This document shows, piece by piece, positions 1 through 64,000 of a stretch of DNA of 64,000 nucleotides. This stretch comes from Roridomyces roridus. Taxonomy: Eukaryota > Basidiomycota > Agaricomycetes > Agaricales > Mycenaceae. Position numbers and translations under genes: made by a program. The notes beneath the pieces were generated by a model, which had not been told where the DNA came from, made no database searches, and saw only the letters and a program-made list of their open reading frames with translations. Every line of letters starts with the position of its first letter. Position 1 is the first letter of the stretch. The stretch spans positions 372,001 to 436,000 of the forward strand of contig JARKIF010000023.1 of NCBI GenBank assembly GCA_029378245.1, read 5' to 3'.

Positions 1-258
1 CACCCCACCATAATGCCCACAAGTGCAACAGTGTCAACGATGCAGCACACAATGACAAGTAATCGTGTAGTGCGGCCATCGTGACGGAACGTCTTGAGGT
101 AGCTGTAAGCTTGCATCATCTCGGCGAGGTATAGCGCGGTGTGGAACCATGATGCGACGAGGAGCGTGCTGCACGCGCCGGTGGCGATGAGAGAAGATAA
201 AGGAGTGGAGATGAGGAACTCGCCCAATGACTTGGTCGTGGTATGAGCCGACCATGGT
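1..258 (-). CDS. DUF6534-like multi-pass membrane protein, partial
   Basis: This is the upstream part of a gene that runs off the left edge on the minus strand. The reverse-strand frame beginning near 258 reads SLGEFLISTPLSSLIATG, then a hydrophobic stretch ending in HTALYLAEMMQAYSYLKTF, then a short basic loop (RHDGRTTR) and a second hydrophobic helix (LLVIVCCIVDTVALVGIMV). This pattern of helix, AYSYLK-type motif, RHD..T loop and helix is what I know from the basidiomycete DUF6534 integral membrane family, whose function is unknown. No ATG lies in this frame before a stop near 268, so either the start is in another exon or the first exon is spliced from the ATG at 255 in a different frame. 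Family assignment is from memory of motif style and needs a profile search. Confidence 0.5.
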
Positions 259-510
259 GGCCCGTGTCAGGACTTCCGGAATCCGACTCAGGAGTGATCA
301 GACAGTGATCGCGCCGTTGGATGCACCCGCGGACATGACTTGGAGAGTCAAGGAAAACATTTCATCTCGTGTGCTGGCCTGGGAGGCTAGTGGAAAGAGC
401 GAGGATGCTGCCGACTCTGGGACTCGGGTGCGCAGACTGAGAAGAGAAAGAGTGGAGTATTACATAACCCGATGTCACACTGTGACACCACGGCTTCGTC
501 TCGACCATGA

Positions 511-2274
511 CAAGCCAGCCTTGGCCGTGCGTTTCCCTCTCATGTTTCCAGCACAAACTCAGGATCCTTTTTCAGTGGATCTCTTGCTTCTCGACGGGCC
601 AAACTCCAGCGGGATATCGCCTGGCACTACGATCAGATATCCGCTCTCAAGGCGACGCTGAATGCGCTCAATCCGATCGACACACTCCCAAACGAACTTC
701 TTTCCAAGATCTTCGGTTTCTACGCTTTTCTCCAGGGGCCGCCCTTTGACTTGAAGTGGACCCGGGTGATGCTCGTCTGTCGCCGATGGCACGACATCGC
801 TGTGGTGGAACAAGTCCTATGGAGCTACGTCGAGGACTCGTTCTACTCTCCGGGATACGTAGAACGAGTCATCGTGCAGATGAAGCGCTCGGGTGCTGCG
901 CCGTTGACGGTCCGGATAATGTCCATGGACGAGTCGAATATCTACAGCTACTTCCTGCTCCAGCACGCCGAGCGTCTTCGGGACGTCGATGTCCGTGGCG
1001 ACGCTGTCCATGTCATCCAATTCATGCATGGCCTCTCATCGCACCCCCTTTCCTTTCTTCGCTCGCTCTCCCTCGACCCACGCTATAAACGCGAGGAGGT
1101 TCCCGGCGATGTCGTCACCGTCTTTCCGGACGCCGTCCTCGACGGACGTGCGCCTGGTCTGACGGAGCTGGATATCTCGCATCTTACCATCAACTGGGGG
1201 CTCCTGCGGGGACTGACCAAACTCTCGCTTACCCAAACCCCCGACACAAATCAGTCGGGAACCCACATCTTATCCGTCCTCGAGTCGTCACCAGCGTTAA
1301 CGTCCCTTAAACTAGGGCGAGTGCTCACCGAGCAAATTGTGCACCAGCCACACCATGCCGTATCCCTCCCGTTGCTGGAATCTCTGTGGGTCCAAGACGA
1401 AGTCCAGTTTTGCACCCCGCTCATTCAGCACCTCGTCATCCCTCCTACCGCGCGTATTATCATCTATACACTCGGAGTCCAGACAGGCAGCGATATTACA
1501 CACCTCCTTGTTCTCATCCGCAAGCACATCCGGGCCCCCGGTGCATCTACCATCCGCTGGCTGCAACTCGAGGCGCACGGCTCTCCCTCCACACCCCCAA
1601 GCCACTTGCGGATGGCCGCCTTTTCAAGCGAAAGCGTACCCGACGCCCTTGCCTTCGACGACGCTTCCCTTGCAATCAACGCTCACCCAACAACCGGACT
1701 CGCACTCCGCCAAATAATGAGCAAGATCCTCAAAGCACTGCCAGTGAGCACCATCACTCACCTCGACTGCCGAAGTGCCTCCCACCTGAGCGTAACCTCG
1801 TGGAAATACGCACTTGCGCTCCTCCCTGCCCTCGAGAGCATTTACCTATTCGTGAATAACGGCGCTCTGCAGCTCTTCGGCGCGCTGACGGAGCTCACGG
1901 AGACGCCCAAAACGCCCAGCGCGGGGTTTCCTTCTTCGTTGAAGCACATACACCTCTTGGCGTACGTGTACAAGTTGCGGGACGACGCGGAGGATTTCGT
2001 GCCGAGCGTCTTGGAGGCGCTGCGACGGCTCCTCGATGCACGTGTAGCTGCCGGGACGCCGTTCCCTTTATTGGATATTGATGAGGGTGGTGATGGATTG
2101 AAGATGAGCGCGGTTGAGTGGGAGGCGTTGTTTGAGAAGGTCGGGAAGATGAGGAAGCATGGGTATGTGTTTGATCCGCCTGCCATGAGGAGGAAACGGG
2201 AGGAGTTGGTTCGCAAGATGGAGGAGATTGCTGCGAAAGAGGCGTCTGAGGAGATCGCCGGAAATGATTCCTAA
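511..2274 (+). CDS. F-box / leucine-rich-repeat-like protein
   Basis: A single long frame is open from 511 to the TAA at 2274. It begins with a helical segment (LQRDIAWHYDQISALKATL), followed by the F-box core NPIDTLPNELLSKIFGFY and the continuation MLVCRRWHDIAVVEQVLWS, which is the usual basidiomycete F-box layout. F-box proteins bind Skp1 and give substrate choice to SCF ubiquitin ligases. The remaining 400 or so residues are leucine-rich with irregular LRR-like spacing and end in a charged tail (RRKREELVRKMEEIAAKEASEE). No in-frame ATG precedes the F-box, so the true start is uncertain. An upstream exon, for example from the ATG at 509 spliced into this frame, is plausible. The substrate cannot be inferred. 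It sits about 260 bp upstream of the membrane protein gene on the same strand. Confidence 0.75.
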   Translation, partial: QASLGRAFPSHVSSTNSGSFFSGSLASRRAKLQRDIAWHYDQISALKATLNALNPIDTLPNELLSKIFGFYAFLQGPPFDLKWTRVMLVCRRWHDIAVVEQVLWSYVEDSFYSPGYVERVIVQMKRSGAAPLTVRIMSMDESNIYSYFLLQHAERLRDVDVRGDAVHVIQFMHGLSSHPLSFLRSLSLDPRYKREEVPGDVVTVFPDAVLDGRAPGLTELDISHLTINWGLLRGLTKLSLTQTPDTNQSGTHILSVLESSPALTSLKLGRVLTEQIVHQPHHAVSLPLLESLWVQDEVQFCTPLIQHLVIPPTARIIIYTLGVQTGSDITHLLVLIRKHIRAPGASTIRWLQLEAHGSPSTPPSHLRMAAFSSESVPDALAFDDASLAINAHPTTGLALRQIMSKILKALPVSTITHLDCRSASHLSVTSWKYALALLPALESIYLFVNNGALQLFGALTELTETPKTPSAGFPSSLKHIHLLAYVYKLRDDAEDFVPSVLEALRRLLDARVAAGTPFPLLDIDEGGDGLKMSAVEWEALFEKVGKMRKHGYVFDPPAMRRKREELVRKMEEIAAKEASEEIAGNDS

Positions 2275-2537
2275 TGATATTGGACTACTCCAATGCCATT
2301 TCTTTCTGCAGACGGACGGCCATTGAACGAAGCTTTAGACGCATCCCGAGGCGGTGCGGATGCCCCTTGCCCTGTCCATCTGCTCACCAGTTTCATATCA
2401 GCACTATTACCTCTTCACATCAGCGAAGCAGGCGATTACCTCTTTATCGACCTATAAGCTATAAGAAGCCCGGAAGTGTGCATCCTCCGATCGAGCTCTT
2501 CTTACTTACCTCTCTTCTTCCTACCCCAGGCTGAGGA

Positions 2538-4099
2538 TGCCCTCTTACACCGCCGATCCTGCACTTTTCGAGAATTACTGGGAAACCGCGGTTCAGGAAG
2601 TATGCACAGCGGGGGTACGTATCCTTACGTTTGACCTTGATGTCCACGGCGCTTGACATCCGGAACTTCAGACATGTTTTCTGTTATACGGTAAATAACC
2701 CTCACAGTCATACGTCCAACCCCTACCAACACATCTGGGATCAGGATGCTTCGTCGTGCTGTACGTCCTAGCGATGCGCCTCCTCTACCTCCGCGCCACA
2801 CCGGGCCGCCTACCGCTAGCGATCCTCACCACGGCTATGGCTCTACTCGCTACAGCGCAATTTGCGATGCACATCGGAACGACGGTTCTCGGGCTGCTTA
2901 TGCTGGTTGGGACGGTGGAGCATGGGACGGGGTCGATGGATGACTCGTTGGCTAACCCGCCTACGTATGCGGAGAAGGTGTATTGGGTGTTGAAGATGGT
3001 GCAGGATCTCATGTTGTTGATAAATTGGTACGAGTCATCTTTCTTCGTGAAATGTTTACTGATTTTTTTGAATAAATACAGTGTCATGGCTGATAGTCTT
3101 TTCGTGCGTCCCATTCAATCATTCATTCCTTCCTTCCTGACCATTGACAATTTGGTAGGTGTATCGATGCTATCTCGTTTGGGGACGTCCCAGAAAGTCT
3201 TCCTGGTACTTCCAGTGTTACTTCTCCTCGCAACGATTGGTTTGTTTCAATCTTTGTTTACGACGGTATTTCGGTCTAATTCAACTGTCCAGCAACCGGT
3301 TGCATTACGACCTACGACGAGGATTACATCGACGCACCGCCGGCACCGTTCACCATCGACCCACGGATCGTCTTTGTTCTCACTCTTTTCACCAACTTCA
3401 GTCTCATGAGTCTCACGGGTTCGTTTCATACTCTATATTCTCCACCTCGCGTTGCTCATTATATGCAGCTGGTCGAATTTGGTGGGTTACTCGACAGCAG
3501 CGGGCGGTCTTGGGACCCGAATTTATGCCCCCGTACAACGCCGCCATGGCTATCATGTACGTCGCGTTCCGTTACTTCGTTCATACACGGTAGGAAATCT
3601 GAATGCCCTCATAGTCTCGAATCGGGCGTCGTATATTGCGCTGGGCTGAACCTCCAAGTTGTGGCTCTGACTATACAAAATTCGCAGGCGGTGCGCTATC
3701 ACCAGATTTGCCCGTTCTTTACTCATTGAGATGCATAGATTCCGGTATACCTCACCCAAGGAGCAGCCACCCAACTCGTGGTAAGTCACAGATCCGTACC
3801 TTCCTGCTCGAGGATTGACGTAACTTCAGAGCATCGCCCCAACGCTGATCGTCGTGCGCGTGGGCATGGGGCATACAACCCCTACTACGCGTCTCACGTG
3901 CACTGGTAATACCACTGGAGTTGACGTGCGCAGACCTAAATCAATTCGATTCGCCCGCATGGGCCAGACGACGACGACGGTGGATGAGTGCGAGCTGGCT
4001 ATGGTTCCTGTGGTGGATATCGGTGCTGGTGCCGATAGGGACAAGGACAAGGACAAGGTGGGTTGTTTGGAGAGTCGGTCGTTCTCGGGGGGTGTTTAA
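2538..4099 (+). CDS. Basidiomycete multi-pass (7TM-type) membrane protein, frameshifted
   Basis: The gene starts at the ATG at 2538 (MPSYTADPALFENYWETAV) and is cut by about seven short introns. Hydrophobic helices follow, with motifs typical of a common basidiomycete receptor-like membrane family of unknown function: LYVLAMRLLYLR, MADSLFVYRCYLVWG, KVFLVLPVLLLLATIG, GRIWWVTRQQRAVLG, LESGVVYCAGLNLQVVAL and the cytoplasmic end QLVSIAPTLIVVRVGMGH. The tail is hydrophilic and ends in GCLESRSFSGGV. The exon around 3160-3240 changes frame between YRCYLVWGRP and KVFLVLP, at the CCC at 3189-3191. One more base there would restore the usual reading, so this is either an assembly error in a C run or a disabling deletion. 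All other exon joins keep phase. Ligand and partners are unknown. Confidence 0.6.
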
Positions 4100-4276
4100 T
4101 TTGGTGTTCAAGTGATGTATAATTTCTTGTATAATGGACGTCTTATCGGTCTTGTTCGAGCACCCATGCTGTGAAGACAGCAGAGTCTGTGCGTCAAAAG
4201 TTATCAAACCACGATCGGAGTTCGATTCCCATTGATGGCATGAGTGTTGTCATTGACTTTTTCCCCCCTGCAACTC

Positions 4277-5105
4277 TATGGCGGTCAAAATGCACTTTTA
4301 ATCCAGCGCACCATTTTTTCACAAAAACAGTCCACACTAATTTTTCACTCAGAAATCAGTTTCCGCGCACCATTTCAAGTTGAAAAGTTTTTTAAAAATG
4401 GGGCGCGCGACGCGACTCGCGCGCGCTCCTTTGTTTTGACAATCGCTCACATGCGCGCTGTATTTTTGATGGCCGAGACCGGTCCAGACCCGCGCTCCAA
4501 TCTTTCGGTGTTAGTTTACCTTGACTGCGCGCGCTCCATTTGTGGTTTCAAATGCGCGCTCCATTTTTTCAACTCGTGGACTTGAGAAAATATTGCTGGC
4601 AAGGACGCTTCGGATCAACGGCCGGCTCATGATCACTGATGCCACCATCGGCACAATTACACTCAGGTCCCGTTTCCACCTCTCGAATGAAGCAAGTCAT
4701 ATCATTACTATATAGTATATATGCTGGAGTGGCCTACATTGTCTGGCAAGGCCGGGCACTCGGTGCCGAGATGCCGAGATCACGGCAATCTCGGCTTCCG
4801 CATGTTGAATTTGCCAAGTCCACAAGTGAGAAAAATGGAGCGCGCGCTGTCAAGTTAGTGCCCAAAGAATTGAGCGCGGGTCTGGACCGGTCTCGGTCAT
4901 CAGAAATGGAGCGCGCATGTGCACAAATGTCACAAGAAAATTGAAGAAATGGAGCGCGCGCGAGTCGCGCTGCATGCCCCAATTTTTTTGAACTTCTCAA
5001 CTTGAAATGGGGCGCGGAATAGCATTTTTAACCTAACATGGGGTGCGAAAGGCACTTTTCATGAAAATATGGTGCGCTGGATTAAAAGTGCACTTTGATC
5101 GCCAT
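4277..5105. mobile_element. Foldback / MITE-like element with ~310 bp inverted arms
   Basis: The left arm (about 4277-4590) and right arm (about 4795-5105) are imperfect inverted copies of each other. The outer ends match as TATGGCGGTCAAAATGCAC and, on the other strand, TATGGCGATCAAAGTGCAC. Both then continue with CTTTTAATCCAGCGCACCAT, with the CAAGTTGA...GCGCG blocks and with the shared run GACCGAGACCGGTCCAGACC in the same order. The core of about 200 bp (4590-4795) holds no convincing open frame. Long arms and the lack of coding capacity fit a non-autonomous foldback or MITE-type DNA element. I cannot see a clear target duplication, so the superfamily is open. GCGCGC-rich words repeat within both arms. 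Confidence 0.75.
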
Positions 5106-5698
5106 ACAACTCCCCTGCGCCCCGGGTAAGCATTTGAATTTCGAGGAGACGATAATCGAAGGCTTTCGAGGAGTCATTACATTTGTCTGGGCCCGGAGAG
5201 ATTGCGGGAAGATGCACTGATGCGAGGAAACGGGAACGCCGGAATAGAGAGGTTTCCTGTATCTTCCGAGTCTTCGGCTCAATGTAATCATCAATTCTCA
5301 ATGGATCGTATATTCAATCGGTGTTTTCTGGAGTGGAATAGGCCTCGGTTTCTTTCTGTCTTTCAATCGCCGAATAATAGTGCTGCCATCAGACCACCCG
5401 ATTGGCAACCAACCTGGCCATGACCGGGTTCGATTCTCGCTGATGGTAATGTGCCCCTCGGCCTCTGCCTTTTTTTCCCCGCGGGCCCGTCAAGTAACGC
5501 ACTCGAACCGGCCGAATGAATATTTTCCAGAGTTTGAGGAGATTCAGAGATTCAGGGGGATCACAAAGTTGGATCCAGTTTGATATCGCCAAACCCATTG
5601 GGGCTAGTATTCGAGAGAGGTGCCGATTTTCCGAACGATCGGATCGGCAAGAATCGGCAAGAATGCCCAAATCATAAGCTTCGGCTTGTTGTACTTAC
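5106..5698. other. No clear gene; tRNA-like B-box sequence
   Basis: No frame here has recognisable protein character. Around 5389-5450 a CCATCAG / CTGATGG pair brackets a sequence with a tRNA T-arm / Pol III B-box look (GGGTTCGATTCTC), followed by a T run at 5470. A related stretch (GGAGTTCGATTCCC...TGATGG, then a T run) lies at about 4205-4270, on the other side of the foldback element. The bracketed segment is too short for a functional tRNA. Confidence 0.4.
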
Positions 5699-5706
5699 TC
5701 ACTGAT
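5699..5706. other. Left copy of 8 bp target-site duplication (TCACTGAT)
   Basis: TCACTGAT abuts the outer end of the left terminal inverted repeat. The identical 8 bp stands at 22538-22545, just outside the right repeat. An 8 bp duplication is what I recall for Zisupton-type transposons. Confidence 0.7.
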
Positions 5707-6849
5707 CTACCCCCCCGGGGGCTTTGCTCGAGTATCCAGCATTTCGATGCGCATTCCACTCGAGCGCGCTGATACTTTTTAGCTAGATATACATTATGTA
5801 CTGCTAGTCACCCCAAGGTCGAGCGACACTCGAGCAAGGCAACTCGAGCGGCTCGAGCCACCCAATGCTCTACAATCCTCCACCAACCCACCATGATCAC
5901 CCCGGCTCGAGCGACACTCGAGCAAGGCAACTCGAGCGGCTCAAGCCACCCAAGCTTCTCCAATCCGCCACGGACCCACGTTCCTTGACAGCTCGAGCAA
6001 TCCCGCTCGAGCCAATCTTGTTAGTGATAGTCCACAAATAAAATAGGTCAACCTCGTAACATACCTGCACATCACACGGCTTGAGTACGATAGCTGGGTC
6101 GGCTCGCTTGAGCACGCCAGCTGCTCGAAGGACCCACTACTCGATCGGCTTGAGGCAGGGCCCAATACGGCTCGAGCCGCTCGAGCCGCTCGAGACTCAG
6201 AGCGACTCGAGCAGACAGATCCATGGCTGCGATTGCTCGAGCCAACTTCAGCCGGTGTTGTGCACGAAAAAATAAAAGTTGATCACGTACCAACTGGGCT
6301 CGAGCGGATCGAGAGACGACGCGTGTAGGTTCTCTCCGAGCGGCTCGAGCGGCGTTGAGATTGCTCCATCCGCAGTTTTTGAGGCTCCAAAAACTTGTAA
6401 AAAACAAATATGACGGAGAAGGATGGGGTGTATAACGCACATGGATCCCGGCAAGTGCGCATCCCACTCACGATGCACGTTCGGTGGCATCGACAAAGAT
6501 GCATCGGTGGCACCGTTGAGCATAGTATGCTTTCTGAATTTGTTAGTTCCATGACCCGTTGAGTTCTGAGAGGAAGCTTGCCTCATATACTTGGCGTGGC
6601 GAGTGGCGCAGCCGCCGCCACCAAGGTCTGTGTCAAGTCTGCGTTGATATCAGCCGCGGTGTATCACGGCTTGAGCGAGTGTACGTCGTGTGAGGGAGAG
6701 GTGAACATCGGTGTACCGAAATCGCGGTGTTGTGGTGGAGTGGACGAAGAGAGAGAGAGAGAAAGAGATGGCATGGACAAACAAATAACAAAGAGCAGTG
6801 ATCGGTCTTTTAGCACTGCCTCTCGGGCCTGTCGGACCTTTTCCATTTT
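5707..6849 (+). repeat. Left terminal inverted repeat of KDZ element
   Basis: This repeat pairs with 21375-22537 in inverted orientation. The outer end begins CTACCCCCCCGGGGGC and soon shares TTGCTCGAGTAT with the right copy. The inner end is marked by the run AGCACTGCCTC..GGCCTGTCGGACCTT...CCATTT. About 17 CTCGAG palindromes lie in the outer 650 bp. The inner half holds a GA-rich microsatellite (about 6750-6775) and short motifs shared with the right copy almost base for base. Confidence 0.85.
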
Positions 6850-7031
6850 AGGTCGACTCGACGCCACTGACACAGAAAAGGGAATTTTCGAGCAAAGTCA
6901 TTTGGGTACAATATTCATCATTTAGGTGCAAGAATGATAGAGTATAAACATGAGGTCGTGAGAGTCGTCACAATGTAATAGGAGGCAGGAGCGCAGATCT
7001 GGCAAGTCAAAGTCAATTCGCTGTCGTAGCA

Positions 7032-8057
7032 TAAGGTAGACGCAATACAAGTTCGGTTGCCCCACGTGATTCGCTGTGACTTTTACCATTTTGGGAAGCA
7101 AAGCAGAACTTCGGGATAAAACAATTTTTTGTGAATGCTCGAGGATGAAATTACAAAATCGGCCTCAAGGGTCCTCTGTAGATTGGTCCTAGATTGCTAT
7201 TCCCGGTTTTACATCCATAAAAAGTCCAAAATTGGAGGACTAGTTTCCAAAATACAGTCTCCAGCATGTGTAATCTCAAAGTTTCTTTGACTGTTGCCCT
7301 CGAAAAAATTCAATGGGTGTCTCCTTGGTATCTACTACATGCCTCAGCAAAAGAAAGCCGTCCGCGACAGGCTGAACCGCCTCAATGGCCTCTTAGCCTC
7401 ACCAAAGCGAGCCATCAAACGTGGGTTAATTGCCTTGAGTCCAGTCAAGAGCCCAGAGAAGAGGCCTGACAAAAGGCGCCGTGAGGACGATCTCGAGGAC
7501 ATCCAGAACCAGCCTTTGCGCTTCCTATTCCCAGCTGAATCCACAATTGACGCTTCTGACCCTTTTGACTAGCCAACTCCGGGTCCTGGCAGTGAATCTC
7601 CTCGGTTCGTACCCGTAACGGACTGCGAAGAAATGCCGCTTGATTCCATGCGCGCGTTCGTTCGTCGCGCTCATCGTTTTGCCGATGCATACCGCCAAGG
7701 ACTGGATGGCGCGCAAGCTGCCTGGGCAGCCAGAAAATACAGGGGACATCGTACACTGCCCGCAGAATTCAAAAAAGACATGATTGCAGCTGGGAATACT
7801 GCGAGGAGGGAACCAGAGTGCCGGTTTGTAATGTAGTACGACAGTAATTTGGAAACTAGTCCCTCAATTTTGATTTAAAAATCGTGAAAAAAATTGGGAG
7901 TACACTTGGGATGTATCTAGACAGGACCCTTGGGACCGATTTGCGAGCTTCCTCGTGAGAGCCTTGCAAAGGGTTGTCGACTGGTGTTCATTCCCAAAAA
8001 GGTCATCGTGACAATCACATCACGTGGGGCAACCGAACTTGTATTGCGTCTACCTTA
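7032..8057. mobile_element. Nested TA-flanked DNA transposon remnant (mariner/pogo-like ends)
   Basis: Inverted repeats of about 230 bp face each other: AGGTAGACGCAATACAAGTT at 7034 and its reverse complement ending at 8055, both continuing into CGGTTGCCCCACGTGAT. Both are flanked by TA. Farther in, GGGACTAGTTTCCAAA-like blocks match again in inverted order near 7240 and 7850. Two internal open pieces remain. One is at about 7339-7572 (MPQQKKAVRDRLNRLN...KRRREDDLED). The other is at 7633-7836 and ends with KKYRGHR-type basic residues (AWAARKYRGHRTLPAEF), which resembles parts of basidiomycete DDE transposase ORFs. No catalytic core is left, so this is an internally deleted copy. It sits in the 3' flank of the neighbouring cargo gene. 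Confidence 0.65.
7339..7836 (+). pseudogene. Remnants of a DDE-type transposase inside the nested element
   Basis: Two open pieces are separated by a stop at 7570. The first, from the ATG at 7339, encodes a basic segment ending in FPAESTIDASDPFD. The second carries PLDSMRAFVRRAHRFADAYR and KYRGHRTLPAEFKKDMIAAG. The latter word pattern (DAYR.GL.G..A.WA.KKYRGHR) is one I associate with transposase-like ORFs of mushroom genomes. The catalytic DDE region is absent, and the gene could encode only a short DNA-binding remnant, if anything. Confidence 0.35.
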
Positions 8058-8072
8058 TGAGCCACTCACTCT

Positions 8073-10840
8073 CTAGTTCTTCTTCTTGGGCGATTTCATC
8101 TTCATGGTTACCCACGACCCCTTCCCCGAGCGGCCCGATGTAACCTCTTCCATCTCTTCCTCCGACTTCTCTGGGGATGGCTGCTTGTCCTTCCGCAGCA
8201 ATCGCGTTGATGGCTGGGCGGGTGCTTTCACTCGTTGTTTCTTTGCGGGCGGAACCTGAGCCTGAGGTGCCTCGTCATCAAGGCGCCTCTTCGGGGGGCG
8301 TCCTCTCTTCTTGGGTACAGGAGCTGGTGCAGGTGAGGGTGTCCGCGAACGTGGAGCAGGGCTCAGGGGTGAGCATGGAGGTGACACGGGCGGGGCGGGG
8401 GGAGGGGATGCGGGAGAAGGAACTGGAGCACCACCACCGCTTGCTTTCTTGGCTTCCTTCTACCGAAGATCAGCACGCGCCATATGTGATACTTGGTGAC
8501 AGACTTACTGCCCGGGAAGCATCGTCTCCATCATCCTCATCGCTGGAGCTGGAGCTGGAGTTGCTCGAGTTGTTGGAGTTGCTGGAGCTGGAGCTGGAGC
8601 TGGAGCTGGAGCTGGAGCTGGAGCTGGTGGAGTCGCTGTCCGAGTCACTGTCAGAATCGCTCTTAGTCGTGTGCTTGCTTCCGCTCGTGGACATCTGGGC
8701 CGAGAGTGAGAACACGCTGCATATACTAGGCGGCTGACTGACCTTCCTGAGACCCTCGTCCTCGTTATCCGTGTCACTATCGTCGCTATCCGCGACCGTC
8801 TGCTTGCCACCACTCGCGGACTTCTTGTGGGTCTTTGGGAAGAGAATCAGAACGTGCGACATCCATTGGGCGGTCGCGTACCTTTTCACGACGATGACCC
8901 TTATCATTCTTTCCGCCGTCTGAGTGAGCCGCTTGCTTGCCGGATATCTGTACCGAGAATCAGAAACGCGCTGGATATAGTGGACGGCGCGCTGACCTTG
9001 ACACCATCACCCTCGTCATCTGCGTCACTATCGGTGTTGTCCGAGACCGCCTGCTTGCCACTGCTAGCGGAATTCTTGGTCTTGGTCTGTCGGAAGGAGA
9101 ATTAGAGCGCGCTACATACACTTGACGGCCGCGTACCTTCTTACGACGATTGCCTTCGTCATTCTTGTCGCCGTCTGAGCACGCCGCTTGCTTGCTACCA
9201 CTGATGGACGTCTGTAACGAGAATCAGAAACGCGCTGCATATAGTAGGCGTGGGGTTACCTTTTTGGGAACCAGATCCTTCACTACCTTCTTGCCATCCT
9301 GCTTGCTGCCCTTGGACTTAGCCAACCCCACCTTGCCGGCAACGCCCGCCGAGTCCTTCGCCTTCTTCTGCCGGGAAATAAGAACACGCTGCACAAATCA
9401 CGGCGGGCTTACCTTGTTGGATGCATCGCTCTCCGGGTTGCCGCTTTCTGTAGTCTTGGTCTTGGTGGAGCCAGCCAGGATGAAAGGTGATTCGTCATTT
9501 TCTCTGAGCTTTGAGAAATACGCCGCCAGCGTCACCAGCTCCACCGGTGACATCAAGTCGGGGTCTCGGAGAGCCACCGGCACCGAGAATCGCGTCTCAT
9601 CATAGGTCAACGCCTCCCATGAAATGGTCTGCTCTTTCCCGTGCAAATGATCTGGAAAAATATCAGCAAAGTAACATTCACAAGACGACCGCTTACGATA
9701 GAGCGCAATGAGATACGCGGTCAGGGGTCCGGCAAGCGCTGCAGCTGCCACGGCTCCTATCTCGATCCGCGGAAACAGTGGGACCCCTTTGAAGTACGGT
9801 ATTTCGATCTGGTTTGGTGTCGCCCGGTTGTTCTCGTTTTCTGATTTGACGTCAATATATGAGACTCAAGGCAGAATACCGACACACACCTGGGATCACC
9901 GCTTTGCAGAACGACATGAAATCGGTCATGACGATAGGCCACGACATAGTACTATGCTTATCGGCAAGGCGCCCCGTCCGATCTCCCCCATGCACGTGGA
10001 TCCTATACGTTGGTCAAAAGAATCCTTCCGGAGACGCGGGAAGACTACTCACTCAGCGGAGACCACGTTGCCACTGGGAGTGCGGAAACCGTATAGCAGG
10101 ATCATTTCCATGTCCCCGCACACCCCGCTTGCCGCCAGCGCTCTGGGCTGATCATCCATGAAGGGGCCGAAGTTATCCTGGTTTCCCTTGACATCGTTGA
10201 CCATGGCGGATGCCCTCTACCCGAATTCGTCTTGTTGTTGGGACGAGAGCGCGTTCCACAGCTCACCGAGGCAGGTCTGCCACAGCCCGATGCTTCTCAC
10301 CGCGCCGGCTGTGACCTTGTTGTCGACGGCGTCGCGGATGAGCCCTTCGCTTTCGTTCTCGAACAATTTGCGACCGGTGAGTTTGCCGCGGAGGAAGAGG
10401 GAGGATGAGGTGGAGGATGAGGTCTGGGCATCGGCGGAAGTAGCACCAGTAGGAGCGGCACGCACGTCCTTTCGTTGCCGCAAATTCTGAATCCTCTTGC
10501 GGATCTTGAGCTGCCAGTCCTTGGCCGCAAAGAGTGGACGGCCTTGGGCATCAACCGTCGGCTGGTCAAGCTTGGGGTCCGCCACACCCTCGCTGACCGC
10601 AGGTCGGACATCCGCAAAACCCTCCGACTCGAAGACCTGCACAGCAGTCTTGCGTATCCAGCCATTCAAGACCGTCGCGTCACCCTTTGCAAGCTGCTCC
10701 TTGTAGGAAGCGAGGTAGTTGTCGAGGATGTACTTGCTTTGAGCGGGGCTGAGCTGGGGACCGCCGGCGTGACTCTTCCGAGCCGTCCCTTCGTCGTCCG
10801 AGTCGCTGCTGACCTGCTTGGCGTCGTTCCGTTTCCCCAT
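8073..10840 (-). CDS. KDZ cargo gene A: acidic Ser-rich protein with AT-hook; in-frame TAG
   Basis: The start is the ATG at 10840 (MGKRNDAKQVSSDSDDEG). Exon 1 continues through a helical domain ending in LGELWNALSSQQQDEF, then meets an in-frame TAG at 10217-10219, after which the same frame goes on (RASAMVNDVKGNQDNFGPFM...LLYGFRTPSGNVVSAE). Downstream exons read STMSWPIVMTDFMSFCKAVI, IPYFKGVPLFPRIEIGAVAA and SWEALTYDETRFSVPVALRD, followed by small repeated exons rich in Lys, Ser and Asp. The gene ends in a poly-Ser/Asp tract, an AT-hook-like KKRGRPPKRR and a Lys-rich tail (KSPKKKN). This architecture resembles unnamed proteins common in agaricomycete genomes, but no function is known. An AT-hook suggests binding to AT-rich DNA. 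The TAG may inactivate it or be a sequence error. A TATA-like ATATATAT lies about 60 bp upstream. Confidence 0.6.
8541..8632 (-). repeat. GGAGCT hexanucleotide repeat encoding poly-Ser tract
   Basis: About fifteen imperfect GGAGCT/GGAGTT units on the plus strand are read on the minus strand as a run of serines with a few asparagines, followed by SSDEDDGDDAS. The tract lies in an exon of cargo gene A and is likely to vary in length between alleles. Confidence 0.8.
8690..9420 (-). repeat. Tandem exon-intron unit duplication in cargo gene A
   Basis: Exons of about 65-90 bp alternate between two types. Type A reads like ISGKQAAHSDGGKNDKGHRR and SISGSKQAACSDGDKNDEGN. Type B reads like SASSGKQAVSDNTDSDADDE and SASGGKQTVADSDDSDTDNE. 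The introns between them are about 50-60 bp and share a core of CAGCGCG(C/T)..TTCTGATTCTC before the acceptor. Both exon and intron have been copied, giving an A-B-A-B series. Confidence 0.75.
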
Positions 10841-12852
10841 AGAGGGAGAATGTAGTTTCTGAGAGAAAGAGAGTGTGAGTGGCTCAGCGTATGGAGAAGA
10901 TATATATGCTGAGACCGACCTTTATGCTCAGACCAGCCGACGCTTTGATTTGGCTACGCTTTGCTGCCACTCCTAGCGCTTGGGTACGTGCGTGCCGATG
11001 ATAAGCATGGAATTTGACTGCCCTTGAAAACGCGCGTTTTGCACGATTTCAGAGGTAGTATCCTAGCTAAGTCATCTCAGTACAAGACTGATGTTGAGCC
11101 CAGAGACAGTCAGTGTGGTGGATACTTAAGAGTACTGTACGGGTTGAAGGGTATTTACCTGAATATGAACGACGGGCTCACTCCGAAACATGTAGGAGTT
11201 GTGGATACCTGCTCTACCAATGGGATACACCAATTAAACAAGTTCTTAACCGTTGTACGATTGTCAGCCGTTCGAGCCTTGGTGCGAGTGCAATTCGGAG
11301 GTTCGGAAGTTCACGGGATGATGGGCAAGTCGGCCGAAAAGCCTGAAACATGAGTAGACCGCCGAAGCGGGTCCGAAGGGAGTGACGTAGTTGTCATCAG
11401 CAGTCGGGACAAGGAGGATCCGGGTCGGATACTAGTCTTCAAACTAGTATCTGCTGGTATCCGGGACAGGTAGTCGGAGATATGGGTATCGTTCTGGACC
11501 TACAACCTATGGGCGTACGTCTGGAGGGTATACAATCAAGGGAGAGGTCGGATACGACTTCACTAAAATCAGTCGAGTCATGGATCAATGTTGGAGTCAC
11601 GGATCGACAGGTCCGCCACGCGGAATCATGGCTTGGCACACCGGCCGTACACGATGCCGGTTCTGATCAACCAATCAGGGTGTTTCCATTCCAGATACCA
11701 AGGATATTTTTAATTATTGCGCCATTCGTTTGTACTATCATATGATTCTCGGACCTGTATAAAGTAGATAGAGTGCTACCCAAGAGGGCAGCGGATACTT
11801 CCCCCACTAGCAAGCTACCAGCTGCGATCAAGGGTTTTGTCCGAGGCTTTCGACGGTGCATTGCGTAGTTAAGCAATCGCTATTGAAAATCTAAACATTT
11901 GTTTGTTGGCTATTGTGTGTGTGACTTGAGTGTGAATCAGTGTGTTGGAATCAGTATCTGTTGGATTGTGTCGTACCGTGTGTCTGTCAAGGGTTATTTG
12001 TGTGTTCAGAGTTGCGAAGTGTTGGAATCTACGAAACCCGTGTTGTATCGGTCGCTGTCGTCTTCGGATACCAGTGTAAAAGGGATCGAGAGACCCAAAT
12101 ACCTGCTTTATTGCAAAACCCCGGCTTTAGCCAAACTCAATCTATCTTTTGTGTCAGCTGTGAAGCTTTACCATCTACAAAACGCTTTAGAATCGTCATT
12201 CTTGGTTTACCTCAAGGATCTCTATTCGCAATACTTTGTTTCGACATCGTATCCGAGACTATATCACCCAATTCCCTACAACATTTACAAGGCCCTGTAC
12301 TAGGGACTTATACTCGCCACATTCCCGCTATTCAATAGTTGTCACTCGCCCCGGAGCTTCGTGATTGGGTTAGTTGGATATAGATTCGTCTGTATCTCGA
12401 CTCATCTGGTTAGATTCTTCGAGTGTTGTCGATTTCTATAGTAGGTTTAGAGCACATACATCACCGAGATGCCCCCTAGCAACGTCATCATCAACTCGCT
12501 GGGTGGAGGGCGTGGCGAAGAGCAGGGCCACCGATGGCGGGGTGGGAGGATTGCGGTGTGAGGCAAGCCGCCAGCGGTGTTGGGGGGGCGGAATTATGAG
12601 GAGGATGGAATCACGGCGACGACAAGCCATGCCGAGCAACGTCAGCGTCAGCTCGCTGGGGGGAGGGCGGGACCACTGCTGTCGCATCGTTGGTGGCAAG
12701 TTGGTGGCAAGAACTAGTCAGTGTTGTCACGTGGGACTGTGTCCCAATTGGGAGAATCGAGTCCGACACAAGTCACACAACAACTTGAAGATTGGGTATC
12801 CCTTGAATCTAGCACTGCTATACTAATTGTATTTTTATTAGCAACTTGAAAC
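10841..12852. other. 2 kb between cargo genes; LTR-like sequence, no clear gene
   Basis: No frame shows conserved protein character. A TATAAA-like box (GTATAAAGTAGATAGAG, about 11758) followed by T/G-rich leader-like sequence recalls a long terminal repeat, and a TGTTGAGCCC at 11091 could be an LTR start. I see no matching end, target duplication or reverse transcriptase, so this stays a guess. A 36 bp imperfect direct repeat lies at 12477-12512 and 12634-12669. Confidence 0.3.
12477..12669. repeat. Imperfect direct repeat (AGCAACGTCA..CTCGCTGGG)
   Basis: The segment 12477-12512 recurs at 12634-12669 with a few substitutions: AGCAACGTCATCATCAACTC versus AGCAACGTCAGCGTCAGCTC, both followed by GCTGGG.GGAGGGCG. 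The spacing is 157 bp. It lies in GC-rich DNA between two cargo genes. Confidence 0.6.
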
Positions 12853-14812
12853 TCAGTCCATCTTCCGACGCTTTCCCTTGCCATCATCAACGTCTGAATT
12901 AGCCTCCCTTGCCTTTCTCTTCCTTTCGACTGACTTGACCACGGAAGGGAGGGGCGGCGGCGACCAATCTACAAAATATCAGCGCTGAATTCATGTGGGT
13001 ATTTGATGATCGCTTACCATCAGACATGTCTTCCAGCGTGGTTTTCGAAGAAGATGCCTGGGGCGGTTTTTCATCTATAGCAAGGCCTCGTGAAAATAAG
13101 TCGCATGGGGAGTAGCTGGACGTCACTTCGAGACCCACCTTCCGACCGTCGTGATCAGTTTCGAGCGGGATCTCAAGATGGCGACTCACCTGGTGCATTC
13201 TTCTTCTGGTCTTCTGCCGACGCCTTCTTCTCCCACTCATCAATCCCAGGGCACACGGAGCGCGATAGCCCGACTCTCTTGTAGATAACATACTGACCCT
13301 TGAATTCCAGATTGAGACCCTTGTCCATTGGTACATAATCATCCTGGGAAGTAGCGTAGCGCTCATATTGCCCCTGCGCGCAAGGCTTGGGCAACCGGTA
13401 GTCGTTAAATCGGAAGCAGGCTTCCTTCGGTGCAGACAAGAGTGTTGAAAAGGGAGCGGTGTTAGCGGCATGGAAGATGACCCCCCGGAAAATCCGACCT
13501 ATTCGCTGTAGGTTAGTACATGTCACAGTGATGCACGATGACGCACTCTTGTCCTCCTTGAACTTCTTAGTTGGCATGATAATGAGTTCTCCACCCACCC
13601 CATCAGCGACAGGCTCCTTGTCCCGCTCGCTGCCGGAGGAGACTGACGTGATTGAGGCGGCTCGGCGCGCGAGGGCCTGAAAATTTCATGAGCGCATGCA
13701 TAACAAATCATATAATAGTGAACCTACGGTGACTGGAGGTTTTCGGAGGCAACACACGCGCCTTGCCCTTGACTACCATGAACGTCTGTCAGAAGAAGTA
13801 TATAGTCACAACAAATAGAGGACGCACCTTGAGCTGCTTTGGACGCCCCTGAGTGGCTCCGCTCACTGCCGGAGGAGGCGGAGGTAATTGAAGCGGCTCG
13901 GCGCCCACGGCCTGAGAATCGTTGCGTCTGTTCGCATACGCAATGAATATGAGAGAGAACACACCTGAGGTCTTCACCGGCGATGCACGTCTCTTGCCAT
14001 TGCCCTTCGCTGTCGTTTACATCCGTCAGAACAATGAATCACGCAGGATGGAGAACGCACCTTTGGACGTCTTCACTGAGACTGCGCTCTTCTTAGACGC
14101 GCCTGCATGTGGAGTTTAAGAAAAAGAACGTAATCACAGACCGATCACTTGCCTGCAGCTCCTTTCGCTTTGGTTCGTTTGGTGGTTCGGAAAACTGCCC
14201 AAAGCGAATCAGAGAAATGCCCGCAGATAATAATAATAAGCTATTGGGCGTACCTTCGGGGGCGACAGGAAGATCATCAGTGTCCATCCTATCCAAGTAC
14301 GTTCTCGCCGATTGATAGCTCTTGTCTGTGTCAAAGCTGAGTCTTGAAATTGTTAATTGGTTTGTTCACGTACTGATCTTTGTGACCGCCCTCTTCGGCA
14401 GATCCACTATGGTGCCACGCCTCTGCAGGGAGCTGAAAGCCTTCTCCGCCTTCTCCAAACCCGACACCAGGGCTTCAAGATCAGCGCGGACGGGTCGGTA
14501 GTCGTCAAGCATTTCGCTCAACTGGTCCTGCAACTGAGCGGCGGGTGCTTCTCCACGTTCTGTGCGACAATGTGGCGGATCTCCGATGCAGACACGCTCC
14601 CAGACACCCAGCCGATCGGGATGTTTCTGGCCCATGGAAACCTGCCATAGATGCCTGTTCGTGCACGTTGTCTCGGGTGGTGGGAAGTCGTCGCGGTGAG
14701 GGTCCCCCACCACGTCGCGCACCAACGTCTGGAAGGGAGAATCGGAGGGTTTGATGGGAGAATCATCGCAGCGGTTCGCTTCCAGAGTGGATTTCGCTTT
14801 CTTCTTCGCCAT
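12853..14812 (-). CDS. KDZ cargo gene B: basic multi-exon protein of unknown function
   Basis: Translation starts at MAKKKAKSTLEANRCDDSPI (ATG at 14812). Exon 1 carries a helical segment (QLQDQLSEMLDDYRPVRADL...LEKAEKAFSSLQRR). About eight short exons follow, mostly basic and Pro/Ser-rich (for example KSAVSVKTSK, AKGNGKRRASPVKTS, PLQLPPPPPAVSGATQGRPK). A longer exon near 13190-13510 (IGRIFRGVIFHAANTAPFST...QYVIYKRVGLSRSVCPGIDE) looks folded. The end is VKSVERKRKAREANSD then GKGKRRKMD at the TGA at 12853, a likely nuclear localisation signal. One intron (after KRKELQ) appears to use a GC donor. I recognise no domain. The position between cargo genes A and C on the same strand suggests that all three belong to the element. 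Individual splice sites are by eye. Confidence 0.6.
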
Positions 14813-15041
14813 GGTCAAGAGTAATTCGAGATGGGGACAGTGGTTTTTTGAAGTAGTTTCTACGCTCCTTATACGCGATTGACACGGGATTGTTCTGAAG
14901 CAGCAAAAGATGCGATCGACGCACCTTCCTGGTGAAGTAATTGTTTGAATTATTCAGCGCCTTCCTTCGTTAAACGACGATGGTCTTACATACGAGAACA
15001 AAAAACAATTATGACATTGGCTAAACGTCAACTCGTTCTAG

Positions 15042-15479
15042 TTATGCGGCACTGGAAGCTTCACAGTCCACCAGCTCCGGAATGTTCTCGTCGTCGTCGT
15101 CCAGCGCGGTGGTCCCGGCCCCATCCACCTTTGCGGCGCGCTGCTCATCTACACGACCCTTGAAAGTGCAGAGATATGGGCACGAATGATCGTAGCTGGA
15201 GGAAATCAGCGGATAATCCAGCACTTGTGAATATGTGTACGAAATAGTTGTATGGTAATGCAGATCCCGGAGCGCCGCTTCGGGAACGGCAACAGCTTGA
15301 TATTTCTCACCGCGGGTGATATCCCAATACATCTCGACGCTTTTGCCGTGCCAGGCGGCCCGCTCCGCCTCTGTTGCCGCGAACTGGGGTTGCTGCGTCC
15401 GGGGGTTGTGGATGCTGTCCTTCGGATTGAGGGCGCCATCGGGATTCTGTTGCTCGGGAGAGGACGAATTCGAGGTCAT
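15042..15479 (-). CDS. KDZ cargo gene C: 145-residue protein of unknown function
   Basis: This is a single-exon frame from the ATG at 15479 to the stop at 15042. The N-terminus is polar (MTSNSSSPEQQNPDGALNPK), the middle is aromatic and reads AWHGKSVEMYWDITRGEKYQ and YHTTISYTYSQVLDYPLISS, and the tail is acidic (DDDDENIPELVDCEASS). No signal peptide or membrane segment is seen. I do not recognise the family. The gene is co-oriented with cargo genes A and B, 230 bp upstream of B's start. The coding call rests on a clean frame with plausible composition and on its place in the element. Confidence 0.55.
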   Translation of the reverse strand: MTSNSSSPEQQNPDGALNPKDSIHNPRTQQPQFAATEAERAAWHGKSVEMYWDITRGEKYQAVAVPEAALRDLHYHTTISYTYSQVLDYPLISSSYDHSCPYLCTFKGRVDEQRAAKVDGAGTTALDDDDENIPELVDCEASSAA

Positions 15480-15666
15480 GGTGGTATTGTCTGAGTTTGC
15501 AATCCAGAAGCGGCCCTACTTGTTTTGTGCGATCGATCATGCTGAACAACATTGTTGGTTTGCCAGGTTGTTTAGATATTATAACAAAAGGCTCGCTTGC
15601 GACACACCTTCTCTACGATCGTCAGAACAACACAACCAGCCAAAGTCCGCCGATGACCACATTGCA

Positions 15667-16257
15667 ATGTCTACGTTCAGACAAGGAGCCCCGACGGCAG
15701 CGTCAGAGGCGAGTAAGTTGGAGAGCAAGGAAGGGGGAACGAAGCCCAGTCGGATGTGGAAGGCAAGAGAGTCAGACATATGGTGGAAGTCTGGGAGACG
15801 TTTATCATCATCACTTTGATACGGCGCACGGACCCTTTCCCGAATCGGATCTCCGAGTCGACACCAAGTGCTTCCGCGGAACATTTGAACATTTTGAGCC
15901 GACTGTGACTCCGCAATCTTCTGTTTCCATTTGTACAACATCGTTGAAATCGTGAGTGGTCGTTACTCGTTATCAAGAGCGTAATACATCAGAGGATTGT
16001 GCTAATAGTCAGAGTCCGAAGACTCAGCTGCGGTCGGAACCGGTACTGATCACACCACCTACCGTCACAAAATCCGGCATATCTCATTCAATCCAGATTC
16101 AAATCCCTTCGTCCAACACAGCTACACCATGTTTGGAACCCCCGCCACACGCCCCCGCAACTCGGGAAGCCATCGGACGCAGTGCGGTCCCGCCGTGCGT
16201 CACTGCATCTCTCCGTGTCCCCGTCATTCCGACCAAATTCGGCTACACGGATAGTTG
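15667..16257 (+). CDS. Doubtful small gene in KDZ element
   Basis: A possible two-exon gene starts at MSTFRQGAPTAASEASKLES (15667) and reads on through KPSRMWKARESDIWWKSGRR. After a break with stops, an open piece at 16018-16257 encodes a Pro/Ser/Thr-rich tail (SEPVLITPPTVTKSGISHSI ... VIPTKFGYTDS). An opposing minus-strand frame of 120 codons overlaps the first exon and cannot be excluded. I recognise nothing in either. Treat as a placeholder for the interval between cargo genes C and D. Confidence 0.25.
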
Positions 16258-16397
16258 ACGACGTCTTCCTTGAATTTTGTTGTGCAGACAGTTTATCGTC
16301 GTATCCATGATTTCAAGTTTGTAGTTTCTCGATTAAATTCAGCACGCTTTGAAATCACGCTTTGGTTGATCCAGTAGCTTGGACCAGAACCGTCCGG

Positions 16398-16406
16398 TAT
16401 AAAAGG
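16398..16406 (+). promoter_or_regulatory. TATA box of cargo gene D
   Basis: TATAAAAGG stands 50 bp before the ATG of the gene at 16448, a normal core-promoter distance if transcription starts about 20-30 bp downstream. It supports that ATG as the start. Confidence 0.55.
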
Positions 16407-16447
16407 TATACCGTACGCAGAGGCTCTCCGAATTCTCAATCTCACCC

Positions 16448-17092
16448 ATGCTGAGTACCGTTCTTACCATACTTCGATACCACGATCCTCAGAATGGGGA
16501 AACAGCTGGGGAGCCGGCAACGCCTCCATCACCGCAGCAGAGAGAGCTGGCACTGTTTCCACCACTCAGCCCTCTATCCTGCGCACACAGTCCACCACCA
16601 GCGTCTCCCCCTCGCGAGGAGACACCCCCTTCCCCTCCTCTTCCTCATCCGTCGAGCCCTCCGCGCAGAGTGACACGCAGGCATGCCGCTCTCAGCCCAT
16701 CGCCATCGAGTCCTCCTCGAACTTTGAAGCGCAAACGCGCCTCTGAGTCGTCGAGTCCGGCTCCAAACATTCCCACTCATAAGCGTAGCCGCAAGCGCTC
16801 CGCTTGTCTCGTGGCGTGGCTGGCTGATGACACGGAGCCGGTCTATATCTTCCTGCCTACCACTGACCCGGACAACAAAATTTGTCTTGCGGATCACAAG
16901 GTGGAGCTAGGGAGTTTTTCATTGGAACAGGGAGCAGGGCTGGAGAAATTTCAAGTGGGCGAAGAACGTTGGGAGCGGGTTAGGTGGGCAACCCCTCTAA
17001 TCCTCCGGGAGGGGACTCAATTTGCGGTGCGTGTGAGAGGTGTGACGAGGATGAAGAACTGGGAGCTGTATTCGCAGGAATTTGACTGTTAA
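16448..17092 (+). CDS. KDZ cargo gene D: Pro-rich basic protein with C-terminal folded domain
   Basis: This is a 214-codon single exon. Residues 20-95 are low complexity, rich in Pro, Ser, Thr and Glu (SPPPASPPREETPPSPPLPH). A basic stretch follows (LKRKRASESSSPAPNIPTHK, then RSRKRSACL), likely a nuclear localisation signal. The last 85 residues look folded and mostly beta: ACLVAWLADDTEPVYIFLPT, CLADHKVELGSFSLEQG, EERWERVRWATPLILREG and FAVRVRGVTRMKNWELYSQE. The stop comes right after EFDC. I do not recognise the family. It is encoded just upstream of the transposase on the same strand, with its own TATA box, so it could be an accessory DNA-binding or targeting factor. That is an inference from position only. 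Confidence 0.6.
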   Translation: MLSTVLTILRYHDPQNGETAGEPATPPSPQQRELALFPPLSPLSCAHSPPPASPPREETPPSPPLPHPSSPPRRVTRRHAALSPSPSSPPRTLKRKRASESSSPAPNIPTHKRSRKRSACLVAWLADDTEPVYIFLPTTDPDNKICLADHKVELGSFSLEQGAGLEKFQVGEERWERVRWATPLILREGTQFAVRVRGVTRMKNWELYSQEFDC

Positions 17093-17467
17093 TGTTTTAA
17101 TCTACGTAGATCTACGATAAATTTACCAGCTTACTGTAATCCAATCTCATCTACATCTGCTTGACGTACATAGACAATTGAGATGATCGGCTTTAGGGTT
17201 AGGGTCAAATCATCCTTCTTGTCGACCACAACAACTACTCCCACATACACTCTCGACTGAGCTGACGACGACGTCGCTCTTACACTTGAATTGACATAGG
17301 CGTCATTAAAAAAGCCAGAGCCCAGGCTGACACTTAAGGGAAGCAGATCTGGTGAGCGTTGGTGCTCCGCCGTATACGGTATTACTTCAACTGAGACAGT
17401 CCCGTCTAGCTGTAATCCAAAGTATTGTTGGTTCCAAATGGCCGTCTCAAACTCACAGATTCATTAG
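17093..17467. other. Spacer between cargo gene D and the transposase
   Basis: There is no coding signal. It holds a palindromic ATCTACGTAGATCTACG near 17100 and two telomere-like TTAGGG words at about 17193, which are too few to mean anything by themselves. It presumably carries the transposase promoter, though no TATA box is obvious. Confidence 0.4.
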
Positions 17468-20400
17468 ATGTTCCAGCTAGGCAAACGAACCAAGCAGAAG
17501 AAGAGGGCTGAGGCAGACGTGGTCGAGCATGTGGACCCAGATCTGGTGGAACACCGTATCACAACGGACGCTGGCACATCATCCCACACCGTATACATCC
17601 CAAGCGCCAATCCCGGCGTTGTTCTGAAGAAACTCGAGGAGAAAGCTGAATCACCACCCGAGGGTTCGACGCCTACGAGACCTTCTCAGGTGTGTGGTGT
17701 ACGCCTACATATAAACACTGTGCTGATCATTCTGCGAAGAACTCTGAGGTACTCCAGCAATTCAAGAAAATGAAACCTTTCTTGCTGAAGTCGATACTCG
17801 ATCGCGAGGCCAGCCCCGTCTTTGGGACGGTCTGCGAGTGCGGAAATGGTCTGTGCGAGGTCACCTGCCACAACTGCACCCAATATCGACCTTCGTGCAA
17901 ACCGTGTTTCATCCAACGGCATCGTACCTGTCCATTCCATTGGGTAGAGGAGTGGGACGCAGAGAAGGGATTTCTAGAACGCCGGGACATATCGGCGCTC
18001 GGCCACGCGATCACATTTGGCCATTACGGAAGCGATTGCTGTGTCACGTCCCCGGAAGACGCCAAAACAATGATTATCGTGGACGTCACCGGGATCCATA
18101 CCACAAGTGTCATATTCTGTCGACACGACCACGCCTTCAGCAAGCACAACCCAGATGACCGGAGTGCGTCTTGGGACCAGGTCGGGTTGCTTCTCGACGC
18201 TGGGTTGTTTCCGTGTTCCTACGCGAATCCACGGACTGCGATCACTTTCGAATGTCTCAAGATGTTCGAGATGCTCAGCATGGAAGGCAAGCTGTCCAAC
18301 TACGACTTTGCAGTCTCATTGCGCCGACTGAGCAACAACTCATTCACGGAGGATGTTTCGGTACGTCAGAGATCTCTATGAGTAACAGGCGCCTTACGCT
18401 CGCGCAGGACGTGGAGGAGAATCTCATTCGCACGGCACGGTTGTGGGGAGTGCTGACCCTGGCCAAGCGACTTGGACAGGAGCACGGTATCGACGAATTT
18501 TTCCCTTTCCGTCCGAACGACAACTTGGTGCTCTACTGCCCGACCTGCCCCGAGCCGGGATTCAACATGGACCCAAAGATCGGCTCGCTGCCATCGGAGC
18601 TAAGGTCAGCTTTATTCGGGGAGTTTTGTGTTTCCTGACAATTGTTTCCTCTGGAAGACATCTCGTTCAGCAGCGTGATACACTGGACGGAAACTTTCAC
18701 TGCAACAAGGCAAAGAAAAATACGGACCCGAACGACGTATCTCTCTTTGCGGGCAAGGCATATTTCCCTTCGAGTGATGTGCTTAGAGAGTACCTGGGGC
18801 GACATCGGGGAAAGACAGATGAGCCAGTGCGTATACTCATGGCAATTTGGCTGTTCGTTACTCAATATGCCGTTAGACCTCAACTTGCAATCACCTGAAG
18901 GCGGTCAAAAATCAGAACAAGAAGAAGTTCAAGAACATGGAAATTACGGGCGTGGTGAACGTTCAGTGCAGCCACGTCTTTGTCAAAGTGTCGGTAGATC
19001 TTCAGTTTGGCGAGCGGTGAGCAATGCCATTGCTGTGTTCGACGATTGGCAATTCAATTATTTTAGGTTCTGCAGTGTCGATTTTGCACTTGCGCATGCT
19101 TTAGATCAGAAGCTCGCCGCCGGCTACACAGGGGATGTTACCTTCAAGATTCACGTCGGTAGTGTGGATCACATTCTATCCTACGACTCGATGTGTCAAT
19201 ATAGTGTTCACATCATCGATCGCTTCAAGGCCGACCCTAATCTGCAGCATTTGGTACCGATCGTCAAGCAGATGCGGTTCGCCATTCCAGCGCTGCATGT
19301 CCAGGGGCATCAAGACGGCTGTATGTATGTATACGCGACCGTGTACATGCAGGCGACCGCGCACTTCCACGGCGAGACTGCGGAACAGTATTGGCCTGAG
19401 CTGAATCAACTCGGGCCTCAAGTGCGGCAGATGAATGGGGGGCACCGCCAAGACACGATTATCAAGCACCATAGCGACTGGAACTACAAGAAATTGGCTA
19501 AAGCTGGTTCGTTGTGTTCCATGGACTCGGCCCAAACTAATTATTTCATTTAACAGTTACTCTTCTTGTACGCGAGCTGGAAACAGGCGACGAACTGTTC
19601 AAACGACACCGTACCGTATTCTTGGGACTGTCTGCATCATATGCAGACCGTATCGACAAGGAGGGTTGGCGCACACTCGACCGCACACCGGATTACAACA
19701 ACATGAAAGATGTCAAGAGCGTTTACAGGATGAAAGCTTCCAAAGGTCGGTTTCCAACGAAATGCAGCATAGTTGTTAACTCTGTGTAGTTCCGACACAG
19801 AGCACCATATACAAGAAGATGCTCAGTGACGAGGCGCAACACGCTGCAGCCCAGTCGGCGATCTCCCTCGACAAGAGCAAGGTCGCCTTTGTCCTCAATG
19901 AGGGCTTGAAGATTCAGGCTTTACAGTGCGTGCTGAGTTTTTTTTTGCTAATTCAGTATGAAATTTACGACTCATCAGGAGAGAGATCCGAGCAGCTATC
20001 AAAGCAAACGCCGCACACGAGTTGCTCTCAACACAGAAGACCATCACCGAGATGCGCGTCAAGGCATCTGCACGCATAGCCAAACTTCGAAAGGTGCAGG
20101 TGCTAGTCGTGCCTGAAGTTTTGGAGGAGCTGGGGAAGAGGGAGGCGTCCGATGTGGAGACGGTGATTTTGGGGTTGCCGTCCGACTTCACTGATACATC
20201 GGAGCGCGTCAAGCTCGGCCTGAACGCGCTGGTCGCGGTGGAGACGCAATTGCGAGAAGGCCAAGCCTTTGATGCGATGAAACAAGTCAAGGCCATCGCG
20301 GCGTCCATCTCTGCATTGCAAATCAACGGCCAGAAGAACTCAGGTGGAATTACGAGAAACAGCATCTCGTTGGAGGGCATCCAAACTACCAAGGCACTGC

Positions 20401-21315
20401 TCAACAAGTGGATTGGGGAGTACAATAGTGCGCGAAAGGCGATGATGGTCCTCGGACACTCGACCGGAGGGCAAGACTTCCCAGAGCTGAAGGAAGCAGA
20501 TACGTATCGCAAGCCAACGGGCCGTCGACAACTGGGTGATTCGCGACGGGTGGATGGAGGGGCATGGGCGATTCGTCGCGGAAAAAGTGGAGCGACAGTT
20601 GCCTCATCATCTGGGGCCCGGGTTGCAGTTGAAGGAACTGCGAGCACGAGAGCGAAATCTGGTATAGTCCTGCGGCTGCCTTCTCTGAATTAAAGCCCAC
20701 TGTTTGTTTCCAAGGATCGTCGAGAGCGCCAGCTACTCAAGCCGAACAGAAGAACGGCTGGATTTGGGAGGGGAAGCTGGGGAAGATGACTGCGCAAGAA
20801 CTCGACGAGTGGAGCCGTGAAGGTTAGTGAACAAAGCACATTCATCCTCGGAGAACTCATGAATCGCAGCGAATCGCGTGCAATGGTTCCGCGCGGAGGC
20901 TGAGATGATGAGGCAGTTGGAGCTGGTAGAGGCGAAACTCGCGGAGATACGGACGACCATCCGAAGTTTTGAGGCGTATCATGATGTTTGGACCAAGATC
21001 GCAGGGGCGCAAGAAGAGGCAAATCCCAAGCACGCAGGCCACATTGCTTACGCCAAGCAAAAGGCATGGATGTTCGGCCAGCGGGCGGCGCGAGGACGCG
21101 AAAGGCTCAGGCTGACAAATTACCCCAGTTTGGCTGAGGAAGACGCCGACTTGGTGGGATTTGTGTCCGCGAGGAGGAAGGAATACGAAGAAGAGCTTGC
21201 GGGCATTCTCAAAGAGGAGAGGGCGCGGAGGGCCGAGTCAACCGGGGATGAGGATGGGTGGATGGATGTCGACGATGACGAGGAACTTCAGACCGGATTC
21301 GTACCATTAATATAA
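17468..21315 (+). CDS. CxC2-KDZ transposase (Kyakuja-Dileera-Zisupton family)
   Basis: About twelve exons encode roughly 1,090 residues. Exon 1 starts MFQLGKRTKQKKRAEADVVE (17468). Exon 2 carries the CxC2 cysteine cluster that accompanies KDZ transposases (VCECGNGLCEVTCHNC, CKPCFIQRH, CPFHWVEEW). Next come YCPTCPEPGFNM, then LDGNFHCNKAKKNTDPNDVS, then FKNMEITGVVNVQC. The RNase H-like core follows, with LSYDSMCQYSVHIIDRF holding an expected catalytic Asp and HFHGETAEQYWPELNQL a Glu. C-terminal helices (IASQRAVDNWVIRDGWMEGH; WFRAEAEMMRQLELVEAKL) and an acidic tail close at 21315. The enzyme should cut and rejoin the element's ends. No premature stop is seen if a small intron is placed near 20447-20498. 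The gene ends 60 bp before the right inverted repeat. The join near 20660-20715 is the least certain. Confidence 0.88.
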
Positions 21316-21374
21316 AACAAGCGTGAAACGTTTGCAACGAGCGAGTCAGACTCAGAGTGATCTTGGAGTTAGAC

Positions 21375-22537
21375 AAATGGAAAGGTCCGACCAAGGTCCG
21401 ACAGGCCGAGGCAGTGCTAAAAGACCGATCACTGCTCTTTGTTATTTGTTTGTCCATGCCATCTCTTTCTCTCTCTCTCTTCGTCCACTCCACCACAACA
21501 CCACGACTCCGGTACACCGACGTTCAACTCTCCCTCACACGACGCACACTGGATTTAGCCGTGCTACACAGCGGCTTATATCAACGCAGACCTAGGTGGC
21601 GGCGGCTGCGCCACTCGCCACACTCAAGTATACGAGGCAAGCTTCCTCTCAGAGCTCAAGGGGTCATGGAACCAACAAATTCAGAAAGCATACTGTGCTC
21701 AACGGTGCCACCGATGCATCTTTGTCGATGCCACCGAACGTGCATCGTGAGTGGGATGCGCACTTGCCGGGATCCATGTGCGTTATACACCTCATCCTTC
21801 TCCGTCACATAACTTATTTGTTTTTTACAAGTCTTTGGAGCCTCAAAAACTGCGGATGGAACAATCTCAACGCCGCTCGAGCAGCTCGGAGAGAACCTAC
21901 ACGCGTCGTCGCTCGATCCGCTCGAGCCCAATTGGTACGTGGTCTTGTATTTTTTCGTGCACAACACTGGCTGAAGTTGGCTCGAGCAATCGCTTTGAGT
22001 CTCGAGCGGCTCGAGCCGTATTGGGCAAGGTGCGTGAATTGGGCAAGGCGTGGACCATGACACATTGATTTGCAGGCTAACAATACTAAGCCGATCGAGC
22101 CGTGGGTCCTTCGAGTCGCTGGAGTGCTCGAGCCGACCCAGCTATCGTACTCGAGCCGTGTGATGTGCAGGTATGTGACGAGCCCGACCTATTTTATTTG
22201 TGGACTATCACTAACAAGATTGGCTCGAGCGGGATTGCTCGAGCTGCTCAAGGAATGTGGGTTGGTGGAGGATTGGGTTGCTCGAGCTGCTCGAGTGACT
22301 TGCTCGAATGTCGCTCGAGCTGAGGGTGATGAGGGATGTAGGTTGGAGGATCGGAGAGCATTGACGGCTCGAGTGGCTCGAGTTGGCTTGTTCGAGTGCC
22401 GCTCGAGCTGGGGGTGACCGGTAGCATACACTGTATGGCTAGTTAAAAAGTACCAGTGAGCTCGAGCAGTACTCGAGCGGCTCGAGTGGAATGCGCATCA
22501 ACATGCTGAATACTCGAGCAAGGACCCCCGGGATTTA
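21375..22537 (-). repeat. Right terminal inverted repeat of KDZ element
   Basis: This is the inverted counterpart of 5707-6849, with high but imperfect identity. About 19 CTCGAG palindromes sit mainly between 21880 and 22515. Near the inner edge the copy carries a short extra GGTCCGACCAA-like duplication not seen on the left. The outer end reads CTCGAGCAAGGACCCCCGGG, followed by ATTTA and then the direct repeat. Confidence 0.85.
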
Positions 22538-22545
22538 TCACTGAT
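22538..22545. other. Right copy of 8 bp target-site duplication (TCACTGAT)
   Basis: It is identical to 5699-5706 and lies just beyond the right inverted repeat. Together the two mark a plausible insertion site for the whole 16.8 kb element. Confidence 0.7.
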
Positions 22546-22850
22546 TGCATGCGTAGCATCCGTGCTCAACAGATAGAATTTTCAATTGAAGTCAGCATGC
22601 GTCGCAACACCAGTGACTGGAAGAGAACATGGGTAAACTGTTCCAACGGTTATTTTGCCGCGCCGGCCCTTTCGGGTCCGATTTCACAGCTTTTCACAGC
22701 TGCATGTGATCCATCAATGCTTGGCCAGTTTGCCGCGGAATAATCACTGCGCAGAAACCCCGGTAACATAACTTCGTGATTGATTCCCAAAAAAAAATGC
22801 ACACACGGCCGCCCACGGGGCTCCCACACCTGCTCCGATGCTCTCCCTGA
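22546..22850. other. Flank between KDZ element and fucosyltransferase gene
   Basis: No gene is seen. It presumably contains the fucosyltransferase promoter and perhaps a first exon. An A9 run precedes the ATG at about 22799. Confidence 0.3.
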
Positions 22851-24307
22851 CTCGCACCAGCGTCAGCCCCAAGTCTGGTCCTCGCCTTCATCACCGTCCT
22901 CTTCCTATGGCTCTGGGCTTCGCTGCCCCCGACAGCGCGCGACGACCTCGACCGACCGACGTTTGCGGAGATACGAGAGTACGAGCGGAGGCTGCCACAG
23001 CATAGCAGAGGTCCCCCTGCAGTGAGAGCCAGGCGGCGGAGGTGCGTGTGCTGTGCCATATATCATGAATTCCACTCTGAAGTGCCGGCTTTCAGGTACC
23101 TCTACTTCCCGGATGAAGCTAGACGAAAAGGGTACGCAAATCGATCTATGAGACGGCGATCAGAGCTCATGACTATCGGGCAGCTGGAATAATGCCCTAC
23201 AAGCGCAGTGCGTCACCTTTAATCTTCAACCATGCTTGAAATGAACCTTGATTTAGGCTTTTGAACACGCACCTCGCCTTGGACATCTCGGATACCACCA
23301 ACGGCATGGGCAGACTCACGCGCTGGCGCAAAAACTGCGGGATATCGAGGCGCCGTGTGTGATAGTTAGGGGAGATGAACCGTTTGACTGGATGTGCGTC
23401 TGCCTTTACTCGGTTCGCCGTACGATATCTTACGTCCCTAGGTTCATGGGGAGCCCTAGGTTCATGGGGGAGCCCAAGATCGTCCAATTATGGCCCTCGT
23501 ATGGCCACTCCCCACTTTAAAAGAATTCTCCTGGTCACCGCTCGTCACTCGCGCCCTCTCACGCAACTACGGCCTGCTCACCGCCGATCCCCTTCCCTCA
23601 TCCCTCCTCCCCTCCTTCTCCTTTGGCCCGGGGGACATCTCCTCCCCACACCGCCTCTCCCTCTTCACGCCCTACCAAACCTCCTCCCCGCCCATCCCGG
23701 CCTCCTTGCCCTCCACATCCGACGCGGCGACTTTATCCAACACTGCCATCACCTCATCCGCTGGAACGCACGCTACCTCACCTGGAACAATTTCGGCGAC
23801 CCTACCATCCGGTCCGAGCATCCCGACTTGCCCACCCTACCCGACTACCTGAGCATCCCCGACGGCGTGTCGCACGAGGACGCAGTCTGGGCACATTGTT
23901 GGCAGACTACGGAGGAAATCGTCCAGCGCGTGAGGGCTGTGCGCTTGCAGTCCGCTTCCGGGGAACATTTTCCTGCGCAACATCTGAGGAGGGTGTACAT
24001 TGCGACGAACGGGGAGCGCGAGTGGGTTGATGGGTTGACGGAGCTGCTCAAGGCGGATGGCTGGGATTCAGTGTGGACGTCGCTTGATATGCAGTTGACG
24101 ATGGAGGAGGTGGCCGTGGATGAGGCGGTGGATATGAGTGCACTGGCTGCGGCGGAGACGTTTATTGGGGAGGGAGTAAGTACTTTCTTCCTTTCGTTTA
24201 TCCTTGGAGGGCACTGACGTCTTGAGTAGTTTTCTAGCTTCACATCTAATGTTGTACAATTTCGATTAGCGGGCGGACGGCATCCTGGGACTAATAGGTT
24301 GTGGTAG
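22851..24307 (+). CDS. GDP-fucose O-fucosyltransferase-like protein, frameshifted
   Basis: An N-terminal membrane anchor (LVLAFITVLFLWLWASLPP) is followed by a luminal-type domain, split by short introns. It reads RRRYLYFPDEARRKGWNNAL, then KLRDIEAPCVIVRGDEPFDW, KIVQLWPSYGHSPLLKEFSW, PYQTSSPPIP, GLLALHIRRGDFIQHC, RVYIATNGEREWVDGL and, after an intron, FSSFTSNVVQFRLAGGRHPG. The HIRRGDF motif with the later FSSFTSN is the signature of fungal fucosyltransferase-like proteins that use GDP-fucose in the secretory pathway. Between PPIP and GLLALH the frame changes at the CCC at 23696-23698, and one extra base would restore it. The N-terminal start is not resolved, since a TGA lies just upstream in frame. 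The gene stands 305 bp from the KDZ element's right end. Confidence 0.65.
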
Positions 24308-24439
24308 TGGATAATACTGACTGACTGGATTTCCATGCAAACGTCCTATGGGTATCAAACTGTATATTGGCATATGTAGGTCCAAATCGACGGGTATCCA
24401 TACTAATCAACATGCGAAAGAATCAAAAAGCAAAAGCGC

Positions 24440-25084
24440 CTAAGAAACATTCAACTGCCACAAATCGGTGTACCCATCCACCGGTGAGATCCCCATGAAC
24501 GCCGTGCACTCCATCAAAAAATCAACTCTCTTGACGCCCTGGCGCTTCTCCTCCCGATACTCGCTTCTCCTCCTCCCCCGCAGACGCTCATAGCGTTGGA
24601 CATACGCCTGCGTCACACGGCGTTTGTTCCTGTCTGCACCAAGTGCAGCGAACTCGCGCGGTGTGATATTCGCACGGAGGGTGTTGTACAGCGCATGTAG
24701 GACGTCTGCGACTGTGACGTAGTTCCCAGCAGCGCGTACGGGAATGTCCCACGGTAGGTGCGGTGTGATGAGCGTGAGGGCTCGTTGGGGTGGGTAAACG
24801 GCAGGCTCGAGGAGTCTGCGGGAGGAGAGGCCTGGGATGTGTGTCGAGATGGAGGACGGGGGAAGAGAGAGGTCGTAGTCCAGGATGGGGTCCAGGGAAT
24901 ATGCCAGGAGGGTGTTTGCGTGGGCTTTGTGTTCGGGGAGGAAGGGTGTAGGCCCGGGAAGGCCGGGGTATGAGATCGGAGGGGTGTAGAGCCCCGATGA
25001 GGAGCTTGAAGTTGATGATGACGTAAAACTCATGGGCGGAGGCGGGCAGTGATAGGTGTTGAAGAAGGAAAAACGCACTGGCAT
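24440..25084 (-). CDS. DUF6699 domain protein (copy 1)
   Basis: An intron-less gene of 214 codons runs from the ATG at 25084. A Ser/Pro-rich start (SFTSSSTSSSSSGLYTPPIS) precedes the folded part: HANTLLAYSLDPILDYDLSL, ALTLITPHLPWDIPVRAAGN, VTVADVLHALYNTLRANITP, then RRVTQAYVQRYERL and GVKRVDFLMECTAFMGISPV, ending DLWQLNVS. The PWDIPV, VTV.DVL.ALY and GVKRVDFL...FMG blocks define the basidiomycete DUF6699 family as I know it. No function has been assigned. A second, longer copy lies 1 kb upstream on the same strand, which suggests an old tandem duplication. An internal Met at residue 18 (MSF) could be the real start. Confidence 0.8.
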   Translation of the reverse strand: MPVRFSFFNTYHCPPPPMSFTSSSTSSSSSGLYTPPISYPGLPGPTPFLPEHKAHANTLLAYSLDPILDYDLSLPPSSISTHIPGLSSRRLLEPAVYPPQRALTLITPHLPWDIPVRAAGNYVTVADVLHALYNTLRANITPREFAALGADRNKRRVTQAYVQRYERLRGRRRSEYREEKRQGVKRVDFLMECTAFMGISPVDGYTDLWQLNVS

Positions 25085-26111
25085 GCGCTTTGGTTGGATG
25101 AAAAGCAGGCAGGGTGTGGTGTGGCGAGAACGATGGTGTCAAGTACACTGCGCCTCTGCTTAAATATCACCCCCAGGACAATGACTCGCGCCCTCGAGGA
25201 AGACACAGCCGACTGCCAGGAAAGGATTGATCAAGCTATTTGGCAGGGATTGAAATATGGAGAAGCCGCTGATTGGCATGAAGGATTAACAGCAGTAGTG
25301 TCGCCGGCGGAACTGGCAGGTGCTGCGCATACATAAATTTATTCTCTTCACAACAGCGTCGCCGGGCGATAACTAGAAATCCACTCACGATGCCCGTGGG
25401 ATGGAGCAACCGTTCGAGACCCAATAATATTGTCAACACCTCCACGTTTCTAGGAGCGCAAAAATCCCGCACGACTCATCGTCGAAGAATGATTCCTTTA
25501 GTAGTACGTATGTATACACCATGCGTGGTTATTACATTATTATACATTATGATTTACATTTCAATGATATCGATTTCCCCCATCAGGATGCGAGCCTCGT
25601 GGAACCGTGGAAACGAAGAACGACTGTCGCCAAGCAACCCGGAAGTAGACTAGCCTGAGATGCGTACACAGACGCCCACTGCCTCGGAGTCGGAGTCGGA
25701 GCATCATCAGGCCGAGACGCAATGTGGATGACCGCATACATCCTCGTAATTTACACAAAAGTGCAGCGGGCGCAGTCTCTGCCATAAATCAGCCCATTGG
25801 AAGCAAAATTAGTCGCTGAGATTGCGTACCAGCACCGGTTTGGCATAATCAATAATCTGCGGTATGCATCAGCGGACGGGGCGATGCGCTGGCTGCAAAG
25901 AGGGCTGCCATCCAGAGGCGATGGTGGACTGGTCGGTTGGTGTGAGACGGATGCTGGGCGAACAGCTGATAGCACATAGGAGCCGAAGCCGGGACCCCAA
26001 GGTTGGCCTGGCTGGGCAGCCATATTAGCCAATCAAGACACTCCCGCGAAATTCGCGGGCGGGCAGGGGCATCCGCAGTCGCACTAAATCACCCCACCGC
26101 CCGCCCCTGCA
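25085..26111. other. Intergenic region between DUF6699 paralogues
   Basis: No convincing gene. Short overlapping frames have no family character. A GGAGTC microsatellite (TCGGAGTCGGAGTCGGAGC, about 25685) is present. The part next to 25084 should hold the promoter of copy 1. Confidence 0.4.
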
Positions 26112-26888
26112 TCAAACCAAATTGAGCTCCCAGGTATCCGGCGTGCCTGCTCGAAGCGGCCCGGAAAGACCCATGAACCTCGTCCTCCCAAGGAGCAGAT
26201 CAACCCGTTTGACGCCCTTGAGCATCTCGATCCGCCGCTCCTCAGGCTCGACAACGCGAGCACAGCGGGCGAAATAAGCGTCATTGACGCGGAGCCGTGC
26301 CTCCGTGCCGAGGGCGTTGTATTCGGACTGTCGGATGGCAAGCCGGAGGGAGGTGTAGAGCGCCGTGTAGACGTCTAGCACGGATACGTAGGCCGTGCTA
26401 TATGTGGAATAGGGGGTGGATGCCATTACTGGAATTGCCCAGGGGATGTGCCGGCAGTGGATCGTGAGTGATGGCACGGCGGGCAAGGTCGCCGCATCGA
26501 GGAAGGAGGCCGTTAGTTGCGGGTTGAGGGTGTGTAGGGGGTGTGAGACGTCATATTGGACGTGAGGGTTCGTGAAGGGCATGTAAGAGAGTAGGACGTG
26601 GATTTGCGTGGGTGGAGGAGGTGTGGGGTCGTAGTAGAATAATGTCGTTTTGGGACCTGGGGAAGGCGTCCCGTAGAGTTGGCGTGGAGCGGGCCATGGG
26701 CTGTGTATAATGAGCGCCTTGGATTGCTCGGGGAGCTCCTCGGACGCGAGAGGTGCGTCATCCTCTGCAACTGCGTCAGCGGGTGCTGGCAGCTCGCGAG
26801 CGCATATGGAGTCGGAATCCCAGGATAGCGGCGAGTATAGGATGTTCGTGTTGGAGAATTGGACGGTCTTGGTCATGGTCGTGGTCAT
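26112..26888 (-). CDS. DUF6699 domain protein (copy 2)
   Basis: This intron-less gene has 258 codons. The start MTTTMTKTVQFSNTNILYSP is of the common form for the family (VxF.NTN.LYSP). It continues with HPLHTLNPQLTASFL, LTIHCRHIPWAIPVMASTPY, VSVLDVYTALYTSLRLAIRQ, VNDAYFARCARVVEPEER and MLKGVKRVDLLLGRTRFMGL, ending DTWELNLV. It aligns block by block with the gene at 24440-25084 but is about 45 residues longer, mainly before the domain. TATATA on the minus strand at about 26980 lies 90 bp upstream. Function is unknown. Confidence 0.82.
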   Translation of the reverse strand: MTTTMTKTVQFSNTNILYSPLSWDSDSICARELPAPADAVAEDDAPLASEELPEQSKALIIHSPWPAPRQLYGTPSPGPKTTLFYYDPTPPPPTQIHVLLSYMPFTNPHVQYDVSHPLHTLNPQLTASFLDAATLPAVPSLTIHCRHIPWAIPVMASTPYSTYSTAYVSVLDVYTALYTSLRLAIRQSEYNALGTEARLRVNDAYFARCARVVEPEERRIEMLKGVKRVDLLLGRTRFMGLSGPLRAGTPDTWELNLV

Positions 26889-29388
26889 GGTACTAGTAGG
26901 AGAGGGAGCGCAGAGGTCAGTACATATGGACTGGGGTTGGCTGAGAGTGTGATTGCGGGGAAGTGATGGCCGCCGACCATATATACATACGGCAACAATA
27001 CGGCACTGATAGATTCATCGTCATGGAGTCAGACGCATACCCTGCAAGGGAAACGGCTTCACACCTCGTCACACTAGTCCCTTGTCAACAGCGGGCGTCG
27101 TCCGAGTGATAACCATCGCCGAGTTTCAAAGAGCGACCGTCTGGATGCGTCCTAGGTTGAAGTGAAATACGAGTCTACTGGAACAGTTTGAATGAACCGA
27201 CTCGACTAAAACACGGAGGCCTTGCCTCAATTTATCCAATTCTAGGGATATCAAGTTATGTGCGCATCATCGGACTGTGAAAATAGACGTAGATAGGAGG
27301 ATGCCATCTCTTGATCATCTCGGGGTTGCTTCCATATTGGGTCTGCTGATCAATCAAACACAGAAGTACCGATGCGTGATCGTCATGGTGATCCGCATGA
27401 AACGGCAGAGGCCTACATATGTACCATCTTTCGGAGATTATTGGAATATTTATGTCGGTTTTGTATCACTTTACCTGGGTTAGATCTGTGTTGGATGCAC
27501 AATCAGCGAGAAATCAAACACGAAATTGGAATAAAAAAAAGTGTACACGTACCAAACTCGTAGCCTTGGGCGCACTAGCCCACATATCCAATATTTATGT
27601 CCCCAGGAAAAGTCGTGCTCGAGGCCTCACCAGGGGCAAAGCCACCTTCAATCCAAGATATGGACCTGGTGGCATTGGTCTCGAACACATTTGACAGTAC
27701 TAGTAGCTCGCCATCAACAAGACCTGGAGCTAGTGGCGCCTTGTTCGTTGCATGCGTGAAATCTGGGTAGCCGAACGGAGCTGTGGAGGTCGGTTTGATG
27801 TGGGTACCCCGTAAGTACTGCTGCTTCCACGGTACCACTGCTGACCAGATGTAGTGGAGTCGCTGTAAATGAATTGGGTTTTCGCTGTAGCCTCCAAGGT
27901 CGGTGGTATAGGCGTGGGGTTGACGAATGGACGATCAAACTCGATCGACCTGCGGGTACTCGGCGGCGCCGTTCTCTTCCCGCGCGCGCTTGTTCGCATT
28001 ATCTTTTGGCATGGAGCGCGTCTCCGTGACATTCGTAGGATTTCGAAACCGTCTTGCCCAGCAGAGCTAGCTCATACAATGGATCCTGTTGAGGTAAAAG
28101 CAGTAGATATATTTCAAAATCGTGGCGAGGAAGTCAGAGTTGACGAACCAGTATAGCCCGGCTTTCTGGAGTCTGCAAGTCAAGCGATATTAAATAGTTG
28201 GATTGCGCATACGATTCCCATTCCATAACCTGCGCACTTCCTCAACGGCCGTCCGCGGTATTCATACGTTGTGGAAGTCCCGTACACTTCCCGATAAATA
28301 AAATTCAGGAGCTTCGCGAATTCGGCTGTGAACTTCGGGATCTACGGTGTGTTGAGACGAGAGCAGATTTGGCTTGAGAGTGTGGAAACACACAATAAGC
28401 GGCCGTCTTTTTTTGCGCCCATGTCCCGGCAACGTGTCTCCATGACCGAGCCGCTTTCGTGCATATCGCGAGAGATACTAGAGCCTAGCCAAGCCCATCG
28501 ATGACCCGCTCCCGTATCATCGGTATGAACGGGCGGTCATTCATGTACCATCGCGATTTTGGAATACTTGGAGCAAAACGTCCATATCCCGGTCGAGACA
28601 AAAGAATTCGGTGGGCAGATCTTGGATGCAGCAATGCAGAGGACGCAGAAATAAGTCGCCGATAAGGTGCACCGGCAGCAGCGCGGGAAAGGCACCGAAA
28701 TACGTGAAGAACAACTGATCAGTGAGGCCGAAATCGATGGGACCGAAGCAGCCGCCAAGGCCGTGGACGGAGACTCCCGGTAGTACAAAGAGGACAGATA
28801 GGTTGCATCACGGAAGATTCCGGGACGAGGTCAGATAGACACAGGCGGGAAGCAGCCAAAGACGATGATGGTGGTCGAATCAGAGAGTAACTCAGAGTTG
28901 ATATTGAAGCTTGACCACACAAGTGACAAAGCAAGGGGCATCGTGCTCGCGCATTCGTAACACGTGACATTCCTGCTTTCTCCCACTGACAATGGAAAAA
29001 AGTCTCCAAGACCCACGATGTCTCCGCATTGACCGAGCCAAGACCGAGCACCAGACTGCTTGCTGCACGCGAATGAATTACATCATGTCCAGAGCCTACA
29101 GCATCCTATCAGGTGCGCGGCCCACAGGCTTCTTTCAGTGCGCTTCTTCCTCCACCACGACAGATGGCTCGCGTGGTGTCTCATCCATAGACATTCTTTT
29201 CAATATAAGGAACCCCTCCTTTCTGCCACGAATGATATTCTCCCGCCCTCGAGGCTTCGGCCACGCCCGCCGTACATCCGAACGAGCAACTCGGTCTCAC
29301 CTTATCTGCGCCCTATTCCCAGGACCAGAAGGACGCTATCGGATACCCACGCTTCAAGGATCCCATCCGCATTCCTCTCCTAGTACGA
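26889..29388. other. 2.5 kb without a recognisable gene
   Basis: I find no recognisable protein. A minus-strand frame near 28550-28800 stays open (VSVHGLGGCFGPIDFGLTDQ then FFTYFGAFPALLPVHLIGDL) and could be a gene remnant, but I cannot name it. Another minus piece at 27730-28032 is basic and low complexity. The last 300 bp should carry the permease promoter. Confidence 0.35.
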
Positions 29389-31372
29389 ATGGACGACGAG
29401 AAGAAACAACTCGGCGACGTCGAGGAAAACGCAACCACCGTCACGACGCGCGAGGCACGAGTCAACGCCAGCGGACACGTCGATAAGCTGGATAGGCAGT
29501 ATGGGTTGCTGAGCATATGTGGGACGGCGTTGACGATAGGTGAGCTCTTGTCTGCGTACAGCGTCCTTCGTGCTGAGTAGTGAACAACCAAGACAACGCA
29601 TGGGTCGCGTTGGGGGGGACCATCACCATCACCGTGGCCAACGGCGGTGCCCCTGGAATCATCTACGAATTTCTCGCCGCGTGCGTGTACTATGGGTTCC
29701 TGGCAGCGAGCATTGCCGAGCTCGCGAGCTCCATACCAAGCGCAGGTGGAGTTTATCATTGGGCCACAGTGACCGGGGGGAAATACGGACGGGCGCTCGG
29801 ATTCTTCACGGGTGAGTCCCAAGTCCTTCCTCTTGGCCGCATTTCGGAGGACTAACCGCCAACAGGTTTGATCAACTACTATGGCTGGCAAGTCGGCTTT
29901 TCCGCCATACTGTACATCCCTGCAAACGTGATCATCCAGATGTGGGTGGTTTTCCATCCCGAGTTTGTTGTACAGGTACAGTTTCTGCTTTCTGTCATTC
30001 TCTTTTCCGTTCACACTGTACAGACGTGGCACGTATATATCGTCCTGGTTCTCCTCAACTGGCTCTGTTGTCTATTCGTCATCTTCTTCAATCGATTCAT
30101 CCCAATGATCCAGAAGATCGGGGTATTCGTTGTGGTCGCCGGGGGTTTGGTGACCGTCATCGTGCGTGCGTCGTAGGAATCCCACTCTTCATCGACTGAC
30201 CAACGCGCGCAGGTCCTTGCAGCATCCAGATCGCACGCCTCCGCGTCCTTCGTCTTCACCGATTGGCAGAATTCGACGGGTTGGTCGGGCGGTGTCGCAT
30301 TCCTCACGGGATTGCTGAATGGCGCCTTTGCGATCGGTACGCCCGACGCGGTGACGCATATTGCTGAAGAGTTGCCACACCCGAGGAGGGATCTACCCCG
30401 TGCTATTGCGGTGCAGATCAGTCTCGGGGCGTTCAGTACGTGGTCCTGCGGTCCAGGTTGATATGATGTAAATAACGACGTCCCGTCATTCAGCTGGACT
30501 CATCTACGCCGTCGCGCTCATGTTCGCCATCACCGACCTCGATGCGGTCCTTGATTCCAACGGGTCGTTCCCTCTCGCTGTCGTTTATTCCCAAGCTACA
30601 GGCAACAAGGCTGGGACTTTTGGACTGTTGTTGATCGTGCTCCTCTCGATATTAGGCTGCTGTATAGGGAATTATGTTACCGTGAGTCTCTCAGTTTCCG
30701 TGTTCAAGATTGATGTGTCAAATTGACCACTGGCAGTTGGGTCGTACTTGGTGGGCCCTCGCACGCGACGACGTCACTCCCTTTTCTGGATTCTTCAGCC
30801 AAGCATCGGAACGCCTGAGCTGTCCCGTCCCAGCGACTTTATTCTGCGGTGCGCACATGCGTCTCTTGTTTATTCGCGCAATGAATCTCGATCCCAGCGG
30901 TCCTCTCAACCGGCTTCGCGGCCATCCAACTCGGCAGCGACACCGCTTTTGCCGACCTCACAGGCACCTTTGTCATCCTCACCACGACGTCGTACGCACT
31001 TGCTATCTTGCCGCACCTGCTTTCCGGGCGCAAAAACGTGCCGAGAGGGCCGTTTTGGATGCCCGGCTGGATTGGGTTTGCGGTGAACGCCATCTCGGTG
31101 CTTCTTGTCGTTTTTACGAATGTGATGTTTTGTTTTCCGTATGTACTCCCTGCGGAGAAGGAGGTGCGTTCCATTTTATCTGTGATCTGCATTACCACTC
31201 TGAACTGGTTTTACCACCGGTATAGACGATGAACTACAGCTCGGTCATACTTGTCGGATTCGTTGTCCTGACAGCGTTCTGGTGGGTTGTGCATGGGAGG
31301 AAGAACTATCGGGGTCCGCGACTTCCTCATGTAGAGGCGGGTAGACATGTCAAGGTGGAGGATGAAATCTAG
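29389..31372 (+). CDS. APC-superfamily amino acid/choline-type permease
   Basis: About nine exons encode some 500 residues. The start MDDEKKQLGDVEENATTVTT is a cytoplasmic tail ending in HVDKLDRQYGLLSICGTALT. The first helices carry TITVANGGAPGIIYEF and the conserved IAELASSIPSAGGVYHWATV, followed by RALGFFTGLINYYGWQVGFS, then TGLLNGAFAIGTPDAVTHIA with AEELPHPRRDLPRAI, and SRTWWALARDD-like RTWWALARDDVTPFSGFFS. The SAGGVYHW and ARD.TPFS motifs are typical of fungal GABA/choline/amino-acid permeases of the APC superfamily, which carry substrate with protons across the plasma or organelle membrane. The exact substrate cannot be read from sequence. The last exon ends KNYRGPRLPHVEAG...VEDEI. The start is supported by continuity with the first helix. 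Confidence 0.88.
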
Positions 31373-31639
31373 TATGCCCAATGCCTCATGATCAGTCTCC
31401 CATAAAGTATGATTCGAAATTCTGATTCAGGCAGTATCACGGATTTTCTGGTCGAACATCCACTTCGATCCATACGATCCCTGGCCCGAGTCGCAGCGCT
31501 GGCACCCGCAGCTCACTCCCCCAGTTGTGTTCACAGCTTTACGTGGATTGGTTCAGTTTTGAATCCCCGGATTGACTTGTCACGACACCTCCATGACCAC
31601 AAATTCGCGCTCTCCATGAAGGACAGTCTTATGCGTGCA

Positions 31640-32285
31640 GAAGATGGGGGAGAAGGACGGGTAGAGTTATCGCTAGGTCCTCTGCCTGATCATCGCACGC
31701 AAATTCGAAGAGCTCGAGATGAGGCGTGTTCTGCAAAATCCCCAGACATACGTGAATCTCCAGTTGGAAGCCGCGGAGAATTGTGACCTGGTTCCAGGGC
31801 AAGGACGATCCAATCGACGCGCCGGGCGAATGTAGAGTTCCTGAATGATTTCTCTCAAAGCTGCGGGGCATCGAGTAACGTCGTACTGGCTCGACTCTCG
31901 AGAAGGATATTTCAGTGAGGTAGGGGAACGATTCTGGCCATCCGATGGAAATGGAATTGTAGTCAATGGGAGTAAAGAGATTCAAATCTCGCAATTGTCA
32001 CAGCGAGCAGACCCTCGCGAGAACCATTACTGGGATACCAGGACGTGTATTGCACGAAGATTTCGGCAGTAACTTCGCTCGGCAGCGTGAGGACTATACC
32101 ACAGCAGCGAGTTTTCCGACAACGTTCTCGCGCTATGCTTGAAGACGAACGAGTTGTAATCCAGCCATCTGCATATTGATATCGACGAGGTAGACTGCCA
32201 GTGAAGGTCTCGTGAGAGAGGGATGGGCACAGCCACTCCAAAAATGGGAAGCACAAAGTGAAGACACAAAGTGCGATTCAAAGAC
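31640..32285 (-). pseudogene. F-box protein fragment, decayed
   Basis: On the minus strand the F-box core VLTLPSEVTAEIFVQYTSWY is preceded by a degenerate helix. In another frame after a stop come WPESFPYLTEISFSRVEPV, LPWNQVTILRGFQLEIHVCL and GILQNTPHLELFEFACD, the LRR-like blocks usual after a basidiomycete F-box. Several stops and frame changes separate the parts, the region between F-box and LRRs is shortened, and no C-terminal part follows. I read it as an inactive fragment. It lies downstream of, and opposite to, the permease. Confidence 0.65.
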
Positions 32286-34409
32286 TACTGGCACACCGAG
32301 GCGCCCTAAGCGACTCGGAAACACACGGGACCACACGCGGAAACTGTCCGCCCCCCCTACCAATCGACTGCACTGTTACATCCGACGACCCAATCCCACC
32401 GGCCTGTTAGTGGGGCAGTGCCTGGGGCACGCCGCGCAGCAAGGGCTGCATGTAAATGGGTACGACCATTCTCTCGACCATCCTTGTTATGCGGTCCCTG
32501 ACGGCCCGACGAAGAATCCGACAATCATGAAAAAGTCGGAGGCCGGCGCGGGACGGATAACGATAGCGCATGGATGAGGAGAAGCATCGTCCGAGGAGGG
32601 AAGGGCCGGAGTGCAGCTCATACCCCTCCTCCTCTGGGCCCTCCATGTCTCCGGCCAAGATGCGTCGTAGCGAATGGTAGGGTAGGGCGTGCACTGCTGC
32701 GAGGTCTTGGGGGGTCTGCATTGGGAGCGCTGCGGTGGCATGCGGGGCAATAGGGAGATGGCGACGGAGAGGAAGAGAAGTACCCAAGGGAAGGTCCCCG
32801 CACTGCTCTCCGGAAGCTCTATGACGCGGCCCTCGGTGGCATCGTCGCGGATAAGGGAGACGAGGAGGAGGAGGAGGGACAGCGCCCGGTCCTCCTTTGG
32901 GCTACAGACGCTCCCAAGCCGGTAGAGTCATCTGCACCCATCCAAAAGATGTGTATGGAGCCTGGAGCGAGGAATCAAGGCTGGTGTGCTGACCGGCACT
33001 CGAAAAAAGGCGGGTCGTATACTGAGAACAGGGTCAGAAGGGCTGAGGAGGAAGTTCTGGCGGATACGTACGAGTAAGGCGGAGCAGCGCAACAAGTTAC
33101 AGCTCCCAGATCTCCTTGTCTGGGCTCGTCGGGAGATGGATGAAGCGAGAATGCCCATGCGTGTGGCACACCACCACAGAAGTCCGTCTTCAGGCGAATC
33201 AGTGCGAGCTGGATCGCCATGAGCACAAAGTGCTCGTCGTCGTTACGGAGGGAGGGAGCTGGGTGACGAGGGAGATGGAGGCAGGGGTAAAGACTATAGT
33301 GGCAGGTCCACGCGAGCGCTGCGTCTCCCAATGTGCTGGTATCCTGGCTGGGCAGCAAACGAGTCCAATGCGCGCTCGACGAAAATCAGATCGCAGACTG
33401 AAGAAAAGGGTCAGATGGGATGAAGATGCCAGCGGTGGCGGAGGCGCACGAAAACGAAGAGGCCCGAGTAACGCTCCACCGAGTCACAACTCCATCTCCT
33501 CGTCATCCGTCCAGCTGACGGTGAAGCTATACCACCGGGCGGTGGTCAGGAACTGAAGGGGGTTAAGGCTCATGAGGAGCATCGTGTCCATCGAGGAGGT
33601 TTAGGGCATCGCAGCGGCCGTGAAAGTCCGTCTTCGCGCAGATCAGCGTGTGTCGGATGACGGAAGGAGAAAAGAGGGTCCGTACCTTGTCAATGGCTAA
33701 CGACCTGTCCGTGAGGAGGTTAAACAATAGAATGGATCGGGCGCAGCGAGAGAAAAGTGTATTGCAAAGGCGGAGAGCGAGCAAGAGCTCTGCAAAGTTG
33801 GTCCGATCAGTGATGTCATCACAAACTTGTTTCCTCCGTCCATGTCGATTCCCAAACGCGCAGGCGCTCTCAGTAGATCTCAGTACACAAATCGCGAACG
33901 AAATAGCGCCCACTAGTGCCGCATACACATGTTCTGTCACGACTCCCCCGTCTTGCCACCGCCGAGATCGGAACGGTGCGCTCTCTCAGGCTCTGCGCTG
34001 GATACCCATCCGTCGACTACCTCCGGTGCGTTTGGGTCACTGGGTGAGCGTCCTCTGGTCTTGGCCCTAACGTGGTTCTAAGAAGACGATAGCATCAAGT
34101 TCTTGCGCTCACTCGGGCATGCGGAATCCTTTCCCATCTTCACGCTCGAGGCCTGTTGGGCTAACGCGGTTGGCGCTACACTGGTAAGATGCATGGCGAA
34201 TGAAGCCCGACGTGGACGGTCGTGCTTCTCGCAAGTTCTCGCAGTGGCCTGCGTCCATTTCAAATTTATCTCGTAACATGAACATGACTCACCGCGCTCG
34301 TCGACAATCAAAATTTCAGAGTTCTTCCTCCCCAAAAGGACCTCCGCCGAGCGTATCAGCGACCTAGGCACCAACACAAAAGCGCAGTTCGCTTCGTCTT
34401 CTGCATTGA
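32286..34409. other. 2.1 kb of unclear, perhaps eroded, coding sequence
   Basis: Minus-strand pieces such as LALIRLKTDFCGGVPHAWAF (about 33190) and TLICAKTDFHGRCDALNLLD (about 33610) resemble each other, and their DNA shares AAGTCCGTCTTC, which hints at two copies of one decayed unit. No known domain is visible and frames are interrupted. The end next to 34410 should hold the promoter of the STAND gene. Confidence 0.3.
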
Positions 34410-37400
34410 ATGGCGCCCCCAAAGTTTGCCGAAATTCCCCTCAAAGATACCATAGCCTCGCTCAACGTTGGCTTGGCTCTGTTGAACGACCTCCACGACG
34501 CCTTCGGCAGCCCCTTCGTCTTGGCGATATCCAATACGGTCTCTTCCTTGATCGTCGCTGTCCAGGTACATTTATTCTCCAGATTGCACGCTACTCCATA
34601 TCTGACTGGGCGTCATAATCCAGAATGTGAAGAGGAACAAAGACGAATGTGTGAACCTTCTGGAGGCCGTCTACGCGCCAATATATGCCATCGCCAAATT
34701 GCATCTCACTGCGGACACGCCGGGGACACTCCCGCCTCTGATTTTGCGCAAGATGGGTAAATTCGTCGAGTAAGCTCTCCCTTACACCTTACCTTTATTT
34801 AGCATTTTGACTGACGATTGCGTCCAAAGGACTCTTCACAAGATCCACACCTTTGTGGAGTTGCAACAAAGTGGCAATACGATCAAGCAGTTCTTCCGAC
34901 AGATGGAGGTCAATGCGATGCTCAGTCAGTGTCGTGAGGGACTGCAGGATGCCATCCAAGCGTTTCAGGTATGTGGCGCTTCTTCATTTCCAAGACATTA
35001 CACAGTGCGATTCAGATTGACATGGATGCAACGTCGCTGGCGAGCTCCATTGAGATGCACGAAAAAATGCAGGCGATGCATCAAGAATTGCTCGTTTTGA
35101 TTGCGTCTGTGTCGGATGGGGGCGAGACCGAGACGTCCTCGATTGTGAGTGTTTTCGTCGAGATCGCCATGGCTGTTGATCGCTTCGTCTAGACCTACCC
35201 AAGGGGAAATTTGTCGCAAAATAGGTATGACGCAGCCCCAATGCCCATACCTCATTTCATCCGATCTCTAGTTCCAATTCCTTCTCGCTGTTGCCCTCCG
35301 AGCCAAAAATCTTCCACGGGCGTGACGCGGAGCTGGATAGCATCGTGAAAATTCTATCTGAAGACTCTGCCCGTGTAATCATCCTCGGAGCGGGCGGTAT
35401 GGGCAAAACCAGTCTTGCACGCGCTGCTCTCCATCATCGGGACGTTGTCGACAAGTACCAATCTGCGCGGATTTTCGTGTCATGCGACTCTGCTGCAAAC
35501 AGTGTTGACCTGGCTGCGCTCCTTGGTGCGCATCTCGGACTGCGACCGGGGAAAGACCTCACCAAGATGGTCGTCCAACATTTCACTCGAGGGCCGCCGA
35601 CGCTACTGGTCTTAGACAATCTCGAAACGCCCTGGGAACCGCTCGAAACTCGGAGTGGGATCGAAGAATTTCTGTCCCTTCTGGCAGGCGTTGGCCATCT
35701 CGGGCTGTTGGTACGTAGGTTGCATTCAAAAAACGCTCTCTCGTCATGTCTCTTAGGTGACCATGCGGGGAGCGGAACGACCAGCCAAAACTAGCTGGAG
35801 TCGTCCCTTTCTGGCTCCTCTGCGGCCTCTTTCCGGCTCTGCCGCACGAGACATATTCAAAGACATCGCCGACGATATGCATAACCCCGAGGATGTCGAC
35901 CGTCTTCTCGATCTCACCGACAACGTCCCTCTGGTCGTAGACCTGATGGCGCATCTGGTCGACTACGAAGGGTGCCACAACGTCCTGAATCGCTGGGACG
36001 CCGAAAAGACGTCCATATTGTCTCAAGGCTACGATCAACGCTCGAATCTCGACGTCTCCATCCGCATCTCTCTCTCGAGTCCCAGGATGACAGCCTGGCC
36101 GGGAGCCATTGATTTACTTTCTCTTTTGTCGATGCTCCCGGACGGGCTGTCGAACACGGAACTTCTCCGAGCCGCGCTCCCGATCTCCGATCCGCTTGGT
36201 TGCAAGACTGCCTTGCTAGCGACGTCCCTGGCGTATATCGACGAGAAGAAACGGTTGAAATCACTCGTCCCAATCCGCGAATACATGCTTCAATTCCACC
36301 CTCCCTCCGCCGCCACGCTCATCGCCCCGATTCGCAAATACCTCTTCTTGTTGCTCGAGTTGCATCTCAACAGGATGATGGCGCACACTGCGGATCCGAT
36401 CATCTCGAATTTCGGGAACCTGCATAGTATACTGCGCGATGGGCTGCAGCCTGGCAAGGCGGAGCTCGCGGAAAGTATCAAGTCGACGATTTTGCTGAGC
36501 CGGTTCAGCCGGTTCAGTGGGCACGGAAGATCCAAACTCATGGATCTCGTTGGCGCGGTTCTGCGCAAGGAACTCGAGCCGGACTATGAGCTTGAGGTGG
36601 AGTATATTACGGAGACCTTTGCGTCTCACTCGCACCATCCTGTCGAGAACCCGGAACAACTCATCGCCACGGCGACTTCTCACCTTGCGAATGTGCAGGA
36701 TCCGGCGGTGGCATGTCAGTTTTTCCTGTGCATCTTTGAATAGTTACTCACGCCCGTTGGCAGTCCGGTTCTACTTCGGCCTCGCCGGGTATCAGACGGC
36801 ACAAATGAAAGACCGCGCGACGATTATGAAGTACGGAGACAAAGCTCTCGAGGCTGCACAAGACGTCAACGCCCGCAAGGCCAAAATCCTGAGCGTCCTC
36901 GCTCAAGTTGACTATCAATTCGGAGACTATGCCAGCGGCGCGGCGCGCGCCCACCTGGGGGCACGATACGCCACACTGGCGGGTGATCCCTTCATGGAGG
37001 GCGGAGTGCTGCAATCTGAAGCCATGTGCTGCACCGCTCTGGGCGATTTCAAGAGTGCCGTCGTCCAACTAGAGAAATCCATCAGGTTAATGGGGTTGTG
37101 CGGGGTGCCGAGCGGGGTGGATAGTTCGTCTGGCTCGTTGGCCGAGGTGCACATCCAGAAATCCGAGTACGCGCAGGCAAGGAGCATTCACGAGAAGATG
37201 CTGCAAGATAATAGCTCGCACCAGGATTCGTACGGCTATGGGTTCGCGTGTCTCAATTTGGCGGAGATTGATGTGTGCATTGGCGCGTATGCCGAGGCGC
37301 GCAGTAATCTTGCCAAGGCGGCACGGATCTTCGGGGCAGCGCGGCATACTACCCATCTTGCGTACTGCCGTATGATTGGAGCGGATTTGGAACTTAAGGA

Positions 37401-37878
37401 AGGGCATACACTCCTTGCAAAGGAACAATTCCTAGACTGTTTGCACTCGACGTGGGGCAAGGACCACCAGGTTGTTTCGTTCTGCTTGGAACGCCTCGGC
37501 GACGCTCGGCAGTGGAATTCGACATCGGCGTTCGACTGGGCTTTCCCGTGGGCTATCATGTTCCTCATCTTTTCTCGCAAGACGCAGGAAAAGCTGGCTA
37601 CGTACAAAGCGTTGCGTGTGCTCGGGGATTTCTTTTTGCACGATGGCGATGATGGGACTGCTGAGGCGCTCTTTGGGCTTGCGTTGGATGGATTCACTTA
37701 TATGGACGTCCATCGGGGTAGGGGCGATTGTATGTTGCGGTTGGGCGATCTCGCGAAAGGGAGGGGGAATCTGGATGGAGCGAGGATGTGGTGGCAACAG
37801 GCGCGACCACTGTTCGAGTTGTCGATGCAACGCCGCAGTCTGGATAGCGTGGACGAGCGGTTCATCAAGCGTAGTTGA
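34410..37878 (+). CDS. NLR-like STAND protein: helical N-domain, NB-ARC, TPRs
   Basis: About eight exons encode roughly 1,040 residues. The first 200 (MAPPKFAEIPLKDTIASLNV ... GNTIKQFFRQMEVNAMLSQC) form a four-helix-like domain with the look of MLKL/HeLo-type bundles. After YPRGNLSQ comes IFHGRDAELDSIVKIL, then the Walker A motif GAGGMGKTSLARAALHHRD and the Walker B line TLLVLDNLETPWEP. Helical and winged-helix segments follow (LSMLPDGLSNTELLRAALPI). From about residue 690 the C-terminus has tetratricopeptide-like repeats (KYGDKALEAAQDVNARKAKI; ARSNLAKAARIFG; GDDGTAEALFGLALDGF). STAND proteins of this layout act as NTP-driven switches, in fungi often in self/non-self or cell-death responses. 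The ligand here is unknown. All exon joins keep frame and no defect is seen. Confidence 0.85.
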
Positions 37879-39456
37879 ATTACCGAAAAGGTGTCGCAAA
37901 TTTATATCGAACGTCCTTGCGAACCATGCAGCAGGGCCATCCTCTGACTTTCAAAAAGTCTGTTCTCAATGTCCAGTTCTACTGATCTAACCTAAATTGA
38001 GTATTTACGCTGCGATGCATGCAGGATTCAGACCGCAGTGTAGATGGCGTTGGCGAGCGATCGATCAAGAGCTCTGAAATACAACGTATGAGCATCGATT
38101 GCACAAGAACCGTGTCTGAATCATTTTAGGGTGTCTCGAGTGCTTGCTTTGCGGACGCTGAAACGCGAATCCTTATAAGAAGTTTGGCAGCGACAATTTT
38201 ATAATTTACAACTTCCTTCTTTCAAGTTTCCGCAAGCAGGACTCCCAACAGCGCTGACTTCCCGAGCCAGCAAAGCGACCTCGTTTTCCCTTCCCATATT
38301 CGGTCCTCGGAGCTCCAAACCGGGTAGAAGTTTGGTAGAAGTTTCCATGTCTCGGATTGAACTTTGAACTAATGTACGAACGAGACATCCTGTGTGGCAG
38401 GGGCTTCCGCCCCGCCCCTGTGGCGGTGTCCTCGGTGTGGTCTAGTTATACTTTATGTGTGTATGTATGTACAGATCATGCCCGCTTCTTCCTGCATCCG
38501 CGCAGGCTTTCTGCCTTCGCGGTCGCTGCCGCCGCCTACGCTTGGCCCACTCCCGCCTGCGACTCCACCTGTTCTTGAACTCATTGGATACTCGCGCCTG
38601 TCCCCATTACCACTCCTGGCTATACTTTTCTCTCTTTAGCACACCGACGATCAGGGAGCAATAATCAAACTCCGCTTGAACTCCGCCTTACATTTCTTTC
38701 CGCCACCGTGGCCGTCGGGGTAACCTCGCGCTCCCCGGGTTTGGATGGGCGTGGGTGATACTGATGACTTTTTGTGGCGTGGCTTGTTCTCTTGGACTAT
38801 TTTTGATTTACTGGATCGGGTACTTTGCAGAGCCATGTTACCGGTTCTTCCTTGTTTCATACAGGTGGATCTGCCATTGCTGGTCTTCATCCTGGGTTCT
38901 TGATTTTTCCCGCTCCGCGGCCTGCCCACTGCCATTCGAGCCCATGCTGTATGCCTTCATCAAGTATGTAAGTACGTCTTCTTCTGGAATCTGCTATATG
39001 GTTCAGCTTTGACTTGCTTCCCTCGCCACAGCCTTGACTGCACCAGTCATCTTTGCATCGCCTCTCGATTCAAAACATTGAGGTAAAGTCCCAGGCCCAG
39101 GCACTTAGGGTCGCACAGACACATCCATTCTTATCGGACTCACCTCTGCGGCCGCCGGCGCGACGTCGACAAGTCGTATGCTCCAGACGACTCGGTCGGG
39201 ACTTGGGGCCGTCGTCTGCGGTGGCGCTGGTGGCAAAAATCAACAGGTGGATGGCAATCGTTCTTCAACATAGGGCTAACAGTTAATTGTACCCTTTCTC
39301 TGTTCGCTTCGCAGGAAAGGAGGCGGAAACGGCGTTGAATCTTCCAATCCCTGCTTGTACGTAACGGTAAGCGCGCGGCAACGGTGGTGCATATGCGCCG
39401 TCAGAAGTAGGCGCCACCGTCGGCGCCGATTGCGCGGGCTTCCCAGGACTTGCTTG
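37879..39456. other. 1.6 kb intergenic region, no gene recognised
   Basis: There are short frames only, with T-rich and C-rich tracts and a GTATGTATGTACAG run near 38462. A frame at 38755-39012 encodes a hydrophobic Trp/Tyr/Cys-rich string without family likeness. Nothing here is strong enough to call. Confidence 0.4.
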
Positions 39457-39468
39457 GTATATAAGGAG
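39457..39468 (+). promoter_or_regulatory. TATA box of DUF2235 gene
   Basis: GGTATATAAGGA lies 55-60 bp before the ATG at 39521, after a GC-rich stretch. The spacing fits a core promoter for the hydrolase gene. Confidence 0.55.
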
Positions 39469-39520
39469 ACTTGTGCGTCCCTCCGTCGGCTACCTTGAAA
39501 CCTACTTACCTCCCCTCCTC

Positions 39521-41540
39521 ATGGCGGCCCCCACATCACAGAAACTAGAAGGCCTCCCCTTCACCTCGAGTCCGCAAGGCAGTCTATTTCCCCCATCCGT
39601 CTCGGACCTCCCTGTGATCCCGCCGGAGCACCACTCGAGGACCCTCGTCCTTTGTTTCGATGGCACGGGCGAGCAGTTCGAAGCCGACAATTCGAATGTG
39701 GTCCAATTCTTTTCCTTGTTGCACAAGGGCGATCATACGAAGCAGCTTGTTTATTACCAGTGATTATCGTTGCCTTGCCGTGTGTATCTGACCGAAATGC
39801 TGGTAGACCCGGGATCGGGACCTACGAGAGCCCGCAGATAGCTACTCCGTTAATGGCCAAGTTGTCCATGGTCCGCGGACTGCTTTTCATTTCCACCGTG
39901 TACTGAGGTATCGATTAACCAGGTAATCGACGAAGCGATTGCCTGGAATCTACACGCTCACGTCATGGGTGCGGTTTATTCGGCATCTGCTCGACGAACG
40001 TGTGTTGACTGTTACCTTTTCGGTTTTAGGTGGCTACGAATTCTTGATGGAGAACTGTACGTTCTAATCTGCTGTTCTCCCCCCATATTTTTACTGACAG
40101 GTGTTCTTGGCTAGACACCACCGGTGACCGAATTTGCATCTTTGGATTTTCTCGGGGTGCTTACACCGCGCGGAGGTGCGTGCCACTACTTCTAGATCAC
40201 ACAGAGTTCTGGATATACTTTCAGTTTGGCGGGGATGATCCACAAAGTCGGCCTTCTCCCGGCATGTAACTTCCAGCAGATTCCCTTTGCGTATAAGATG
40301 TATACGAGAAATGGTGAATTCTTTTACAATTTGAATTGGTTGTCCGTTACTCACATGTCATTGATACAGACGAAATCGGTTGGAAGCAGTCGAATGCTTT
40401 CAAAAAGACCTTTTCAATCGACGTTGACATCGAATTCATCGGGGTTTGGTGAGGACCCTCTTCGTTATTATACGCTCTCTGACTGACGCATTGACAGGGA
40501 CACAGTGAACTCGGTGGGCGTCATTCCTAAACGCCTCCCGTTCACTACATCCAATACAATTGTCCGTACGTTCCGGCACGCGCTCTCCCTCGATGAACGG
40601 CGTGCCAAGTTCAAGGCCAATCTATGGAACCGACCGACGGCGAGGGAAAGCGTTTTGAGCTACACGGATCAGAAGATCCAGGATGATAAGCTCAAGACGG
40701 GGAACCACGCTCATGCTCACGAGAATGGTAGTAAGATGTCGCAGAAGGCGTTGGAGCGGAAGTGGTCGAAGGAGGTTAGAAAGCCTACGGATATCGAGGA
40801 GGTAAGTGGGCCTGGTTCGTATTCCTCTGACCTGGCCTGATTTTTCCTTAGGTTTGGTTTGCCGGATGTCATTGCGGTGCGTTTGTATCAAGTCCACTGT
40901 CAACAACTGATTGTATGTCACTCCAGACGTCGGCGGCGGCTCTGTGGATAACGAGACCACGACGAATCTTGCTCGAATCCCATTACGATGGATGGTTCGT
41001 CAGTGTTTCAAGACGGAGACTGGGATCATGTTCAACACCGAGGGCCTGCGTAGCATCGGCCTCGATCCCACCAGTCTCTTCCCACTCGTCAAACCCCGCC
41101 CTCCAGCACTCCCCGTCGGCGGCTCGGGCATCCGACCCATTCCCATGCCTACCCCTAAATCTAAAACGGTCGACGAACCAGATGAGCCAACGCCGGCAAA
41201 TGCACCCAATGTACAACTCCAACTCCGCAAGACAGAAGAAGAACTCGACCTCGAAGACGCGCTCTCCCCACTCTACGATGCGCTCTCCCTCCCTTTCTAC
41301 TGGCCTTGGTGGATCCTCGAATTCCTGCCGATTCGACAGCGCTACCAACGCGGGGACAACAAGTGGATGACGTACCTCGGGTGGAACATGGGACGAGGGC
41401 GGTTTATCCCGAAGCAAAAGACACTGGGGGTCAAGGTGCATCGGAGTGTCAAAATGAGGTTGGAGGCGCTGCATGAGGATGGGAGGAAGTATGAGCCGAG
41501 GGCCAAGTTTGATTTGACGAGGACGACGTGGGTTGATTGA
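39521..41540 (+). CDS. DUF2235 (Tle1-like) alpha/beta hydrolase
   Basis: Ten or so exons encode about 515 residues from MAAPTSQKLEGLPFTSSPQG. The family blocks are all present in order: RTLVLCFDGTGEQFEADNSN, VVQFFSLLHKGDHTKQLVYY, GIGTYESPQIATPLMAKLSM, DEAIAWNLHAHVMGGYEFLM, then the nucleophile elbow RICIFGFSRGAYTARSLAGM (G-F-S-R-G) and EFIGVWDTVNSVG with the acid Asp. After a small exon (VWFAGCHC) comes DVGGGSVDNETTTNLARIPL, whose His lies next to DVGGG. Ser-Asp-His is the expected triad. The rest ends KFDLTRTTWVD at 41540. DUF2235 enzymes are related to bacterial phospholipase effectors. Fungal members are intracellular, and their substrates are mostly unknown. The gene looks intact. Confidence 0.9.
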
Positions 41541-41878
41541 GGAGTGCTGAAATTCTTGTATTGCTTTTTCTTGTAATAATTGTAGTTCCACTTCAAAGGA
41601 GCAATCCCTGGAACTCCATGTTCAACAGGACTTTGGCGTTTGACTTGGTGTTTGAACCTCAGGCTTACATACATATGCGGATTTCCACGCAGTGTCAGCG
41701 CTTGCACCCGTTATTATTTCTCGGCTTCGCGTGATCCGAATTGCTTCAAAAGGGATTCCTGTGATCGGAAATTCGGAACGCCGCGGCTGTCACGCGGCCT
41801 TGCTCACTAATTTGCTTACTGAGCACAGTCCTTCTTTATCCGATCGACGCTGTGAAATCTCCTACTTACCCACCAAGC
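41541..41878. other. Spacer between DUF2235 and SDR genes
   Basis: No gene. TTGTAATAATTG just after 41565 could be part of a 3' processing signal for the hydrolase. The rest should include the reductase promoter. No TATA box is obvious. Confidence 0.35.
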
Positions 41879-43335
41879 ATGCCCATCGTCCACGTTGGAA
41901 AAGTACTTGTCTCGGGCACGAATGGCTACGTCGCCGTCGTACGTTGCACTCCCACCTAGCAGTAGTACTTGGCCTTGACTCCTATTCAGTGGGTCGTCCG
42001 CAAACTCCTCGAATCCGGATTCTCCGTCCGCGGGACTGTGCGCTCCGCCGACAAGGGTCAGCACCTCACCGAACTCTTCAAATCCTACGGAGACAAGTTC
42101 GAGCTCATCGTCGTGCCCGATATTGCTGCAGTGCGTGACTGAGATTCGCTTTGAGGCAGGCTTTTGCTGATGACTGATCGGGTACGAAGGAGGGTGCGTT
42201 CGACGAAGCGGTCAAGGGTGTGGATGCGATCGCACACACGGCGTCGCCGTTCCATTTCAATGCACATGATCCCGCTGGTGCGTGGCCTACATACTTCTCT
42301 TTCCCCCAGGCTTGTGAAGGATTTACCCGCAGAGCTCTCTGTACCCGCCATTCAAGGCACAGTCGGGATTCTCGAGAGTGCGAGGAAATACGGGTATGTC
42401 CCCGAATTCTGCCTGGACCTTCCCATTTATTCGGCGCGCCGCACCCAGCCAATCTGTGAAGCGCGTGGTTATCACAGGGTCCACAGCCTCGATAATCCGA
42501 CCCAAAACCGAACAACTCGACGAATTCGACTGGAACGAGCCGGCTGTGAAGGCTGTCGAGGAGCGCGGATCCGAAGCTACCAATGCTGAGAAATATCAGA
42601 GTTCAAAGACGTTGGCTGAGCGCGGTGTGTAAATTGGGCATCTCATCTTTGGCGTTGGCTGATATTTTCCTTCCATCGCAGCTGCGTGGAAGTTCCTGGA
42701 TGACCACATCAAAGAACTCGGCTGGGATCTAGCGGTTATGAACCCACCCTTCGTCCTCGGCGTGTGTACCCTTCCATCCTTCCCCCGTTTTCATAGCGTC
42801 TCAGACCACCGCAGCCCCCGATCCACGAGCTCTCCTCGTCCCCAGCAGCCGCCGCCCTCAACACTTCCACGAAAGTGATGCTCGACGTCATGACCATCCC
42901 CGACGCCGCCGCCCGTCTCAACAACGGAAACTTTGTCGACGTGCGCGATTTAGGCGACGCCCACGTCCGTGCGTTCAAGTCAGAATTGCCGGCCTACGTC
43001 CCTATGGACGCGGTGAACAAGGAGGAGGGGAAGAATGTCAATCGGTTCATCATCGGGGGTTTCAACTTTACGTGGCAGGATTGGCGTACGTCTCTTTCAT
43101 TCATTGATTCTTCAGTACAATTGCAAACTCCGCTGCAGTTGACGCCCTGCCGCCTACATCCAAGGCGCAGAAGGGCACGCCTGGGAGCGGAACCCGGAAG
43201 CTTGACTACTCGAATGCGAAGGCGAAGAAGGTGCTTGGACTCGGTGCGGAGGGTCACGCATATATCCCTTTTGTGCAGACGGCGCGGGATACGTTGGCTG
43301 ATTTTGAGAAGCGGGGATGGGTGGAGAGTTCGTAG
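41879..43335 (+). CDS. Extended SDR: NADPH-dependent ketone/aldehyde reductase (GRE2/ARI1-like)
   Basis: About seven exons encode some 345 residues. The N-terminus MPIVHVGKVLVSGTNGYVAV holds a variant of the TGxxGxxG cofactor loop. Then come VVRKLLESGFSVRGTVRSAD, GAFDEAVKGVDAIAHTASPF, AIQGTVGILESARKYG, RVVITGSTASIIRP, the catalytic YQSSKTLAE (Tyr-x-x-x-Lys) and LGWDLAVMNPPFVLGPP. The C-terminal part includes NFVDVRDLGDAHVRAFKSEL and ends ADFEKRGWVESS. This matches fungal dihydroflavonol-reductase-like enzymes that reduce carbonyls with NADPH in the cytosol. The true substrate is unknown. All motifs are intact. It lies between the DUF2235 gene and asparagine synthetase without evidence of a shared pathway. 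Confidence 0.88.
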
Positions 43336-44282
43336 CCGTAGATTCGGTGCATAGGAATAACACCTTGAACTCCAGTTCGCACTCCAGACCACCAACTGTC
43401 AGCTTAAACTCGCAAATTAAGTCAAGTCAATGGTATGGGACAGTCCTAGTCGGGCGTGGTGGCATGCCACGCACCCGCTCCGCTACTCTTCGTGCTATCC
43501 AGTCCAGCGGTATAAGGCTCCGTGGATCGTGGAATCCTTGTGGATTCATGCCTAAAGCGCTCAAGCGCTCCAGCGGTCAAGGCCGCAGAAGACCTCCAGA
43601 AGATCTTGTGAGGTTGCGGCAAGGTTGCGGGCCAATGACTTTGCTTTGCGTGGGCGATGGCGTGACCGCGAGGAGGGACGTAGGCCAAGGACTCGAATAT
43701 GCGAAGAAGTGGGTTAGGCGGAAAACGCGGCTGGAGTAGGGGACGTGGAGAGTTGGTCAAGAGTGTGGAGCAGAAGGCGGCGTGACTGTGACACTGTGAC
43801 CATCATCACTTGTTCCTGACCGTCTTCCACTTGCTTTCCACTGATCCTCTGCGGCTGGAATCCACATGTGGTCTGCCGTGCATATCTTGAAAACTATTTC
43901 GGTTTAGCCCTTTCGGATGGAACTGTAGAACACCCTAGAGCTCGGCACCCCGACCTACCCCGACCTTGAGGCGAAAACCTGACTCAGCCGCAGTCTCAGC
44001 GGCTTCTTGGAGAAAATTCCCAGCGCTTGGTACACCTCGTTATATGGGCTCAAACGCTGCTCTCCCCGGGGCGCCGTTCGGTCTCCGCCTCAAATCAACT
44101 CTACTTTTTCCGTAATCCCGAATCGCTGTCATACACACCATGTACATGCTTTCGGATCCCCGCCGACATGCTTTCGGATCCCCGCCGTACATTCCTCTTT
44201 TGAGCCTGATAACTCGGTTCTTCCTTCCCATAAATACCAGACTCATTCCAAGTACTCTTAATCGAAGCCAACTTGTCGCAGA
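43336..44282. other. Intergenic region upstream of asparagine synthetase
   Basis: No gene is recognised. A 22-23 bp unit (CATGCTTTCGGATCCCCGCC) is present twice in tandem at 44147-44191. ATAAATA at 44230-44236 stands about 50 bp before the next ATG as a possible TATA box. Short palindromes (TGGTGGCATGCCACG, about 43458) have no assigned role. Confidence 0.45.
44147..44191. repeat. Tandem duplication of a 22-23 bp unit in a promoter region
   Basis: Two adjacent copies of CATGCTTTCGGATCCCCGCC differ only at the last one or two bases. They end about 90 bp before the start codon of asparagine synthetase, so they fall in its likely promoter. Confidence 0.65.
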
Positions 44283-46881
44283 ATGTGCGGTCTCACAGCT
44301 GTTTTTCACCCCGACTCGGTGGGGCGCCCGTCGATCGACGTCCTCCATCAGGATCTTGCCTCATCCCTCGAAATCATCAAGCACCGAGGTCCCGATTCTC
44401 GCGGGACGTATGTCTCGCCGGATGCACGCGTCGGTGTGTGCCGCAGGCTCTGGTTTAGTTGCAAATGATCACCGACTTTTCATCCAGGCCTTGGACATGT
44501 GCGATTGGCGATAATAGACTTGGAGACGGGGCAGCAACGTGAGTCCCTCAGCGCGCCACGGCGGCTCTCGGATGCTGAATATGCCCCAGCCATGTCTGAT
44601 GAAGACGAGCTCATCCATTGCGTCGTGACGGGCGAGATATACGACCATGACCGCATCCGTGCCGAAATGCAACGGGATGGCTGCTTCTCTTTCAAGACCA
44701 AGTCGGACTCGGAGCTTGTCGTCCAGCTGTGTGTCCATCATTCCTCCTAGGGTCCCATGGCTGATATGCAGCCAGGTACAAGCGCGATGGCATGAACCTG
44801 CTTTTCAGCCTCCGTGGCGAGGTTTGCACTCACTCATATTTCCTATATTCCCGTTTAATTTTCTGCAGTTTGCCTTCGTCCTGTACGACAAAAAACGCCA
44901 GCTTCTCTTCGCCGCCCGGGATCGCTTTGGCATCAAGCCGCTTTACTACACCGTCTCCAACGGTCGCGTACTCTTTGCGAGTGAGATGAAAGCGTTCATG
45001 GGCCTCGGTTGGAAGGCCGAATGGGATCTCGATAGTATTGTGCAACATGGGGATCTCAGCGATGAACGGACGGTTTTCAAGGGTGCTTTCAAGGTATCCC
45101 ATATCTTTCTGTTTTCGATATATGTATCGACAACTGATCCACTACACCCAGCTGGGCGCAGGGCACTCAGCGCTCTGTCTACCGTCTGGCGAGGTCCGCA
45201 TCGAACGCTACTGGGACCTCACGTACCCTACTCCTTCCGCACCTCCTCCAGGAACTGTGGACGAAATGATCTCCATCGTGCGAAGCATGCTGATTGAGTC
45301 CGTCCGTCTGCGTCTGCGTGCTGATGTTCCGCTGGCAATTTACCTCAGCGGTGGCATCGACAGTTCTTGCGTTGCGGGAATTGCCACGCAGCTTCTGCGA
45401 GAGAAAGATCCTCAAGCCAAAGTCACGGCGTTTACGTTGGCCTTCATCGGTAAGTTCCCCACTTCCTCATAGTGATCAACCAACGACTTGGAGTAGAGGA
45501 CGACTCAACGGATGAATCACCTCTGGCAAGGCGCTCTGCTGCGCATATCGGAGCCGACATGCACGAGGTACCAGCGACAGAGGCGAAGCTGGTTGACGTC
45601 CTCGAGGAGTCTATCTATCACTCCGAACTGATTGCGGCGACATTCCATGGGGCAGGTAAACTCCTCTTGTCCAAGGCCGTGCGGGAAAAGGGATACAAGG
45701 TTGGTAATTCCTACTCGCATGTTACGCTCCGAACACGTTTCATCATTCTTTTTGCAGGTCGTTCTTTCAGGAGAAGGTTCGGAGATCTGCTCTTCATCTA
45801 CAGTTTGATGCATATGTACTCACAGTTTTCAAGGTTCTGACGAAATATTCGGCGGATACTCATGGTTCGCCGCCGACTACGCCCGAAATGCCGACCCCAC
45901 AGCCAAGGCGCTCGGCATCTCCGTCCCCACCGACGCCGAGCGAACTGACCTTTTGTCGCAAATGCTCAAGGCTGCCGGCCCGCCCCAGATATCCGATGTT
46001 TATGACACCTCATCCAAGACGCCGGCAAGTGCCTCTCACGACTTGCTTCAGGTCAACGTACACAACCTGCTTGGCTCGAATATGGCCACACCCCAAGAAC
46101 CCAAGATGTTTCTTCCCGGGGTCGTCGCCCAGACTGGTGTGCCAGACCTGAGAAGGTGCATTGCGGAGGGTATAGACCCGCGTGTGCGACGTCACTCGGT
46201 AGAGGGTTCGTGGCATAGTTTGAACGTTTCCTTGGTACGTTCTGTCCCTCTCATTCGCAAACACTTACATTCGGTTTCAGTACGTCACGGGGAAAACTCT
46301 CATGACCAAGATGCTTTTGAATTTTCTCGGAGATCGCAACGACATGGCCAATTCCATCGAGAGTCGCGTCCCTTTCCTCGACCATCCTTTCGTCGAATAC
46401 GTCAACTCATTACCACCGTGCGCAGGCCGCTCGCCATTTTTCTTCTCCTGGATTGACTTGCCCCTTCTCCAGGTCTTTGAAACTCCGTCCAATTGCCCAG
46501 GACGGCCCGACCAAGTGGATTCTTGTCGAAAAATGGATCCTCCGGGAGGCCACGAAACCCTTCATCACCGACGAAATCTACAAACGTCGAAAAATCCCAT
46601 TCAACCCGCCCCCCAAACCGTCCAATTCCAACAAGAGTACGCTCACTCCGTTGCAGGTGCACCTCCGCGACCGCATCACCCAAAAGACTGTAGAACGAAC
46701 GGGGTTGTTCGACTGGGGGTACATCGAGGAGCTGTTGAAGGGGTATTTGGAGAATCCCGTCTATCCATTGCATGGGGCTATTGATACGAGGGCGAGGAAG
46801 CTCATGGTTGTGCTCAGTTTTGTGGTTTTTCAGGAACGGTTCAACGTGCCAACGGCGAAGCGTGTCTGGTGTAACTTGTAA
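44283..46881 (+). CDS. Asparagine synthetase (glutamine-hydrolysing)
   Basis: The start at 44283 gives MCGLTAVFHPDSVGRPSIDV, with the Cys-2 nucleophile of class II glutamine amidotransferases. The amidotransferase half continues with IIKHRGPDSRGTYVS, GHVRLAIIDLETGQ, HCVVTGEIYDHDRIRAEM, TKSDSELVVQL, LRGEFAFVLYDKKRQL and RDRFGIKPLYYT. The synthetase half has the pyrophosphatase loop IYLSGGIDSSCVAGIA, then HGAGKLLLSKAVREKGYK with VVLSGEGSDEIFGGYSWF, and NDMANSIESRVPFLDHPFVE. The enzyme makes asparagine from aspartate, glutamine and ATP in the cytosol. About eleven exons give roughly 650-700 residues, a little above the usual size. Family members also occur in secondary pathways, but the complete motif set favours a working synthetase. 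No breaks are seen. Confidence 0.92.
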
Positions 46882-46922
46882 ATGGAGCGAAATGTAGAAC
46901 GCCGAGTCGGACGGATAAACTT

Positions 46923-49281
46923 TCACGTCCTGAATCTAAACCGTAGACTTCGGTTTCCCAACTCATCCGCTCTCGAATCTTCCTCTTCTCTTTCCTCCAC
47001 AGTGAGAGCGGCGTACTTGCGCGCGTGAACCTTGTTGAGGTGGCGGTAGTATTGTCTTTGGATTATCCTGTAGTCCAATCGAGTCATGAGATGCCAAGAT
47101 TCTAGGCAGGAGACAGAGACAGATACGAACCACATGAGCGTTGCAGCAGCGGCGAAAGCAATGTTGATCGAGTTTCCCGTTCTGAAATCTGGGCAGAAAG
47201 ATTAACCGTCCCTCGGTGTAAATGTAACACCAACACGCACCAGGTGCGTCTTGAGCTTGGTAGATCTGCGACGCCCCTTTGTACAGTTCTCAGTCAGCTG
47301 GATCCAAGAAGTGTGCTCGAGGGAAACACCCACAGGTACCGTAGACATTGCCAGCGAAAATCACCGCGCCACTGGCAATCGTCCTCTTGCCCACGCTGCC
47401 GGTGTTTTCAGACATCCAGCCGACGTTGAGAGGATGGTTGTAGGGCCAGCTGGCTACGATGACTGCGCCGAAGTATCTGCTTGCTGCTTCAGAATATGGT
47501 TCACGGAAAGAAAGATGATAAACAACGCACTTGACACCGCGAGGAGCGGAAGAGGGCATAGTGCGGAGGATGATCCATCCGACGAGCTTGCCAATGCCGC
47601 TTTGCGTGCCAATATCAACACATGGCATTCAAGGACCAAGTTGAATTTAGAAAGGACGTACATCCAAAAGCCCCGTGCAACGCCCTGTCTCCCGTCCTCC
47701 CGGAATGCCAGCTGACCAGCACCATAGCGATGCATTGCAGGATGTATGGCGGCGCGGTGAGTGCGTTGGAGACGAAGACATTGAAATGGAAGGATTTGAT
47801 TACTGTTGGAAGGTCTGTGCGGTGGAGGTTTTGAGGTCATCGGCGGGGAGACGAATAGAGGAAAACGCACAGGTCCCGAGAGGTTGAGTCGGCGTAAGGA
47901 CGAGAGCTGTCAGTAGAAGGTGGCCCCAGAGCGCTTGCTGTAGGTTCAACACAGGTTCTCAGGATGCTAGATTTGAAGAACGAACCGAGATCCCTCGCCG
48001 AGTCCTTCAGATCGGCGCGGGTAACGCGTTTCCTTCCCAGCTCTCAGTTTCCGTGCCTCGAGGCAATATCAGAAAAACTCACTCATACTGCTGTTTGGAC
48101 TCATCGTCCCTTATAACCCTGGTGACAGCGATTTGAATCTGCCTCTGAGAGAACCAGGATTGGAAACCACGGAAGCCCCGGCGGTTTTGACGGCACTGCG
48201 GGGAAGGTAGAACCTGGTAATATATCGTGGGTTGATTTGACATTCCCTGGCTCGCGGAAGTTGGCTTGCCAGATGAAGCACGAGACAACCATGGTTATGA
48301 TCCCATCCTACGACTCGCCGTCAGATGAACGAACGGTGGAGTCTGAAACAAGACTTACTACGAGGAAGAGCCACTTCCATCCCTCTAACCCGCCTCTCCC
48401 GCGCAGTTGCAGCAATCCGCTGGCCATGAGGCCGCTCACCGCATTCGCGATTGACTGAATCTTAGACAAGTAGCATGAACATTGGGTCTAGGACGCACCT
48501 GGATACCCCAGAACCAAGCTAACCGCGTCGTCAACTCGGCGCCCTTGTAAAATCCGCCCATGTAGATGAGTGCAGAGGGGATGACGCCGCCTTCAGTGAG
48601 CGCGATGACTGTTTTTGGGTCAATCTCTGTGTCTCTTTGGAATAGGGACGCATACAAATTCGGACGCAGAAATATCCGGCCGTGTTCTTGATCGCGGCAT
48701 GCGAGAGTGTAACGATGCCCTGGGAAAAAGTCTCAGCTCTGTGGAAAGAGGCGGCGGATAAGTTCACCCATGCAGCCATGAGGATAGGTATCCCTGTTCA
48801 TTCATGAACCTCGGTGTAGTGGAACAGCAAGCAATACGTACATCTGGAAGGGCCAACAATTTTGGCTATGAGAGCGCCGGAACTAGATCAACTCATCCAG
48901 AGAGTGAACGGGATGAAAAGGTCCAGAGACTTACAACGCAGCCAACGAGAAGACCACAGAGTACACCGCCGTCGCCGTGTTCACTGTGTTGATAGTGAAA
49001 CCTAAATCCGCGGGGAGGCCGTCCGAGATGGCATTGGAGAGATTCGTGCGGTCCATGTTGAGCACAAAGGTCGTTAGGAGGACCGCTGGGAAAAGACGGG
49101 TGTCAAGGATACGGATGACGGCGTTCTCCTCCTCTTGCGTGTACGACAGACTCTTGTCATAGTACGAAGGCTCTTCAGGGTGCAGTGTGCCCACAGCTGT
49201 CTGGGTTTCGGTCCAGACGTTGGTGCCATCGCCTTTCGAGTCGGATTTTTCACCCGCGGCTAGGTCTGAGTGCGTCGACAT
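46923..49281 (-). CDS. MFS transporter, anion:cation symporter type (Dal5/TNA1-like)
   Basis: Many short introns divide a gene of about 500 residues that starts MSTHSDLAAGEKSDSKGDG (49281). The cytoplasmic N-tail ends in NAVIRILDTRLFPAVLLTTF, then VLNMDRTNLSNAISDGLPAD, the first helix and loop of the Dal5 subfamily. Further exons show SGALIAKIVGPSRW, GIVTLSHAAIKNTAGYF, LTEGGVIPSALIYMGGFYKG with AELTTRLAWFWGIQ, SIANAVSGLMASGLLQLRGR, YLPRSAVKTAGASVVSNPG, NTGSVGKRTIASGAVIFAGN, and the tail IIQRQYYRHLNKVHARKYA. The family imports organic anions such as allantoate, nicotinate or related compounds with protons. Which one cannot be inferred here. It converges tail to tail with asparagine synthetase, only 41 bp apart. 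Confidence 0.87.
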
Positions 49282-49630
49282 TGCGAGGGAAGAAAGATAC
49301 GCTGAAAATGCGCACCTATATGAACGTATAAGTGTATACCTGGCACCATCCCTTGCTCGAATGGCGCGATTAGAAGCACGTCAGTGGCGTCCAATGGGTG
49401 GGGCGATTCAGTGCGAAGATTGAGCCGCATTCAGACTTCGGCGTGCGAATGGCGCTGCTTCTCGCCGAAAGGGGAGGCGGCGGCCCGATGTGCGGGAGGT
49501 CAGAAGTAAGAGGCGAGCAAACAGATAGCAGCATCGTTCGGCCATCATACATATCTGATAGCATCACGGATCATCATCGAGTCCTTGTTTACTCCTGTTT
49601 CTCGCCCCTTACTCCGTTACTCCCACCACA
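49282..49630. other. Divergent promoter region between MFS and F-box genes
   Basis: This 349 bp stretch lies between two divergent start codons, so it should contain both promoters. TATACxTATACG-like AT-rich words stand at about 49320-49340 on the MFS side. No TATA box is clear for the F-box gene. Confidence 0.4.
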
Positions 49631-50884
49631 ATGCCTTCCCTCCTCGACCTCCCCAACGAATTACTCACAGAAGTTGCCAAGCACTTTCCCCGAGTCTACT
49701 CTGGTATGGATGCTCGCAAGCACGGCGTCCGCAGCGACCAATTCGAGGGTATCGACACACTCCGCGCATTGTCTCACACATGTCGCATCCTCCGTAACGT
49801 CTGCCGACCGGTTCTGTGGCAGCACGTGCAAGCCGTATACAACTCCCGTACCCGCCCCCAGCGCAGGGGCCTCACAAGAATTCTCGAACGCCGCATGGCC
49901 GGCCTCCTGAAAAAGTCGGCGTCGTCTGTGAGGCCCCACATTTGGTGTGTCCCCTAACTGAAACCCGCGAAGAACGCTAAATTTGAATCTAGCTCCTTGT
50001 CAATCAGTTTCATCGAATGCAGCATGACCAACTGGGCCTGGGAACCCATCTCTGGTTTCCTCCGCGCCCTAGCGTCTCTGCCGAACCTCCGCGAACTCAC
50101 CATCGTCGACGCGCCGGAAAACTGGTGGCAGATGCAACATGTCTTCAAAGCAGGCTGGGAGGGCAAAGTCTACCCCTCAGTGCTATCGCTTGGGATACCA
50201 CCGGAGCTCGCTCCAATGTTGCGCTGCTTCCCGAACGTCCAAACATTGATGCAGTGCAACGAGATTCACGAGGAGCATGCGGTCGGCGGCTCCAAGACCC
50301 TGTTTGAGCAGAGTCGGGACTTGTATCGGAATGTGAAAGCCATCCAGAACTTGAACCTGAATCGGGGCTGGGGCGTTGTCCAATGTGAGTATAGTCTGTA
50401 TACTTCCCAATTCAGAGTCGTTATTATATGTCTCGATGTGCATTTCCAGGCATCCGCGAAAACATCCCTCAAGTACAGTCCATTTCGGTATGGGACGGTT
50501 TTGCACTGGTGCGTCGCGTAAACAAGTCCTCCTCTCCTTCTGATTCTCCTGCTTTAGGAGGACCTCTCCATCCTACAAACTCTGCCCTGCCTCACCGAAC
50601 TGCACATTCGGTACCAGCCTCCCCCCGTCCAAGCCGGTCTGTACGGGCACCACCGCCGCTCCAAATATCCGCCGCTCGATGAAATCATCACGGCTGCTGA
50701 GCGCGTGTTGCGTGCGCCGAGACAGGGCACGGGTGGGAGATAGAGGGTGCTTCGTGTTGAGAGGATACGGATGGCGAAGCCGGATGACCAGCCCCCTCCG
50801 TGTTATCGATTTGATCACGGGCCGTTAGGACGAGTGGACTGGGATATGATGATGGAGGAGGAGACGGTGTTTGTTTTTGAATAA
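49631..50884 (+). CDS. F-box protein with in-frame TAG near the C-terminus
   Basis: Four exons. The F-box is at the very start: MPSLLDLPNELLTEVAKHFP, then DTLRALSHTCRILRNVCRPV and LWQHVQAVYNSRTRPQRRGL. The following part is LRR-like (FIECSMTNWAWEPISGFLRA; LASLPNLRELTIVDAPENWW; CFPNVQTLMQCNEIHEEH). The last exon reads ILQTLPCLTELHIRYQPPPV then DEIITAAERVLRAPRQGTGG and meets a TAG at 50741-50743. The same frame stays open for another 46 codons (RIRMAKPDDQPPPCYRFDHG ... MMEEETVFVFE) up to TAA at 50884, and that tail looks like real protein. Either the gene ends at the TAG in this allele, or the codon is an error or is read through. It likely acts as a Skp1-binding adaptor. The target is unknown. 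Confidence 0.75.
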
Positions 50885-52830
50885 GTCGCCGGTGTGTACC
50901 TCTGGGTTAAAGGGCCCACGTCGAGCTCGAGCAAACAACCATCACATTTCGATACAGCAGCGACCGATCATGTCCGAACTGACCTCTACTGACCTTGGGC
51001 ATGTACCTTCCACCACCACCACCGATGGACGATGTTACACCCACACCCACGATCTCAAGGATCTCTGCTCAATGCGCGAGTGACATCGTCCCAGAGGCAA
51101 GTACGAGCCCATGGCCGCCATACAGTCACCCAAGGCCGCCGCATGAACAACGGTCACCGGTGGTGATGCAGCCCCGCCAGTGCCCTCTTCGCGTATGCAA
51201 GGGACTTTGTCATTACCGGAGGAAACTTCACCAACATCAACCACCCACCTCTGAGCAATGCGTCGCGTGCGTACCGAGCTGACACTCTTTCTCTGTGCTG
51301 GGAGATCTCCTCTTGAATCATGAAACATCTTTTCCAACCCATCCCTCGAGAGTCATTCGTCTGGCTAGATGAGAAGATAGTTGGATATTACTGGATGGAT
51401 GACTTGTATGCTGTCATACGGGAATTTCACGCGGACAGGGGATAAAACCCCGATACGCTGGACCTGGTGACCTGGGATACCCGCTTTACGAACCGGCTTC
51501 CGGCTTGCGAGAAAGACAACTTGTAAGCCTTTGTTCGCCGATGTGGGTGTATCTGAAATGGACTATCCGTCCAGGATTTTGGAGAGGAAGATGAATCTTA
51601 TGGTTCAATCGAAATCGGTCGCTAAAACTCGTGCATGTGTCGCCACAACACATTGGTGAGCCTGTCAAAATCCTCCCTCTGAGAATACTCCCAGCTCCCC
51701 GTGGGCCACGTTCTTCAGGAAGGTGAATTCGTCTGCATCCAAAGAGAAGTGAACGTTGGAAGGTTAGGGAATTAGGAAAGGGATGAGAATATACCTGGGA
51801 TATTACTGGATGGATGACTTGTATGCTGGCATACGGGAATTTCACGTGGACAGTGGATAAAATTCGATAAAACCCCGAGACGCTCTAATCGAAGGGGTCG
51901 GTCTTTGAAGCCTACGAGGACGGTGCGTCAACTAGTGTGAACAGAATTCAGCAGATTCCAGTTGCAGGCGTGGGTGGGTCCATCCCCTTCGATGTAGACT
52001 CGAACCAGCCCTCGTTGGTACTTTTGCGGGGGGAGGATTTAGTACCAAGAGGGACTGGTGGATCTTATGCGAGGCGTCGCAGGGTGCGGATGCAGTTGTC
52101 AAAGTTATACCTTTTGCAGCCATAAATCCGGGACCGTGGGAGCCTACTCGACGGGGTCGTTCGTTCGTTCACCAACTTCTCGGATGATTGGGGACCTGTA
52201 ATTTTCTTGGTACATATTGTGAGTCCACAGAAATATGACTTCCATTTTGCTTGGACAAAAACTGTAGAGATACTAGTACAAATGGCCGACGAAGATTCCT
52301 CGGCATTTCCTAATCGGGTATATTTCCACTCTGCCACGCCCCGCCTAAGTTCCACCAGCCCTTTCAGCAGGTATTTCCAATGCCGCAAGAAAGGGCTGGT
52401 CCGAGCCTACCTTCGATGGGACGGACACGATTTGCAATAAGTCACGGACGTGGGGATCCTGTTTGATGCCGTGATCGGTGTTCGACTATCATCGATTGCT
52501 GCAAACTCAGAGATTGGGTGTACATGGAACGTGCGTCAAATTCAACGAACGGGGCCATTTTTGACTTGCAGCCCAACTCCGCCAAAAGAAAAAAAAATCA
52601 ACAATCACAGTGGCAGAGCTGATGAATACCCCAACCCGGGTCGAACGGGGTGAGGCGGACCTGTACAGTGTAAGGGAAGCATTGCCACTGGCCTCGTGTA
52701 TGTATAGACTATCATTTCACAACGATCACATCCGCACGTTCAACCCATCTTCAGCCTGTACCGCAGCTGCACGAACCCTGCGCATGGAAAACACAGTATC
52801 TGGGAGGAAACTTGGGTGTCAGGGACTATG
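50885..52830. other. 1.9 kb with separated direct repeats, no clear gene
   Basis: Small frames only. An 80-90 bp sequence is present twice in direct orientation (51383-51460 and 51798-51886). Each copy could encode GYYWMDDLYA(V/G)IREFH, so a decayed duplicated gene is possible. A further frame at 52207-52440 has no recognised likeness. Confidence 0.4.
51383..51886. repeat. Pair of ~80 bp direct repeats 415 bp apart
   Basis: Both copies begin GGATATTACTGGATGGATGA and run on through CTTGTATGCTG.CATACGGGAA and GATAAAACCCCGA. The second copy carries a small internal duplication (GATAAAATTC before GATAAAACCC). The spacing of about 415 bp is too short for an LTR element, and the match could be a local duplication of a gene piece. 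Confidence 0.65.
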
Positions 52831-53412
52831 TCATTGAAGGTTTGTGTAGATCGCGCACTGTGTATGATCCGGGTAGTCATTGGTCGAGGTAAATCCGTCA
52901 GAAAGCAGCTGTTCTGGTTCCTCGCAATAGTCGAGGAAAACCTCAGCCGAGGTGCCCGAGGCCCAGTGCTGTTGTTCCCATTCTGCCAGTCCGGGGCCGT
53001 CGAGTGGGGACAAGGTCTCGGTGTTCAAAGGTGGTCTGGGCGCAATACGGCGTAGACTGCGTGGTGCCGACGTGGTTGGAATGTCGACGCTGGGCTGATC
53101 TTCCATCGCCGCACCCACGGCCACGGACGATTCGGCAGCCGCGGGCGAATTCGAACATTGATCTGGACCCTCGGCGCCTCGCTCGCGCTCATCCTCGACA
53201 CTGATGTATTCGCAGTGAAGCTTCATCTTGATGCACCGCTCACATGGTGCTTCTTCGGCCTCGTCTGTAACGCACTACCAACGATGCAGGCTGAGGTTAA
53301 TTGAAGACTGATCACGCTGGATGACACGGATACTTGCTTTGACTTTACGTTTGCGGCAGTGGACGCAAGCGATATAGACTCTGGTGCGCCGGGGCTCGGT
53401 GGTTTCCGACAT
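52831..53412 (-). CDS. Small Zn2Cys6 (GAL4-type) zinc-cluster protein
   Basis: The start MSETTEPRRTRVYIACVHC at 53412 opens a two-exon gene. Joining exon 1 at KRKVK to exon 2 at CVTDEAEEAPCERC gives C-x2-C-x6-C-x9-C-x2-C-x6-C, a complete fungal binuclear zinc cluster ending KMKLHCEY. The join needs a GC donor (GCAAGT) and the TAG acceptor before TGCGTT, about 70 bp. Zinc-cluster proteins bind CGG-containing DNA, usually as dimers. After the cluster only 120 or so residues follow, acidic and Ser/Pro-rich (SLRRIAPRPPLNTETLSPLD; FLDYCEEPEQLLSDGF), with no coiled coil or fungal-TF middle domain. It may thus be a minimal regulator. It stops at 52831. Confidence 0.72.
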
Positions 53413-54244
53413 GCAAGTGGGTGGTAGGCTGTGGGTATCACACAGAAAAGAGTAGCGATTTTATATCTACCAGGTGCGCTTTTCTCAAAGTTAGGAAGTT
53501 TCGAAAGAATGGCAGGAGCAAGAACGACGATAAAATTGCACTGAAAAGAACTCAGCGGAAAGGTCTTGCCCGGCCCCCGAGCTCCACGTTCGCGGATACC
53601 TTGATTTCGGCCCTATATCTCGACAGCTCCATCTGGGCGGCAAATCCTGCTTTACGGGTTTCACCTGCCAGGAACCCGCCCGTGGTTGACGGACAGGGTT
53701 GCCTCCCGAGGGAAACCTCAAGTTGAGGCGCCAGCTCATTTCGTGGCCGGGCAGCGTGGAACTCGCGTATCCAGAACGACTTCTGGACTACCGATGAGGT
53801 TCCAATCGAAGGTGCTAAGGAATGCGCCCGTTCACACTCTATCGCAACAGCATGGAACCCTAGAAGCTCCGTGATGGATTGTGTGCTCATCCATGAGTCT
53901 CAGGAGGTCTCACTGCCACTCAGGAAGTCTCGCGGCGTCTAGTTCCAAGAATAAGCCCGTAAAGACGAATTCCGTCCTGCTTTGGTGCTGCTTATCAACA
54001 TCATAAATATTAGCGACAGCTTTGCAACAGCTTCTCAGTTCGACCTTGTTCACAGCAATGTGGGAGGGAATCCTTCAGATTGGGAAGAGGTATAGCCTGT
54101 CCCGTGGGTTCAACAGCTTCTATGTTGGGCAACAGCGTCCGGCGTTATGAGAGTCACCGGGATCAGTGATCCGACATGTCATGGCAAAATCAAACTCCGA
54201 ACCGTCATGACTCACGCAGAATCTGAACCACTGCTCCCTTGAGC
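53413..54244. other. Intergenic region, no gene recognised
   Basis: Neither strand shows a convincing frame. It may hold the lost upstream part of the F-box pseudogene that begins near 54245, but I see no F-box motif. Confidence 0.35.
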
Positions 54245-55438
54245 CTATTCTCTGTCAAGCCCGTCGACTTTAACCACCCCGCATTCTCGCAGATCACCCA
54301 TCTTGAGCTGTTCGACCAAGATCTCGACCTCGCTACATGGTCCGGCCTCACATCTACTTAGGGCTGGGCACCGTACCGTAACGGACACGGCCGTCACATC
54401 ACGGCCCGTAAAATGGAAGCAGATATGGCTGACGGTACGGCACGGTTCCGTATACGGCCGTATTTCCGTAACACGGCCGGAAATTGATGGTGAGTGCTTT
54501 CTCTGATTTCCTGCGTGAATATGACTATTGAACACTGGATTCATCAGCTCCTCGAGTCTAATTGACTCTTTCCGCTCATAACCACCCTCCTCGCGCAAAA
54601 CATCGTCTGGAAACATCTGCCGCCGTCGACTTTGATAGGTGATGGCACATTGATGCGTTGATGGCGGCTGCCGTAAACATCAGCGATGCCCGCCGCAACC
54701 CGGGCAAGCCCGCCCACCCACAGGAGAAGCTATGTAGAATCTCGCACGCCCTGTTGAATCAATTGGTGAGAGCATTCTGACGCAAATCTACCGTGCCGAC
54801 GCTGTTGAGAAGAGATTGCCGAGGATGGCCGTATTACGGCCGTAACGGCCGTGTTTACACGGGAAATACGGCACACGGCCGTGTTGGGTACGGGCCGTAT
54901 GAACATCACTACCAGGGGCCCCGGCACGGCACCGTATCCGTATTACGGAGCCGTATTCCGTGTGATACGGTTACGGTGCCCAGCCCTACTCACATCCATC
55001 CCAAATCCATCCCCACCCAACGCATCTCGCATTCTCCGAAGTGGAAGTCATCGTCATATTCCCTGACCTGCTACACATGTGTCCCCCCCTCTGTGCGTTC
55101 TGGCACTTGTCCTGACGTACGAACAAGAACGGCGAGATGCGTCGTGCATGTCGGATGAGCTCGTGCGAGACATGCGGTTCGTGTGGATGGTATGTCGGAT
55201 GTATATGCGCGATTGGCATCATGGTGCGCTTACTGGGCGTGACTATTGGACGAGGGCGGAGGATTTCAGCGCTCAGCGTCGGGCTGGGCAGATCGATGGT
55301 ACGTCTGCTGCCACTTCTATTGTGAGTGATTTTGATCCTTGTTCCCAGCGATGCAGTTCTGGTGAGGGGATGGGGATGAGAGCGAGCAACTTCCGTGATG
55401 CAGGATCGTCGGGTCCGGCTTCTAGACACAGGCTTTGA
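54245..55438 (+). pseudogene. F-box protein C-terminal part, interrupted by a transposable element
   Basis: Before the insertion the plus strand reads PVDFNHPAFSQITHLELFDQ and then DLDLATWSGLTS. After it come HLAFSEVEVIVIFPDLLHMC, VLALVLTYEQERRDAS and the typical F-box-family ending MRFVWMVCRMYMRDWHHGAL, TGRDYWTRAEDFSAQRRAGQ. These are the HLELFD / W..L / LTHLSF / DPRFV-type blocks of agaricomycete F-box LRR proteins. A 634 bp element sits between the two parts (54355-54988). One base too many in the CCCC run after it also breaks the frame, and no N-terminal F-box is found upstream. The gene is therefore broken in at least two ways. Confidence 0.65.
54355..54988. mobile_element. hAT-like MITE (ends AGGGCTGGGCACCG)
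   Basis: The right end is the reverse complement of the left: AGGGCTGGGCACCGTACCG at 54360 and, at 54988 on the other strand, TAGGGCTGGGCACCGTAACC. Further in, both arms are dense in ACGGCCGTxxTACGG palindromes. The 8 bp CTCACATC stands on both sides (54347-54354 and 54989-54996). An 8 bp duplication plus T/CAGGGCTGGGC-type ends is typical of hAT elements. The core of about 330 bp has no transposase, so the copy is non-autonomous. The left side has four extra bases (TACT) between duplication and repeat, a small irregularity. Confidence 0.7.
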
Positions 55439-55582
55439 AATTATATTCCGTCCTCCATCCCACCCTCTGCACTACTTATTGGGGACATGATAATACTCAA
55501 GACAACGGACGTAGTTATTTCTTCAAAGACCTTTATCTATCTCGCAGTTGCAACGAGTGAGGGTTCTCAATCCTCACCAGTC

Positions 55583-56859
55583 TTACTCCATCGTCGCTCC
55601 TCTGCCCGAGCTACCGAGAAGGAGGGCAACCATGTCGGCGAGGGCCGCGTCGTCAAGGCCCATATGCGGCATCTCCAGCCGGATTGAACGAAGGTTCTCG
55701 AACGCCAAAAGGGGAAGGAGATGTGCTTTGCGGATGGTGTATGGCTCGGGACCTGCTGGACCAAGTTCTGCGTCCGTCCACCGGCTGGTTAGAGCCAACG
55801 TCTCCAGTGTACTCAGCGCCACCGCGCAGGACGATGACAGGGCTGCACTGCACGCCGCCACCGTGGTTGCAGTACTCTTTGACGGGAGGTCGATTGTGAG
55901 CCAATCAAGCGGTGAATTCCTCATCAGAGGGACGACGGAGGTCACTCCTGCCATCTCGGTCGCTGTGATGGAGAGCCACTCTAGAGAGGGGAAGAGTCTC
56001 TCGTCTGGGATCGTGGAGGGGAGCGACCCGATAGCGCCCTGGTATGCCAGGGTCAACGACGTGAGCTGGGATTCTCCGGCGAGATGGTATAGCGTTGTGC
56101 TGTCAAGGCCAGGCAGGGAGAGAGTTTGGGGTCGGGTCAGACCCATCACGAGGGCGTAGACATTGCCAAGTGGACCGTCGTACAGCGACGTGTCGATATC
56201 GATATTTTCAAGGTTGGGACACGCGGCGGCGATGATGGGCAGAACAGACATTTGCTGCGCCGTGTCCAGACTTTTCAGGTCCAGATCTGTGAGACGAGGA
56301 CCCAGGAAGAGCCGGATGTGGTGAAGGTCGTCCGACTCGGACTGAGGTCCATGAGAGGTACGTGAGGTTGGGGAATAATACAGGGCCGGGGAACGACAAT
56401 CGAAGTGTATCCAGCAAGAACGGGGTATGAAAGGGTGCCGGTGCCCAGCATTCGCGTGTCGAAGTGGAATGATTTGACGCGTGAGTTGTAGAAGAGGAAT
56501 CGATCCCAATCAGCCGCAGCGATAGGTCTCAGGAGGGACTAGTACAGTATGAAAAGCAGAAATTAATATGCAATGGAGGGACTCACGACTTTGTCATCGT
56601 CCAAAAAGTCCCACAGCCCGTCGGGCATGCATTTGACGAGATTGCGGAGTGAACGGAGGTGTCGCCATAGGACGTCAAGGGCTGGGTCACGAAACACCCT
56701 GGATGTCCTTGAAAGGGCGGGAAGTGACTTTTGCATCGCTTGCTGGCAAACGAGCCGGATGATTTCGAGTATTTCGAGGGCGCGGGGGTCTTTTTGGAGT
56801 TTAAGAGATATAAGTTCAAGCGGTTGGAATGCCCACAAAAGTCTGTATCGCGCATGCAA
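55583..56859 (-). pseudogene. F-box/LRR protein with two apparent frameshifts
   Basis: Exon 1 from 56859 reads MHARYRLLWAFQPLELISLK, IIRLVCQQAMQKSLPALSRT and SRVFRDPALDVLWRHLRSLR, a recognisable F-box type start (PALDVLWRHL). After a short intron comes LLRPIAAADWDRFLFYNSRV. The frame then moves at about 56411-56424 into LDTLRLSFPGPVLFPNLTYL and again at about 56330-56350 into DDLHHIRLFLGPRLTDLDLK. From there it stays open to the stop at 55583 (LRSIRLEMPHMGLDDAALAD ... GRGATME). Read across the shifts, the order of blocks is that of an intact family member, so this is a fairly young pseudogene, or a working gene with two sequence errors. Confidence 0.6.
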
Positions 56860-57307
56860 TCGATCCTATTCATTTAGCGTGAGTTTTTTTATCTTCCTCC
56901 ACGCAGGGATCGCGTGTTCCCTCGTCATATTCTCGACATATGCACACACGTAGACACACGTGCATGGTGGGTGATGACAAGACGCAAAAAGATTACGTGA
57001 GCACACGTGTCGCTCTCTTTGATCCGCATATCAGACCACTGTTCCGGGATTGGCTGTCATTTCGACATCTGAGCCTTGCATCGACTTGCATCGACGGAAG
57101 ATAAAATCTAATAGCATCGGCATATCTGACAGTACTGGGGTTAAGTTCGGCGCCTCGCACTTACCGATCTGGCCGCAGTGGTACGATGTTCGGATCTTTC
57201 GGCATCTCGGCCACTCAACATGAATAACATTGACACGAAAACCAGGTAACAAAGAGTAGAATTCAGTAGAATAAACGATTTTCTCGTCACCCGTTTCGAA
57301 TATACCG
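56860..57307. other. Intergenic region
   Basis: Nothing assignable. A minus-strand frame at 57031-57324 has no family likeness and overlaps the end of the Cys-rich exon. ACACACGTAGACACACGTG near 56943 is a short repeat. Confidence 0.35.
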
Positions 57308-57531
57308 CTAGTTAGAGCAACCACTCGGACGGTTCGAAAGACACTGGGTGGTGCAGATGCCGTTCAAATTGGTGTTGCGAGTCAAACCGGAGATATCATT
57401 GCCGCCGCAATCGTTCAAGACGTCGTTTGCTGCGCTGACTAGGTCCAGCTGGATGAGCCCAGAGACGGCGTTGGCCCAGCTGACGCAGCACTGATTCCCA
57501 TTGACCGTCTGGCAGATGGAGCGCGGGGAAG
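57308..57531 (-). CDS. Small secreted-type Cys-rich protein, last exon
   Basis: The minus-strand exon runs from a TAG acceptor at 57532-57534 to the stop at 57308-57310. It encodes SPRSICQTVNGNQCCVSWAN, LIQLDLVSAANDVLNDCGGN, ISGLTRNTNLNGICTTQCLS and NRPSGCSN. The eight cysteines, the CVSWAN block and the NG(I/V)CTTQCLSNRP ending recall small secreted proteins found in many mushroom genomes, for which I know no function. The signal-peptide exon is not found: a 1.85 kb element begins exactly at the splice acceptor. Since the element's own end keeps a TAG acceptor, splicing to this exon may still be possible. Otherwise the gene is dead. Confidence 0.6.
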
Positions 57532-57532
57532 C

Positions 57533-59379
57533 TAAGGTAGGCGCCAGTCACTCACAACGAGCGCTCACGTGATATGTCACAGCGTGACGCGTGACGGCAA
57601 AAATCCTGGGTCCGAAACCAACTAGGCTCCAAATCGTCGTACAATGTGTTTTACAAAGGTCCGAAAAAATCGGAGTTTTTTCTGGTGACTCATCGTGCAG
57701 TACTCGGGTCAGGAACGAGTTGCCAGTGACTGGAATGCACTCAAATAGTTGAAAGAGGATGTTTCCGGGGCTCCGTTTGCTGCAAGAGGCACGCGGATCA
57801 AAAATTGATGGGATCGGGTAGGGAGGGAGGGGGGGTCCCCGAGGGTCTTAATTCACTTTTTTCTTCGGGGTTGTGGGACTTTGCCAGTGCCATTGGGGAC
57901 TCAGGGAAGGGTAGGCTAAGTATAATTTGCTTGAGAAAGAGTGGAATTAGCCATTTGATGTGAATTTCCTCTTTGGGATGCATTTGATGTGATCCGGCTG
58001 GTCTCGGCAGCAGTAATATTAATGATGACTTGAAAGCAAGGAACATGGCGGATGGAAATCAAGAACAGACTCCAGTTCAACACTAGCTGAGGAGTTTGGC
58101 AACCTCACGGTCACTTTCAGGTGCTGTTGGGAACAAAAAATGAGTGGCAGTGTGTGAAAGGCTTCTCAAAAAGGAAATTTGATGCTTATGTAAAGAGGGA
58201 GGATGGGGGTCAAGGACTGCTAATTCACTTTCCGACCCGATATCACAAATTTTTGATCCACGTGCCCCTTGGTTTGCTGTTGGAACGCTGTGGAATGGCT
58301 CGGCTTGATGTCCCGCTGATAAGATAGGCGCAGTCCGCATCCATCGACGTGCACGTGATCAAGCGTGACACCCGACGCCCGCCGATACTGCTCAACAACA
58401 ACGACAAAATTAAAAAATCTAAAACCGACGGAAGGGTGCAGGGAGGTCCTACCGAGGGATCCTTCGTTCCAGATTTCTCATTGTAGTCTCAGAAAAAAAG
58501 TTTTACCTCATTTTTTGGAAAAGCCTCTAAATGCCATTTGCACCCCAACGGCACCAACTTGCAGAAAAAACTTGCCGAAGTTCGCGTTTCCCACGGTCAC
58601 GTGCACATCCATCAGCTCTGTATTTCTGGACATTCTTACCGTCCCTTCCATCCTTGGGTGTTCTAATGTGTATAGGATGCATTGAACATGCAGTAACTAC
58701 CAGAGAAATGAGCACCTGAGGTACTGTTCCCACAAATGTGGCTTCTGTTGATGGCCATCAGAAAGTGATGGGAGCGGTCAACGGAGCACCCGCCAAATCA
58801 AACTCCGATATGGGTGATTTCAACCTACTTCTGGCTCACACTTACTCACACCAAGCTCACACAAACCTTTGCCATGCATGCCCCATTCATCCCTACACAG
58901 CAATAAAAAATTCATTTTTTTTTCCGAATTTCTTTCTGAGTGTTTCTCGTCAATCGGAGCCATTTTCACTTTTGACCTCCAGAATTCCGCGTTTCCCACG
59001 CCACAGTCACGCGTGACTGTCACTGATGTCACGGTCGATGGATGCGGACTGCGCCTATCTTATTTGATCATGATTCTGCCTTATATGAACCGTGGGAACC
59101 TTACATAAGCGGCAAATATTGTCGATCTCCAAATTGAAAATGCTCTCATTCGATGACATACGCAGTTTAGAAGTCAAAGAAACTTATAAAAAATAAAAAA
59201 TGCATACTGCTCCATGAGGAAGCCATATTTTCACAATCTGATACCACAGATCTGTCAGGATGGTCCAAATGCTTCATTTCCAGGTTCTACTTTTGGTCTA
59301 ATGTTTTGTGGCGGGAGCTTAATGGGTGTCACGCTTTGATCACGTGCACGCTCATTGTGAGTGACTGGCGCCTACCTTA
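57533..59379. mobile_element. TA-flanked inverted-repeat element (ends AGGTAGGCGCC)
   Basis: The ends are TA-AGGTAGGCGCCAGTCACT at 57533 and its inverse finishing at 59379, with GAGCG..CACGTGAT and AGCGTGAC continuing in both arms. The TA on each side is consistent with a Tc1/mariner/pogo-type target. No transposase is visible. The interior carries a second, smaller element (58320-59062) and more CACGTG and TCACGCGTGA palindromes. The ends resemble those of the element at 7032-8057. Confidence 0.7.
58320..59062. mobile_element. Nested TA-flanked MITE (ends AGATAGGCGCAGTCC)
   Basis: TA-AGATAGGCGCAGTCCGCA at 58320 is matched by its reverse complement ending at 59062. The match continues through TCCATCGAC. 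The copy lies wholly inside 57533-59379. The interior is AT-rich and has no coding signal. A TTCGCGTTTCCCACG / TTCCGCGTTTCCCACG pair (about 58580 and 58985) suggests still more internal rearrangement. Confidence 0.7.
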
Positions 59380-60399
59380 GAAAATTTTACCCATCGTCAG
59401 CGTCGAGTATATACGAGAACGGTGGGACTGGGACTCGCTTAAAGCTCGGCTAATTTGCTGATCAGGGCGCTAGTCCCACCGTGATGGCCCGAGTCCCACT
59501 GTGTGATCTCGGATGTTGATGTTGCCGAGGCTGTAATCAGTCGGCAGCCCGGCCAGGCGACCTTTGGACAATTTGCAAGGCTCTTTCGGGGGATGTAAGA
59601 CTGCTTAGTGCAGATGGGCTCCCTGATACAACTCTCGAAGATCCAGATTCCCGTATATTCAACGTGGATCATGATGTTATTTTGGTATCTCCGGCGGCCA
59701 TCCCTACACCCCCAATTTGGTCCGACCTACACGTCAGATCCGACGCCAAACATCTCCGCATATCTCACGTCAGATTCCACTGTAAAGCCGGGGTTAAGCT
59801 CCCAAGGACATTCTCTTGCGACGTTTGACGTATATCCGAGCGACATCCAAAAGATATCATGTAAATCTCCGGCAGACACTTCAATGGAAAATATCTCAAA
59901 AGCATCTCCGCCCGTATCATCAGTAAAACTACAAAAAGCACTCTGAGGACTTTGCGCTCTGAATGATGTCTTTGAACTTTGATAATCAAACTTTGAAGGA
60001 CTTTGGAGGACTTTGACCTCGACAAGGTTTGCCAAGGGTGCCAGGCCCAGAATGGGCATGATTTCCAAAATCCGATTCAGTCAAGACAGTTTCTCGCATG
60101 ATACTCGCAGGTTTGCCGATGATTTATGAGGCGGGAAGCAAAAGTGAAGAGTGGAATATGAACAGAATGTGAGAGCATGTGGGACTTCAAGGCCAGAATC
60201 CGGATGGCTGCGCGGGGGCTGGTGCGCGAGTGACTGAGGGCGGGGATTTCGAGGGATTTCGCGAAAATTTCGCCAAGTCTTTCTGATGATCCGAGCGGAG
60301 TGCCTCGGATCATCGGGTAAAATGACTCATGATACAAGATGGCGTGATTCGGGCAATTTTCTCCGCCGCTCCTTCTTCTCTCCCACCATCTTCTCTCTC
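59380..60399. other. Repeat-containing DNA with an unassigned open piece
   Basis: A ~93 bp unit at 59416-59508 recurs in inverted form at 61852-61936. From about 59610 to 59829 the plus strand is open (DGLPDTTLEDPDSRIFNVDH; DVILVSPAAIPTPPIWSDLH; KHLRISHVRFHCKAGVKLP). It reads like protein but I cannot name it. AGGACTTTG words repeat near 59945-60010. Confidence 0.35.
59416..59508 (+). repeat. Short inverted-repeat unit, copy 1 (GGTGGGACTGGGACTCG)
   Basis: The unit begins GAACGGTGGGACTGGGACTC and ends CCCGAGTCCCACTGTG. The copy at 61852-61936 carries the same ends in opposite orientation. About 90 bp, no coding capacity; possibly a very short MITE. Confidence 0.6.
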
Positions 60400-60960
60400 C
60401 TCCCTCTTCACCTGCGGCCAAATCCGACGCCGCATCGCTCCTGCAGGCCCGTTTATTGTTTTCGACGCCTTCAAGCACCGCCGCCCGCCAGGCCCAAGTC
60501 GTTAAAGTTCTCCTCTGGTCCATGAAGCTCCATGTGAAGGCAGCCCGTCGCAAGCCCCACTCTCGATCGCAATCCCGACTCATCCGCCCGCCTCGTGTAT
60601 CCACAAGCCTTGCAAGCCCGTCCAACTGATTGGGCCGCAGTCGCAATTTTGGCAAGTTACTGCACCGTATATCAATATTACTGCTAACTCAATTGTCACA
60701 GCGTCAGGTCTTCCTCGATGTTGCCGGCGGATCCAAGTTCTGGGAGAAGGTCGACGAGCAACTCGGGCAGCTTCGCGAGGAGCCTGACGAGAGTCGGGTA
60801 TCCAAGTGCGTGGATATCGTTCGTTGGTGATCACTGGCTGATGACGACCACAGGAAGATTGCCCGTGTGCTCAAGAATGACTGCCGTGTCTACGGGGAGC
60901 CCCGACCTCAGCGTCTTCACTCAACATCAACAGCGCATGCCCATAGCCGCCTTAGCATAC
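60400..60960 (+). CDS. Small hypothetical protein, possibly eroded
   Basis: A first piece (SDAASLLQARLLFSTPSSTA, then RQAQVVKVLLWSMKLHVKAA, KPHSRSQSRLIRPPRVSTSL) ends at a stop around 60625. After an apparent intron with acceptor CACAG at about 60702, the next exon reads RQVFLDVAGGSKFWEKVDEQ and LGQLREEPDESRVSK. A third piece has RKIARVLKNDCRVYGEPRP. The order FW..VD..L..LR / ..R..K.L..D...YG recalls small unnamed proteins of basidiomycete genomes. Frames do not join cleanly and no ATG is obvious. It is a tentative call in a repeat-rich area. Confidence 0.3.
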
Positions 60961-62295
60961 ATTCTTTTAATCTGCATTCCTTTCCAGCCCGTTTCGTAGG
61001 TAATTCTTAGTTAGCTAGTAGGTAGTCTGCAATACAATGATTTTGAAACCGTAAAATGTCCTCTTGTGAGCCCTCCGTTCGAGCCCGCAGTTTGCCCGCG
61101 GTGGCCTCAAAAAAATATTTTGAGCCGCCGTTGGCGCGCTCTGGCTGTATAGACCTTTCTCCAAGCTCCGGCGGAAACATTTCGGGGATTGGGGATTACG
61201 AAAGAACTCAGGGATTGTCGTATTCGATATCATGGAGACGTTTCCCTGGATGTATTCTCACGTCGGTCGGAATATAGCGGCTACGACCTCGCTTGGAGCT
61301 CCTGCCAAATTGGGGGTGTAGGTGTGCTGATTGTACCAGCCTTGCAGCAGTTTCGTAGTCTAACTATTGCCGTGTTCGAGTCACTGTATGTGTAGTTTTT
61401 TGTTTGCTTAATTCGTCCGAGTCCATGACTCACCACCTGTTGTTTCTTGCCAGCCTGCCTGCGCTTCAGTTCTCTCGTCGATTGTTTTCAAGAATAACAG
61501 GCAGGAAGACAAAATAAACAAAGAAAATGTAACTTCCCCCAGGTTCAACCAGGGGCTGCCTACGCAGGCTAAGTGTCGGCGGTTTTCCGTGCACTTGCAT
61601 GTGTCACGACGTTCAAGCATGCAGGCACGCGCCAACGCGCCCAGGCGCGCTTTGCGCGCCGTCGTTGCGCTCGGTTTAGCCAGCGTTGGCGTGGGCCGCG
61701 TGGCTTGCCCGTGCAATACGTGTGTTCAGGCCCGCCGCGCTTCAGCCCACGGAGACGCGCTTCGCGCGAATGCGCAGCTGAGCTCAGCAGATTGTGCGGC
61801 AGCGGCGCTACGCTGCCACCGGCAGCCTCGCGGCTTCACTGATGGTATCACTCAGTGGGACTCGAGCTTGTCGAAACACAGCAACCGGAAGGCAGTGGGA
61901 TTGGGACTCGCTAAGCGAGTCCCAGTCCCACCGTTCTTGTTACTCCTCCAGATCGGCGCCACTTATTCTGCATCTGCACCACCACCTGCGGCAACGGCGC
62001 CACATCTGCGTCAACGGTAGGGACTATCAAGTTTTATCAAGTTCAGAAGGGCGGCACATGGACGGCAGCTCAGCACTCCCTATGGCTCACTTAGTTGAAG
62101 GTTAGTTCCTCTCGTGGCTCACAACGACGACCTCTGAATCTTTTGGACAGAGCTGCATGCTTTGCGATCCTCGTTGAGCAAATTCAAGTCAGGACGAGAT
62201 ACCTCGATCGATCTGAATGGCGCATCTTATAAACTGCTTCTCTGCGTGATTCCCCCAACCGCGTGCCCATTTTCGAGTCGGTTCGACACTCATTT
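60961..62295. other. Repeat-rich region without a recognised gene
   Basis: It contains a GCGC-rich stretch (about 61630-61800, GCGCGCTTTGCGCGCC and related words), the second copy of the ~90 bp inverted unit, and a frame at 61189-61395 that I cannot assign. Nothing stronger is seen. Confidence 0.35.
61852..61936 (-). repeat. Short inverted-repeat unit, copy 2
   Basis: CAGTGGGACTCGAGC at one end and CGAGTCCCAGTCCCACCGTT at the other match the ends of 59416-59508 on the opposite strand. A perfect GGGACTCGCTAAGCGAGTCC palindrome marks the right side and could form a hairpin. Confidence 0.6.
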
Positions 62296-63328
62296 ATGGC
62301 AGGTATAGTGTAGCAAAACCCTTTTTCGACGCAACCCCCAGTTTTTAGCCAGTGAAACACTCAGCTCAAGGCATTTTGCATGATAAAAAGCACAACCTGC
62401 TTCATGCAACAGGAATTACGACTCAACTTGAAACCCACACAAAAGTCTCCACAACCACTGTATTGAATCAACACAACCAGCCTGTCACTCCAAATTTTCC
62501 AGCAACAGTTGCGCAAAAATGACACAACCTACACTCGGCGCAGAAATGACACAGCCCGGTTTTCCCCAAATGACACAACCTCCTGTCCCGATGACAAGAA
62601 CGGCACCGGTTCAAAATACTGCGAATACATGAGACAGGTTGGAACGCCAAGTATATTAAGGGGTAGTGACTACGATGTGACCCCTGCTGGGCCATCAAAT
62701 CAACAGCAGAGAATGAAACACAGGAAACACGGAACAGTAATCATATCCTGATTTCAACTGAATGATCACACGCTCACCTCTTGGCTTATCCCCTCATCCT
62801 GCCCGTCCCATCTTCGTTCTCTCACCATGCCCGAGCCAAATTGAGTCTCCCATGCCGTCTGCGTCATCAGTGTGATTCCGGGGATGATATGGGACCTAAT
62901 TGTTGATCATATTGGTGGTGATTCATTATCTGATGTATCGGCATTCTTCCGGCCGGCGCCATACGGCATCAATCCCTCAGACATTGACAATGCCGCCTCT
63001 GTCACGCCTCGTCCAACGGGCACCAGGAATTGGATGATGGGTTGTGTTGTTTCTTGGCATACCAGTGTATGCCTGCTGCAAAATCGTTTCCACCTACAGG
63101 GTTGTGTTGATTTCTGAACATGAGGTGAGGTAGTGTCGCTTCATGTTTGAAGGTTGTGTCATTTTTCAACGGCACTGACACCTGTGTCATTCATGGTGCA
63201 GAGGTTGTGCTTTTTTCTTAATGTCATCTGAAGTTGTGCTTTTCGACTCACCTGTGTCGTTTTGTTGGTGTAAAGTGGTGTGGTTTTCAGTAAAATCATG
63301 TCCAGTTTTGCTACAGTATACCTGCCAT
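62296..63328. mobile_element. 1.03 kb inverted-repeat element with ACACAACC arrays
   Basis: The ends are ATGGCAGGTATAGTGTAGCA at 62296 and, inverted at 63328, ATGGCAGGTATACTGTAGCA. The words ACTCATTT (62288-62295) and ACTCATTC (63329-63336) flank it as an imperfect 8 bp duplication. The left arm has several AAATGACACAACC-like words pointing one way, and the right arm has the same words inverted (GGTTGTGTCATTTTT). No transposase frame is seen, so this is probably non-autonomous. The superfamily is uncertain. Confidence 0.7.
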
Positions 63329-64000
63329 ACTCATTCAGGTAACGTTCGTGCAGTGCGCACATGTCTGGATTTATCCACGCCACCTAGCCACATTGAACAA
63401 CTGAAGAAAGATTCTGAGAGGAACGGAGAGTGCTCAAAGAATCACAGAAAATGAGCTACCAGTGGCGCCGGCGCAGGTTATAACTTAAGTATGGGGGGTG
63501 TTGACACATGTATCTCTTTCGAGGAATCCTGTTGGTGATTTAAACCTAGTGCGTGGGCACGGCACCAAACCTGTCAGCATTCCCCGAGATTGCACCATCC
63601 CAATGGGACGTTTGACCGAACGACCGATTCCAAGTCCCGTTCGATGGACGTGAGTTCGAACCCGCTCATTTTGTGGTGCTTCAGGTTGAGTGAGGTTCAC
63701 AGATGCTTCATTCTATGTAAGTAATAACCCGTGCCGCTCAAGTTGGTCACTTGGTAACATTGATGCATTTTAGATCGGCGGCATTCAGACCAAAGTGTGA
63801 TTTCTGGCATGGCTTCAATTCTCCGGTATAGTTCCTTGACTGGGTTACGGGGTCTTAATGCTTAAGTAGATGTTCGGCTGGGAAACAAGTTGAATCAGCA
63901 CGGAACCGCGTAGGAAACAACCTCAACATGTTTGATGAACTTTTGCCGTTTTGACTCCCAAGGCCGCAAAAATATGTTAAATGACACGGACTCAATGGAT
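63329..64000. other. Right edge of window, no gene recognised
   Basis: There is no coding signal on either strand that I can support. A GTTCGAACC word at about 63655 lacks pairing arms for a tRNA. Confidence 0.4.

Follow-up and report, generated by a model that had tools for sequence, protein, structure and literature searches.

A KDZ transposon with unusually long terminal inverted repeats and several candidate genes in Roridomyces roridus

Structure of the element and its transposase

The window analysed here, a stretch of 64,000 nucleotides of Roridomyces roridus DNA (contig JARKIF010000023.1, positions 372,001 to 436,000), contains a KDZ transposon with a transposase gene, five further candidate genes (g1 to g5), two nested insertions, an inverted repeat at either end and a copy of the 8-mer TCACTGAT immediately outside each repeat (Table 1).

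Table 1. Positions of the transposon and its parts in the window
Feature	Position	Strand	Remarks
Left target site duplication TCACTGAT	5699..5706	.	single copy at empty site on C185
Whole KDZ transposon	5707..22537	.	16,831 bp
Left terminal inverted repeat	5707..6845	+	1,139 bp; starts CTACCC
Nested 1,030-bp insertion	7030..8059	.	inverted ends CATAAGG..CCTTATG; AG duplicated on both sides
Candidate gene g1, multi-exon	8073..10840	-	in-frame TAG at 10217-10219
Nested young repeat	10999..12463	.	TG..CA ends; CCGA on both sides
Candidate gene g2, multi-exon	12853..14287	-	hand-made model
Candidate gene g3, one exon	14366..14812	-	148 aa, counted from the ATG
Candidate gene g4, one exon	15042..15479	-	145 aa
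Candidate gene g5, one exon	16448..17092	+	214 aa
CxC2-KDZ transposase	17468..21315	+	11 exons, 1,116 aa, free of internal stops
Right terminal inverted repeat	21393..22537	-	1,145 bp; starts TAAATC (read inward)
Right target site duplication TCACTGAT	22538..22545	.

In agreement with a preliminary description of this DNA, the inverted repeats were of kilobase length (1,139 and 1,145 bp) and about 14.5 kb apart, the measured distance between them being 14,547 bp. Alignment of the left with the right repeat gave identity in 991 of 1,088 aligned columns (91%) and an additional 108 gap columns. Copies of CTCGAG were concentrated in the outer 600 bp of the repeats, with 16 in the left and 17 in the right as opposed to at most 3 per 600 bp elsewhere in the window. 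Terminal bases of the left and right ends were unlike. The end structure of the element is Zisupton-like in that terminal inverted repeats occur together with a target duplication of 8 bp. The length of 16.8 kb given in the preliminary description was also found, although about 2.5 kb of it belongs to the two nested insertions, without which the core is about 14.3 kb. The insertion at 7030..8059 may be Plavaka-like, to judge by its 2-bp duplication only, and the repeat at 10999..12463 is read as a solo LTR.

The transposase gene, previously described as a full-length-looking CxC2/KDZ gene, was represented by a stop-free model, the product of which was identical to public R. roridus protein P0001. 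Pfam cut-offs were passed by both the KDZ domain (PF18758, E 1.1e-36, residues 355-576 of a 1,103-aa model) and the CxC2 Cys cluster (PF18803, E 6.8e-23). The gap between the end of this gene and the right repeat, earlier put at 60 bp, measured 77 bp. Four candidate catalytic acids (D455, D490, E553 and E556) were among the columns without variation across all 22 aligned sequences. In a genome scan for the KDZ domain, the match in the window was at 19164-19484 and the domain proved abundant, with matches genome-wide numbering at least 160 when 150 of 209 candidates had been scored.

Empty site and related copies in the genome

The decisive evidence for the insertion came from contig C185 of the same assembly, an empty site at which both flanks meet at one TCACTGAT without a footprint and at which identity across the adjoining 7.3 kb is 99.6%. 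Within the assembly the element is polymorphic, as only one of the two assembled versions of the locus contains it. A site of this kind with a single TCACTGAT had been suggested as a check in the preliminary description, and its presence bears out both the 8-bp target duplication and the precise borders proposed there. The 8-mer on its own is weak evidence because nine copies occur in the window, both strands counted. This frequency would suit an explanation without any mobile element, in which a chance or segmental inverted duplication lies beside a chance 8-mer, but such an explanation is contradicted by the empty site at the exact borders and by further insertions that have the same pair of ends and duplications of their own, and its probability is negligible.

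Considered together with the inverted repeats and the stop-free transposase, the empty site on C185 therefore identifies the element as a genuine KDZ transposon that is flanked by a target duplication of 8 bp, has end repeats of unusual length and carries several candidate genes. Very probably, it is a complete and possibly autonomous DNA transposon of the KDZ superfamily. The transposase would cut at the element ends and then insert the element with an 8-bp stagger. The chances are about even that the transposase recognises the CTCGAG arrays present in the outermost 600 bp on either side.

Separate insertions with the same two ends were noted at two places in the genome. Thus, a short copy of 2,290 bp on C13 was flanked by CCTCGCCA twice (8/8 bp duplication) while another of 2,201 bp on C279 was flanked by ATTCCGCA and ATTCCGCG (7/8 bp duplication). 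Each short copy had one end of each kind, and the terminal bases of these ends differed in the same way as those of the window element. The 2.2-2.3 kb copies would be non-autonomous relatives within the same family. Only a left end was present on C201, where divergence begins at the position corresponding to window 7034, and only right-end pieces were present within the 7 kb taken from each of C223 and C23. Weaker terminus-like places were noted on four other contigs (C334, C335, C57 and C394); in the 1 kb examined for each of two of these, 61 bp of the right terminus matched on C335 and no terminus match at E <= 1e-4 was found on C334. A search of the genome with the element ends found no second full-length copy, which, like the 9% difference and many gaps between the inverted repeats, is a point that weighs against the interpretation of the element as a complete transposon.

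Candidate genes g1 to g5

The claim of at least four non-transposase genes was upheld with respect to number, there being five candidates, and was weakened by the internal stop in g1 and by the incomplete results of gene finding. A simple gene finder trained on open reading frames of the window called g4 as well as g1, the latter in two pieces, and did not call g2, g3 or g5. It also called a plus-strand frame at 8177-8737 that overlaps g1. The open reading frame listed for g3 begins at TTG, two codons upstream of the ATG. The predicted product of g1 has a tail rich in serine and acidic residues that contains KKRGRPPKRR, presumably an AT-hook-like motif.

Long frames were more common than in shuffled sequences, with two observed frames of at least 600 nt versus a shuffle mean of 0.11. 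Frames of at least 435 nt in the region 8062-17200 numbered eight, half of which were the first exon of g1, g3, g4 and g5 and half of which either overlap these or g2 or sit elsewhere. Ranked by transposase codon use, the proposed frame was first of six in 7 of 7 candidate-gene pieces, although the best-frame score of g5 was slightly below zero. These results bear on whether the locus is a decaying relic, i.e., a KDZ core with unrelated insertions in which g1 to g5 are mostly chance or dead frames. Such decay is suggested by the two nested insertions, by the in-frame stop of g1 and by the candidate genes missed by the gene finder, but is opposed by the stop-free transposase, the presence of both ends, the polymorphism of the insertion and the number of frames of at least 600 nt, and is considered unlikely.

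In a scan of nine proteins or pieces, no Pfam family above cut-off was found for the five candidate genes. In searches of the R. roridus genome, the first 207 residues of g1 as well as g3, g4 and g5 gave self-matches only while most of g2 gave a self-match and one weak relative. A g2-like frame at C279:61375-61653 adjoins an unrelated long reading frame, and no match to other candidate genes of the element was found within the 4 kb examined near this frame. A weak search for homologs of g1 outside this genome, performed with X at the stop, found none at E <= 0.001 among at least 7,999 and at least 8,000 candidates preselected by shared words. The in-frame stop of g1, the patchy gene-finder calls, the score of g5, the make-up of the eight frames of at least 435 nt and the empty search for g1 homologs are further points against the complete-transposon interpretation.

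The same searches bear on the meaning of the five genes, which had been called cargo. Their number would be in keeping with a gene-carrying vehicle comparable to a Starship, in which some genes were captured from the host or a foreign source and give the host a trait. This explanation is improbable in view of the absence of Pfam families above cut-off, the own-genome results (self-matches and one weak g2 relative from parts of g1 and g2 and from g3 to g5) and the fact that no known host function was recognised among the candidates. Since no close paralog was found in the parts searched and no Pfam family was above cut-off, g1 to g5 look element-private, and the term cargo appears better read as private candidate genes of the element. 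On balance, these are probably accessory genes of the transposon rather than recently captured host genes, and they may serve in regulation, transposition help or escape from silencing.

Relation to known elements and significance

KDZ and TET elements were reportedly the subject of a 2014 paper in PNAS. Neither a TET/JBP dioxygenase domain (by Pfam match) nor a tyrosine recombinase captain gene was found in the nine proteins or pieces scanned, which cover part of the element. A PDB sequence search gave one match at E 0.2, which was taken as chance.

According to the available part of PMC12810828, elements KDZ1, KDZ2 and KDZ3 of Cryptococcus neoformans are approximately 11, 9.2 and 10 kb long, their inverted repeats measure 241, 139 and 169 bp, respectively, and their duplications are 8 bp for KDZ1 and 4-8 bp for KDZ2 and KDZ3. 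The window element shares a KDZ transposase, a Cys cluster domain and terminal inverted repeats with all three and an 8-bp target duplication with KDZ1. It differs from these elements in having a CxC2 domain where they have CxC1, in its length of 16.8 kb (core about 14.3 kb), in repeats that measure about 1,140 bp and in the presence of five additional candidate genes. Zisupton also has inverted repeats together with 8-bp duplications and, as stated in the available part of PMC12730594, was until that 2025 paper the only KDZ group for which such repeats and target duplications had been well characterised. Kyakuja elements of Agaricomycetes, as described in the same part of PMC12730594, resemble the window element in being KDZ transposons of mushrooms but show duplications of 7 bp and ends of the form CA..TG and lack inverted repeats, as opposed to 8 bp, CTACCC and TAAATC ends and inverted repeats of 1.14 kb. 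Starships of Ascomycota are also fungal mobile elements with several genes but, as far as the sources available in part describe them, are classed by a tyrosine recombinase, whereas the window element is bounded by inverted repeats and encodes a KDZ transposase.

The suggestion of an undescribed system was less apt, since the available parts of two papers already describe KDZ transposons that combine inverted repeats with duplications of 8 bp (PMC12810828) or that have an extra gene (PMC12730594). A limited literature search found nothing on R. roridus transposons or kilobase KDZ repeats, which is no proof of absence.

A mushroom KDZ element is now at hand for which the ends are known to the base and for which both the target duplication and an empty site are identified. 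Its asymmetric ends and dense CTCGAG arrays provide material for testing how KDZ transposases recognise DNA, and its private candidate genes provide material for testing the role of extra genes in KDZ elements. More tentatively, and with considerable doubt, a KDZ lineage of Mycenaceae might carry a private multi-gene module that includes an AT-hook-like nuclear protein, with CTCGAG-packed kilobase ends that form a multi-site transposase platform and two functionally different ends. If this were true, the gene-rich transposon architecture of this Mycenaceae lineage would be one that is undescribed in the available parts of PMC12730594 and PMC12810828.

Ends, sister copies and empty site

Taken jointly, the structure of the two ends, the encoded transposase, the existence of sister copies and an unoccupied target show that the element is a KDZ-superfamily DNA transposon, as had been proposed in the preliminary description. 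Its inverted repeats, which were detected by self-comparison of the window, were 1,139 and 1,145 bp in an end-to-end alignment that gave 991 identities in 1,088 aligned columns plus 108 gap columns. The outermost bases, read inward, were CTACCC at the left end and TAAATC at the right. Decay of a single copy was ruled out as the cause of this difference since both kinds of end were retained in each of two sister copies, one of 2,290 bp at C13:964684-966973, bounded on both sides by CCTCGCCA (8 of 8 bases), and one of 2,201 bp at C279:349421-351621, bounded by ATTCCGCA and ATTCCGCG (7 of 8 bases). The outer 600 bp of the left and right ends contained 16 and 17 CTCGAG sites, respectively, compared with at most 3 in any 600-bp stretch taken at 20-bp steps across most of the remaining window. 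When no more than 2 mismatches were allowed, the genome contained 11 occurrences of the 19-mer TTGCTCGAGTATYCAGCAT, of which 7 were ends already described, versus 2 for a control pattern.

An isolated left end belonging to this family, broken by about 670 bp, was also noted at C201:374750-376782 (2750-4782 of stretch L010). It turns into other DNA at a position matching window 7034, which in the window copy adjoins the start of a nested insertion.

The assembly comprised 90.8 Mb in 501 contigs, including contig C146 of 918,709 bp, of which the window is 372001-436000. When each flank of the element was queried against this whole genome, the left flank (5107-5706) matched positions 69-616 of contig C185 (38,139 bp) and the right flank (22538 onward) matched from position 609, an overlap indicating that the flanks have one TCACTGAT in common. 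The joined flanks aligned straight through without a footprint; thus the empty site with a single target copy, proposed earlier as a check, is present. Identity between C185, excluding C185:10001-34000, and the window was 99.6% over 7.3 kb to the right of the site, 99.8% over the further 1.9 kb compared and 98.4% for the final 4.1 kb against window 54683-58851, while to the left it was 89.7% over 601 columns (8 mismatches, the remainder gaps). C185 is probably the second haplotype of the region. In keeping with this, scoring of 150 among 209 candidates gave at least 160 KDZ domain matches in the genome, and many of these form pairs with equal scores, as would occur were both haplotypes assembled. 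The insertion polymorphism suggests that the element is, or has been, mobile.

Other differences separated C185 from the window. A repeat of 830 bp at window 4277-5106, which has inverted arms and is missing in C185, is a second insertion polymorphism adjoining the element; its many relatives in the genome account for most of the matches (at least 95) to the left-flank query. In C185, about 257 bp (7890-8146 of stretch L045) between pieces matching window 29825 and 29822 lacked a counterpart at that place in the window.

Transposase

Hand-placed exons gave a 1,103-aa model with Pfam matches to KDZ (1.1e-36) and CxC2 (6.8e-23). Comparison with the public protein P0001 indicated that one exon begins further upstream, at 18877, and with this start the spliced window was identical to the 1,116 aa of P0001, which identifies the host as R. 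roridus (Mycenaceae, Agaricales). Homologs at E ≤ 0.001 numbered 83 of 7,747 candidates, P0001 included. Most bore Mycena names, and the top homolog outside R. roridus was from Favolaschia claudopus (55% identity). Invariant positions in an alignment of 22 of the 83 included D455, D490, E553 and E556.

Nested insertions and candidate genes

Features of the KDZ element (window positions)
Feature	Position	Strand	Length	Remarks
Element	5707-22537		16,831 bp	KDZ transposon
Left repeat	5707-6845
Right repeat	21393-22537
Nested insertion	7030-8059		1,030 bp	Inverted ends; AG on both sides
g1	8073-10840	-		Candidate gene; in-frame TAG at 10217-10219
Nested repeat	10999-12463		1.47 kb	TG..CA ends; CCGA on both sides
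g2	12853-14287	-		Candidate gene
g3	14366-14812	-		Candidate gene
g4	15042-15479	-		Candidate gene
g5	16448-17092	+		Candidate gene
Transposase	17468-21315	+		Equal to P0001 (hypothetical protein FB45DRAFT_841586, Roridomyces roridus)

Without its two nested insertions the element has a core of about 14.3 kb. An open frame starting MPQQKKAVRDRLNRLN within the shorter insertion had no Pfam match. The longer, which we read as a putative young solo LTR, occurred in at least 39 other genome places at 95-99% identity (40 of 202 candidates scored), with CCGG on both sides of the copy on contig C257.

Between 8062 and 17200 there were 8 ATG-to-stop frames of at least 435 nt and 2 of at least 600 nt, whereas the means over 200 dinucleotide-shuffled sequences were 0.74 and 0.11, respectively; no shuffled sequence reached two of the longer frames and one reached four of the shorter. 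Half of the 8 were proposed genes or exons, the others overlapping these or g2 out of frame or falling elsewhere. With transposase codon use as yardstick, the proposed frame ranked first of six in all 7 pieces from g1-g5, although the margin over one opposite frame was small for g3, g4 and the first exon of g1, and the best-frame score of g5 was slightly negative. The output of a simple gene finder, for which long frames of the window served as training set, counts against these models: it recovered g4 and, as two pieces, g1, missed g2, g3 and g5, and placed a plus-strand frame within g1. That the extra genes are dead frames is unlikely.

No Pfam family scored above cut-off in the candidate genes, a match of g1 to DUF7155 being far below it; the tail of g1 presumably resembles an AT-hook. 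Own-genome searches with g3, g4, g5 and the first 207 aa of g1 returned self-matches only, and most of g2 recovered, besides its own exons, a single weak relative (C279:61375-61653; 24% identity over 92 positions, E 5.8e-4). Thus, as far as the searched parts go, g1-g5 appear private to the element within this genome, and host cargo seems an improbable description of them.

The g2 relative (1878-2153 of stretch L060) neighbors a long reading frame (L060 2587-3963) starting MGGFTADVTIASELFRAKLPFWLVRP, with which it may form a repeated gene pair.

Comparison with known KDZ elements

The element does not match the Kyakuja families described in PMC12730594, which have 7-bp duplications and are without inverted repeats. 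In ends and target duplications the element resembles Zisupton, as covered in that paper, and Cryptococcus KDZ1-3, as covered in PMC12810828, where the inverted repeats of KDZ1 are 241 bp; those of the R. roridus element are nearly five times as long. Relative to Cryptococcus KDZ1-3 and Zisupton, as presented in PMC12810828 and PMC12730594, the R. roridus element also carries more candidate genes.

These extra genes are probably helper or regulatory genes private to the element, a reading we rank as likelier than either host cargo or dead frames.
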